From NCBI GenBank assembly GCA_019055375.1, contig JAHQIW010005573.1, positions 62,001 to 126,000 of the forward strand: 64,000 bases of DNA. Direction: 5' to 3'. Made by a program: the position numbers and the translations under genes. This document shows positions 1 to 64,000 of the stretch, piece by piece. Below the pieces are notes generated by a model. It was not told where the DNA came from. It made no database searches and was given only the letters and a program-made list of their open reading frames with translations. The stretch comes from Parelaphostrongylus tenuis (lineage: Eukaryota > Nematoda > Chromadorea > Rhabditida > Metastrongylidae). How positions within the stretch are numbered: the stretch's first letter is position 1; every line of letters starts with the position of its first letter.

Positions 1-345
1 TAAGAAAACACTCGAAACGAACGGTATGATATATTTAACGATACCTTTCCAAGAGCAGTCGAGTCTAAACACTGTCCATTCAGTGATATTTTATTCAATA
101 GAACGAGGAAAAAGCTCGTCTGCGCCAACTCTATATAAGGGGATGGGGTTCCGCCTAGAGGATTGGCTAAATAAGGACAAAGGATACTACCTGACTGACG
201 AAATTGTCAAGACCGAAAGACATTCATCGTGCTCTATAAGTTGCCCCATGAAAGACCACATCCATGCCTCAAAAAATGTTGATCAGGCAAAACTTGAGCA
301 TGGTCTTAAGAAAACACTCATAACGAAAAGTAAAATATCTGCCAA
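1..345 (+). repeat. HR1 foldback repeat, partial copy (hammerhead-bearing family)
   Basis: The window opens inside a copy of the HR1 family: the segment beginning taagaaaacactcgaaacg recurs at 37627, 44810 and 45110. A degenerate hammerhead core lies at 188-232 (ctgacga at 195-201, gaaa at 215-218), but stems II and III have decayed. The same repeat stands at the homologous place in copy 2, so it predates the duplication. An open frame across it (26-412) is a by-product of the repeat. Confidence 0.7.
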
Positions 346-617
346 TATTATGCCAAATCTGCTAGTTGGCCTTCATCTGCAATTACTGGAGTCTGCAATA
401 GGGCAATTGTGATGATACTTGAACAGTAAACTTAGCAATGAAATTACTGCTCGATAATTATATTAGTCAAACTTTTCAGTAAGGGTTACTGCGGTCCACC
501 TCTTACTAACTTGAGATTCATAGTCTTTCAAATTAAGCTGTCGTATGGGTGCAAAAATGAAATCTATACAGCTTTCAGGCAAAAAAAAAGTCTTGCAATG
601 ATGCTACTCGCTCAAAG

Positions 618-629
618 TGATGTTTCAAT
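618..629 (+). repeat. Target-site duplication, left, of the 630-3172 insertion
   Basis: The 12-mer tgatgtttcaat occurs here and again at 3173-3184. The homologous place in copy 2 (about 45369-45392) has one uninterrupted, slightly diverged version. Confidence 0.85.
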
Positions 630-1066
630 GGTGTTTTCTTCTGTTTTAGCCTTTCCAAGGTGTTATTGATATTATTTATTGAATATCATCGTAGCATATA
701 ACAAGACAGTCGATAATGCAGCACATGATATTACAACAGTCGTGGTGGGTTACGCTCCGGCGAGGTTCGCCATCTCTAAAGCCTATAAAGGTCAAACTGA
801 TTCGCAAATCATTCAGTCAGAAGCCTCCATAACCTCAGCAGAAAACGTAAGATATGAATTCTTGGATCGCTTAGTACAAAATTCATTAGAAAACTACACT
901 CACGCGCTTAGGTTTTTAGGTTGTTCAATTAGTCATTGAAGACCTGCCACTTAAAGTCAGTGCGTGAATGAGACTGTGCCTGGTCAGGCCGAGTAGATTA
1001 GCCTGAGGTATGGTGCGAGGTCACGCGTTATTACGAGGCACCCCTTTTTGCGATTCATTTTTGGGC

Positions 1067-2795
1067 CTAAACTATATATCCAAAAGGCTTCCAAGTCTTA
1101 AGCGCTGATGTTTCTGATTCCTGTGCAAGGATCGTGAATTGAACGTCGAAATCTACCCATTTATGCTTTTGTTTCTTATGCGTGCCTAGTGGGGTTTTTG
1201 GGTCGGAGTTACGTTTCCCAGCTAGGTGCTCTTTTACGCGGATGCAGAGTGTTCTACCCCGCTTCGCCAAAACATTCATCCCCGCATGCCTCGCAAGAGA
1301 TCAGCTTAATTGTACCAGATTTCATGCAGTCGCCGTCCCTGGCGTTTGGTCAAACTTTGCAGTTTTCGTTTCGCAGAGGCGGTCATACAGTCGGTTGAGG
1401 ACTTAATTGGCGCTTTAGTGTATTCGGTGGTATCTCGACTAGTCCTACCAAACTATCCAAGCCCGCTCTTTTCAACGAGCGTTTAATTGCTGTACTTACT
1501 TTGTTAGAGATAAAAGGTAGGATGAATGGAACTTTATCCTCGCTAGGCCTTCCGTTTGGCATTGCCGAATTTTCTCTAATCCTAACCTGAGGAGCCCCAC
1601 CTTGTTTTAGCCATTGAAGGTGACTATTTTTCGCGCCAAGCTTCGGAACTCTATCTTATGTTCTTTTCCTGTGCACACACTAACAGCTGTTCAAGACATG
1701 TTTTTCATAAGTCCGCATTTTGTGTGCGACGGATGAGAAGATAGGTAATGGACCAGGATGTTTTTGTTGCTTGGCTTGCGGTACCACTTTGTGGTGTAGG
1801 AGTTCTCGGATAGGTTGATTTGTACGTTCAAAAATGGTAGCCAGTTTGACTTAGGTTTCTCAAAGGTGAATTATGCACTCTGACTGACAATTTAACAACT
1901 CAAAACATTTGTCCATCTCCTCTTGTGTTAAGCAGACGACAAAACAATCATCTATATACCTGCAGTAGAGTAACGGCCGATGATCGATTTTTGGGGCCTC
2001 TACTTTAGACATAAAAGCGATAGCAAGGATTGGAGCTAGTCGTTGTCCCATTGCTAGCCCTCTGATCTGCGCAAAATAATTTCCAGACCATCTAAAGAAA
2101 GAACAGTTCAGGCACCTTTTTAAGAGAGCCATGACCTGCTGAATGGAAAAGCCATACATGTTTGTGGTTTTTTCGTGCTCCGTTAGAAGCTCGCATATGG
2201 CTTGCACTGCGGACTCATTCAACACGTTTGTATAAAGAGCGGTCACGTCGAAAGATTCAAATACGTACGCACCGTTACGTAGACGATCTGGGAACATTTG
2301 GGTATTGGTAAGATAAGCTGGAATGCGTTTTCATAGCTGGACTAGTATTAAGTTTAAAAACCACGTTATTCTATCCATCGACCCGTCCACACAGGTGATG
2401 ATGGGTCTAACTTTGAATTTTTATGGATCAGTAGACGCAAGATCAGTCAGTGCATACCAACTTATGAGTTTTAATAAGTAGGTACAAGACGGCGCATGAT
2501 GGTGGGTCGAATTTTTTGCTGAGAAATAACGGAAGTTTCGAACCGGCCAAACTTGCTATTGTTACGAGTTCACTACTCAACTTTCGATATTGTTTGTGAA
2601 ATTCCTTATCAGATGATGGACGATAGATTTCAATGTCCTCTAGGTATTTTTCGTTATTTCAACATCCAGTTGATAGGGGATTACCGCGAACTCTCCCCCT
2701 TATCACTAACTGAAGTCTAATGGTTTTGGACTTTATTAGCTCCCGTATCTGTCGCATGCCGCTTTTCTGCGTTGATTTTCAACTGGAGCTCAGCT
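1067..2795 (-). pseudogene. PLE reverse transcriptase / GIY-YIG endonuclease, broken
   Basis: The longest open piece (2297-1860, 145 residues) carries central RT motifs: FDVTALYTNV, a GQRLAP block and the catalytic box YIDD in CRYIDDCFVV. Upstream, about 2740-2680 reads like the IRLSVSDKGGEF region of PLE RT, with frame changes. A second piece (1279-1067, 70 residues) matches the C-terminal endonuclease: RVKEHLAGKR, TPLGTHKKQKH and FTILAQE. Between and around these pieces the frame is broken several times, so no functional protein is expected. In intact elements RT and endonuclease copy element RNA at a nicked target. The sequence is clearly more diverged than the 14-17 kb element and closer to the 21.5-kb fragment in its 3' part. 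Confidence 0.85.
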
Positions 2796-2808
2796 TCATC
2801 GCGCGATA

Positions 2809-3118
2809 AGGATAAAAAAGGATAAAGCTCTTAGGGTTAATCAATCCCTGAGAGATGCGCCATGCATTCGACTTCAATTTTTAACTTCGTTTGAGGTGAT
2901 TGAATGCACATCTGGCCTTTACAATGACTCGCGGTGGCCTCCCGCTGAACCGAGTCAGTGCTGCTTATCCTCCCAGACAAGTCTGAGACCTGTCTGGTAC
3001 CAATTTACCGACCCCGGAGGGATGGATGACTTGGTGAGCCATGAGCGTGAGATCGAACCAGTGACCTCGTGTGGCGACGCAGGGCAGGCACCTCTAACCA
3101 CTGCGCCACATGCGCTCA
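2809..3118 (-). mobile_element. tRNA-derived SINE, family S1, nested in the PLE
   Basis: On the minus strand the element starts with a tRNA-like head. It has an A box TGGCGCAGTGG and a B box GGTTCGATCTC at tRNA-like spacing, and ends in a short tail of ATCC/TTTATCC-type repeats. A 13-bp target-site duplication, tcatcgcgcgata, flanks it at 2796-2808 and 3119-3131. It inserted into the PLE and is therefore younger than that insertion. Three other S1 copies are at 9841, 52850 and 61249. The plus-strand open frame at 2896-3132 is spurious. Confidence 0.85.
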
Positions 3119-3172
3119 TCATCGCGCGATAGTGATTAAGAATTCTAAGAGTCCCGTCCGAAAATTGATGTC

Positions 3173-3184
3173 TGATGTTTCAAT
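3173..3184 (+). repeat. Target-site duplication, right, of the 630-3172 insertion
   Basis: Second copy of tgatgtttcaat; identical to 618-629. Confidence 0.85.
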
Positions 3185-4554
3185 CTCAATTAGTTCGACC
3201 TTATGCGCCTACTGCATAGTAAAATACCCAGTATAATTCTTCAAAGCGGAATTCTGGACTCTTGAACGAAAGACGATGGCAAACCAATGAGATTAATTGG
3301 ATGTTCTCTCATTATTCCAGACTTATTGTAGCATTTGTTGCTAATATAACGTTCAGACTTATTCTTGCTCTTCAGGTTTTTCTTCGAAAGTTTTTCTCCA
3401 ATAGATATCAGTCCTCGTAGATCGAATTTCTTTCTCCCTTCTTTAAGATGCCTGGTTTCGGACTTTTTGATTCTAAACTTCTACCAAGATGGAAAAACAC
3501 GCATTTGATTTGGTATTCTGTAACTTCTTAATGAAAAAGATTTTTCTTACTTACGTGATGTAGTAGTTGAAAGATGCTTTGAGAAAAAAATGATTTTGGC
3601 TGGGTTCACGAAGGTTAAGTAAGCCTACGGTTACTCCCTGCACAATCACACCGAGGTCATCTGGCAGGATAGTAGCACGAACGTGATCTATCTGCTAACC
3701 CGCAAGCCAATGTATAGGATGAATATGCTCTCTTTGCACATCCTGTATGATAAAACGGAATGCATGCCGCGTTCCTAAGGGAACAGTCAAGGCCGATGAA
3801 CGATTTCTTTACTGTTTGTCTGTGAAGTTTTCTTGTGAGTAGTATGCCAGATGAAATTATGATTGGATATGTCAGGTGAAATTGTCACTAAAATTGTCAC
3901 TGTGTAACAGGTGAAGTAATCACTAAAATTTGATAACGATTGCAAACGAGAAATGAAAAATAACAATGAGTGTTGTAAAGGTGTCGGAACAACAGACAAA
4001 TGATACTACACATGATGAAGTCGAATGCATCTCGTTCATCTCACAGTAAATAGTTTTCCACAATGACTCTAATATGACCTTAATTGGACATTCCACTTAT
4101 ATTTTTCACTGAGAAGCCCGCCAGGAGATTGGCAAAAAGGGTCGGATTCACTGAATCCTACTCGTTGGACCACGAAGAACTACATGGGAAAACGAACGAC
4201 AGTAGACATTCTACGAGATAGGTCTGGTTGCGATGACGGATGAGTCGAATTATTGCCTGAAAAAATTCTTTCAACTTCATATTAGCTTTTTAATAAAGTA
4301 ATACACACTGAGAAAAAGACTTAGTCCAACTTTTCAACCGTCAGTACATTGACCTCTCGCCGAAGTGTGTGCGGCCAACGGTGTCACCGTCGTTATTAGT
4401 CGTTTACGGAATCCCCACATTTCAAAACTTCACGTTTTATGATCCTATTGAGAAAAAGGTAAACGAACGTCGGAAATCGTAAAAAAAAACAAATAATAAC
4501 AGCCCCCTGAGTGGTACCGGAAGACGATAAATTTGAATTTATGCTTGCTGCTTA

Positions 4555-4995
4555 GAGTGTTTTTTTTAAGAACACGCTCAAATTTCAAAATATCGAAATT
4601 ATTACTTGAATTAACATGTCATGTGGTCTGTTAAAGGAGCTGACTAATAGAGCCCGATAAGAGTGTTTCGACTTTGACGGTCTCATTAGTCGAGCGGTAC
4701 CCTTCGTCTCTAGTCAAACCTCTCGAGGTCTTCAGTCCCCTATACGTGGTCTTGAGAAAACACGCGAAACAAAAGGTTTTGATAGACTAACGATACCGGC
4801 CAAGAGCAGTTGAGTATACAACACTGTGTGTTCAATTAGAACTTCTCCTGACACAAAGTATAGAATGTTAATCGCCGCCTTCTCTTAGTAAAAGGAACTG
4901 AGCACCCCGAGAGAAGTGGCTAATGACGAAGGTTACCGCCCGAGTGATGACACCGTCAAGGTCGAAACCCGTGTATCGGGCTCTACTAGTCAGCC
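4555..4995. repeat. HR1 foldback repeat with two hammerhead-like sites
   Basis: An inverted pair of HR1 half-units. The left arm starts at aagaacacgctcaaatttc and the right arm carries gaaaacacgcgaaac. A minus-strand hammerhead-like site lies at 4652-4695: stem I GCTCGA/TCGGGC, GAC/GTC stem II and GAAA present, but the core is CTAATGA instead of CTGATGA. A plus-strand site at 4938-4981 has a perfect 6-bp stem I (GCCCGA/TCGGGC), GAAA and a GTA cleavage triplet, but reads GTGATGA in the core. The same arrangement is at 47560-48010 in copy 2. Confidence 0.7.
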
Positions 4996-6251
4996 CATTC
5001 AACAGAAATTCAGTTTAGTCTCACAGAGTATTGTAAAATGTAAGGGGAAAAAACCGTACTAGTTTTGTTCTCTAACCCCTTGAGTCTTACATTGATTTTT
5101 CACACGCAGGCGGCGGAATCACGCGGCGAGCGCGGTGAGCGCAGCGCTTCGCAAGACAATGTGGTAGTTTTTATAATCAAGTTTTTTTTTATCACAACTA
5201 AAAGGCGTTTGATCGTCAACAAATGTTTGAGTATGATAGAAGAGACCTCGATGAGGATTTTTTGATGGAAGCTTGTGAAAACAACTACAAAACAATGAAG
5301 TGTTTGTAAAAAATGATACTGCACATTGCCATCAAACGCCATTCATCGATTTTCGAGGTAACTTTGTATTATTAGTAGATTTTAAGAGTTTAGAATTTTA
5401 TAGAGTTGTAGAGGAGACTGTTATATTGTATTAAGTGCAGTAACGTTCTATTCTATCCGCTTATATTCCGATATGAACATTATTCTTAACTGCATCTTTT
5501 CCAGAGCTCAAATGGGTGAATGCATTTTTGCCAAGGCTTGCACCGACCATATATCAAGAAGTACTTCAAAAGTTTCTTTTAGAAGCTGCTTATTGTGGAA
5601 AATGTGTTTTCGAAATACCTTTAGTTAATATCGTCGAAAGAAAGAAATGTGGAAATAAAGTTGGGGCGTTGTTCCTCCAATTCTATAGCTTTCGCATAGG
5701 AAAGCAAGGAATTCTAGAAGACTAGGCGTGCTTTTCACTAGAAACACATTCACAAATGTACCTCCACTAATACTTAGTCTTATCTTAGCAAGAAAGCTTA
5801 CATGATATCAAATTTTCACTATGTAGTGCCAGAAATCACCCTTTAAGTTTGAGCAGCGCATTTTAAAATCATATGGATAACTTTATCCCCATTGAAACGT
5901 ATATGAAGATCGCGTCATAAACTGTGTAGCAACAAAGTTGGCAATTTTTCAAGCTATTGGATGATTACAAAACATAAGCTAAGTGAAAGATAACATTTGT
6001 TATATAACAGTTGAAAAAATTTGTTACTCTTTGTGATGATGTTGCTTTATCTTTCAAGCATTGGAGATTTCTCGATTTACTCTGCGCTATTCCATCATTT
6101 AAGTGTGATAAAGTTGCTTTAAAATCTCAATTTACCAAACAAATTACCATGTTTTATTGCAGCACGCGGCGCGCGACGTGACGAATGGTAGCACATGTAT
6201 GTGTCACTTGTGGCTCCATGTGTTAAATGTAATAAAAACTTGCTCTTGTGT

Positions 6252-8335
6252 TCATTTTCACTTTATAACATAGGAAATGAGCTTAAAATTGTTATATAAG
6301 ATGATGTTTGAAATGAATCAATTGGTAAGCACTGTTACCATGACCGAGCTGCCAGCAGATATGGCCGATTAGGACCAGATAAGACGCAGTTTCGAAGAAC
6401 TGCATGTAGACGTAAATCAATGCCTCAACAAGGTTCGCCACACAAATTAACAATGATTGGATGAAAACTAAACACGGAGTTTGGAATTGAATGTTTATTT
6501 GGTTCTTCATTTGAATGGACAGTGTAGAGCGTGATATTCCACAGAACCATTATGTATTCAAAATTCTGTGCTCACTTTCAGTACAGATATATTTTCGCGC
6601 TCTTTTGAGTTCTTCTATATGAAACCTAATTTGACAAATAAACTTGGCCATTTTATCACTGATCTCTTTCGGCGTTTCCTCCCTCTCAAAGTCGCTCCAC
6701 ATGATACGTTGAACAATCCTTATTCCCATTCTTTGTCTTTTTTTTTTTTTTTTGAGAAAACGGCATTCTTCGAAAACCATCACTCACGAATTTTTGAGTT
6801 CATGTCAATCCGGTGCTGATTTTTTAGTTTCGTAGGAGTTCTTTGGAATATTTTAGTACGGCAGGCAAATCATCACAATGATGAAAAGATTGTTAGCTAT
6901 AAGTGGAAAGTTGTAAATCTGGAAAGAAAGATTATTTAGAAATCTGTTCAAAGGTTTTAAATCCAATTGATATTCATCACCCACCTTTTCCAAGGCACAT
7001 TTTTAGTAATTTCAACGGTTAGGATTAACTCGATCGGTCTTCGCAATTTTCCTTCAAAATGAGATTTCTTATTTCCGCTTAAAGGGAATATCGTAGGCAG
7101 TTTCAATAAGTTTTATACGAGGCAATCATGTCCAAACTCTCAAGTCATCGAAAGAAATTTCTCGCTGGTAGAGCTCCAAAATATACGTCATCGCTTCGTC
7201 GCACGATCCTCAGTAAACAACTAACTTACATCCGAATTTGCAAAACACTGGAGATGAGTGATAAATGAGACAAGAGGAGAACAGCAATTATGGCTGAAGT
7301 TTCAGAGGTGAGAAGAGTTTTTGCAAACGCCACTGAAGCTTCGCGAATAGTAAAACAACTGTAATCGCACTACCACGCTAAGGGAAGTCCAGTGGAAAGG
7401 ACAGTGCCGAAAATCATCCACGAAATTATTTGGATCTATTCTGGAGTGACAGATTCACACATCCATACAAAGTGAGGTAGGATGTATGCAATGCCTCACT
7501 AGCTGTCCCTTCTCTAATCGACCGTGCTACTTCGTCTATGAAGATCTGGAAAGCACATCGTACAAAAAAGGGTAGGTTTTGAGCACTTAAAAAGTGTTCC
7601 CTCAGTTTTTGTGAGGACGCTGGCCCCGCTTCTCACAACCCACCTGTCAAAATGAAAAATTTATGTTCAATAGGAGACCCGAAAAGTTTTGTTATCGCTT
7701 ATTTTAAAAAGGAGGTGGATCGGACAGTGATGCATTTGAACGACAACGATGGAGGAGAATCGTTAGGGATCAAATTGTTGGTCATGCCAAACGCCGAGTA
7801 GGAAATCCACCGTTTTGACCGTCATAGGTTTTCACAAAAACCTTCGAATAAAAGTGTGATGTAAAGCGAATCCACCACCTACTGAGCCACACGATGTAGA
7901 CATCTGAAGGGCTCACGGCCGGCTACTCGAGTCTTTAAAAGTCAACGAGGGCCAAGTGAGGAACTTGAAAAGGCCGCATGTTGTTTTACCCTACTCCCCA
8001 CTGTTTATATAGGCCTTGCTGATAACAGAGATATATTGATAACTTGATAAAATGCTTGAGCCTCTTCTGAGGTCTGGTACAGCGCTTGTACAGATCTGAA
8101 CAGGCGCTTGTTTCGCCTTGCTAGACTCCTCAGTGCTTATTGCTTTCCTTATAAAGTTTTTTCACAATGGCAAAATCTCCACATACTTTTCCAGGGTCGG
8201 TGTGCAGTGCAAAAGTGCCAAAGAACCATGCCATGTAGCCCGAATTGAACAGTAATGGCGGTGTGAAAGCGTGAAGTATAGGAAGTAAACAAATGGAATC
8301 AGAAGGACCTCCTAAGTACGGTTGTCTCTGAACAC
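6252..8335 (-). pseudogene. Srt-class chemoreceptor relic (exons 6-8 only)
   Basis: Exons homologous to the intact gene at 49258-58994 are seen at 8335-8187 (exon 6), 6918-6788 (exon 7) and 6467-6252 (exon 8). Exon 6 has a TAG in place of the Tyr codon after DNRT and a 1-base deletion in a T run, so its length is 149 rather than 150 nt. Exon 7 has lost one base after LPY, giving an immediate stop, and is 131 rather than 132 nt. Exon 8 has lost one base at the start of its TM6 segment. Exons 1-5 are absent: exon 1 lies beyond the duplicated block, and exons 2-5 fall in the interval deleted from this copy. This is a dead partial duplicate, although TM6-TM7 residues such as IYVYMQFF and WQLGHGN are still recognisable. 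Confidence 0.85.
8040..8145 (-). repeat. HR3 repeat end with hammerhead-like core
   Basis: A solo fragment of the family at 42432-42922. On the minus strand, CTGAGGA (8133-8127), a GUCU/AGGC stem II, GAAA (8114-8111) and the CA/TG stem III before GTT are all in place. Stem I pairs poorly. The same fragment is at 51000-51120. Confidence 0.55.
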
Positions 8336-8460
8336 CTGAATGAGGGTAAAGATCGTGCATAAGCGACAAAAACATTCAATAAACGAACATCACTTTGATT
8401 GATTGAATCCATAGTTAAATATTGTATGAAATCAATAAACAACACGAGAGTGTAATATTA

Positions 8461-9440
8461 GGTCTTAGCATATGTCTGGCACTAGAGCAATAAACAGCAA
8501 GTCTATTAAACAGAAGAAATTAAGACTGCTCAATAATACAATTCAAAGTATGCGTCAATCAGCCTAAACACATTTCTGCCATCGCTCAAGCAACAAGTCA
8601 ATACCGCGCTCATAGAAGTCGCCATCCTTGGGTTCAAACAAAAATGTTCCGGCGTTTGCGCATTTGTGCTTGAGTGAGCGCGTGTGGAATTCATCGACCT
8701 TTTTTCCACTTCTTGCCTGCTTCCTTCATTATTCTGCTGATTGTCGCATGACCACAGCCAAGTCCTCGGCTGATTCCTTGATAGTCAGAGTCGGATCCTA
8801 TTCAGCTGCTTCGATGACGGCCTCTCGATCAACTTTGCGTGAACCGATTTTCGCGTTGTGCGCTAATTTTATATAGACTTAAATTAATTGAGCCACTTTT
8901 ACCAATGATTGACTTTGATGTTTCCCACTGTAATCATGGTTTTCCAGTTCATCAACTAAATATTGTAGGTGAGTAACTGATAAGATTATTTGACGGTAAT
9001 GTTTTGCAAGCGTCAAATTAAAAAGCCACTAATATGTGAAGCGCTTGCAGGGATGGTGACGGATTTTAATTCGCATCAGGTCTTTCAAGCTAGTGTCGCC
9101 GGCGCAAAACTCGGCAAAAAAACGGAAGCGCTGATTACCTGGACACAAATCCTTGTGCTTTTGCGCGATTGTTGTTCTCGAAGGCTGGTCTGTGCATAGC
9201 GTCCCAGGCCGTACTCATAGGCAGCGAATTTCGATACGGGCCTCGTTGGGCAGCCATGCGAGAAGAATGGAGTAATTTGGTACCAAAAGAAAGCTCAGAA
9301 ATTCGCTATTTAATTGTTTCCTGAGATGGCAGATTTGTGTTCAGGCTGAAAGCGCATATTTTAAATATTCCCGTTGAGCAATTTCAATTACTAGCAAATT
9401 TGAGGTTTATTGCTCTAGTGCGCAACTTCTGAGAAGATCT
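8461..9440 (-). mobile_element. Mariner relic, internally deleted (copy 1)
   Basis: Terminal inverted repeats related to ggtcttctcatatgttttgg bound the element, next to TA dinucleotides (8459-8460 on the left). Minus-strand frames keep the C-terminal transposase signature FEPKDGDFYERGIDLLLERW (about 8640-8575) and, on the far side, fragments of the N-terminal helix-turn-helix. The central catalytic part is missing, so it cannot move by itself. It is orthologous to 51450-52445 and older than the duplication. Confidence 0.75.
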
Positions 9441-9840
9441 AGTAGGATTATTGCTATCATTAAATTTCATAACTCATAAGCATACGAAAGATTACGAAGG
9501 ATAAAGAGATTACAATCCACAATTGCAATCTCTTACGGATGAACGCAGCACTCGGTTCGCTAAATGATGCAGAGTTCATTGGATGAATAGATGGCCTGTA
9601 TGACAACTTGGAGTGAGCTGGCGATTTACTGAGTTAATAACCAATCCGGTACTTGGTATCCATCTCATGTTTGTATTGAACAAATGGCTACGTGTGCAAT
9701 TTTGCAGAGCGAACTTTCAGTAACTTCTACTTTGGGCGATAATTTACTGCTTTGCTTAGTGAAAGAGTGCAAAATTGTTATTGAATAGTTATTAATCATG
9801 ACCTCAACTCTGTTTTCAGGAAGAAAAATTTTTATCAATA

Positions 9841-10138
9841 TAAGGATAAAGGATAAAGCTCTCGGCATTGATTGATCCCTAAAGGATGCATCTGACATTC
9901 GCCTTCAATTTTTAACTTCGTTTGAGGTTATTGAATGCACATCTAACCTTTACAGTGGATTCGCGTGTCTCGCGCTGTAGCGAGCCAGTGCTGTTTTCCA
10001 GCTGAGTCTGAAGCCGTGAGGTAACTATCTACTGACCCCGAAATGGATGTCTTTGGGAGCCATAAGCGTGAGATAGATCATCGACCTTGTGCGCGACGTA
10101 GAGCACCTCTAACCACTGCGCCTTTGCGCCATGCGCTC
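9841..10138 (-). mobile_element. tRNA-derived SINE, family S1 (copy 1)
   Basis: Same family as 2809-3118, with a TTTATCC-type tail at the low-coordinate end and A- and B-box region near 10130-10070. It is more degenerate, with about 10 extra bases within the A-box area (gcctttgcgcc). It is shared with 52850-53150, so the insertion predates the block duplication. Confidence 0.75.
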
Positions 10139-10639
10139 CTTTTGCTTTTATTGAACAAATGTGTGATGCATTAATCCCTAAGGAACCGCCGATCGCTATA
10201 GAATCGATGCGTGCAAAGCGGACAGAGCAGTTTTCATTGCCTATTCAAGGTTTTTACATATACAATCTTTAGCTTTGATCTTCCTTACTTCTTTACAGGA
10301 CCCAAAGTCATCATAGGGATAAAATTAGAGAGGAGTAATTTGTCAAAAATGATCTCTTGTAGTTGTAACAAACAATAAAAAGTCCACCTGAAAGCCGAAC
10401 ATATCGTCGAAATTGCTGAGATTCTTGGTACCAAATCGTTATTGAATGTCTGAATGAAAAGCTGCGTTCAGCTGCTTGAGTGTGAAATAAAATTTTACTT
10501 TACTATTACAGCAAAATATAAAAACCATTTACAAAATAAACTACATCGGTGAATTTTCGAAATTCATGTTGTGGAATGATTACTAATCTGCCAAAATGCA
10601 ATTTTAAAAAAACGCATTTCGAAACATGGGTGCAGATAA

Positions 10640-11885
10640 GGACATAGTAACTATCACTCTAGGCAATGATGAACGCTTGCTCGTCCTACACTTACTCCAG
10701 CTACGTATTACGATTACCGGTACTTTTCCGTTAGCTGGGGCCACTTCGACCTTTCAAAAAATTTATTTCGCGCTTATTTTTAACGATTTTTATAGCTTAG
10801 ATCAATGAATTTGAACGGTGTATTCCTTCTTCAAGAAGGTCCTGTCTTTGGGCTGGATGAGCAAAACGAGATTTTGTTTCTCGTTGGAAGATTTCTCGCT
10901 CACCAAAGCTTTTCCTTTCAAGTTTCATTTACCAATCGATTAATCAAATCTTAGGGACTCCATTGATATATTTGGTTTTATAATGGACCTGGTATTACGC
11001 TGTAACAGCCGAAAGAAGATTGGGTTTCGCAAAAAATGGACCACTTTAACCATCCTCTCTTCACTTTGATCTACTGGGACAAACGTATTTTTTCGATCGT
11101 TTTTATGTTTGAATGACCAATTGAAAGCTCAAATAAAAAAATTGAAACCATTCAGTGCCTTTCATTTCTAAGAAGGCATTTTGTTGCGCTGAAAGAGCAA
11201 AAATAATATTTTGCACCTAATCCAAAGATTTCTCGCTAACCAAAAAATTCTCTTTGGAATATCAGTAATTAGCCGATAGACTAGATTTTAATTATACAGT
11301 GATCTATTTAGTTTCAAATAACAACCCCAGATCACCCTGTAACAGTCAAAAAAAGATTGGGCTTTGCAGAACTGGAATAAAAGGATTAAATGCGAAACCC
11401 AATATTCTTTGGTTGTTATGGTACACTAAAAAGTCCGTTAAATGAAACTGAAAACATTGTTGGAACTTTGATATTTGATCTATCGTTTGATTCTTGAAAC
11501 TATATGAGAGGGGCCCTGATTAGCGAGAAATCTTCAAATGAGGAGCGAATTATTATTTTCGCCCTTTCAACGCAATAAAAAGGTCTTTTTAAAGGTAAAT
11601 GCACCACTCAATTTCTTTCGATTTCAGCTATCGATTGATTATTTAATCATTGGAAAAGATAAAAAGATGCGTTTTTCCCAATGGTTCGAAGTGAAGAAAG
11701 AACTATTGAAATGATCCATCTTGTGCGAAATCCAATTTTCTTTTGGTTGTTACAGCGTCATATCGGGTCCATAATGAAAACCAAATAGATCATTGAAATC
11801 CTTGTGAGTTGATCTGCCGATTGGATAGTTAAACCCCAAAGGAAACTCTTTGGTCAACGAAAATTCTTTCAAATCCTGATTTTAT
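10640..11885. repeat. F2 foldback repeat, right arm truncated
   Basis: A large palindrome centred near 11380. Its arms share phrases such as tgtaacagccgaaagaagat and its reverse complement, and ttctcgctgaccaaa against its inverse. Each arm also contains about 1.5 copies of a sub-unit of roughly 370 bp. The left arm reaches the sequence gtacttttccgttagctg near 10722. The matching end of the right arm, present in copy 2 near 55230-55260, has been removed here and PLE sequence follows directly. No protein-coding capacity is seen. Confidence 0.7.
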
Positions 11886-12650
11886 TCTTTGGACCAAAAC
11901 ACGGTGTTACATTAAACTTTATTTGTCAGCCGACATTTCGGCAGTTCGCCTTCTTTAGACTTCGAAAGGTCAAATTGTCTGTAATCCAATTAGTGAAATT
12001 ACCTCCATCACTCCTTTAGAAAAAATCACCAGACTTAGATTTCGATCGCATCAAGCACAAAATCAAGTCTCAATATAATCACCGCTTTTTATATGCGTTC
12101 CACTGAATAATTCAAGTGGAGATTACCGGACGAACATCACATAGGCTCGTAATGCATCCTACCCATCAAAAACAACAGTCTTATATACAGACTCAAATCA
12201 CGAGTGATAACGAGGCGTTCCTCCCTGCGGTTTATAGCTCGATTGGTGGTGTTAATCAGATGTGCTTGCAAAATTTTTCGCGCCGGTGTTTTTGTTTCTG
12301 CGCAAAAATGGTGACTTCGATTTCAAACCAACTCCTTCGTGCTTCTATGCTCTATGCGTCCCTAGCGGGGTGTTCCGTCTATTAAGACGCTTATCAGTTA
12401 GGTGTTCTCTTATGCGGGCATAGAGCGGCCTACCCTTTTCGCCAATATATTTATTGCTACACGCTTTGAAAGAGATTAGGTAGACTGTACCTAAGCTGAT
12501 GCAATCACCGTCTCTGCCGTTAGGGCACATTTTACAATCTTTTATTATACACAGACGGTCATGTAAGCGATTTCGAACTAGTTGGCGTCTCAAAGAATTA
12601 GGTGGTATTCCAATAATAGCCACCGATAAAAGCCTAATTGATATTGATTT
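11885..12650 (-). mobile_element. PLE 3' fragment with GIY-YIG endonuclease remnant
   Basis: A minus-strand frame at 12623-12345 reads RRQLVRNRLHDRLCI, CKMCPNGRDGDCIS, VYLISFKAC, KYIGEKGRPLYARIREH and TPLGTHRA: the zinc-binding and GIY-YIG parts of a PLE endonuclease. The 3' part (12345-11885) aligns with the end of the 14-17 kb element, including a decayed hammerhead near 11927-11963 (CTAAAGA in place of CTGAAGA). No RT remains. It sits exactly where copy 1 lacks the 3.1 kb holding Srt exons 2-5. Confidence 0.85.
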
Positions 12651-13105
12651 TGACTTATACGTTCAGATACTAAGAAAGAAGATATTTGAAAACAGCATTA
12701 CTTGATTCTATAGTAAAAAATGATGTTTGAAAATGCTGTAGGAATTTAGAAAAGATCTCTCCATCCTTATAGCTTTTGAATAAAAAAAACTTTGTTGGGC
12801 ATGAACTATGAAGTCATATATTAATTTGTACCAAAAATGGATGACTTTTTGGTTTTCCACCAATCTCGTAATATTTTCTCAGCAGATATCTCAGTATTTA
12901 TGGTTCTCTACTGCCACAAAAGTCACTGTTGTTCTAGTAGTTGCATTTGTGAGTAAGGAAATCTGACTGAGCTATTAGCGTGATGGTAATTTGAAGCCAT
13001 CAATCTTCGCGCACAACTCAAGTCAGCAACCTAATCTACATTGCAGGATAACAAGTCTATGAATAATCCACTACTGGGATAAGTGGAGCTGGGCCACCTG
13101 AGAAT

Positions 13106-14133
13106 GTAACTACTTTTTCCAGAATTTCGTGTGGCATCCACGAAGATATTCGGCACCCTCGCTATTCCTTTCTTTCAGCCATGTTTCAATTCTACCGGTG
13201 TTGTGAGCGATCTCCCGTCAACAGTTATACTCTGATTAGCTCAAGCTGGCATTTTCAAACGACTTAAGCTGAGACTGCATTAAGTGTTACACTATTTCGA
13301 CTCTTAAATAGGTTGAAGATATTGTCAATCCGATTTTGGTCATGGTCTCTTATTAACTAAGTCCAATTAAGATTTGTCCTTCGAAGTTGAATCCCACTGA
13401 CGGATTATTGCTGAGTTTCACCGATCACGGTCATAACAGGGTTCATAGAAAAGCAGAGAAAGGACCTCGGTTCTGGAATGCGAAGTGTGCGAGAAGTACG
13501 TGCAGTGGTATAGGCTGGAAGAGAGTGGAAGCAAGGGCCATGACTTGGGTTAGTATATAGCACATGAATCTTGCCAAGAAGACTTTCCTCTCGAGTTCTA
13601 AGTGATCTGCTGATATATGCTGAAATTCAGCATTCTTGTGGGCTTTTACACATCGTACCCTGCTATTAAAGTGTGTAACATCATATAAAAATGTACCGGA
13701 GGCAACTGACATGGCTATTCGTACTAATAGCACTCGTGGTTAATGAAAGAAATAGTTGGTAAAAGACACATGTTGAACACACTGGAAAATAGGAGCTATT
13801 CTGAAGATATGTGCTTTTTTGTAGCAAATAAAGGATGAAGTGTTTTTACTCCGATAGTTTTCAAGAAAATTAAGTCTCTGCACATGGAACTTAGGGTAGC
13901 GTTTGACTTAAGCTGAAAGCTTCTTTTGGAATTTAGCCAATGCACAAGGTCGGTAAATTAGAACCTCTCTGAGCGAACGTTTTGACGTCTTCGTCTGCTT
14001 CAGAGTTGATTATTCAAGTTGATTGTTTACAGTCGCTCCTCCTCGTTTAGAATATTGTTGGGCTGGAAACTTTAATGACTAAATATTCCCATTTCTGTGC
14101 CATAAAAATCTCAGGTTTGCTTTATTTATAAGT
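13106..14133. other. No recognised feature
   Basis: AT-rich single-copy-looking DNA between the end of the duplication and the PLE. A 96-codon minus-strand open frame (13733-13443) shows no family I recognise. Confidence 0.5.
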
Positions 14134-14197
14134 CAGTATGATTCTTGATTTTCTTCTTTAAGCAGAACACGAGGTGTTACATCAAACTTTTTTCGAT

Positions 14198-14232
14198 AGC
14201 TGACGTTTCGGCAGTTCGCCTTCTTCAGAGCC
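14198..14232 (-). ncRNA. Hammerhead-ribozyme-like motif in PLE arm
   Basis: Mirror copy of 17716-17750 on the minus strand: GGCT/AGCT stem I, core CTGAAGA (14228-14222), GGC/GCC stem II, GAAA, then the self-complementary ACGT that places GTC at the cleavage site. It is identical in core to the other arm. Confidence 0.65.
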
Positions 14233-14435
14233 TGGAAAGGTCAAAATGTTTGCAATACAATCAGTCAAACACCTCCATTACTTCTTTAGAGAAAATCACC
14301 AGACCTAGATTTCAATCGCATCAAGCAAAAATCAACACTCAACATACTCACCGCTTTTTATATGTGTTCCACTGGATGATCCAAGTGGAGATCACCGGCA
14401 AGAGAGACACATAGGCTCGTAATGCACCCTACCCA

Positions 14436-15490
14436 TCAAAACAACAGTCTTATATACTGGCTCATATCACGAGTGTTTACAAGGCATTCCTCCCTGCGGT
14501 TTATGGTTGGATTGGTCGTATTAATCCAAAATGCTTCCAAGATCTTTCGCGCTGATGTTTTTTGCTCCTGCGCAAGGATGGTGACTTCGATTTCAAAATC
14601 AACTCCGTCGTGCTTCTGTGCTCTATGCGTCCCTAGCGGGGTGTTTCGTCTATTAAGACGCTTGTCAGCTAGGTGTTCTTCTATGCGTGCATAGAGCGGC
14701 CTACCCGTTTCGCCTATATATTTATCACTACACGCTTTGCAAGAGATTAGGTAGACTGTACCTACGCTCATGCAATCACCGCCTCTGCCGTTAGGACATA
14801 TTTTACAATCTTTCGTTATGCAGAAACGGTCATATAAGCGGTTTCGAACTAATTGGCGTTTTAGAGTATTCGGCGGTATTTCTATAATGGCCACCGATTG
14901 CTCTAAACCCGCTCTTTTCAAACATCGTTTTATAGCTGTACTAATCTCATTTGAATAGAACGGGATGATAAACGGGACTTTGCTTTCATTCAAGTTTTCG
15001 TTCGGAGGCGCATCACTTCCTCTAAACCTAAGCCGAGGGGTTACAAATTCGTATCCATTATAAATGGCTATTTCCCGAGCCAGTTTCACGGATTCTACTC
15101 TCTGCTCCTCCCCGGTACATACATTGGCTGCTGTTTAAAACATGTTTTTTACTAGCGCCTTTTTCGTATGTGAGGGATGAGATGAGACATAGTGAACCAG
15201 GATATTCTTATTACTTGGCTTTCGGTACCACTTTCGTTGTAGCCGCTCTCAGTTAAGTTTATTTGCACGTTCAAAAATAGGAGCCAATCGTCTTTTGGTA
15301 ACTCACGGGTGAATTTTATATACTCTGACTGTTCATTCAACAATCTAAGACAATTATCTAGCTCCTTTTGAGTGGAACAGATGACCAAACAATCATCTAT
15401 ATACCTACAGTGGAGTAATGGCCTGAAATCCATTACTGGTGCTTCCACTTTAGACATAAAGGCAATGGCCAGGTTAGGATCGCATAACAT
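14436..15490 (-). pseudogene. PLE RT C-terminal piece and GIY-YIG endonuclease (inverted arm)
   Basis: Two minus-strand frames. 15490-15152 starts abruptly at the arm junction and carries AIAFMSKVEAP, the catalytic YIDD in CRYIDDCLVICST and the thumb region up to HIRKRR. 15089-14436 (217 residues) is an intact endonuclease domain. It has CITKDCKICPNG and CKAC cysteines of the PLE-type zinc-binding segment, the GIY-YIG pair VYLI...KYIGET, the conserved Arg in RPLYARIEEH, then RRNTPLGTHRAQKH and a C-terminal WINTTNP block. The frame shifts between RT and endonuclease (near 15210-15160), and the N-terminal half of RT is absent by truncation. It cannot encode a complete protein, although the endonuclease part alone is undamaged. 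Confidence 0.88.
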
Positions 15491-17512
15491 GACTTTGAGA
15501 AGCCATACGGATACCGCTAATGAAGATCAAGCGAGTCACATTAGGGCAAGTAATGCATCAAGAAATTCAAGGGTCACGGTGCTAGGAGGCATAACTCTCC
15601 CTGATGGTGCGCGCTCGCTATTAGAATTAGGTCCAAGCTTTTCACCATCTCAACCCATTTCTAAAGTGTCCTTGCGTAAGGTTGCATGTGGCTTACATGA
15701 TTTGCAAGATCAACTCCGTAAAGAGGCCAGATTTGAAGAGACTAATAGGATTGAACAGCAAGTAGAGGCATTAATACCACCATTTCCTCAGCCGTTCTAT
15801 AGACAACAAGACCCCCAACGAGGAGGTAGATAGAAAATTCCGGAAATTTGCGGACGAAACTTTTAGAACCCTCACTCACTATAGCAGAAAAGATATCAAT
15901 CGAACCTCACCGAACTACAAAAACGTGGCATGAAAGAGGTTCGAGAGTTGATAAGCGAAGGTAGGATAAGGCTATCAGTTAGTGATAAGGGTGGAGAATT
16001 TGTTGTGATTCCTCGACAGTTAGAAACACATAAGTTAGTACCTACTGATGATCTGATGTCTAATGATCCATCTATATTCAAAGTTAGACCTATCACCAGT
16101 TGTGTAGGCGGACCGACGGATAGGATAGCATGGTTCTTGACTTTATTAACATCCCAGTTGCTAGGACACATTCCAGCCCATCTGACGAACACTCAGATGT
16201 TTCTGGATCGTCTACGTAACGCGAACTCGAACAACGCGTACGTAATGGAGTCATTCAACGTCACTGCTTTATATACCAACGTGTCGAATGACTTCGCATT
16301 GTAAGCCACACATGAGCTTCTTATACAACACCAGGGAGATGTAAACATGTATGGCTTGACGACTGAGCAGTTAATGATCCTACTAAAAGAGTGCCTGAAC
16401 TGCTCAGTCTTCAGATGGTCCGGGAATTATTATGCTCAAACCAGAAGGCTGGCAATGGGACAGCGACTGGCACCTACCTGGCCATTGCCTTTATGTCTAA
16501 AGTGGAAGCACCAGTAATGGATCTCCGGCCATTACTCTACTGTAGGTATATAGATGATTGTTTGGTTATCTGTTCCACTCAAAAGGAGCTAGATAATTGT
16601 TTTAGATTGTTGAATGAACAGTCAGAGTATATAAAATTCACCCGTGAGTTACCAAAAGACGATTGGCTCCTATTTTTGAACGTGCAAATAAACTTAACTG
16701 AGAGCGGCTACCGAAAGTGGTACCGAAAGCCAAGTAATAAGAATATCCTGGTTCACTATGTCTCATCTCATCCCTCACATACGAAAAGGCGCTAGTAAAA
16801 AACATGTTTTCGAACAGCAGCCAATGTATGTACCGGGGAGGAGCAGAGAGTAGAATCCGTGAAACTGGCTCGGGAAATAGCCATTTATAATGGATACGAA
16901 TTTGTAACCCCTCGGCTTAGGTTTAGAGGAAATGATGCGCCTCCGAACGAAAACTTGAATGAAAGCAAAGTCCCGTTTATCATCCCGTTCTATTCAAATG
17001 AGATTAGTACAGCTATAAAACGATGTTTGAAAAGAGCGGGTTTAGAGCAATCGGTGGCCATTATAGAAATACCGCCGAATACTCTAAAACGCCAATTAGT
17101 TCGAAACCGCTTATATGACCGTTTCTGCATAACGAAAGATTGTAAAATATGTCCTAACGGCAGAGGCGGTGATTGCATGAGCGTAGGTACAGTCTACCTA
17201 ATCTCTTGCAAAGCGTGTAGTGATAAATATATAGGCGAAACGGGTAGGCCGCTCTATGCAAGCATAGAAGAACACCTAGCTGACAAGCGTCTTAATAGAC
17301 GAAACACCCCGCTAGGGACGCATAGAGCACAGAAGCACGACGGAAGTGATTTTGAAATCGAAGTCACCATCCTTGCGCAGGAGCAAAAAACATCAGCGCG
17401 AAAGATCTTGGAAGCATTTTGGATTAATACGACCAATCCAACCATAAACCGCAGGGAGGAATGCCTTGTAAACACTCGTGATATGAGCCAGTATATAAGA
17501 CTGTTGTTTTGA
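15482..17512 (+). pseudogene. PLE reverse transcriptase-endonuclease, nearly full length
   Basis: Order of parts: an N-terminal region (15482-15833, with LGGITLPDGARSLLELGPSF); the start of RT (15930-16304: RIRLSVSDKGGEFVVIP, then NVTALYTNV); central and catalytic RT (to 16795, CRYIDDCLVICST); and the GIY-YIG endonuclease (16859-17512, 217 residues). Breaks seen: TAA at 16302-16304 where related copies continue with a polar residue, a 1-base loss near 16475 at the GQRLAP-LAIAFM junction, and a shift near 16790 after HPSHTKRR. There is also a missense change in the endonuclease: the conserved Arg of LYARIEEH is Ser here. Intact proteins of this family reverse-transcribe element RNA at a nicked target. 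This copy is inactive but young. Confidence 0.9.
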
Positions 17513-17715
17513 TGGGTAGGGTGCATTACGAGCCTATGTGTCTCTCTTTCCGGTGATCTCCACTTGGATCATTCAGTGGAACACATATAAAAAGCGGTGG
17601 GTATGTTGAGTGTTGATTTTTGCTTGATGCGATTGAAATCTAGGTCTGGTGTTTTTCTCTAAAGAAGTAATGGAGGTGTTTGACTGATTGTATTGCAAAC
17701 ATTTTGACCTTTCCA

Positions 17716-17750
17716 GGCTCTGAAGAAGGCGAACTGCCGAAACGTCAGCT
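17716..17750 (+). ncRNA. Hammerhead-ribozyme-like motif in PLE 3' region
   Basis: Core CTGAAGA at 17720-17726, GAAA at 17739-17742, and GTC at 17744-17746 as the expected cleavage triplet. Stem I is GGCT/AGCT (four pairs, one wobble). Stem II is GGC-GAACT-GCC with one extra A next to the core. Stem III is only the self-complementary ACGT, which suggests a dimer-type minimal hammerhead. Hammerheads in PLE terminal repeats are known; whether this one, with the bulged A, still cleaves is unknown. Confidence 0.68.
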
Positions 17751-17814
17751 ATCGATTAAAGTTTAATGTAACACCTCGTGTTCTGCTCAAAGAAGAAAAT
17801 CAAGAATCATACTG

Positions 17815-18990
17815 AAGCATGCCGAGGTTAATAGACTGTCGGTCTTGGGAATTTATAAAGTCAGTGATAAAAATTTTACCTATTACGGCAGTAAGCATGA
17901 AATGAAGTAGAGAGCTCTTCAATTCTTCGACAAAAGCATTTATACATTGGTTGAGAAGGATAATAGTCGAAAGATTTCCCTCTCATCCTGTGTTCTTATC
18001 TTGTGCATTGATTCGCTTCTGTAGGCTAAATAAACGCAAAAGATTTTTTCGTGATAAATCCGTTGAAATGTAACGAGGGTACAAGAATGATATGAGCTGT
18101 TTCTTCTTATGTTGATTTGGGTCAAGTTGTTCGGTAACACAACTCGAACAGTCCTACAGAATTTGAAATTTTTCTCTACGATCCAATTTACTGATGTACG
18201 AGAACAGTCGTGCAATGCATTGAAAGCAGTATAAGGTCTTCGACACTTCATAAATTCTCACTTACTTAAGCGCTCAGTGATAATGAAAAAAGTGCTTGCT
18301 TTTTCGGTTCTAGATGAGTTGCGACTGTTAATTTTTTCTGCCGTTGTTTTCATTCATACTATTCAAAGCTGGTTTCAAAGAGTCAAAACTTTTGTCTACC
18401 CTTTTTTACGGCAGGGTACAGTGCGAGATACAGCCACTAGTATGCTGAAGTATAGAAAAGTCGAGAAACTCTGTTGAGCTTCCCAGGAATCCGCCTTTGC
18501 CACTGTTGATGTGGTCGAGGGAAAGTGAATTCTAAGGAAGGGTGATGGAGAGTACTTCAAGTGTGTGTGGTTATAACGGAGACTTAAGCTTGCCATCAAA
18601 TTTACTAAATCTGACTGTCTCAATTGCTTAGCTGTTTGGGAGAGACAAACTATCTCCAAAACAAGGGAAAAATATCCAAGTAAACAGAATGTCACAATCA
18701 CACTGTTCTATAAAAGAATAAAAGGATTTTTCCTTCATTGTAAGGATATCGAAGATTTCGAAGAAAAATTGGCTGTCTATTCAAGAAAATCTACCCAGAG
18801 TTCAAGGGCAAAATTATATTGACAATCTACGAAAGTAGTCACGGTTTCACGAATAGTTTCAATTTCTCTATCATTTGTCCTTAATTTTTATCAGCATTTT
18901 TGTGCTTTCTATCTCTCATTTCTATTTGGTTCAATCTCTTTTCTTTCTGCTTTCTGGATTATTTCCGTTCTTTCTCATTTATTATGAAAA
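17815..18990. other. No recognised feature
   Basis: Short open frames on both strands (for example 18251-17940, 18701-18396) show no recognisable domain. Its high-coordinate end leads into the Srt relic segment. Confidence 0.45.
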
Positions 18991-19013
18991 AGACGTTCCG
19001 TATCACTTGTTAC

Positions 19014-19095
19014 TTAGAGTATTCATTATTTAATAGCAAGACAGACGAACGTTGTGGTTTCGAATCATGACACTCAACAGAATAAATTAGACTAC
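19014..19095 (-). pseudogene. Srt-class chemoreceptor exon 3 relic
   Basis: This aligns base for base with exon 3 of the two other Srt loci (56709-56790 and 31935-32016). It keeps the preceding TTTCAG acceptor and the phrase LSVMIRN...RLSCY of the end of TM1 and first intracellular loop. Two in-frame stop codons, near the start and after SCY, kill it. No further exons were found nearby. Flanking pieces at 20480-20760 and 21355-21430 match intron 2 of the 24-39 kb gene, so it is a partial old duplicate of that locus. Confidence 0.75.
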
Positions 19096-19269
19096 CTGAA
19101 ATTATCAGAATCATAAGTTCATCATGAAAGCAGATTTAAATAGGCTATAACTCAATGACAAAGAATTCTCTTCCAAGAAAAATTTCTGAGAGTGATGAAC
19201 CCTTTTATTTTCCTTTTTTTTGGTTCTCTGCGCCTTTTCTACTGTTTTCATAATGTGCAAAATCTTGCA

Positions 19270-19720
19270 TTATACCGTTCGTTTCGAGTGTATTGTTAAG
19301 AACACGCTCAAATTTCAATGTACGTGATAATTATTTCTTGAGCTCCTACATGTGGTCTGATATGAGCACTTATAGAGCTTACTGCACATGTTTCAGCCTT
19401 GGCAGCTTCGTTAGTTAGGCAGTATCCTCATCTTATCAATCCTATCGGGGGCCCCTACATTCTGTAGAGAGTAGGCGACGACAAACCATTTACACGTACA
19501 GCCAAGTGAAATAAATAACTAGATCGGCAGTATTTTACAGTTGATTTTTCTTGGCTTGACGGTACGTGTAAATAGTACGTCTGCTCCTTCTCTATGTAAA
19601 GGGTTGGGGTTCCCTGAGAGCATTGGTTGAGACGAGGGGTCCTGCCTAAGAGACGAAGCTGCCAAGGCCGAAATACGTGTATTTGGAAGTTCCCATGACA
19701 GACCAGTGTAAGGCGCAAAA
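19270..19720. repeat. HR1 foldback repeat, degenerate
   Basis: Inverted arms (about 19296-19510 and 19550-19710) share the HR1 phrases aagaacacgctcaaatttca and gtacgtctgc. Hammerhead counterparts exist on both strands but are mutated: CTAACGA on the minus strand near 19400, GAGACGA on the plus strand near 19660. Confidence 0.65.
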
Positions 19721-19967
19721 AATATTGATGACGTATGTCCAAAATCTTGCACTTCTTCCTTTCCCACTTTCTATAGCCTTCCGATATTGATGAAAGTTCT
19801 GTCATTTTGTGAGTGAGATTGCCTAATACGAGAGCATCTCTTCTTGCTTACAATTTCTTCAGGGACTGATGTAGATTACCCTGAAATTACGGTATAACTA
19901 GACGAAGGCATACCCACATGTTCATAGCAGGCAGTTATCACCCTTGTGAATCGCAGGAATCTTCGTG

Positions 19968-20165
19968 TACGTACTTACGTATGTATGTATGTATGCATGT
20001 AATATTGTGTATGTATGTACGTATATGTAGTATGTATGTATGTATGTGTGTACGTATGTATGTATGTGTGTATGTATGTGTGTATTTATGTGACTTTCCG
20101 TGCATTTTTGTGCATATTTGTGCGCGTCTATGATGTAGGTGTGCATGTTGTGTGTGTGTTATTGT
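19968..20165 (+). repeat. Microsatellite, (TATG/TGTA)n
   Basis: An imperfect tetranucleotide tract of tatg units interrupted by tgtg and tacg variants. Open frames across it are rich in Tyr, Val, Cys and Met or in His, Thr and Ile; they are artefacts. Confidence 0.9.
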
Positions 20166-20479
20166 ACGTTACCACTGGTTTCTGTTTACCTAGGTCTTTT
20201 TTGCATCTTTCACTTATATCAACTCCACGTTTCATTGATTGCTAACATTCTCACTCCACTTCCGTTGTTTTGGGATCATCTTTCCATTACGTTGTCGCCT
20301 TGCTGCTTGATCTACATGTTACTGATGATGATGATGACGATTCTACTCGGGATGGTCGAAAAATCTGGACTATGTAATCCAAGCAAATGTTAAATGCATC
20401 AAGCAGGCTTCTAATCAGACCAGTTTGAGATTTAGTCGTATGCCCTTATCATTTTCATCGTCGTCAGTCGTAAATAAAG

Positions 20480-20760
20480 CCTATCTGATGACCACTTTAT
20501 ATGTGACATATGATATTCACTTCCTCCATAACCCTATTGTTTCTCATGAGCTTTGTCACTTTGAACTTTTATCTTTGGTCTTATTCCATTAGCTCTCCCG
20601 TTGAGCTCATCAGTTGTCCTTCCGAAGGGCGATAGTACAGTAGCCTAAACAAAGGAACAATCAGAATTTTCTCCTAATGCGGATGCTTCCTTTATTGTCA
20701 ATTGAGGAACTCCGTTATCCATATCACCAGTAAAAAAGGTCAGCGAAATGTATTTTAGTC
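20480..20760. repeat. Diverged duplicate of 33260-33590
   Basis: Shared order of phrases such as ctccataac..tattgtttc, tagctctcc..tgagct and ttatccatatca. Together with 21355-21430 (matching 35340-35410) it marks an old duplicate of intron 2 of the Srt locus at 24-39 kb. Confidence 0.6.
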
Positions 20761-21479
20761 GATACTCTTCTCTCAAGAATGATACTGTGGTCAAAGAAAA
20801 GCTGTTGACTGGAATTTTCTATTCGGAAGCGATCGTTTAGTATGCCGAAAAATAGTAATGAAGTGGCATTCATTCTGAACACTAAAAACTTTTGTACAGC
20901 TGACATTTATGAGGCCGCAGACAGAAAGCACCCTCGACATATTTATATGACTGTTCGTGATTATTAGATGCTTCATGCACATAGATTCATTTCGTAAGCA
21001 CGTTTGCTTCCTTTGTCAAGGTTTCATTCGAAGATTCGAACCACATTTATTTTCTTGAAGAGCTTTTATAGTACTTTAGACACGAAAATCACAATACTAC
21101 AGCTGTAGATATACTTTCAATTTTACTTCCTGGACAAATAGAATTTTTTCTGCATTATATGACAAACACATTAAATCTTCTAATTCTTTTCACCTCAATG
21201 AAAAGTGGCAGGGCCAACTGAATGGTCTTTGAAATCAATGGTCTTGCGTGTGATGAAGAACATATAATTAGTTAGCCATATATAATCAAAACATCAAAGT
21301 TGATTTTCTAATTTAATACGTTATTGAATCCACAGCCTTAAGTTTGACATGTCGGTCATACTCATCTTGATCACAAGCAGTCGTCAAGCGGTGGTATTTC
21401 GATGTCGGTTGCTACTTTGATTTCCTTATTCAGCAAGTACGAAGTTGTTCATTTGAATATTTATACGGTACAGACTAAC

Positions 21480-21945
21480 AGTACAATGAACTTGATCATG
21501 ATAGCCGACATTTCGGGCTTTTTCGCCCTCTTAAGAGCCTGAAGGAGTGGAATTGATATGCAAAACACTCAGACAAGCTCTTTCATAACCAGAGCAGAAC
21601 AGTTTACGTACCTCTTTGTTTCATGGTCTGTGAGATGTTATCTGGACCAACCGCTAAAGGTCTTGTATGGACAAGGACTGTGCGTGAGGGGCGTGGTCCC
21701 ATGACCCAGGTTAGAAGAATGATCTGAGGTATGGCCCCAAGTCACGTGTTATGACGAGGTATTCGTCTTTGCGGCTCATCTTGGGGCTTCTGTCGTGGAT
21801 CCAAAACGCTTTGAGTGTTTTTCGCGCTGAGGTCTTTTGTTCTCGAACGAGGATAGTGACTTTGACCCCAAAACCATCCTTGTTGTGTATCCGTATATTG
21901 GATGCTCCCAACGAAATTTTCATGACCACTCGTAACATGCAAGTA
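21480..21945 (-). mobile_element. PLE 3' fragment
   Basis: A minus-strand frame (21938-21711) reads VKVTILVREQKTSARKTLKA, then a WIHDRSP block and a C-terminal ITRD: the end of a PLE endonuclease. Below it the 3' region carries a hammerhead counterpart at about 21503-21540, with a good GGGC/GCCC stem II, GAAA and GTC, but CTTAAGA in the core. The layout of its 3' part is closest to the 630-3172 copy, so it belongs to the older PLE lineage of this window. Confidence 0.8.
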
Positions 21946-22690
21946 AGAGAAGAGGTCAGAGAGCTTTTATGCTTGCTCCATCGAAACTATTTCTGTAGGA
22001 CATTCTCACGTGGATACTCATAGAAGTCTTCATCTTACTTTATATAACAGAGCCCATTTTCCATTTTTTTGGTTATAGTATAACGATTGCAAATAAATAA
22101 AAGCTGACCAAGCTCAGAAATTAGATTGAGTTTAAAGAATGATGATGTTCGCGAGCTACAAACTATCCTTGAAACTTTTCCATCTACATATAAATGCAGA
22201 TGGTTGACTTCAGCAGCATACATACCCGTGCATTGTGTAGTAATCGTCCTATGACGCTTGAGTTCGCTCCTAGTTTACTTCAGAGCTCTTCTCGTCTTAT
22301 ACAATCTGATTATCGCTGCATAAGTGTTCCCTGCTTCGTTGTCGAGGTACCTCTTTCTGAATCTCGAAGATGAGATGGGTTCCCAAAATCTAAGCTAATC
22401 GTTTCGGCAAAAACGACATATGTGGTCAAATTTCCAAATTAACTGCTGAGTCGTATTTAGGCTGGTAAGCGAAGCTTTCATGCAATCAAAACATCAACTG
22501 AGCAACGAGTTTCAAGTATACTAGGTGGTTAGCGCCCCAACTGGATTCTGGAAGCTGTAGCTCTTCTGCTCACCTGTATTATTTCCACCTTTATCTGGTT
22601 ATGTTGCTAATTAAATTCTTCAATCACATTTATAGGGTAGCTTTCGTAATCAGAAAATACAGTTCTACTTGCTAACCTCAGCCCTGCGCG
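21946..22690. other. No recognised feature
   Basis: Short frames only; no repeat that I could match elsewhere in the window. Confidence 0.4.
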
Positions 22691-23260
22691 TCTATAAAGA
22701 CGATAATTTATTTTTGATCAATTTTTGTGCTGACCATTCGTTTCTCTCCATCGTTGATCTCGTTGAGCAACTTCACTGCTCCTTTGGTGTTCCTCGAAAA
22801 AGATAATAATGTCGTCAGCAAAAGAAAAATTCGATTAGAATTTTCATAATTTTGCATGTCGTCGTCGTTTCAGTCGGATGACTCCATTATCCACTGCGAT
22901 GTAGCAATATACACCTTCAGCAATGAAGCGTCGTCTTTCCAGTTTCCCTCTTGCTATAAATAGTATTAGATCGATGAACAAGCTGTAATACTGCGCAGTT
23001 ACGATAATAGACGGCTGACTTTTACTGTAGGACTACTACTTCGGTCTATGATCTCTGCCAGAATTGGATACGTCTCTGTGTTGGCAGACGTTTTGTTATA
23101 GTCGACAATGGTCAGCACAACAGAGAATCTGCGACTTAGGACATGGTTGTGATGTGGTCTATGCCGCAAAATCTCTGTTAGAATCTAGCGTAGTTGAATG
23201 ACTTTTATGCAGTTTATTCAAAGCCCTTGATATGCGTAATAGGATGACTACTTCGAAACT
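22690..23260 (-). pseudogene. RTE-like non-LTR retrotransposon remnant (RT)
   Basis: Minus-strand frames, with several shifts and stops, keep RT landmarks in the right order: GIDHITTMS (the variable-copy of the fingers motif), VDYNKT (the VDYNKAFD-type box), then FADDIIIF (catalytic FADD box) followed by KLLNEIND. The order and wording fit the RTE clade of LINEs. No endonuclease domain and no defined ends were found. It is clearly inactive. Confidence 0.65.
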
Positions 23261-24190
23261 GTAGAATACATTGAATAATCGAATTGGGAAAAAGGAAGAG
23301 TAGTTTCTGAGGCTTTTTGCTCACACCTTTTGAGATAGATGACCAAACACTAGCTTCTCTTCTAGTCTAAGAATTTCTCCTTTTAACGGCAAAATGTAGT
23401 ATATGTTGATTTTAAGAATAACATGAAATCCCTTCTCAAAAAATGTCGCCCGTTATATTTCTTTGCACTGGACCTTGTCTTTTTTCATCAGTTCAGTGGT
23501 AACTCGACTTAAGACACGTTCTTGGAATTCTTTCAGTATTTTTTTATGCCTTTACAAACGCAAGCTTTAAGAGTGGGAAGTAGTGATCTTCTGCTCAAAA
23601 TTTAATTATGTGCTCTTTTAAATCTAGTGTAAGAGATTCAAACTTTATTTTTTTGCTCCTTCAGCAAAATTCGAGAATGAAATTGGTTTTTTATTTAACT
23701 TTCGGTAAGATTTAGGACACCAGGTGAGTGATTATTATTGTACAAAAGGCGAAATTTTTCCAAGCTTTAATCTGTCTCATATACAAATAAATGATTTTTC
23801 AATGCTATTGGAAATTATCAGCCACACCGATGTAGTAATATAGTGCACTACATTAGAAGATTTTATAAAACTATTGAGAAAAGCCTTTGGAAAAAGGAAA
23901 CAAAAAGAAGAGACCATGACAGAATTTACAACACAATCGTTGAAAAAAAAAACGACTCCTATCCGAGTTTTTAACCTTCATAAGCTGGTGTTTTTGAAGT
24001 GTTAAAGGTTCTTGGTGCCACAGCATTTGGTTGCTTACGAAATCCCAGCATTTGAAATACTTCAAGTTGAATGGTCCTATTCAAAAGAAGATATACGAAT
24101 GCCGGGAATCCTAAATCGATGAAGACAATGTTTTTGATTTGAGACCGAAAATGTAAAATCTTCCGATCTCATTCTAAAAATTGTTATGAA
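23261..24190. other. Downstream flank of the Srt locus, no recognised feature
   Basis: AT-rich DNA 3' of the Srt stop codon (minus strand). Nothing recognisable. Confidence 0.4.
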
Positions 24191-24432
24191 TCATGAAGGA
24201 AAATGGAATAGGTGCACGCAATTACCGTGACCGAGTTGCCAGCCCATGTGACCGATCAAGACGAAGTGAGGTGAGGTTTTGAAGAATTGCATGTAGACGT
24301 AAATCAATGAAGCCACAAGATTCGCCATACAAATTAACGATGATTGAATAAAAAACTACAAAAGGAAGTTTGGAAGTAAACAACTATCAACAATTTTCAA
24401 TATAATTTTTAATCGCGTATATGGCTTTCGGC

Positions 24433-24788
24433 GTACCAACCTCGCTAAGGCCATAAGCATTCTTAAGAATTATATTGAATATTTAATGGGGGGTCTCAAA
24501 AGCAGTCGATGTTATGAATCAGCTTATATCTACCAGCCGCGATCCATCGAATGAAAATTGGTGACAGCACAGCGTCATTGTACATTGTGCTGGCACCACA
24601 AACACGTGCCCTCCTTGCCGCAACGCTGGGCTAAATCTGGGCGTGGGCCACTGACCAGGAGAGGGAGACCTCGTAAGCACGCTTGTATGTGCTGCTGGCA
24701 TACCAACCTCGCCAAGACTTCAAACATTCTCAGAAATTATATTAAATGCTTAATGCGAGGTTTTTAGAACAGTCGATGTTATGTATCA
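24433..24788. repeat. Direct repeat pair in last intron of the Srt locus
   Basis: A segment of about 90 bp starting ccaacctcgc, through cagtcgatgttatg, occurs at 24433-24523 and again at about 24698-24788, giving a period near 265 bp. The spacer around 24555-24700 is noticeably more GC-rich than its surroundings. No coding function seen. Confidence 0.6.
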
Positions 24789-27422
24789 ACAATTTTGTTG
24801 AACAATGCAGAATGTGATACCAAAAAAAATGTTCTGTATTTTCTGTAGGTTTTTGCGCTCACAATTGGTCACATTCGTTTCCACGCATTTTCAAGTCCTT
24901 ATTCGAAAAATTCGAAAAAACCTAATGCGGAATGGCTATAGTAAGGTTAATAGTAATTCGTTCTGGAATTCTTTTGAATTATTCTTCCCTTGTTTACTCG
25001 ATTCACATGGATCGCCTATTGATAAATTTTTCTTCACGAGTCCCCTTGTCCAGCATTCCTGTTGAATTAAAATTATTTTGAAAAAGCCACACTCACCGAT
25101 TTTTGGGCCCATGTCAGTCCGTCGCTGATTTGCATATTACGCAAGAGTTCTTTAGAGTACACTACGTAGAGCAGGGTAGTTACCACAACAACGAGAAGGT
25201 TGTTAGCTGTATGTGGATAGTTGTAGTACTGAAAAAACGGAACCGACCCTGTGAGAATCTACATACAGCTCTTATTTTTACTTATATTCATGCTCTCGTC
25301 CTTAAAGATATTTTTTAAAGTTTCGTCAAATTAGTCCAGCTTCCGCTAAACGTGATATATCTTAGTGAATAAGTTACATATTATTCTTTGTCTTACCTCT
25401 TTCCAATATTACAAATTTTGCTTCTCAATAGAATCAAAAAAGTAAAAAAAGCATCCGAACCAAGTTCCTGATCATCTGTTTTGTTGAATTTTTTCTTCAT
25501 TTTTTGCCAAAATGGCAACGGTTTTTCCAATATTTGCTCTTAAACAATAATCTTTCTACATACTTTTGAAATGTCACTGTGTGGTGCAAAAGTTGTGAAA
25601 AACCATGCCATATGATCTGAATTGAATAGTATAGGTGGCGTGAAGAGTATGAAGTATAAGCAGTAGAAGAATGGAATCAAAAGGACCAGATACGTTCGAT
25701 GGCGTCCGAAAAACTGAAAGAATATGAACATTATGAATAAATAAAAAACCTTTCCAAAGGACGCATGTTACTTTAAGAATCACGTTGATCATTGTGATTG
25801 TTTGCACAATAAGGAAGCAGCACTGAAAAGCCAGTTGAGAAAAAAAAACTCAGTACCTAAAAAGTTTAACACCTGCGGAGCCCTTTTAAGGTATTACACC
25901 CTGGTTCCAAGCCTTGTGTCGTCTGAGATTTCCCAAAAAGATTTGTGTATAGTACTATCACTTTCCTACGTTATGCAGATAGATATCAAAAAAGGTAAAG
26001 GGTCATAATGAAACTTTTGACGCTGATCAATCCCTTAGAATGCTTTGTGCTTTCCTCATCATCACGATGAGGATAAGTGCATATATGGCTCAGATGAGCT
26101 TGCCATAGCATCAAATTAGTGTTTTTGTTCTCGCGGACAAGTCTTTTGTCATTTTGTCGATCTTGTAGGAGCGAGAATGTGTGTTTAGCCTAGGGCGCGA
26201 GATCAAACGAGGTCTGTGGGAGACCACCTCCAACTATTGCTTTACATGATCCCACAAAACTGAAGAAATCATATTGGTCTACAATCCTAGCATTGGTGTG
26301 GCTGTTAAATTTTGATAATAAAAAACCTTTTGCTTCAAATCCTCATATGACAGGTCGAAAAGACGGTTGATGGCCAACAGAAAGCAGTTCATGCATGCGG
26401 GCACACCATAAGCCTGCAAAATGTAAAAAATCGGGTGAGCCTCTCTGCTTTTATCTGAAGCTTTTCTATCTCTAATGTCAACTGAAATTAGGGAAGCGTA
26501 TTTGATATGACGTGAAACTAAATTTTTTCCAACTGCTGCATGTGAGATATCTGTGAAGGTTATAGCTGTATGGTTAGTAACGTAATCCATTGCAAAGAAA
26601 GGTGCTGTTTCGATTCCATCCCAGAAACTCTCTCCTGCAACTCATGCGTGGTCGCTATTGTTCGGTAATCTGGGATTGCGAAAGAATTGGGCTCAACATG
26701 CATTCTACTTTATTCATTACGATGAGGAAATCCCCACGCTGTAATAAAAACATTCGCCAAGTGTTCGAACACCTTGAAATGATTAATACAGACATGCTGG
26801 TCGAATGCAAGGAGTGATGTAGTTGTGACGGACTCAGTAAAATGAAAAAGCGAAAATAGATGTAATTAAGCGGCTGCGAACGAAGTTCATAGTTCAAACT
26901 CAACTGCCCCAATGTGACTCTTGAGCTTTTCCCTCTCTTCTCTAACTCGATATAGAGAGAAACTTGATAAACAGCACTGTAGCAGCATACGTAGTCCACA
27001 AGTCCTACACTGCTACTTTATGAGCAGTTTATCTTTGAAGAGTTCTTTTCAGGTTTGAGATCTCCCACTCCTTTTTATTTACTTGGCGCTGGGCAAAAAG
27101 TTTCAGAGAATTTTCTGAAAGATTTGTTTTTTGAGCACAAACTGACAGCAGAAACAACGATAAATATTCTCCAAAGTAAAGACCAAAATTGACCATAACT
27201 TTCTACCGTCGCTCTGCAAGACTCCAGATCTTCTCGATACACTATTTCGGCTCCTTTGAATCGACAAACTCTCGATATGCTTCTTCAACTTCATTGAATG
27301 ATTTAGATCTACGGCCAAGCAAAAAGCGTTGCATTGAACAGAAGAGGCCCTAATCGGGAAAAGCTCATGCAGATCTTAGAAAGGCTTCTTGTAGGCAAAG
27401 TCAATTCGGTACAGCTTGTTGA

Positions 27423-27700
27423 CTAAGGTTCTCTGAAACCATCAAGCTCTTCAGCCAATTCACGCTTGCTTGATGAAGGTTCAGTATCCACCTCGGCTCG
27501 AATGTCACTTCCATCCAAAACTAATAGCCAGTCAGAACAAGACATGCCTTCGAGATCAAAATTGTCCTCCATACATCGTTCAATCCATGTGCCTACAGTC
27601 GATTTTGTTGCCCTAGCAGTACCATCCTTATTAAGCTCATCGACGCCTTTACGAATCTTTAAATCTTTCTCCAACGATACCTGATCAACACCCGCAAATC
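27423..27700 (-). other. Unrecognised open frame in intron 4 of the Srt locus
   Basis: A minus-strand frame from about 27700 to a stop at 27423 encodes some 90 residues of protein-like, acidic composition (DGTARATKSTVGTWIERC, DWLLVLDGSDIRAEVDTEPS). It has no Met context or splice pattern that I can support, and I recognise no family. It may be an exon of a nested or decayed gene or part of an unrecognised element. Base composition is less AT-rich than around it. Confidence 0.3.
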
Positions 27701-28732
27701 ATACCGTTCAATGAGCTTTTCGGAGCTGGAAATAATGAACTAGATTACTATATAAAAAACTATAAATGAAAAACGACACAGATGTTAAAAAATGGAACTT
27801 CCAGAAATTTCCCAAAACTTTTTACTCAGCTTAATATTTCACAACGCGTCTTCACGTTGCTGAACGGATGCTAGCAGTATTTACATTTTATTCCTTTCTT
27901 TGCACCCACAATCCGTAAAGGGTCTCAAACTAGCTTGCTTGCTGCTTGGAGGTTGTCATCTTTTTGATGAATGTCATCGAATACTGATCAGGTCGATTAT
28001 CACGGAACTCTGGGATACCCATGCTATAGCGCTCCCACTTCGGTTGCAGAGGAAGCGCTATTCCCACGCAAATTTGGCACCAATCTTTCAACTTCGGAAT
28101 GACGAGAGGCTCGGCAAAATTAAAGGCAGGATCGATCCATCATTTGATAAGCTTTTCCTCTGCGCTGCCGCATCCTTTTGCCTTCAACATCTTATATTAC
28201 TTTGTTCTGTATTCATGTGATTTGTCCTTACGAATTATCAAACAGTAACCCACCCAGACCCATGGAACCGGCAATAAAGATTAGTTTCGGAGAGTAACAG
28301 TAGTTAGCTCCAATAATCCAGAGATAGCCAGTCAACAGCGAATTCACCATAAGAGCCGCCATATCGTTCACACCTTAAAAATTTACTGAGAATCTTTTGA
28401 ACGGAGTAATACAGCAACGATCTGGTGTAGGTAAGAGGCAATCAAAAAGATGATAATGTTAAGAGGACGCAGTTCATGTCATCAGTAACCCTACCGGGAC
28501 ATCTCACCTCAACGATACCTCGTTTGTTTAAACTACGAATTCGTTTATGCAAAAATCCTTCAAGAAAATTTCGCTTTTAAGAAAATGTACTTGTCATGAG
28601 GGCCCTTGAAGTAAATTTTTTCTGTCTTGTAAGGGATTTCGGTGTTGCTCTAATATTGGTACTGACGATGTCATGTAATGACTTCACCCACGTCCAACAA
28701 AAAACCTTTATTATACCTTTCCTTCCAGTACT

Positions 28733-28795
28733 TTATTAAGACCACGCTCAAATTCAATAGATCCTTTCATTATTATTTAAGCCTTTATTTTTTTC
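28733..28795 (-). repeat. HR1 terminal fragment
   Basis: Only the end of an HR1 unit: ttaagaccacgctcaaattc followed by the cattattatttaagcc phrase seen at the other HR1 copies. Confidence 0.5.
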
Positions 28796-30340
28796 AAAAA
28801 TCATAGTCAATTATTATTGTTATTATTATCTCACAGAATAATTAATTCTCATTAAGATCTTAATTTTTATTAAAGCAATTTTAGGAAGATATCGCGAGCT
28901 TTTTGAATTTTAAGCGGATTTGTGGAAAGCAAATTCTTTTAAAAGTGGTTAGAGCTCAAAATTATGGGATCCACTTCTTTCATTTTGTACACGTTCGACG
29001 GCCTATATATATATCCCTTGAAGTGCTGCTCCGCTGCTTAGATCCTTTTTTGATTCTTGAATCTCTAGAAACATTTGTAAAAACCTGGGAGCAGTCTTGA
29101 AATAGTGAGTTTTTTGACGATTGTCAGTATATTTGTCGTTTACCCAAAGTCCGCAAAAAAATTTCGTGTTCATCTTTTTCAGAAGTCTTCCTTTTTTTAG
29201 ACTTTCTTAATGGCAATTTTACTAAAATGTAAAAATTTTTAGGTTTACTAAAATCACAGCTAAAAATACGGAGACCCGTTTTGTAAATGGAAGCATCGCT
29301 CCGTCACGATATCTATAGATCTGTCCTGTTACTCGTCAAGCTATTCGAGAGATACGACCGTTACGAGAAAAAGCAAAAGGAAATAACCGATGATGCTAGC
29401 ATGGCAGAATCACATTGTAGCTTAAGAGAATAATCAGATTTATTTCCCTTTAAAAAAATCGGTAGATTCTAACCGTTGGAGATTGATGCCCGCGGAGCAA
29501 ATTGCGCAGCGGTGCTCATTTTCGCTTCTTGAATAAGGTTGTTTCCCAGTTTGCGAAAATTTTTGGAATTTGCGCATTAATTTGATATAACACAATTTTC
29601 TCTAATCGCTCTACTCTTCTGGTTCAACACATATGTGCGGCGTATAGAAGAAGACGCTGGTCTACTACGCAATTATACTGAATTTGACAATCAAGCAGTT
29701 GTATTACATTGTGCATGTGATAACTGAATAAACATCTTTTTGATCCTTTCCTAGTTTTCTACAAGACCGAAGAGTGATCATATTGAATCGAAATCAGAAA
29801 ACAATGAATAACTTGTCAAAAATGATGATGCATGTTGTATGCGATGACATTCATCGGTAACTCTCATCATAACTAAGTTCGCATAAGTCATTCGTCTATC
29901 CCCACTTGTTCATAGTTGGAGTCGAAAGGCTTGGAACATTGACATTATGCAAACACTTGATGAGAAATATGTATCTCCGAAGAAGTATTCGTATTTTTCC
30001 TTTACCCGCATCCATATCCAAGAGAACACATTTTTTGTTCGTTCTGCACATTTTAGTAACCATTCGGTAGCTCAATTCTTAAGATTTTGCTGAATAATTT
30101 CTATTTTTCGAATACTTCTTATATTATATTGTAGAAGTGAAAATGAAATTTTATCTCACTTTGAAGCATCTTTCGCTGGACAGGCTTTTTTGAAACTTTC
30201 AATAACCATTTGATACCATAAATCTTGTCGATTTCAATTATATGCGTGCTTTTGAAAAGAAGTTTAGTGCGCTCTTACAGCGAAACGAACATTGAGTTTC
30301 GTCTTCTGCACTGTGTCAGTCACGCAGCGCAATTTACACG
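28796..30340. other. Intronic DNA of the Srt locus, no recognised feature
   Basis: Very AT-rich; no homology to other parts of the window noted. Confidence 0.4.
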
Positions 30341-31700
30341 TGCGTGCTATGAGCACCGAGTGCAAAACGCAATTTCCCTCTAGCTGGAAACATAATAATA
30401 AGTCTTTCTCAAAATTCAAACATATCATTGAAATCGTTAGGATTTACGCTATCGAATGCTCGTGAGAGAATCTTAGAGAAAAGCCGTGCCCAGCGGAAAG
30501 TATTTAAATGCGCAACACATTTTTATTCTTGCTGCTACTGTTCGTTAAGAAACTTTTCTCTATAAGGCAAGCACGCTATCGAAATCATTGGGATTTATGC
30601 TATCAAATGGTTATTGAAAGGGGGTGGCTTGTTGCCCATGTTGCAAAACCCGTGCACATAGTTGTGCAAGAAATGCAAGCCCGCATGTGAGATGACAGCT
30701 TAATTTCAGTGTTACAGCGCGATGAAAAAGCTGTTTCAGGAAAACCATAAACGCAGCTAAATTAGTCGAAATTTTTGCTATCGAACAATTAGTGATTTTT
30801 TAAGGAAAATCGTACTCAGCAGTATATGATTTGAGCTGAAATAAAATTTTCTTTTTACTGTTACGGCGTAATGTGAAGGTTTTTCAAAAAACAAAATACA
30901 CTCTTCAAATTCTCGAAATTCAAGCTATCGAATGACTACCTCTTAGTATGCCTGGAAAGAGCAAATAATTGCTTTTTTTATAATATGGGTGCTGATAGAG
31001 GAAGTACCATGTTCTCCGCAATGATGAACTCGCGCTCTTCATACACTTACTCCGGCTATAGTTACCTCTATTAGAGGTGATTAGTGCTAAAAGATACTCT
31101 TTCAAGCTACGTTCTCGTAAGATAGCCGCAACAATTACAGAATGCTGGCTGAACGTTTGCTTATTTTCTACGAGGACGTGGTACTGCCGCTGAAAAGTAA
31201 GGGATTGCAAGACAACTATTCGCTTTTTATATTAGAAAAACCCTTCTAAAAGGTTCATTCGCGATAATCATTCTCTAAATAACAATGAGATACCTCTGAC
31301 TTATGAAGTTCACCTAAAGTTACCAGTACCTATGTACTGTACTAGTACTGGTAACTATGACGCCCACGCGGCGAGGTGACATTTTAGGAGTGAACTATAA
31401 TCTTCTTTTCGCGCTTATAGTGTACTAAGATCCAATATTCTGTAGATTTGGGATCTCAAATGACTAATAAGATTTTGGTAAAGAACCAGATCGAAGTTCC
31501 ACTAGATCGAATGAAACAAATTAAGTGTGAAACATAATTCCTTTCTCGTTGCTACATGTAACAAAGTTTTTTCTCAGAAATCATACATATCGTTGAAATA
31601 GCAAGGACTCAAGATTTCATATGATTAATAAATGTATGAGAGAAAACTTTTGTGTAGTGTGAAAGACCTTCATACAGTCGTGTGTATCAGTTCGACCGTT
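30340..31700. repeat. F2-related dispersed repeat, tandem-like units
   Basis: Repeated phrases gctatcgaatg, cgaaatcgttaggatt and acagcg(a)aatgaaaa recur about every 150-170 bp (near 30440, 30590, 30760, 30910 and 31600). The segment at 31000-31200 matches 55290-55420 next to the large F2 palindrome. No open frame of note. Confidence 0.55.
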
Positions 31701-33011
31701 TACTTATGAAAGTCCGCTCAAAAAAGGAATGCGGAATTATACGCGGTCATCTACGGATGTAATCACTGTATCGTGAATATTTAATTTCAACCAATTATAG
31801 AAGATTTTGTGGGCTCAACTTCGATGTTTTGCATCATACCTTTCATTTCTATCTCATAAAAAAGTACCATTTTTTCCTTCTATATTATTGTCACTTCTAA
31901 AATATAAATAGCTATGTTCCATATAAAACATTACCTAAGGCGATCATGATTTTATAGCAGGACAGACGACGATGCTGTTTTCGTATCATCACGCTCAACA
32001 CAATGAGATAGACGAGCTGAAATCATTAAAATCATGAATTGAGTCGTAAGAATAGATACGATGTAGATTATACAATTTGGTGAAGTGAACTTCGTTAAAA
32101 GTAATATCTATGAAGTCGATAGAGTTCGCTCTTGTTCCGTTTTGCATGGTCAAGCTTCACTCAGTGCGATAAACCTTACGTCTTTCGATTTGATTGCTTA
32201 CTATGCAGCTTTCGTCGAGAGAAGCCGTCTTATTTTATGTGCGCGTGTACGTAGATATTTATTCATGCTTACAAATTTTTATGGAGAGTGGTGGAGTAGA
32301 ACTCCTGTCCTCACGGCAAAGTCGTATTTAGAGACGTGTTCATTTCATCAACAGCCGTCCTAGTAGGTCAAAGAAATTGTGTCCGTTTAAGTCCTATGAC
32401 AATTCTTCAACCGCAAAGAGATGCTAAATTGAATTCATCCACACCTCAATGTGGATCTAGATCCTCTTGAACGAGACAAATCAAACGTGTGAACTATGTA
32501 GCCTGAATGAATGTTATGTGCATCGGTCATAATTTTAATTGTTGTAATTGAGATTGTTCTGGGACTTCGCCAGTGAATGTTCAGCATCTCCAACGTTCCA
32601 ATGAATTTGATCCTTATATGAACTGATTTTGAAGATCTGAAAGTGCCGACAAGTAAATGCGGAACTTTCGTTAATATATGGCGCGTTGGAGGGTTCTTTG
32701 CTGAGTTGAAATGCTTCTTTTCTGCTTTCTGTATAAATTTTACTTCAAACATACTTTGTGATGCAGAGTGATGTGCAAAATTTTTGCGTCAGGTGGGACT
32801 ACAATCCATATATCACCCTGTCCGGACGCGTACTCGAACCGTTGCAATACCGACGCCTGTTTTGACATCACACTTTCAACGCTACAACGCATCTATTTGT
32901 CAGCAACTAACCGTCAGCGGTATGGCGAGAGTGGTCGGTATTGACTATGAACACGGTAACGTTGACAGATATTGCGCATTAGATGATCAAGCAGAATTCC
33001 CTTTATTCAAC

Positions 33012-33240
33012 CGCTTCTAGTGGTGTTATGATGTTTCAATAGAGTAGAGGGAGAGTGGTGTTAAAACAAGTGTCGGTGAAGCAACGGTTCCAGCAAACGC
33101 ACCCGTATGGCGTGAAATCAAATTCAATTTTCAGTTCGAAGGAAGAATCGAGTTCCAGCTGACCAAAAGTATTGCATGTCACTCTACATCACTGGGTATA
33201 TTGAAACATCATATCACCGCTGGAAGCGACGAAGTAAAAA
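33012..33240. repeat. Short inverted repeat
   Basis: ctagtggtgttatgatgttt at about 33018 is mirrored by aaacatcatatcaccgctgg near 33204-33223. Spacer about 130 bp. Intronic. Confidence 0.6.
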
Positions 33241-33259
33241 GGACTTTCAACGATGTATC

Positions 33260-33590
33260 TAAACCTACTGAATGACTTGTTTACATATGACAGATGGCAT
33301 CTGTAGTTGGAGATTTATTCATCTTTACTTCTTCTCCATAACTTTATTGTTTCCCGTGAGCCATATCCTTCTAATCTTTTGTCAGCACTTATATCCTACT
33401 TAGCTCTCCTCTGAGCTTATCAATTAATTTTTCCTCTTCACTAATATCTTTCCAAGGATTAATGGTGTCGTAGCTTGAACAAGAACTATATCAGATTTCT
33501 CTATTAATGCGTTTCATCATTTCATTGCAATTGAAAACCTTGATTATCCATATCAACAGTGAACAATTGTTGCGAGAAAACATTTTGCCG
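33260..33590. repeat. Diverged duplicate of 20480-20760
   Basis: See that entry. This copy lies in intron 2 of the Srt locus. Confidence 0.6.
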
Positions 33591-34599
33591 CCATTCTTTT
33601 TTCCTAAATGATAGCGCAGCCGAGGAAAAAGTCGACCAGAACTTTTATGCAATGGGTGTCGCTAATTTTGTCGAAAATTAAGCATAAAGGCGCTCTATCT
33701 TTCACACCAAAGATTTTTAATAACCGAAGAGCAATTGGACAGCATACTGAAACTTTCGAGATGCTTATATGGCCGCGGGCGCGGTTGAGAGGTGATTCAT
33801 ACAGAAATATCCATTTCGCAATCGTATTTATCTATCTAATTGAACTTTATCTGTGGTTGTTGACATGCCCAATTGACTGATCATTTTGAAAAGCTTCTAA
33901 ATAACTCTGAACACAAAGTCAAGTAATACACCAGTGAAAATTGTTCCAGCTTCACTTCTTCAGCATAAATTGCTTCTGCAAGATCCACCGAGTTTTTTGA
34001 AATTCAAAGTATAATTTCATGTGGTTTCTATAGCCTCCTTACTTGGCAAGTCAAGGGAAAGTGATGGACTGAGTTGGCTGTTCATCTAATCAAAAAAATT
34101 AAGCTTAGCAATGTAAGAACATTATCTTTTCCATGATTTTAATGACATTATTTACGAGTAAGGCAAAAAAATCCAGAATAACTTTTTTGTCGATTACCTC
34201 ATTACTGTTAATTATTGTGCTGATGGAACATTCTACTGGATAAGAGAGGAATAGTGGAATGAAATGTTTGAAAATTTCAAATACTGAGTTAATAAGCTAT
34301 GATAGGCCCTTCATAGAATGACTACAGACTACGGCGACCACTAAGCCAGTAGGCGATATACTCCGCCCAGAAACCATAGACGGATCATCAAATTATCCGG
34401 TAGTGAACGAAGAAACGACCCGTTTCGTTGTGCATGAATTTTTCAAAAGATGGTTAGCATCAGTCGAAAGCTTAAATCTTGGAGAGAGTGCAGTATGCGC
34501 TTGTTTTTTGAGCAGGCCTTTTTATAGCCGTGTAACAATTCTAAATAAAATCATGTCTTCTACCCAATCGCGCCTTTTATTTTTACTCCGCGTTTAACT

Positions 34600-36300
34600 C
34601 GCTGGGAAAACTACAAGCATATGACGGTGTAAAAGAAATTTTGTAGTATTACAGTCAAGGGATTTTACCTAAAGCTAGTTTCAAAGCGGAGCCAAACTCT
34701 ATATTCAATAACACAAATCGCACTACACATGTGAGTGGCGCCAGCGCGATCGATAGGTTAGTATCAATATACAAACGACATCCCACGCCTTAGTCAAAAG
34801 CAATGCTCTGCGTATGTGAAACTCATCTTATTTTATTTTTTTTATTTTTCCTGCACTGCAATGAAACGGTCTTTTTAGAAAATAAGCAGAACATTAAAAT
34901 CGTCAAAACTTACTCTATCGAATGGCTGCTTACGATTCAAGGAAAGCGCTCTGTCCTACGAGAAATACATGTTTGGGTGTATTTGTGTGTGTATGTGTGT
35001 TTGTGTGTGTGTGGCAATCTTCCAAGATTTGAGCTTTCGTGGTTACTAACACTCTCATGAAGAGTTCTTGTCCAGTGAAAGGTATTGTTTCCCTATTCCC
35101 TACAAGGTAATCAAACTAAACCGCATAGACATCACTTAAGTCAGACTTCAGACTGCTCTGATTTTGCAAGAACAAAGCCAAAAAACAAATATTGTGGTTT
35201 GCCGTAAACGTATTGTAAGATTTTGATGCGGTAGGAACAATCTTCAGTGCAATGTTGGTAGGATTGGCTGCCACCAACTTGTACAAATTCCTTGGTTTAG
35301 TAGGCGTTTGCTTTGCATCTTTTGGTTATCTGTAATTCTGTTATACTCACATTTTTTCACAAGTAGTTGTCGATCGGTGATATTTGGATTGAGGCTTACC
35401 ACTTCACAACAATTATACTTTTATTTCGGTACTTTTCCGCTATCGGAAAATTTTTTTTCAAAACCACTTATTTCGCTGTACAATGGTTGTCCACCAGATT
35501 TCCAGTAATCATTCGTAAACAAATCTCAGAGCTTTCAAAAATGCCTTTTTTCAAAAACCTTATAGCGCTACGGCACACGAAATAGTGTTGTGTCAGACAC
35601 ACGTCACGCATTATAGCGCCCATTTTCGTTGTATGTTCCAAAATTCTTCTGTTTTGTAAAAAATCAAGGTTTTTCGTATTGGGATTATATGAAACACTTT
35701 TTCTAACTTTCTGTGGGCGCAGGCTTTCCCACTCTGCATCACGTGGCATAATATACCTGCTAGAATACTTAAGCCAAGTGGCCTGAGCCTAAGTACAAAA
35801 GATATGATCATGTAGAATCTTGAAGTATTAGAGTCATATGTTTTATCCAAAGTTTTTCCTAAGGCGGTGAAAAGATCCTAAATTAATTTTATAAGATGGC
35901 GTGCCAAATGTGAATATGTAGAGGAAAGTCCGGCACGATCGATCGATTGCATATCGATACAACAGCCACTCACGCTGACAAGCAATACACGGCATATGCA
36001 AAATCTAGTTTTTCCTTGAGGTTTGAGGGTTTTTTCACAGAACAAGCACAGTGTTGGAGTCGCAAGGGTTTCCGCTATCCAATAATAACTAATAACCTAG
36101 GGGAAGTGCTCAGTCCAGTGAAAAATAGGCCAATATGTTGCGAGCGTCAATCAAACTCATTTTTATTTTTACTACAAAAGCGCGAGGCCTTTTGGAGTAC
36201 CAAGTATATTTTTAAGATCGCCTAGATTTGAAATTTTGAATGATTGCCAAAAGCTACGTAAAACTCTTTGTCCACCAAAAAGGGCCTTTTCAAATAATAT
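34600..36300. repeat. F2-related dispersed repeat
   Basis: Fragments resembling the F2 flank: tctatcgaatggctgctta near 34914, tccgctatccaataataact near 36070, and tttttactacaaaagcgcg near 36170. A (GT)n-like tract lies at 34975-35017. 35340-35410 matches 21355-21430. Confidence 0.45.
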
Positions 36301-37059
36301 TTTCCGATAACGCAAATGCACCTTTCTTATAAGCATGAATTGAAATTTCCAACATTGACTCTATATTGGCCGTGTTCTAGGTGCTTTCTCAGCGTCTTTC
36401 TCGTATTTCATTCCCGTCTAATAAGACATTATATTCAAGCATTCTATAATCCTTCTTAAACTACGTTTGTTATTTACTCTGACATGTTAACAATTATAAA
36501 TATCTGCATATAAACTGTGAAAGACCAAAGTCGTCTATTAAGTCGGTTTGTAGCTGAACGAGGATACAGTGATCTGACCAGTTTCGCTGCTACGAAAAAA
36601 ATTGCTGAATTTTCTTTAACTGTAGCCAACCTTTTATTCACATCACGCTCTTCAGTATTTCAAGTAAACCATGTACAGTCAACGTGAAGGTTAATCGCTG
36701 TGGCAAATACTGAGAATGCTTTATAGCGTGATTGTCTACACTAGTCTTATAAATTTTATTATCTTCTTGAATTTCTTACCTTAATCTCAAATATTGAAAG
36801 AAAGAAAGGCTTTGTGAAGAAAGAAGAAGGAAATTGAGCTCACCTCAGCAGTCACTCCGTAAACCAGGAATGATATCCCAAGCCAGATATTGACATATCC
36901 GGGTTTTCTATCCGAGTCCCTGTGAAACAAACAATCTATCTCAATTTGAAAAATTTCCTTGAAAATTAGGAGAAATCAATGACTTTTTCATCTCTAGATA
37001 ATCAGAGGACTGATCATCAATTTACCTCAAATTCCACGCAGCTAGTTTCGAGTGTTCAC

Positions 37060-37865
37060 TGGAAATCACGTTCAAATTTCAGTATGAATGATAATTATTT
37101 ATGAGCTATGTATTTGGTCTGTTACATAATGTGATACACTTGTTTTGACCTTGCAGCCTAGTCAGTTTCGGTACCTTTCGTCTGAGCCAACTCCCCTTGG
37201 GCGAGAAAGCCCCTTATAGAGGACCCGCGGACGTAATATTTACACGCCCCGTCCCGTAATAAAATTCACTAGACACTAGAAACGAATGGTATGATAGATC
37301 CAGATGTGTTAGAATTTCTGTTAAATGCGTTTGTTGTGAATCGCTTTTCGTATAGATCGGGCTAGGTAAATTTCTAAACAGTGAAGTTTGTCTGAGCTCT
37401 GATGAATATGCATTTTTGTCGTATTAAACTCACACAAGAATTCCTACTTCATGGCAAAATAATCACATCATACGTGACAACAATAGCTTGCTGATGTTCT
37501 TGCGCACATAGCTTGGGAAGAGTATCCAGAGAGCATGAAAACAGCTCACAAAGTGCAGATTACTTACATAGCGCCACTCTTTTTAGTATCAAAGCCGTCC
37601 ATTCACAGCTAACTTATTCATCATTGCAGCGACATGGTCTAAAGAAAACACTCGAAACGAACGCTGTGATATTTTATAACAGCCAAGAGCAGTTGAGTGT
37701 AAACGCTGCCCATTTAGTAATTTCTTTTACTTGTGGCACGTGTATTAGTACGTCTGCGTGTCCTCGATGTAAGGGGATTGAGCTTCCATCAAGAGGATTG
37801 GCTAAGACGAAAGGCACTTTACAACTGAGGAGGCTGCATGGTCGAAACAAGTGTTATCAGGCATA
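37060..37865. repeat. HR1 foldback repeat, degenerate
   Basis: The left part (37060-37310) and right part (37627-37865) carry HR1 phrases in inverted orientation, including aagaaaacactcgaaacgaa and ggattggctaagacgaa. The spacer is unrelated. Hammerhead cores are not recognisable. Confidence 0.6.
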
Positions 37866-38144
37866 GCTGCAAATTCTATGAGAACGAGTCGGATTGTAAT
37901 TTGTTGAAAGCGTTGTCGCGTGAATCGTTGCCGTTCTGGGAGATTTCAATAAAAATCTCCCGTAGATCCGCAGAAGCTGAAAGCCGCAGAAATTTAAGTG
38001 AAGACCAAAGACCATAGTAGTACAGCTTTTAGTGAATTCCAAGAAACTGTGTTTGACTAACATTAGTCATGTCACGGAGAAGAAAAGTGGACAGTTGTGT
38101 GAACTGTTGATGTGAAACTCAACAAATTCACCTTTACTAAAAAG

Positions 38145-38310
38145 ATATCTTCTGTTTTTACTGCTTTCTTGCAGTGTTATGATGTTTTGAATATGCCTAA
38201 GAGATCTGGGTGATAAGCAAAAACTGGACGTCAAGCGGGAGTTGAACCTGCGCTTCATCCATACCGGGGACGATATCACTACACACAGAGGAGACCGCTT
38301 ACTCACCACT
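38145..38310 (-). mobile_element. tRNA-derived SINE, family S2
   Basis: On the minus strand, a head with TGTAGTGATATCG as a weak A box and GGTTCAACTCC as a good B box, then a body shared with 38575-38710. A piece of the body is also repeated in inverted orientation at 38361-38432 (tcttgggtatattcaaaac), giving a local palindrome. Confidence 0.55.
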
Positions 38311-38574
38311 CATTCTTCAAGATCTCTCTATCAGTTCTATTCTATATCTCCAAGAATTTTTGCTTACCAGTCAATTCTCTTGGGTATATTCAAAACGTCA
38401 CAGCACTGCGAAAAAGCAGTAAAAACTTAAGAATTCTGAAAAATATATAAGTATAATGGGGCCACCTTAACTGGGTCCATAAAGCGATATTGCTTACCCA
38501 AATAAACCAGTTAAATGGTTGGTGACTGGTGGATATGATAGAGAGGTATTGAAAAATGAGTTATGACAAAGCGG

Positions 38575-38710
38575 TGGTTTCGGTGATAGGTATCACGCGT
38601 CACCCGGTATGGGTGAAGCGCGGGTTCAAATCCATCGTGAGGTCGGATATTTGCCTGCCACTCAATTCTCCTGGGTCTGTTTACAAGAACTAGAAAACAA
38701 TGAAGTAAAA
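38575..38710 (+). mobile_element. tRNA-derived SINE, family S2
   Basis: Plus-strand copy: cccggtatgggtgaagcgcg leads into the B box GGTTCAAATCC, then a body ending near aactagaaaacaatgaag. It aligns over its length with the minus-strand copy at 38145-38310. Confidence 0.55.
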
Positions 38711-39544
38711 AGTACTGAGTATTGGAGGACTTGCTAATCCCAACTATCTGAGTATCTCAGTGGACAAGTAGTAGTGCTAAGCTAGTTGATTTCTTTATGA
38801 CCGGCGCGATAAACGTAAGCAGGAGATCGTAAGTTAAACGATTTTCTGCCATTTCAGGTGACTGTATTCTTGTATGTCCAACCTAAAGTCTTAAGGTGCC
38901 GAGGAGGTCTCGGTAAGAAAGTGTGCAAGTATGCTTTCTTTGCGTTGTCTTGTGTAAGTACCGTAAAAGTTACATGTCAACTCCCGTGACGGACAAGTTT
39001 TTGGCAGTTGATATAATCACACAGATGTTGTTTTTTCTACAGAGCTTTCTTTCAAACGCTGAAACTCTTGTCGTCGCAAGAACCACTGCCACCTTGAGTG
39101 ACTCCTCGTTATAGTGCAAGATTAGTCAGTGGAAAGACCTGGGAGCGTCATAGACAGTCTATTTCGGGGCTCAGCCAAAGTCATGGTTACCCAGTATTCA
39201 ACATAGCAGAAATGAGGCAAGAACACGAAATATTATGCCACATTCAAGTCCAACTTTCTGGATGGATTATACGAACATCAGAAAGATACGATTTTATGAT
39301 GTGCTTGGACAGTATGTGAAGAAGGATCATGAAAATGTGTGAGTCTCTTTTATTCTTGATCAGATAAGATGACTGTTTTGATCAAAGCAAGAAATCACAT
39401 ATAAGACTGAGGATTCGGCAGAACAGCGTTAGAAAGAACTCTTGGTCACATGGGGACAGAAATGAGAATAATGAAGTTCACTTACTTGCAGTCATAGTCT
39501 GGGATACTTTCAACGTCGCCGTTAGCTCGTATCAACCACTCCAT

Positions 39545-40355
39545 TACTGAACAATATCAAAATCTTGAATAGAAAACAATTATCAGCGCAGAAGCTTATG
39601 ATGAATACTAGTCACGCCTTTGAAGAAATCGAGCGAGGTCACGCCTACTTTTGAAAGAAAACGAAACTGATGACCTCAATCCAGTCGCTCAATAGAATGT
39701 AAAATTAATCAATGTTTCTGGTTATCGATATACAAGGAGCGATTCATTTTCTTCTTCAAAAACCGCATGAGGCATAGTTCGGTGAACCATCCGTTTCTAT
39801 AAAACCAGTAAGGATTAGAGTGCCCACACAAAGTATAGCATGCATTCTGAATCTTTCATGCGATATTGAAGAGCCAGTACGGCGAGAAAGAAAAGACTGC
39901 TAATGAAAGTTCTTATTACAAATACAGGAGTCATTTCCGTGATTATTGGGGATGACACATGCCAATCATACAAATTCGAAACTCAAAAGTCAGTGCTATT
40001 TTCACTTTTGTGGTGAGAAAACTCAGATGTGACACTAAACAACAAAGTAATTATAGAAGTCGAAGAAGGTATTGCATTAGAAGTTATTACGGAAAAAAAT
40101 CTATCCCTCTTGAAACTATTTAGAAGATCATTTGTTATTGAATATAACTACGCTTGTCGGCTATACGCAGAAGCAGTTAGGGTTCTGGACCACGAAATGT
40201 AATTAGCAGTAAGTCGCTGAGCACAGTTTCATTGATCAAAATAAGAACTATCAAAATATACCTATGTTCTTTTCCCAACAATAGCCATGTCAGGATATGT
40301 GAGAAAATCTGTTTCTTCTCTAAATTACTCTTAGATTAATCCAAACGAGAAGCCG
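39545..40355. other. Upstream flank of the Srt locus, no recognised feature
   Basis: This should include the promoter of the minus-strand Srt gene, but I see no motif that I can name. Confidence 0.4.
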
Positions 40356-40359
40356 TGCA

Positions 40360-40510
40360 CAGTGGATAGAGATGCTCCGTAACATACACACGGTTCGTGG
40401 TTCGACCTCCATCCCACATGTACCAGGATTCGGGTCAACAAATTGTTGCCAGACAATTTTTGGAAGAGGCAACACCAGCGTAATTCTATAGGCTAGTGCA
40501 ATACATTGCG
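40360..40510 (+). mobile_element. tRNA-derived SINE-like sequence, possibly a third family
   Basis: tgcacagtggatagag resembles an A box and GGTTCGACCTCC a B box, at tRNA-like distance (about 40 bp). The following body does not match S1 or S2. A single copy, so family status is uncertain. Confidence 0.45.
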
Positions 40511-40579
40511 TATGGCAGATATCTGTGAATACTTCGCTCCATCGTTCTATGGGCCTAGGACCTTATCCTTATTTTATGG

Positions 40580-41200
40580 CGCTAAATACTATGAGGTTTG
40601 TAGTACACTGTGAGGTTTAAGCTCAAGCCAAGGCGTAGCACTGCGAAAAGCAAATCTTTTTGCTCTCTCAGCGCGCTCCATGAAGATCTCTTCAAAAACG
40701 AAACATAGCCTCAGGGTCACTTAAATCTATGCTTTCGAACACATATCAAAGGATTCAAAAGTTCGACTTTCTACAAACCTCGGCATAATCAATTGATATA
40801 TGAAAATCGAGAAAACTTATCTTGATTAGCTGGCGAGAGGTTGGAATCAAGATAAGTTTTCTAGATTTTCATATATCAACATATCAGAGGTTTGATAAAG
40901 ACCACCCACAAACTCTAGCCGCCTTGGTGACGTTTGTTGCTAATGTTAGGAAGTTCCACACGAAAGCCATTAAACACCGTGGCAGAGCGAAAAAATGCGA
41001 TCCGAGTGGTAAACTAAGTTTTTTTTCGCTGTTATAGCGAAATGGAAAAGCGTATTCTAGAACCAGGCGCAGTACTAGGATTGTTGAAATTCGCGATGTC
41101 GAAAATCTACTAAAGTCTGATATAAACCGCAGAAATGTCTTCTCGTCAAAGGATCAAAAATGCATTGCGATAACGGAATTGTAGCAGCATGTTTTCTCAA
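40580..41200. repeat. F2-related dispersed repeat containing a hairpin
   Basis: Phrases ttatagcgaaatggaaaagc and attcgcgatgtcgaaaat near 41030-41120 belong to the F2-flank repeat. The perfect-looking hairpin at 40793-40879 is described separately. Confidence 0.45.
40793..40879. repeat. 35-bp near-perfect inverted repeat (hairpin)
   Basis: Arms at 40793-40827 and 40845-40879 are reverse complements with one mismatch (g against the expected t in the middle). The loop is 17 nt. The arm starts ttgatatatgaaaatc and ends cttatcttgatt. The surroundings are AT-rich, but the match is far too long to be chance. Confidence 0.9.
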
Positions 41201-42431
41201 CTTCGATTTGGTGATTCTTTCATACGTTAACCTATCGCTGGGCCTTAGAGCTACTTAGTCTTCACTCTCATATAGTCATTAACTTTTGCTTGATCTTCTC
41301 ATTTATTTGGCTTTTGAATTTCGCTGAAATAACGATAAGTTTGATAGGTTATATTGATGAAAGAGTGATAACAGAACAGCAGCCCCGGTAATGCAGCGGC
41401 TAGCAATGGCCCAGTAAGGGTGAAAAGCGTTTTTGAACTTCCATCACAGATTCAGAGTCTTACATATCACTGAACATTATTCGATATCTTGTTTTATCGA
41501 GATTGTCGAAAGTTATAGTTTTGCTGGTTTTGTTCTGATTACCATTTCCATCAAAATTACTGTTTCTAATGACTTTGTATCAATAGGTTGGGTAAAAGTT
41601 TGAAAAAGCTTGTAAAACATTTATTTGTAGACTTATTACACCCGAATAAAACTAATAAATATATAAACTAATAAAAACTAGTACAATGAACTTCGCCTCA
41701 AGCCAGATTGATGCATTCACTAGCCACCGTTGCATTTGAACCCAACGGCCATTCGTGCATCATCAGCAACCTAATTTACTGCCTTGTTAACTCCAATCTG
41801 GAATGAGTAATTAAATTATATATCAATTACGCGAGAGAAGACGGGCTTTCAAATGAAAACAAAAACACAAAAATGGCCGAAACCCAATAGAGTTACCAGC
41901 ATTTGCGCAGAACATTATCCCCAAATTATTATCTAGCATTTTCACAAAGTTCTTCCTCTTCAGAGCATGGAAAGATTAAGATCACGTGCAACCTAATCGC
42001 AAGTGCATTCGTAATCTTGCTAGAAAAGCATAAAACCTAAACATTAGTCACGTTGGAAATAGCCTCTTTACATGTTTATCGCTTCTTATGAATTTTCTAC
42101 TCGCCGTTGATGGTAGCCCACCGTACCGAATTTAAATGAATGAGTTATCTCCCTCCAGCAGATTGAAAATTCTTCCCGAGACATCCTACGGTGTCACTTT
42201 TTGTTTCCAGTTTTAATTTTCGTTATTTTATTCTGCTTCAATTTATATGTTCTCTTGAGTTTCATTATTCTAGTAACTGATTCATAGCCGGCGAATTCTA
42301 ATGAGCTTAGTTGTTACAGAGCTTTGAACTTACTTTGATAGAGCGTCGTGTCTGACCTAAACTTTGGAATAGATTGTACCTCTCCATTCCTCCTTTTAGA
42401 AACCTTGTTCAAAAACAATGATGGTCTGATA
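41200..42431. other. No recognised feature
   Basis: AT-rich DNA. The stretch 41690-41990 has faint likeness to PLE 3' ends (gtacaatgaacttcgcc, cttcagagcatggaaag) that I could not confirm. Confidence 0.35.
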
Positions 42432-42922
42432 ATGATATAACATGTTTTGAGCAGTTTGTGAGGTCTAAGTGCTGAACAGGAGCGTGTTTCGTTCACCAAG
42501 ACTCTTCAGCAGCACAATCCCTCAGTTCTTCCGATCCCTAAGCTATACTTCTCTATGAAGGAATCGACGTCGAGTAATAAATTATCGCAGATCAGGTGAC
42601 ATAATCCCCTGACACTGCAGTGACTATTCATTATCAAGCCGAAATTGTTTTTCACTGAGGTGTATAAAAAGCAGTCGATTGGAGACGCATGATTCATTGT
42701 AGCAGCCAGAAGCTCAACCGCTGGTCTCTGCAATGTCAGGCGATTCTATCACTTGACTTGCGGTGGTTTATTACTCGACGCCGATTCCTTCATAGAGGAG
42801 TATAACCTCAAGAGATCGGCTGAACCGAGGTGCTGCGCCACCGGAGAGTCTTGGAGGAGGAAACAGGCGCTTGTCTCGCACTTAGACCTCACAAATGGCT
42901 CAAAAGATGTTATATCATTTTT
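42432..42922. repeat. HR3 foldback repeat
   Basis: Arms of about 190 bp (42432-42621 and 42727-42922) are inverted around a 105-bp spacer. Paired phrases include aggtctaagtg/cacttagacct, gaaggaatcg/cgattccttc and ctgacactgcag/ctgcaatgtcag. The left arm (minus strand) contains a well-formed hammerhead at 42469-42515. The right arm has its decayed counterpart near 42845-42885 (gagaa-type core, ggaaac). Solo ends of the family are at 8040-8145 and 51000-51120. Confidence 0.75.
42469..42515 (-). ncRNA. Hammerhead-ribozyme-like motif in HR3
   Basis: Minus strand: a perfect 6-bp stem I (GTGCTG/CAGCAC at 42515-42510 and 42474-42469), core CTGAAGA (42509-42503), a short stem II region GTCTTGGTGAAC (two firm pairs), GAAA (42490-42487), stem III CA/TG closing a CGCTCC loop, and GTT as cleavage triplet directly before stem I. 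Every invariant core base of the hammerhead consensus is present (the variable N7 is A). The weak stem II makes activity doubtful without a test. Confidence 0.68.
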
Positions 42923-43399
42923 AGTTTACATTGTTCAAATGTTCCATATCAACTCTCGCATCCATGTTGCATAGCAGATTGCTATGCGATTATATATCGA
43001 ACAGATTGAGGCAGACTTTCAAATTCATCACTTGGTCGTGGTCCCTTCTCGAAGGCCAAGCGCAGCCCATTCTGCTTTCCTTCCCTTGTAAAATCACTTT
43101 TCTTGTTATTCTTATGTTCATTGAAAGCCTAAGATACATCTTAACATGGTCTTTTCATCATCCATATTACTTTGCTGATCATGCACCACGTTTTATTCAT
43201 GGATCGAAAGTTCCTTTCAAGTAAATAAGCTCACTAAAAATTTTCTTAACATCCACAAAAAATTGAAATCTTATGATCGTTTCACAAAATATCAGTTGTT
43301 GTAAATTCATGGAGAAAACTGAGGAATAATTCCATAAAATCTCCTCAAGACAACACTACTTATAGTGCATCAAATTCAAATTTACTCTTTGGATATCAA

Positions 43400-43870
43400 A
43401 GACAACGATGGACAAAACTGAGCTTCGAGTTTTGTGGCGCTATTGCAGAAAGAGAGAACTTACGAGCAAAAGATACTGCGAAGGAGATCTGTGGTGCCGA
43501 AGGTGGAGCAAATGGACCGAGTCAACAGTTCGCTGAAGAAAAAGTACCCGATATTGAGTGCTTGAAAGCGCGCGCTGTTTCAACAAGAAAATGCCAAAAT
43601 TCACACCACAAAGAAGACCAAGGAAAAAGTTGGGTGAATTGAAGAAAGTCGAGGTCTTGCCGCACTCAATCTACAGTCTAGATGCTGCACCGTCTAGTCT
43701 AGGGTCTTTTCCGTTCAATAGAACAGTTCCTGCATGGACGCCAATTTGAGCCATTTGATCAAGTCGAAGAGGCATGTCAGGAGTTTTTTGATTGAATAAT
43801 TGAATACCCAAAGAATGGTGATTTCGAGCAGATCCGGAAGTAAGAATACCTCATTCAACTTTATCGAGAC
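43400..43870 (+). pseudogene. Mariner-family transposase, degenerate
   Basis: A plus-strand reading from 43408 starts MDKTELRVLWRYC, typical of mariner N-termini. It continues with broken helix-turn-helix text, then jumps to the C-terminal catalytic region: RKKLGELKKVEVLPHSIYS (43615-43680, equivalent to the LPHPPYSPDLAPSD box) and, in another frame, text like FEPFDQVEEACQEFF (43745-43785). The middle of the gene is missing and frames change repeatedly. It is a different mariner lineage from the 51-kb relic. No terminal repeats were located. Confidence 0.65.
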
Positions 43871-44399
43871 CTCGCTTAAAAATTCAGTATAGTCTGATAC
43901 AATTTTTTAAACCTTTCATGAAGTTTAGTATGACACCTCAAGTGCTAAACGTACGTTCCAGCTTTCTCGTGTTCCGTATGACAATCAGCAGTATGGCATA
44001 TGCTATTGACGAGGATTGCGAGAAAGCCGAAAGGTACTCCCAACGCTCAACGTGCTATATTAGACCACATTAAAAGCTTTAAACACTGTTCTAATAGACT
44101 ATATTAATTCCCTAGTAACAGGACTGTGAGGGATCAATGAAAAAGGTGTATTTTTACAGTCCAGTTACAATATTCTTTAGTTGAGGTTTCATGAAAAACG
44201 GAATCACTGCTTGGTCAACGAGCACTGATAAAACTGCATTCATTAATGCTTCCAAACAGCTTTCCGTTGCGCACAGAGGTAACGGCAAAGCGAAGTTGTA
44301 TTCTGTACAGAATTATGAAGAGACAAAGAGAATGTCTATGTTCTTCTCTTAGATGGAAAGGAAAAGTCAGAAACAAGAAAAGTAGGATATGTCTGATAG

Positions 44400-45150
44400 T
44401 CATTTTTTTGAGCCATGCATATGGTCTAAATAGGACAACTTATAGAGTCTTATACACGTGTTTCGGTCTTGACAGCTTCGTCAGCCGAGCAGTACCCTCC
44501 GCCTTCATTTTAGCTAATCCTCTTGGGGAGCTCAGCCTCTCATATAGAGTTGGCGCAGACGTACTTTTCAGACATTCTATTGAGTGAGAATATTATTGAA
44601 TGGACAGCGTTTTAGACTCGATTGCTCTTGGCTGGTATCGTTAAATATATGATACCTTTTGTTTCGAGTGTTTTTAAGGCTACGCTGGACTGCCGAGGTT
44701 GTCGAGGCGGAAACACGTGTATCGGGCTATATAAATTGCTCTATAAAAGACCACATGTATGGCTCATAAAATGTTTATCAGGTATATGGAAATTTGAGCG
44801 TGGTGTTAAGAAAACACTCGAAACGAAAGGTATGATATATTTACTGATACCAGCCAAGAGAAGTTGAGTCTAAAACTCTGTCCCTCCAGTAATATTTCCA
44901 ATAATGGAACGTGGAAAAAGCTCATCTGCGCCAACTCTATATGAGGATGTGGGCTCCACCGAGGATTGGCTAAAACAAGGACGAAGGTACTGCCTTAATG
45001 ACGAGGCCGTCAAGACCGAAACACATTTATCGGGCTCTATTAGTTGCTCCATAATAGACCACATGCATGGCTCAAAAAATGTTGATCAGGCAAGATTTGA
45101 GCGTGGTCTTAAGAAAACACTGAAAACGAAAACTAAAATGTTTTTTAACA
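44400..45150. repeat. HR1 foldback repeat with two tandem monomers
   Basis: Left inverted unit at 44400-44640, then two direct units. Hammerhead-like sites: minus strand 44445-44490 (CTGACGA, GAAA and CACGTG kept, stem I broken); plus strand 44688-44727 (stem III CACGTG, GTA and TCGGGC kept, core CTGCCGA); plus strand about 44990-45035 (AATGACGA core). The two plus-strand cleavage positions (after 44721 and after 45029) are 308 nt apart, which defines a monomer length. Confidence 0.72.
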
Positions 45151-46103
45151 TTTTGCCAAATCTGCTAGTTGGTCTTCATCTGCAATTCCTGAAATGTGCA
45201 ATACTGCAATGACGAAACTTGAAGGGTAAACTTAGCAATGAAACTACTGCTCGATAATTTAAGAGTCCACCTTTTCGGTAAGGATTACTGCGGTTCACCT
45301 TCTTTGTGGCTTGAGGTTCATAACGGCCTCCAGTCAAAAAAAAATCTTGTGATGATGCTATCTGCCTCAAGTGATTTTTCAGTCTTAATTAGTTCGTTCT
45401 TAAACTCTTATCTCATAGTAAAATACCCAGCATAATTCTTCAAGAGAGAATTCTGGAGTCCTGAACGGAAGATTTTGGCAAACTACTGAGATTTATTGAA
45501 TATTTTCTCATTATTCCAGACATATTATAACATTTGTTGCTAACATGATGTTCAGATTTATTCTTTCTCTATAGGTTTTCCTTCGAGGATTTTTCTCCTA
45601 TAGATAATCGTCTTCGTAGATCATGCTTCTTTCTCTCTTCTTTAGGATGCCTGGTTTCGGACTTTTTGATTCTAAACTTCTACTAAGATAAAAAACAGGC
45701 GTTTGCTTTGGTATTTTTAACTTTTTAATGAAAAAGATATTTTAAGCATAGAGAGACGATTTTACAAAACCTGAAGATGACTCCAATACGGAAATGGCCA
45801 TATTTATGTCAGTGAAACAAGATATAGATAACTGATTGACCAAACTGAATGGTGAGATTTCTTTTATTCTTTACTCACGTGATGCAGTAGTTGAAAGATG
45901 CTCTGAGAAAAAAATGGTTTTTCGCCAAGTTCACTAAAGTTAACTATGCTCTCTCTTTTTTCTGTATCTGCACAATCACACCGAGATTATCTGGTAAGAT
46001 AGTAGCACGAGCGTGATCTATTGGCTAGCCCGCAGCAAGCCATTGCATAGGGAATATGCCCTCTTTGTCGCGTCCCCAAGGGATTAATCAAGGCCGATTG
46101 AAC

Positions 46104-46113
46104 GTTTTCTTCA
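46104..46113 (+). repeat. Target-site duplication, left, of the HR1 insertion
   Basis: gttttcttca, repeated at 46840-46849. The empty site in copy 1 is around 3804-3820 (gatttctttactg). Confidence 0.75.
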
Positions 46114-46168
46114 CTTTCATCATTATTTGAGCCAACATGTCGTGTGGTCTGGTAAGGGCTCTTGTGCA

Positions 46169-46210
46169 GCCCGAGACACGTGTTCGTCCTTACAGACTCA
46201 TCAGCCGGGC
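46169..46210 (-). ncRNA. Hammerhead-like motif in inverted HR1 arm
   Basis: CTGATGA, GTC/GAC stem II, CACGTG and stem I (GCCCGG/TCGGGC) are present. The invariant GAAA has lost one A, so it is probably inactive. Confidence 0.6.
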
Positions 46211-46695
46211 AGAACCCGTCGTCTGTCGATCTTTTTATAGTCAGTTCTCTCGGGAGCATTACGCTCCTTATAGAGAGTTAACGACGACGTACGCTTTACA
46301 CTCTATGTCAACTGAAACATTCACCTAACACAGAGTGTTGTGCACTCGATTGTTCATTGGCTGGTACTCTTATCATAATTATACCTTTATCTCGAATCCG
46401 AAACACGTGTCTCGGGCTGTACAAGAGCCCTTACCAGACCACATGACATGTTGGCTCAAATAATGATGAAAGGATATATTGAAATTTGAGCGTGGTCTAA
46501 ACAAAGCACTCGGGATAAAGGTATGATTATGATAAAAGTGCCAGCCAATGAGCAGTCGAGTGCACAACACTCTGTGTTAGGTGAATGTTTCACTTGACAT
46601 AAAGTGTAAAACGTACGTCGTCGATAACTCTTTTTAAGGAGTGTAACGCTCCCGAGAGAAACTGACTATAAAAAGATCGACAGAAGACGGGTTTT

Positions 46696-46738
46696 GTCCG
46701 GCTGATGAGTCTGTAAGGACGAAACACGTGTTTCGGGC
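46696..46738 (+). ncRNA. Hammerhead ribozyme candidate in HR1, intact core
   Basis: Stem I GTCCGG (46696-46701) with TCGGGC (46733-46738), four Watson-Crick plus two GU pairs; core CTGATGA 46702-46708; stem II GTC-TGTAAG-GAC 46709-46720; GAAA 46721-46724; stem III is the palindrome CACGTG 46725-46730; cleavage expected after T46732 (GTT). All invariant bases match. A stem III that can only form between two molecules or two tandem copies suggests the dimeric mode of action known for PLE and retrozyme hammerheads. Confidence 0.78.
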
Positions 46739-47559
46739 TGTACAAGAGCCCTTACCAGACCACATGACATGTTGGCTCAAATAATGATGAAAGGATATAT
46801 TGAAATTTGAGCGTGGTCTAAACAAGCACTCAAGATAAAGTTTTCTTCATTGTCTGTCTGTGAAGTTTTTTTGAAAGACCATTACCTAAACAGCGAACAT
46901 TTTACACTGTATGTCATGTGAAATTATCACTAAAATTTAATAACGACTGCAAACGAGAAATGAAAAATATCAGTGAGTGAGGTAAAGATCTTGGAACAAT
47001 GGACAAATGATACTATACATGATGAAGTTGAATGCATGTCGTTCATTCACAACAAAAAGTTTTCTAAAATGACTCTAATATGGCCTTAATTGGACAATCC
47101 GCTTGCATTTTTTCACTGAGAGGCCAGCAGGAGACTGGCAAAAAGGGTCGGCTCCACTGAATTCGACTCGTTGCGACCACGAAGACCTACATGGGAAAAT
47201 GAGCGACAGTAGACAATTCACTAGTTGAGCCTGGTTGCGATGACGGATGAGTCGAATTATGGCCTGAAAAAATGCCTTCAACTTCATATTAGCACATTAA
47301 TAAAGTAATACACACTGAGGAAGAGAATTAATCCAACTTTTCAGCCGTCAGTATGTTGCCCTCTCGTCGAAGTGTGTGCGGCCAACGGTGTCACCGTCGC
47401 TATTCGTCGTTTACGGAATCCCAGCATTTCAAAAACTTCACGTTGTATGGTCCTATTGAGAAGGAGGTAAACAAATGCTGGAAATCCTGAAAAGACAAAT
47501 AATAACAGTCCTATGAGCGATACTGAAAGACGATAACTTTCGATTCATGTCTGCTGTTT

Positions 47560-48010
47560 TGAGTGTTTTCTTGGGAACACGCTCAAATCTCAAAATATCT
47601 CGTATTATTAGTTGAGCTAACAGGTCATGTGGTCCGTTAAAGGGGTTGACTTATACAGCCCGATATACATGTTTCGACTTTACGGTCTCATCAGTCGGGC
47701 GGTACACTTCGTCTTTAGCCAGTCCTCTCGAGGCGCTCAATCAACTATGCGTGGTCTTGAGAAAACATTTAAAACAAAGGGTATGATAGACTAACGATAC
47801 CGGCCAAGAGCAATCGAGTATACAGCAATGTGTGTTCGATGATAATTTCACCTGACATACAGTATAAAATGTTCGCCGCGGCTTACTCTTAGTATAGGGG
47901 ACTGAGTACCCCAAGAGGATCGGCTAATGACGAAGGGTACCGCCCGAGTGATGACACCGTCAAGGTCAAAACCCGTGTATCGGGCTCTATAAGTCAGCCC
48001 ATTTAAAGAC
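47560..48010. repeat. HR1 foldback repeat (copy 2 of 4555-4995)
   Basis: Same layout as the 4.6-kb copy. The minus-strand hammerhead at 47658-47700 is intact in its core. The plus-strand one near 47942-47985 has GTGATGA and has lost the G of GAAA. Confidence 0.7.
47658..47700 (-). ncRNA. Hammerhead ribozyme candidate in HR1
   Basis: Perfect 6-bp stem I (GCCCGA/TCGGGC), CTGATGA (47694-47688), stem II GAC-CGTAAA-GTC, GAAA (47675-47672) and ATA as cleavage triplet. Stem III reads CATGTA instead of the palindromic CACGTG, which should weaken dimer formation. The paralogue at 4652-4695 carries CTAATGA instead, so the core has been lost in copy 1 only. Confidence 0.72.
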
Positions 48011-49257
48011 TTTCAATATAGTCTCACAAAGTATTGTGAAATGTAAAGAGAAAAAACCTTACAAGTTTTGTTCCCTAACCCCTTGAGTCTTACATTGAAT
48101 TTTCATACTCAGGCGGCGGAATAACGCGGCGAGCGTGGTGAGCGCAGCGCTTCGCAATGACAGTGTTGTAGTTTTTGTAAGCAAGTTTAGATTTTTGTCA
48201 CCACTAAAAGAGATTTGATCGTTATTAGATGTTTAAATATAATGGAAGAGATTTTAATGAGGCGTTTTTGATTGAAGCATGTCAAAACAACTACAAAACG
48301 ATGAACTGTTCGTAAAAAATGATGCAGCACATTGGAATCAAGTGTCATTCATCGATATTTCGAGGTAACTTTGTATTATTAGTTGATTTTGAGAGTTGGG
48401 AATTTTATAGAGTTGTGGAGGAGATGTTGTATTGTATGAATGTAGTAACGTTTTATACTATCCACTTACAATTTGATATAAACATTATTCATAGCTGCAC
48501 CTTGTCCAGATCTCAAATGGGTGAATGCATTTCTATCAAGGCTTACACAGATCATATATCAAGAAATCCTCTAAAAGTTTTTTTTAGAAGCCGTTCATTG
48601 CAGAAAATGTGTTTTCGTAATGCCTTTACTCAACGTCATCGAAAGAAAGAAATGTGGAAATAAAGTTGGGGTATTGCTTTTCTGACATATAGCTTTCGCA
48701 TTAGAAAGCAGGAAATTCTAAGACAACTGGACGTGTCTTTCACCAAAAATACATTTACAAAAGTACCCCCAATAAGACATAGTCTCACCTTAGTAAGAAG
48801 GCTTGCATGTTATCAAATTTTCGCTATGTAGTGCCAGAAATTCCCGCATAAAGTTTGAGCAACGCACTCCAAAATCAAATGGATAACTTTTTCTTATTGA
48901 AACGTATATGAAGATCGCGTCATAGACCGTGTAGCAACAAATTTGGCATTTTTCAAGCTATCGGATGAGTACAAAAGCATAAGCTAAGTGAAAGGTAACA
49001 TTTGTGATATAACAGTTGAAAATTTGTTACTCTTCGCAATGATGTTGCTTTCTCCTTTAGAAGACATTGGAGATTCCTCGGTCTGCTCTGTGTTATTCCA
49101 TCATTTAAGTGTGGTATTATTTCTTTGGAATCTTAATTTACCAAACAAATTCTCATATTTTATTGCAGCGCGCGGTGCGCGACATGACGAATGGTAGCAC
49201 ATATAAGTGTCACTTGTGTCTACATGTGTTAGATCTAATAAAAACTTCTCTTGTGTT

Positions 49258-52200
49258 TCATTTTCGCTTTTCAAAATTATTATATAAATGACGTTTGAAG
49301 TGAATCAAATTGTATGCATTGTTACCATGACCGAGCTGCCAGCAGATATGACCGATCAGGACCAGATAAGACGCAGTTGCGAAGAACTGCATGTAGACGT
49401 AAATCAATGCCGCAACAAGGTTTGCCAGACAAATTAACGATGACTGGATGAAAAACTAAACACGGAGTTTGAAATTGGATGTTTATTTGGTTCTTCTTTC
49501 AAATGGACAATGTAGAGCGTGATAATTCACAGAACTATTATGCTTTCAAAATTCTGTGCTCACTTTCACTACAAATATATTTTCGCACACTTTTGAGTCA
49601 TTCAATATGAAACCTAATTTGACAAAAAAAATTTAGTCAGTTTATCACTGATCTCTTTCGCCATTTCCTCTCCTCTCTTAACCACTCCATATGGTACGTT
49701 AAACAATCTTCATTTTCATTCTTCGTCCTTTGTTTTTTTTTTTTGTGAACATATTCTTCGAAAACCATCACTCACCGATTTTTGAGCCCATGTCAATCCG
49801 GTGCTGATTTTTAAGTTTCGTAGAAGTTCTTTAGAATATTTTACGTACAGCAGACAAGTCATTACAACGATGAAGAGATTATTGGCTGTGTGTGGATAGT
49901 TGTAAAACTGGAAAGAAAAATTATTCAGAAATCTGTCCAAAATTTTTGAATCTAATCCATATTCATCAGCCACTCTTTTCCATAGCACATTTTTAGAAAT
50001 TTCAACGGTTAGGATTAGCACAATCGATCTTCGAAATTTCCTTCCAAAATCAAATTTCTTGCTTCCGTTTAGATGGAATATCGTAGTTAATTCAATAAGT
50101 AAAATAAGAGGCAATAATGTCGACTTCGAAAATCACCCAAAAGAAATTTCTCTCTGGTAGAGCTCCAAAATATACGTTATCGCTTCGTCGCACGAGGCTC
50201 AGTTTACAACTAACTTACCTCTGAATTTGCATAACAGTGGAGATGAGTGATAAAAGAATAAAGAGAAGAACAGCAATTATGACTGAAGTTTCAAAGGTGA
50301 GAAGAGTTTTTGCAAACGCCACTGAAGCTTCGCCAATAGCAAAACAACCGTGATTGCACTATCACGCTTAGGGAAGACCAGTGGAAAGGACAGTGTCGAA
50401 AATTACTCACGAAAATTATTCGGATCTATTCAGAAATTACGTATTCACACATCTATATGAAATGAGGTGGGATGTATGAAATGCCTCATTAGCTGCCTCT
50501 TCTCTAATCGATCATGTTACTTTGTCTATGAAGAACTGGAAAGCACATCGTACAAAAAAGGGTAGGTTTTGAGCACTTAAAAAGTGTTCCCTCAGTTTTT
50601 GTGAGGACGCTGGCCCAGCTTCTCACAACCCACCTGTCAAAATGATGAAGACTTTATGTTTAATAGGAACCAGAAAAGCCTTGTTATCGCTCATTTTAAA
50701 AGGAGGTGGATCGGACGTGTGATGCATTTGAACGACAACGATGGAGGAGAATCGTTAGATTGTTCGTCATGAAAAACGCCGAGTAGGAAAACCACCGCCT
50801 CGACTGTCATAGGTTTACACAAAAACCTTAGAATAAAAGTGTGGTGTAAAGCGAATCCACCACCTACTGTGTCACACGATGTAGACATCTGAAAGGCTCA
50901 CAGCCGGCTATTCGAGTCTTTAGAAGTCAACGAGGACCAAGTGAAGCACTCGAATAGACTGCTTATTGTTTTACCCTACTCCCGACTGTTTATATAAACC
51001 TATTTCAAAACAAAGATAATCTGATAACATGATAACATGCTTGAGCCTGTATTGGGTCTGGTACGGAGCTTATACAGCACTAAACAGGCGCTTGTTTCGC
51101 CCTTCAAGGCTCCTCAGTGCTTATTGCTTTCTTTACCAAATATTTTTTTCACAACGGCAAACTTTCCACATACGTCTTCAGGGTCGGTGTTCGGTGCAAA
51201 AGTGGCAAAAAACCATGCCATGTAGTCCGAGTTGAACAGTAATGGCGGTGTGAAAAGCATGAAGTATAGGAAGTAAACAAATGGAATCAGAAGGACCACA
51301 TAAGTGCGGTTGTCCTTGAACACCTGAATGAAGGTAAAGATCGTGCATAAGCGACAAAAACATTTGATAAACGAACATCACTTTGATTGATTAAATCCAT
51401 AGTTGAATACTGTATAAAATTAATAAACAATAGGGAGAGTGTAATATTAGGTCTTCTCATATGTTTTGGCATTAGAGCAATAAACACGAAGTCAATTAAA
51501 CAAAAGAAATTAAGACTGCTCAATAATACAATTCAAAGTATGCGTCAATCAACCTAAACACATTTCTGCCATCGCTCAAGCAACAAGTCAATACCGCGCT
51601 CATAGAAGTCGCCATCCTTGGGTTCAAACAAAGATGTTCCTGCGTTTGTGCATTTGTGTTTGAGTGAACTCGTGTGGAATTCATCGACCGCTCTTCCACT
51701 TCTTGCCTGCTTCGTTCGATATTCTGCTGAATGTCGCATGACCGCAGCCAACACCCTCAGCCGACTCCTCTATAGTCAAAGTCGGAGCCTTTTCAGCTGC
51801 TTCGATGACGGCCTCTCGATCAAGTCTGCGTTGGACCGATTTGCACGTTGTGCGCTATTTTTAAATAGACTTTAAATCAACTGTACCACTTTTACCAATG
51901 ATTGACTTTGATGTTTCCTCACTGCAATTATAGTTTTCCAGTTCATCAATCAAATATTGTAGGTGAATGACTGATAAGATTATTGGATGCTAATGTTTTG
52001 CAGACCGTCAAATAAAAAACCACCAACGTACGCAACGCTTGCACGGATGGTGATGGATTTTAATGCGCATCAGGTCTCTCAAGTTGATGTCGCCGACGCG
52101 AAACTCAGCAAAGAGCCAAAACGCTGTTTGCTTGGACACAAATCTTTGAGCTTTGCACGGTTGATGTTCTCGAAGACGGTCTGTGCATCGCGTCCCAGAC

Positions 52201-55200
52201 CGTACTCGTAAGGCAACCAATTTAGATACGGGCCTCGTTGGGCAGCCATGCGACAAGTATGGAGATATTTGGTACCAAAGGAGAGCTTATAAATCCGCAC
52301 AAAGCGGTATAGATCTGCTTGCCTGAGATGGCAGAAATGTGTTCAGACTGATGGCGCATACTTTAAATAGTGCTGTTAAGCAATTCAAATACTTGTGGTT
52401 AACAATTTGAGGTTTCATTGCTCTAGTGCAAAACTTATGAGAAGATAGTGGCATTATTGCTATCATCAAATTTTATAACTCATGAGCATATGAGAGATTA
52501 CGAAGGAAAACGAGATTGCAATCCACAATTGCAATCTCTTACGGATGAACGAAGCACTCGATTCACTAAACGATGTGGAGTTTATTGGACGAATAGTTGG
52601 CCTGTATGACATCTTGGAGTGAGATGACGATGTACTGAGTTAATAACCAATCCGGTACTTGGTTTCCATCTCATGTTTCAGTATTGAACAAAAGGCGAGA
52701 GTGCAATTTGCAGAGCGAACTTTTATTAACTTCTACGTTGGCCGATGATTTACTGCTTTGCTTGGTGAAAGAGTGCAAAATTGTTAATAGTAATAGTTAT
52801 TAATCATGACCTCATCTCTGCCTTCAGGAAGAAAGATTTTATTGATAGAAGGATAAAGGGTAAAGCCCTCGGTATTGATCAATTCCTAAAGGATGCACGT
52901 GGTATTCGACTGCAATTTTTAACTTCGTTTGAGGTTATTAAATGTCACATCTGGCCCTTGCAGTGGATTCGCGTGCCTCGCCTTGTATCTAGCATAGTGC
53001 TGTTTATCTTCCCAGGCAAGTCTGAAACCGTGAAGTCACAATCTACTGAGCCCGACGGATGGATGGCTTGGTGAGCCATATGCGTGAAATCGGCCGTCCG
53101 ACCTTGCGCGCGACGTAGAACACCTCTAACCACTGCGCCATATGCGTTCCTTTTGTTTCCATTGAACAAATGTGTAATGCATTAACCCCTAAGGGACCGC
53201 TATAAAAATCAAGTGCGTGCAGAGCGGATTGAGCTATTTTCATTGTCTGTTTAAAGTTTTTCCCACATTTCGCGCAGACACTATTGTAACACTTCGATGG
53301 AGCCAGATTTTCTCTGCTCGTTCGTATTCTTTGCTTTTCGTTCAAATATATGTTCTGCGCATAAGGAAGAACGCCGGTTTACTGCGTAACCATTTTGAAT
53401 ATGACAGTGAATCAATTGTATTGAATTGTACGAAGGATATCATAATATAAATCTTTGGTTTTGATTTTCCGTGGTTTTGCAGGACCCAAAAGTCATATTA
53501 GGGGATAAAAATCGGAGACTAAGGAGTAATTTGTCAAAAATGATCACTTTTAGTTGTGACAACACAATAAACAGTCCATTTGAAAAGTCAAACATATTGC
53601 CGAAACTGCTGAGATTTTTGGTACCAAATGGTTATTGAATGTCTTAATGAAAAGCTGTGCTCAGCGAAAGCTACTTGAGTGTGAATTAAAATTCATTTTA
53701 CTATCTTTTACTATCACAGGAAATTATAAAAACCATTTGCTGTCAATTCTCGATATTCATGATATAGAATTCCTATTAAAGTGCCAAAATGCAATAAAAA
53801 AATACGCATTTTGAAACATGGGTGCAGATTAGGGCAAAGTACCTATTATTCTCAGCAATGATGAACGCTTCCTCGTCCACACTTACTCCAGCTACGTACT
53901 ACTATTACCGGTACTTTTCCGTTAGCTGAGCGCCACTTCGACTTTTCAGAAAAAAATTGTTCCGCACTTGTTTTCGACTATTCCGTTAGCTTAAATCATA
54001 AGAATTTTAACAGGTGTACTCCTTCTTCAAGAAGGCCCTATCACTGCGCTGAAAGAGCAAAAAAGAGTATTCCGTTTCTCATTGAAATACTTCTCGCTGA
54101 CCAAAGCTTTTCCTTTCAAGTTCCATTAACCAATCGATAGATCAAATTTTAAGGACTCCAATGATGTATTTGGCTTTATTATGGACCTGGTACTACGCTG
54201 TAACAGCTGAAAGAAGATTGGGTTTCGCAAAAAAGATCACTTCAACCATCCTCTCTTCACTTCGATCCATGGGGAAACGTATTTTTTGATCGTTTCTTAT
54301 GTCTTGCATAACCAATCGAAAGCTCAAATCAAAAAAATTCGAATGGTGCATTTCATTTTCAGAAAGGCCATTTTGTTGCGTTGAAAGAAGCAAAAATAAT
54401 ATTTTGCTCTTCATTCAAAGATTTCTCGCTGACCAAAAAATTTTCTTTGGAATTCCAGTAAATTAGTCGATAGACTAGGTCTTAAGGATACCAATGATCT
54501 ATTTAGTTTCAAATGTCGACCTCATATCACGCTGTAACAGCCAAAAGAATATTCGGACTTTGCAGAACTGGAAAAAAGGCATTAAATGCGAAATCCAATA
54601 ATCTTTGGTTATCATGGTACACTAGAAAGTCAGATAAAGAAATCAAAAACATTGTTGGATACTTTGAGATTTGACTATCGTTTGGTTTTTAAAACCATAT
54701 GAGAGGGGTCCTGATTAGAGAGAAATCTTTAAATGAAGAACAAATTATGACTTTTGCTTCTTTCGAACGCAATAATTGCTCTTCGAATAATAAGTCCTTT
54801 TTGAAAGCAAAATACACCATTCAATTTCTTTCGATGTAAGCCATCGATTGGTTATTGAATCATTGGAAAAGATTAGAAAATACGCTTTTTCCTATGGATC
54901 GAAGTGAAAAAAGGATAGTTGAAGTGTTCCATTTTTTGCGAAACCCATTCTTCTTTTGGCTGTTACAGGTTAATATCGGATCCATGATAAAAACCAAATA
55001 GATCATTGGAATCCTTAAGATTTGGTCTACGATTGGTCAGTAATGCTCAAAGGAAATCTTTTAGTTAGCGAGAAAACTCTTAATGAGCAACAAAATTGTA
55101 TTCTTGCTCTTTCAGCGCGATAAGAAGGCTTTTTTAGACATAAATACACCATCGAAATTATTTGATTTGTGCTATCGAGCGGCTACTTGAGCTTTGAGAA

Positions 55201-58200
55201 AGACCAAGAAACATGTTTTTACAAAGGGTCAAAGTGGCGCCACAGCTAACGGAAAAGTACCCAATTACCTCCACATAGACCTCAACCAGAGGTGTTTACT
55301 TTTAAAAGATGCGATGTGCTTTCAAGCTACGTTCTCGCAAGACAGGAGATACAGACGCGCAACAAAGATTGAAAGATTGTTTATTTTCTTAGAAGCATGT
55401 AGTATCACAGCTGAAAAATAAAGGATTTCAAGAGAAGTCGATGATTCTTCATACTAAGAAATCTTTATAAAAGATTTCTGTTGCAAAGACTGACTACTTC
55501 TCTGATAAATCTGTTATCATTCGTGATATTCCATTCTTTGAGCAATGATAAGATGCCTCTGACGTATAAAATATCCATAATTGTCAATAGAACAGCTATA
55601 ACGTACATGAGGCAGGGCAGCATTTTAGGCGTGAAATGTGGTTTTCTCTTCTTTCTTACGACGTTCTATAATAAACTTTCTAAAAGAACCACTACTACAT
55701 CTTCAATTTTCGAGATTTGGACTATCTAATGACTAGTGAAGCTTCAATAAAGCGCCATATCGAAGACACAGCTGAGCAAATGAAGTAAATTAAGCGTGGA
55801 ACACAATTCTATTTTTGCTGCTTTAACGTAAAAAAGTGTTTTGTTAAAACTAAACATATTGCAGAAATCGCAAAGATTCAAGCTTTTGAGGGAATACCAA
55901 ATGTCCAAAAGAAAATCGGGACTAACGGTCCCATAATATGAGAAAATTTGATGGGTCAGAATCCTGAGGCCTCATGGTTAAGAAATCTTCTGAATGGCAA
56001 ACCGCTTGCATCATTTGTTTGTTAGACACTTCTAGGAGACGATTGATGACCAACACGAAACAGTTCATGCATGCACCACACCAGAGACCTATAAGCATGA
56101 GAGTAGTCGACCGCATCTTTAAGTTTTTGAGCAAAAATGCGGTACATAATGCTGGATTTTTCTAAAAAAGAACACCTTCACTTTGAATGAGCTTTTCATT
56201 TCTTTAATTGCTCTGTAGCAAAAGTTATGCTGCTTTCGTGCTTATATAATTTTTTAGGAAATAACAAAATCCCACCAAGAGCTATGGTACCAGTGATGAA
56301 CATCAACTTTGGACAATAACAGTAGTTAGCACCGACAATCCAGAAGTAACCAGTTAATAATGAATTTAGTGCAAGTGCCGCCATATCGTAAACACCTGAA
56401 AAAAGCCCTCTGCGATTTGGTTTCGCTATACTTGCACAGTTACAGCAATACTAAGCTAATGGTAGTCGAAAAAACATTTAACGATCATTTATGACAAGTC
56501 AAGGACAGAACTGGGACATCTATGAGTGCTTATCAATCAGACGTAGTCATTGGTGCGTTTCCCTTTCGCTCAGAGCCGTCGGCTATTTATTTTTCTTTTT
56601 TCTCTCTCAATTGATGTTTTTACTTTGTGAGAGGTTGAATATGACAAGCTTTACTCGCAAAATAGCCCGAAGCGATTATTTTAAACATATAAATACTTGA
56701 GATGTCACCTAAAACGATCATGATCTTATAGCAAGACAGATGACGGTGCTTTTCTCGCGTCATGACGCTCAGCACAGTGATATACACGAGCTGAAATCAT
56801 CAGAATAATCAGCGGAATAAATCATAGGCTGTCTTTATCTTTTCATCTCTCCTATACGAGCTCAGATTTCAATAAGCTCCGTTGGTACACTCAACTGCCA
56901 AGATGGCGTGGTGTCATTTTTACTCGAATCATTCCAACAATGGAACGCTATCTACAGCGGGTTCGAATAGAGGACCTACGTGTGCAACTACAGCGCATGG
57001 CTCTAGAATCCACTCTATTTTCCATATGTCTTTCGTCTTATCTTTCCATCGTATCATCATCTTATCCTCTCTCTAATCCAGATTTAGATTAGGAAGACCG
57101 GAGTTCTTAGTGCGAAAGTACGAAATGTGTAGTTAAGCTCACGATTACCAATTTGTGCTGAGAAATTAGGCCAAAAAGAATCCTTGATAACTATCGTTTC
57201 ACCAAGAAGCTCATTATGTACAAAAAAGGGGAAATTTGGAGTGGATATTCTATCTTATTGATCCCTTAGCATAACACTTTACGGTTGATAAATTCTTGTT
57301 GTTAAACCGGATTAAAAGGGAAATATTGTAACCCCGCAAGTCATGTCTACGCACATCAGTCTCTGAAGAAGTTCAAAACTACTGCTAAGGGGAAAACCAG
57401 TGTGATTGTCAGACTCTTTCTCAGTAATCAAACAACTGTACTAATGCGCCATCGTCTTCGTATACCTTGACTTTCTTAATAACCCTTGGCCATTAGTACT
57501 CGCTTCTTTCTGCTCAAAAATAAAGCCTCAACTATAAGAAAAAAAAAGAAATGAATGAAAACGTACTTCAGCAACCAGTCCATAAATTACGAATGATATT
57601 CCAAGCCAGACATTCACATATCCGGCTTTTCTATTCGAATCTCTGCAAAACAATAATATTCTTCAGTTGACGAGACGCAGCATGACAAACACATTTCAAT
57701 GAATACTTCATCTTAAGGTGATCAAAGAGAATTGTCATCAACTTATTACAATTGTGACAGAATGTCTCGACTCATTAGAAGGTCTTCATCACACTGATCA
57801 ACAGAGAATCACTGTCTTCTTGGGGTATCTCAGCAACAGATCTTCGCTCGGTAAAAACTAGCAGTCCTTCTTCAGAGAAAAACTATTTTTAGCTATCAAT
57901 GAAGATGTTAACAAGCAAGCGATTTCATATCCACATGCCGTAGCTCCTTGACCTGAAGCCGACCTCGCTACTGGTGAAGGTTACGATTGATGGTCCTGCC
58001 GCTCATATGACACACAGGATTTTTTTCATTCGTCTGAGTAAGCAGCTATCTTGTGTGTTTAACGATCGCAGAATAGTAGACAAGATTGAAAATCGGGAAT
58101 TTGGGAATTTTACAGAGCTTAAAAATCGTCGCTTCTTTTGCCACCATTCATTGCAAGTTAATACTGTATTCGCATCTTTTTAAAAAATCCTACAATATAA

Positions 58201-58994
58201 AAAAAACTTTTCGTTGGGCATAAACTATGCAAACTATGCAAAAGGCATAAACCATGCTAACAACTATCATTTACAAATTCGTTCCAATAATGGATGACTT
58301 TTTGAGTTTTCCACCAATCAAATGGTAATATCTCTTCAGCAGGTAGCTCGAAATTTAGATGGTTCTCTACTGCCACAACTGTTGTTTAGGAGTGCTGCAG
58401 TTGTGAGTTAGGAAATCTAATTGAGCTGTCAGCGTGATGGTGATTTGGTGCCATCAATCCTCAAGTCAGCAAACCTGATCTACATTGTAAGATTACAAGA
58501 CCATGAATGATCCACTGCAGGGATCATTGAAACTGGGCTATTTGAGGTTGTGATACGCTTCTATTGCCTGAACTCACGTGCCAAATGTTATGCTAAAGAC
58601 TTCTATGAAGACGAAGAACTAGAACACTTCTATACTCAAGAGAACAAACAAAACCTTTGTACTTTTACTTTTATACTCAAGAGAACAGATAGAACTTTTA
58701 CACTCGAAGCACAGATAGAACTACAAGAGCGCTGAGATATGAACATAATTCGGAACATAAGGTGAGTTCAATCTTGCCAAAGGCGCGTGATAACCATTGC
58801 ACCATTGAGGCCCTAGCTTCTGTTATCAGTCTCTCTGCTACATAAAGTATCTAATATGTTGACCGTCAATCATCATTGGGTTTGATTAAGAGCTTCTGAT
58901 TGGAGAAAAAACTGCTCAAAATAAAATTGACTCACTTGCAGTCATAATCTGTGATGCCTTCAACGTTGCCATGTGCTCTTACCAACCACTCCAT
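49258..58994 (-). CDS. Srt-class serpentine chemoreceptor, eight exons, intact
   Basis: Exons (minus strand): 58994-58936, 57642-57567, 56790-56709, 56395-56276, 56088-56003, 51323-51174, 49907-49776, 49455-49258. They total 903 nt and give 300 residues without a stop. All introns are GT-AG. Residues 1-27 are an outside N-terminus (ITDYDC); TM1 about 27-55; the first loop TREKHRHLSCYK; TM2 near 75-92; ANYCYCPK before TM3; LWCGACMNC in TM3 followed by INRLLEV (a DRY-like position); TM4 with TYVVLLIPFVYF; an outer loop with MAWFFATFAPNTD; NYPHTANNL in TM5; GLTWAQKS before TM6; IYVYMQFF in TM6; and IGHICWQLGHGNN in TM7. This wording and order match the nematode Srt family, and the length is near normal. 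Exon 1 start: first ATG, same as the paralogue. It is probably a plasma-membrane odorant or chemical receptor of sensory neurons. Intron 5 (about 4.7 kb) holds repeats; exons 6-8 were duplicated to 6-8 kb. Confidence 0.87.
51000..51120 (-). repeat. HR3 repeat end with hammerhead-like core
   Basis: Minus strand: CTGAGGA (51117-51111), GCC-TTGAAG-GGC stem II, GAAA (51098-51095), CA/TG stem III and GTT. Stem I is poor. Paralogue of 8040-8145; its stem II is better than that of 42469-42515. Confidence 0.55.
51450..52445 (-). mobile_element. Mariner relic, internally deleted (copy 2)
   Basis: Flanked by TA at 51448-51449 and 52446-52447. Terminal inverted repeats: ggtcttctcatatgttttgg on the left, and on the right the reverse of tcttctcataagttttgc. 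Minus-strand frames keep an N-terminal part (YEYGLGRDAQTVFENINRAK, then FAEFRVGDINLRD in another frame, 52230-52050) and the C-terminus (FEPKDGDFYERGIDLLLERW, about 51640-51580). At about 1 kb it is shorter than a full mariner (about 1.3 kb) because the catalytic centre is deleted. Confidence 0.8.
52850..53150 (-). mobile_element. tRNA-derived SINE, family S1 (copy 2)
   Basis: A and B box region near 53140-53080 on the minus strand, TTTATCC-like tail at 52850-52870. Remains of a target duplication: ttttattgat before, ttccattgaa after (compare ttttattgaa after the copy at 9841). Shared with copy 1. Confidence 0.78.
53800..55270. repeat. F2 foldback repeat, full palindrome
   Basis: Arms of roughly 700 bp around a centre near 54580-54600. 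Outer ends: gtacttttccgttagctg (53912-53930) against cagctaacggaaaagtac (55234-55252). Within each arm a sub-unit of about 370 bp is present about 1.5 times (phrases ttctcgctgaccaaa, tgtaacagctgaaagaag, ccaatcgaaagctc). F2-flank sequences continue to about 53540 and 55760. No transposase frame; probably non-autonomous. Confidence 0.72.
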
Positions 58995-59299
58995 CACTAG
59001 ACAGCACCAAGTACTTTAATGGAAAAATTGTGTTATTCACACGAGAAATTTGTGTCTCACAGAAAAACTAGACAACAGTGAGCAGATGAGTAATTTCAGA
59101 CGAGTTAGCACGCCCATGAAGGCGAGATACAATACACGCCCATTCTCAAAAGAACGTAAAACTAGAGGTACAACAAAAATGCTTGACGGGATACGATGAC
59201 AATAGCTATAGTTTTTCCGCAGCATGTGCTACCATCAATTTTCTTGATTGCCGGAGCGATGTTCTATATTGAGATAGCACTAATGGATCTTCCATTGTA

Positions 59300-59385
59300 A
59301 GTTATACTATGTCTTCTCATAAGTTTTGGTATTAGATATTGGTATGTGGTATAAGAGCAATAAACACGAAAATTATTAAGCGGGG
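59300..59385. repeat. Solo mariner end
   Basis: tatgtcttctcataagtttt followed by aagagcaataaacacgaa closely matches the left end of the mariner relic at 51450, with about 20 bp inserted. No second end found. Confidence 0.5.
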
Positions 59386-60010
59386 ACTTTTAGTTGCAGT
59401 TTTAATAGTCGTTCGATAGCTCAAATCTCAGCAATCGTAGAGGCTTATAAAGAACGCTATCAAAGAGAAGAAACCACGATTCACATTCGACGTAAATAGC
59501 TCGTCGCTTGCACTTTAGACGCGCTGATTTGACAAAATGAAACAAAAAAAGTTCGTACTCATAAAACAATAGGACAAAGTCTTGTTTATATAATCAATGC
59601 AAAAAATCTAAAAGTTTTCCGAAACGAAGAAATATTTCCAAATGAATAACGAAAGTTGCGCTCCATCTTGGATGGCGCGCCCTTTCGAAGCGGTAGTTGT
59701 AATCGCTGTAAGCAGCATCATTCGAAAAGGCGCGACTTTGTTATTCAGAAATTTTTCGCCATTTTGGAGAGCTTTTCGGGTTTTTCTCTTTTTTCGATCG
59801 TTTTATGGCTGTAAACCTTTTTTGTCCCAAATAAGCCCTATTTGGAGTTCAAACGGCGAGATAATTACATCGATCATAAAACATGGTTTTATATTCGCTC
59901 TGACAGCGCTCTTATGCCTCTACAAAAGTCGCTTTCAAAGTCAGAGTTCTTGAGATTTACGCTATCGAACGGCTATTAACAATCCAGCCACGCGGCAGCT
60001 CCTTTTCTGG
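59386..60010. repeat. F2-related dispersed repeat
   Basis: Contains tgagatttacgctatcgaac (59951-59970) and preceding F2-flank phrases (gacagcgctcttatg). The 103-codon open frame at 59642-59953 lies in the repeat and is not supported as a gene. Confidence 0.45.
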
Positions 60011-60830
60011 AATTGCCGTTTATTTGACGACTTCATGTTTTCCGCTGCCCTCTAGTGTGGCACCTGCGAAAGCCACACCAGACAGTAGGAAGATTTTCTG
60101 TAGTCTCAATTTTTTTAGGTGCAATTTCGTCCCTATACATAGATTTCTTCCCATGCTTCGGAATAATCTTGCGCTTACCTCATCCAGTGTAAGCACTTCT
60201 CCACTACACCATCTTATTATGTCGGCATTTAATGAAGTTGCTTATCTTAAGCATAAAATTAAGATGCCCTTTCTTTAGCATTTATATCCTCTTATTCCGT
60301 ATGGTGCCTATTGAAAAGGAACCGCGATAATGCCAGGAAAAAAACTCACGAAGAGTACAGAAATCAGACGCTCAAAGTTTCATCTTCTATACAGTTTTCA
60401 GAGACTGAAAAGACTACTGCCTCGGTCTGTTTAAAATGTAAGAGAAATTTTTGTTCTTGTGGACATATTAAAATGAAGATAATAATTTTTTCATCAAATT
60501 CACACCAAAAACAAGTAGTATTCATGCCAGATACAAAATGAGCTCTGCGTGTAGTAAAAGACTTTACACTGATGTAAAAAATTTCAAATAGTCTAGTGAT
60601 CGGTGGGTTCACGTCGATCACAGAAGGCTTTCTATGCGTTAGATTGGGTGAATGTCTGCTTTTCTGTGGAAGGAAGGATTCGCTTGCTGTAGGACTCCGA
60701 TTTTCTGCATAGATGATTTTATAATCACTGGAAGGCATTGTGAAATATCCAAATTGGGAGTTCCTGCTAGAATTGGGAAAGAACCAGTTGCTGTGCATAA
60801 CACTCTTTTCAAAAGTATATCACTTATTTG
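60011..60830. other. No recognised feature
   Basis: A 144-codon minus-strand frame (60798-60364) is the longest here. It shows no domain, signal peptide or splice context that I recognise. Confidence 0.4.
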
Positions 60831-62640
60831 ATAAGTCCACAAAATGTTAGAGAAAAAAGTAACTATGTTGGAAAAAAGGGAGCTATCATTGTGATGCAAA
60901 CATAATAAAGTCAGAGTCTATTGGAGCAGGCAGAGGACTCTCTGGTAATTAGTTGAATTTGTTACTGGTGGCATCTAGAGAGGCCATGACCGAGTGGCTG
61001 GTAAGCTCGACGTGGAATTGATCCTACAGCCTCTCAACACTCTCCGGCCATCAATGAGCAACTCCACATGGAACGTCCCAGTCTGGTTATCCAAGAGATT
61101 GCAAGTAGATGTGCGCGACCAATATTCTAGGCCGTTTTTGAAGGAAATAAAAACCTCCAACGCAAGGCGATAAATCGAATGCTGAAAGTATTGAGATTAG
61201 CATGGCAGTAGAAAAAAGAAACAGAGCGTTATAGGGTCAAATAAAGTAAAAAATAAAGGATAAAGCTCTCAGCGTTGATTAATCTCTAAGGGATGCGCCA
61301 TGCATTCGTCTCCAATTTTTGACTTCGTTTGAGGTGATTGATTGCATACTGGCCTTAACAATAACTCGCGGTGGCCTCCCGCTGAGCCGAGTCAGTGCCC
61401 CTTATCCTTCCAGACAAGTCTGAGACCAGTCTGGTACCAATTTATCAACCCCGGAGGGATGGATGACTTGGTGAGTCATGAGCGCGAGATCGAACCATTG
61501 ATCTCGTGTGCGACGCGGAGCACCCTAAACACTGCGCCACATGCGCTCGTCAAATAAAGTAGTGGAGTGAAATGACTGAAAGGGCTTGTTGAAAAAAGAG
61601 AGAGATCTAGCACTGTGATGCAAACATAATCAGGACAGAAATTAACAACTGAAAAGGTAAATTTCGAATAACCAACCTACTTTGTTATTAGTGTTGAACG
61701 AGCTCTCAAGTAGAGCAATTTATTTAGGGATAAAGAGAGCAAAAAAGGGCTTTATTGTACTTCAGTTCAATTAAACTCTTTGTAAACTTACTTTTCATCA
61801 ACTTGGACATTATAAATCATAATCAAACAAGTTTTTATTTTAACTAGTACCAGGACTGATATGAAGAGTTATTCGGTTAAAGTCTCAACGTTATCTTCAC
61901 TAGAGTCGATGATTCGAGTTGATTATTCCCACTGTCATGCTAATCTCAAAGCTTCCAGCATTCGATTTATCTCCTTACTCTAGAGCATTTTATTTCCTCC
62001 AAGAACGCCCTAGAATATTGGTCGAGCACATCTTGCAATCTCAAGGATAGCCAGACTGGGGCGTTCCACGTTCCATAAATAACGAATTCCCCATGAACTT
62101 CCCCCTCTGGCTATTCCTGAGATTGCAAGGAGATGTGCTCTAACAATATTCTAGAACATTCTTGAAGGAAATAAAATCCTCCAGAGCAAGGAGATGACTC
62201 GAATGTTGGAAGTATTGGAATTAGCATGGTACTAGAAAGAAGAAACGGACTGTTATACGGGCCAAATAAACTAGTAGACTAAAATTATTGAAAAGGGCTT
62301 GCTGAAAAGAGAGAGGACTAACACTGTGATGCAAACATAATGAGGACAGGAACTAACGAACTGGAAAGGGAAATTCGAGTAGCCTATACTTTATTATTAA
62401 TGTTGAACGAGCTCTCAAGGGGAGCAATTATTTAAGAATAAAGAGAGCAAAAAAGGGCTTATGAATCTCAGTTCATCTGCACTCCTTGAAAAGTTGCTTC
62501 CCATTAACTTGGACATTATCAATCATTGGAAGTTTTTAATTTTAACTAATACCAGGAGTTTGATATCAAGAGTTATTCAGTTCAAAGTGTTAACGTTATG
62601 TTCTCTCGAGTCAATGGTTCGAGTCGATTACTTTTGACGT
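60830..62640. repeat. Tandem repeat array with internal palindrome
   Basis: The phrase gtgatgcaaacataat occurs at about 60891, 61616 and 62326, each time after an aaaaagggag/gggcttg stretch. A second module (gagattgcaag..gatgtgc ..aatattcta ..gaaggaaataaaa..cctcca) occurs at 61095-61165, 62125-62195 and, inverted, at 61985-62045. The inverted pair forms a palindrome of about 145-bp arms (61934-62078 and 62090-62235). Unit length is near 710-720 bp between the last two copies. No coding function seen. Confidence 0.75.
61249..61548 (-). mobile_element. tRNA-derived SINE, family S1
   Basis: Minus strand: GGCGCAGTG in the A box, GGTTCGATCTC as B box, TTTATCC-type tail. An identical 13-bp target duplication gtcaaataaagta at 61236-61248 and 61549-61561 shows recent insertion into the tandem array. 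Confidence 0.87.
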
Positions 62641-64000
62641 TCGTCCTCGTTGTGATGTTCACATTCGCTGTTGTTCGAGTCAAATTTTCTTGAGAGGAGC
62701 ACCATTCGAAACAAGAACTTTGCATTGACTATATACAGGACGGTTGTTGATGAAGGCGATTGACCGGTGATAATACTTCGTTTTTCTTTGGACAGTCCAT
62801 CTTTACTGGTCTATATCATTATCAACTAGCTTCGAGCCCGACAAGACTTTGGTAACCAAATCCCATTAACTGCGGCTTAACTAATCAATGATAGTTTCTT
62901 TGATGATTTTGCTAATACCATGAGGTTGGCATGGAAATTCGTACGCCTAACTTTCCAAATCTCGAGTTGAACTTTGACACATACTTTTAAAAGAATTCAT
63001 GACTATCTAATTTTGGAAAAAAATGTCTTTTTTATTGACATATGAATGGAAAGAGCGTCCTATCCTTGTTACGGATTCGTAATTTATGTTTTTGAGGCTA
63101 TAAGGGAAATTCCTGTTGGTAGGATAGCTCGCAAAAATGTAATGATAGAATTACCTTTATTACTGCGTATTCCTTTTTCACACCAGAGTGTTATGTAGGA
63201 GAGACCTACACGGATACTGAAATGTAAGCAAAACGTGGAGCCTAAATAGGCGTCAAACCCGCCATAATCCTTTTCGGTTCGCGTGCTATTCACCATCAAA
63301 AAGGACGTGAATCATTGTGAGTCAGACTGCAGCTCCAATGCGACAGGGTTCAACGTCGATTTTTGATCCCGAAGCCGTTCCCGTTAAGTAAAAATAGAGC
63401 CTTGATAGTGCGGTGCAGGTAATGCTTCAATAACGGTAATCGTAAGTTCAACTCAGTAATTAGACTTAATCGTAAGTTCAACTTAGTAATTAGTCTATTT
63501 TCGTTGGTTATATAGCCTTAGTGCCCGTTATAGTGTAATGATGAATAGAACCCAACTAAGTGTAATAATTTATTAGTGACGTCCACTGAAAGTGAAGACC
63601 GTTTGAGACACTCATGCTCAATGAGAGGGGCTCACTGAGGAGTCGAACATGATAGCTGGTCAAACATTGCTTCCTAGTGAAACGACTTTCTATAGCAATC
63701 ACGATTAGACTTTTAACGAACTATGACAAACGCCATTACTGTTGGAATACGTTGTGAATATCTTAAGCTTCCAGCGATAGCGATCAAAGCTGTAAACAAT
63801 AGAGAACTACCAATGTGTCTTTAGCAAGTAAAAGCTCTCAGAAAGACTATAATGTATTATTACAGAGTCAAATTAGGAAAGTTTCAGGATCACATGTAAT
63901 AGCTGAAGCTAAGCCCACAAAGTCAGCTTGCTATTAGGAAGGTAAACTTAAAAAATGAAAAAAATTTACAGTTAGATGAACTGTTATCGCAAATACTAGT
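62641..64000. other. No recognised gene; one short tandem repeat
   Basis: Apart from two adjacent 30-bp units (63437-63466 and 63467-63496, starting taatcgtaagttcaact, differing at two positions) nothing stands out. Confidence 0.5.

Follow-up and report, generated by a model that had tools for sequence, protein, structure and literature searches.

The window, by which we mean the whole 64-kb stretch of nematode DNA analysed here, contains several copies of a repeat that we refer to as HR1. The copy at 46114-46839 is a single 726-bp insertion with an exact 10-bp target-site duplication (TSD) on both sides (Table 1). The corresponding paralogous site (3802-3811) is empty, and because the alignment there runs unbroken through the joined flanks, the insertion must postdate the duplication. 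A preliminary description of this DNA had noted both the TSD and the empty site, and both are real; it had also reported the absence of a protein frame, and indeed the element contains no frame that reaches 150 aa, the longest overlapping stop-to-stop frame having 96 aa. The arms form an inverted repeat (92% identity over 284 columns), and the whole element is predicted to fold into one long duplex (-532.8 kcal/mol, against a mean of -190.9 for 20 shuffled sequences) in which both of its hammerheads would be buried. With one of its two hammerheads damaged and both predicted to be hidden in the arm duplex, this copy is a product and not a likely source; it is probably a dead-end foldback, and direct arrays such as L046 and L048, described below, are better candidates for the source. 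Rfam matches to MIR821 at 46304-46601, on both strands and below the gathering score, were read as an effect of the inverted arms.

If the unit is numbered so that position 1 is the first base past the hammerhead cleavage site, the outer ends of the insertion fall at two sites downstream of the cut, which we call T1 and T2. T1 lies within the loop of the hairpin that follows the cleavage site, and T2 lies about 25 nt beyond the base of that hairpin.

Table 1. Features of the HR1 and HR2 families and of the Penelope-like element (PLE) in the window
Feature	Position	Strand	Remark
Left TSD, GTTTTCTTCA	46104-46113	+	exact repeat
Right TSD, GTTTTCTTCA	46840-46849	+	exact repeat
HR1 foldback insertion, whole element	46114-46839	.	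bounded by TSD; empty paralogous site
Left arm, antisense HR1 unit	46114-46395	-	outer end is an RNA 3' end, unit position 61 (T1)
Right arm, sense HR1 unit and partial next unit	46399-46839	+	outer end at unit position 108 (T2)
Type I hammerhead, intact core	46696-46738	+	predicted cut after 46732 (GUU)
Left-arm hammerhead	46169-46210	-	GAAA short of one A, probably dead
Hammerhead 3' half, without CUGAUGA	46399-46417	+	321 nt upstream of the full hammerhead at 46696
Hairpin AGACC..GGCTCAAA / TTTGAGC..GGTCT	46757-46819	+	after the cleavage site; also in HR2
Older HR1 foldback with direct units	44404-45130	.	hammerhead-like 44447-, 44684+, 44992+; cores or stems damaged
Older HR1 copy	47540-48060	.	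hammerhead core intact at 47658-47700(-); hammerhead at 47942(+) damaged
HR1 copy, segmental-duplication paralogue of 47540-48060	4537-5055	.	hammerheads damaged
Old HR1 foldback	19269-19735	.	hammerhead-like 19377-, 19644+
HR1 copy clipped by window edge, paralogue of 44807-45322	1-522	+	hammerhead-like 189-232(+)
HR1 fragment	28710-28783	-	terminates at T2
HR2 foldback	42425-42931	.	hammerheads 42469-42515(-) and 42835-42881(+); R2 E 2.9e-9 and 7.7e-4
HR2 hammerhead fragment	51055-51117	-	paralogue 8068-8133(-)
PLE, head-to-head pair of truncated copies with RT and GIY-YIG parts	14133-17850	.	left end T1, right end T2
PLE minimal hammerhead (GGCT CTGAAGA..GAAACGTC AGCT)	17716-17750	+	pattern match
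Minimal hammerhead of the other PLE copy	14198-14232	-	pattern match

The preliminary description had placed hammerhead-like motifs on opposite strands in the arms of the HR1 copies and had singled out those at 46696-46738 and 47658-47700 as the best. The first point is borne out by model R1 (trained on 21 sequences, 11 of them window-derived), which finds such motifs at 4652-/4938+, 19377-/19644+, 44447-/44684+/44992+, 46169-/46696+ and 47658-/47942+; for the copy at position 1, only the motif at 189+ falls within the window. It is borne out in part by model R2, an independent covariance model built from nine hammerheads of a second family, HR2, outside the window, which matches HR1 at 46696 (E 7.5e-5), 47658 (6e-5), 46169 (0.0053) and 4652 (0.049). 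Both of the favoured motifs keep the invariant core, although helix III of the one at 47658 contains a C-A mismatch. Motifs are present as had been claimed for every HR1 copy, but an intact core is found in the window only at these two places, the other aligned hammerheads having changes in core or stem (19644 lies outside the alignment). Likewise, the proposed 321-nt spacing of cleavage positions is right, but the upstream site is only a hammerhead 3' half, and both sites of the pair said to be 308 nt apart (44684 and 44992) have damaged cores.

Scanning with general descriptors gives a graded picture. If no mismatch in the core is allowed, the full type I descriptor has one match in the window and none in six Markov windows. 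Nothing anywhere in the window reaches the Rfam gathering score, the motif at 46696 obtaining 29.0 bits (E 0.005; cut-off 34), whereas the same search of the window's own assembly (481,506,261 bases in 5105 contigs) gives at least 31 Hammerhead_1 matches, at least 20 of them above gathering, with 74 of 119,811 candidates scored. All 31 of these genome matches belong to HR2. Type I hammerhead matches were found in none of 14 control genomes. When six loci (L039-L044) were scanned with Rfam, the hammerheads lay inside HR elements, one HR1 copy scoring 34.9 bits (cut-off 34), with a further weak match between HR1 pieces (L040:2006-2049, E 0.25).

Covariation of the stems, which had been named as a decisive point, was found. 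In 21 HR1 hammerheads, taken from 25 rows by omitting two window HR2 rows, one HR2-like row and one deletion row and aligned without structure, 83.7% of the cells are paired, compared with at most 44.4% in slid structures, and 27 cells are changed on both sides, compared with 9.4 in shuffles, none of the 500 of which reaches 27; one helix II pair varies as A-U, G-C and U-A. Of the five measures, two are weaker: 8 pairs have a change on each side, against 5.1 (24 of 500 shuffles as high), and further pair types number 19 against 17.1 (97 of 500). The significance is inexact because shuffling breaks the relatedness of the copies, which the slid control keeps. Judged from these alignments, the HR1 hammerheads covary across the 21 copies.

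The HR1 copies of the window are not independent: 4555 and 47560, and 1 and 44807, are paralogous pairs. Several copies come in pairs because of a segmental duplication of about 9 kb (3173-11851 and 45372-55061, in pieces 79-85% identical). Other repeats lie in the same stretch of DNA. One of them (53910-55261 and 10258-11872) has copies of about 333 bp in both inverted and direct orientation and is possibly a third family of the HR layout; Rfam, R1 and R2 found no hammerhead in it. Inverted and direct repeats of 77-83% identity occupy 61048-62630, and a short palindrome (84% over about 87 bp) lies at 40787-40885, with a match to MIR7807 below the gathering score.

Across the genome, HR1 and HR2 share one layout, with units of 320 bp in the former and 284-285 bp in the latter (unit GC 0.424 and 0.444), and they have in common two stretches of 57 and 51 bp (E 0.003 and 0.02) in addition to the hairpin after the cleavage site. 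A DNA search gave at least 80 HR1 matches (40 of 4480 first-look candidates scored), and among the matches listed, near full-length copies other than the window's are 91-96% identical. Thirty loci were cut out and five dropped (the window and four overlapping ones), leaving 25, of which 24 contain a full-length hammerhead. Core and stems are intact in 36 of the 49 full-length hammerheads outside the window copy, and a C occupies the cleavage position in 35 of those 36. In five loci, at least two intact hammerheads lie on one strand at a spacing of 318-320 nt; L046 and L048 each have three direct hammerheads spaced 319-320 nt in head-to-tail 320-bp units, with adjoining units identical at 317 of 319 and 319 of 319 positions, respectively. 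The HR2 pattern has no match in viral contigs.

The insertions are marked by duplicated target sites. A TSD (score of at least 7) accompanies 20 of 46 element rows and 17 of 25 rows, compared with 1.7% of 300 random position pairs, a null with a long tail (99% point 10.4, maximum 13.3) that may come from random pairs falling in repeats. Once L060 was removed as a second copy of the L059 insertion (same contig, same TSD, other strand), 36 TSD-supported elements remained. Their TSDs are 8-16 bp long, with one of 27 bp (L026, lengthened by eye), and the median is 12 over 26 of the 36; such variable length is as expected for target-primed insertion. In 26 TSD-supported elements, the motif AAY before or RTT after the TSD, picked out only after the data had been inspected, occurs at 15 of the 52 ends, where 500 null draws give a mean of 2.25 and a maximum of 9; if a shift of one base is allowed, it occurs at 18 of 52 (null mean 6.7, maximum 14). 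In one HR2 insertion with a 15-bp TSD (L036:1408-1772), the 5' end is at unit position 3, immediately past the hammerhead cut, as would be seen had reverse transcription reached the end of a cleaved RNA.

The positions of the ends follow a simple rule. Head-to-head foldbacks make up 26 of the 36 TSD-supported elements, and in these two-armed elements the outer end of each arm is an RNA 3' end. In 25 of the 26, one end is at T1 and the other at T2, with zones that were set after the ends had been seen, and in none of the 26 is the same site used twice (binomial 3e-8); the exception, L020, ends at 16 and 92. The medians are 63 and 113 in HR1 (ranges 53-73 and 107-117) and 40 and 90 in HR2 (33-49 and 74-94), a spacing of 50 in both families, the L026 end at 74 being scored as T2 only owing to the wide zone. 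Of the 25 mixed-end elements, 12 have T1 on the left. All 10 one-armed TSD-supported elements terminate at T1 or T2, so that 61 of 62 outer 3' ends do. The count leaves aside 34 of the 71 element rows, those with no clear TSD, and among such rows L010 (42/56) and the HR2 foldback at 42425 in the window (44/50) look like T1/T1.

These ends bear on the reading of HR1 and HR2 as foldback DNA transposons in which the hammerhead is an incidental relic. Long inverted arms, TSDs and an element in the window that folds as one duplex are what such a transposon would have, but its two ends would not be expected to differ in sequence as those of HR do, being two sites 50 nt apart in one direction; moreover, direct multimers with no inverted arms have TSDs too (L023, L046 and L048), and TSD length varies between 8 and 16 bp, with the one of 27. 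We therefore consider a foldback transposon extremely unlikely.

A comparison for the HR ends is provided by the PLE of the window, which also has two ends and a hammerhead of its own. Its minimal-hammerhead pattern matches twice in the window and in none of 10 Markov windows, is missed at 17716-17750 by the Rfam scan of the window and does not match anywhere in the 25 HR1 loci. Hammerheads of PLEs are reportedly described in Cervera 2014 and Lunse 2017. A TSD-like ATTTATAA(A)G was read by eye at this PLE. The named relatives of the element are from Angiostrongylus, Parelaphostrongylus, Ancylostoma, Necator, Heligmosomoides and Haemonchus, and these strongylid names support the nematode host proposed in the preliminary description. 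The family is young, with at least 40 copies (the window's included) 98-100% identical over 305-311 bp (40 of 3204 candidates scored). In a sample of 22 copies (the window's two and 20 of the 39 others listed), the 3' ends fall at +63 to +69 from the hammerhead cut in five and at +102 to +107 in 17, the values 105-107 perhaps including one to three chance target bases; the ratio of 5 to 17 is uninformative because L091, L092 and L093 were chosen for an early-stopping match. The window pair has one end of each kind (+67 and +105). RTT follows T2 in 10 of the 17 copies. The tail, that is, the spacing between T1 and T2, is 38 nt in the PLE and 50 in HR. BLAST finds no match between the HR units and the window PLE.

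It is worth considering whether HR1 and HR2 are themselves pseudo-LTRs (pLTRs), solo or truncated ends of coding PLE families. The pLTRs described in the available part of PMC3846280 (about 180-220 bp, head-to-head, with a possible tail on one inverted copy and TSDs of 8-10 bp) are much like HR, and PLE protein homology occurs in 3 of the 25 HR1 loci and 5 of 30 HR2 loci. However, tandem units recur every 320 or 284 bp, and PLE coding sequence is absent between them; the homologies in the three HR1 loci lie outside the HR1 element, and in the other 22 there is none within about 1.5 kb, for queries that span the later RT and the GIY-YIG domain and that an N-terminal PLE piece would escape. In L023, an HR2 array of 3.35 units interrupts PLE coding sequence; the array is flanked by a 12-bp TSD of its own, and one of its ends carries about 21 nt of filler. 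Around the PLE of L039 and L040, the only pLTR-like repeat is a single 34-bp match. On balance the pLTR reading is improbable, and having no RT or GIY-YIG coding frame, HR1 is not a PLE, though inserted like one.

Because the HR elements end at two 3' sites and the PLE of the window has its own hammerhead and two such ends, HR1 and HR2 appear to be retrozyme-like and inserted by a PLE. By the features tested, HR1 is an animal non-LTR retrozyme, and we regard it as highly probable that both families are non-coding, animal-type retrozymes using a PLE protein in trans. The retrozyme-like identity proposed in the preliminary description is supported by the type I hammerhead, units of 284-320 bp, direct multimers, a GC content of 42-44%, the absence of a coding frame and TSDs longer than 4 bp; the PLE-style insertion that it had suggested finds support in the two-site 3' ends, in the like ends of PLE copies from this genome and in a similar target motif. 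As far as the sequences indicate, insertion in trans by a PLE protein priming from both target strands is most likely. An animal-type retrozyme could instead have been moved by a LINE, since LINEs too use target-primed reverse transcription and the mobilising enzyme is left open in the available parts of PMC7229834 and PMC11722881. Nonetheless, an internal start at two sites downstream of the hammerhead and extension on both strands are PLE features (PMC11167929, from the part available), a PLE of the same genome has the same kind of ends, and no A-rich tail was noticed by eye at HR 3' ends in the element-end listings. This makes mobilisation by a LINE very unlikely.

Starting from what is observed (the covarying hammerhead, the units, the TSDs, the positions of the ends, the T1/T2 rule for copies with a supporting TSD and the two 3' ends of the PLE), a route of amplification by PLE protein can be imagined. 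Direct multimer copies would be transcribed, the hammerheads would cut the transcript in the worm into units of 320 nt (HR1) or 284 nt (HR2), and these would probably be ligated into circles. A GIY-YIG/RT protein, presumably that of a PLE, may bind the hairpin just downstream of the cleavage site and nick both target strands about 12 bp apart, often beside an RTT motif. Reverse transcription would start inside the RNA, on one strand from T1 in the hairpin loop and on the other from T2, which lies 50 nt further downstream, and the enzyme would run anywhere from part-way to about three rounds of the circle, or along a multimer. Joined head to head, the two cDNAs would make a foldback, whereas one strand copied alone would make a direct array.

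Whether T1/T2 pairing is obligatory is a separate matter, to which we give an even chance: a PLE protein dimer might hold one retrozyme RNA or circle, its protomers starting at two fixed sites on the two target strands, in which case each complete insertion would have one tailed and one untailed end. In vitro, as given in the available text of PMC11167929, an Anolis PLE cuts and extends both strands and starts inside its own RNA at two adjacent sites, the stretch between which is the 30-40 bp tail seen in the genome; no difference in start site is reported between the two target strands, a result that does not by itself predict strict pairing. If true, obligatory pairing would explain the PLEs' own inverted pLTRs and optional tails and would make retrozymes SINE-like partners of PLEs across animals. 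In any case, the T1/T2 rule provides a simple explanation for the peculiar inverted ends of PLEs, for which the authors of PMC3846280, in the part available, favour self-priming on an antisense template.

The enzyme that inserts animal retrozymes is open in the literature (PMC7229834, 2020; PMC11722881, December 2024; both as far as available). End positions are a test of the inserting enzyme that needs only sequence and is applicable to any genome; in this one, the HR ends point to PLEs, the PLE of the window serving as an internal control. HR1 and HR2 would also extend the host range of retrozymes to a nematode lineage: a literature search, mostly at the level of titles, found no report of retrozymes in nematodes, and the phyla named for animal retrozymes in the available part of PMC7229834 do not include them.

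It is informative to set HR beside the known systems, cited here from the portions of the papers available. With PLEs (PMC3846280, PMC11167929), HR has in common a hammerhead near the RT starts, head-to-head ends, a tail at one end, TSDs of about 8-12 bp and an ATT/RTT preference, the PLE of PMC11167929 preferring an ATT target and the pLTRs of PMC3846280 lying head-to-head with a 31-bp tail on one. Both parts of the PLE insertion signature, two 3' ends with a tail and head-to-head ends with a short TSD, are thus found in HR (26 two-armed elements). The differences are that no RT or GIY-YIG frame was found in the HR units, which multiply as units of 284 or 320 nt, and that the HR tail is 50 nt, compared with 30-40 in published PLEs. 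Plant LTR retrozymes (PMC7761336, PMC7229834) are alike in being non-coding, bearing a hammerhead and depending on a foreign RT, but they differ in their type III hammerheads, their LTR, PBS and PPT and their 4-bp TSD. The animal non-LTR retrozymes (Cervera and de la Pena 2020, PMC7229834) share with HR the type I hammerhead, short tandem units, GC below 50%, the lack of a coding frame, TSDs of more than 4 bp and the presence of PLEs in the same genome, and the HR units of 320 and 284-285 bp lie within the range of about 150-450 bp that defines retrozyme tandem units. They are, however, head-to-tail tandem arrays, whereas 26 of the 36 TSD-supported HR elements are foldbacks with two defined 3' ends.
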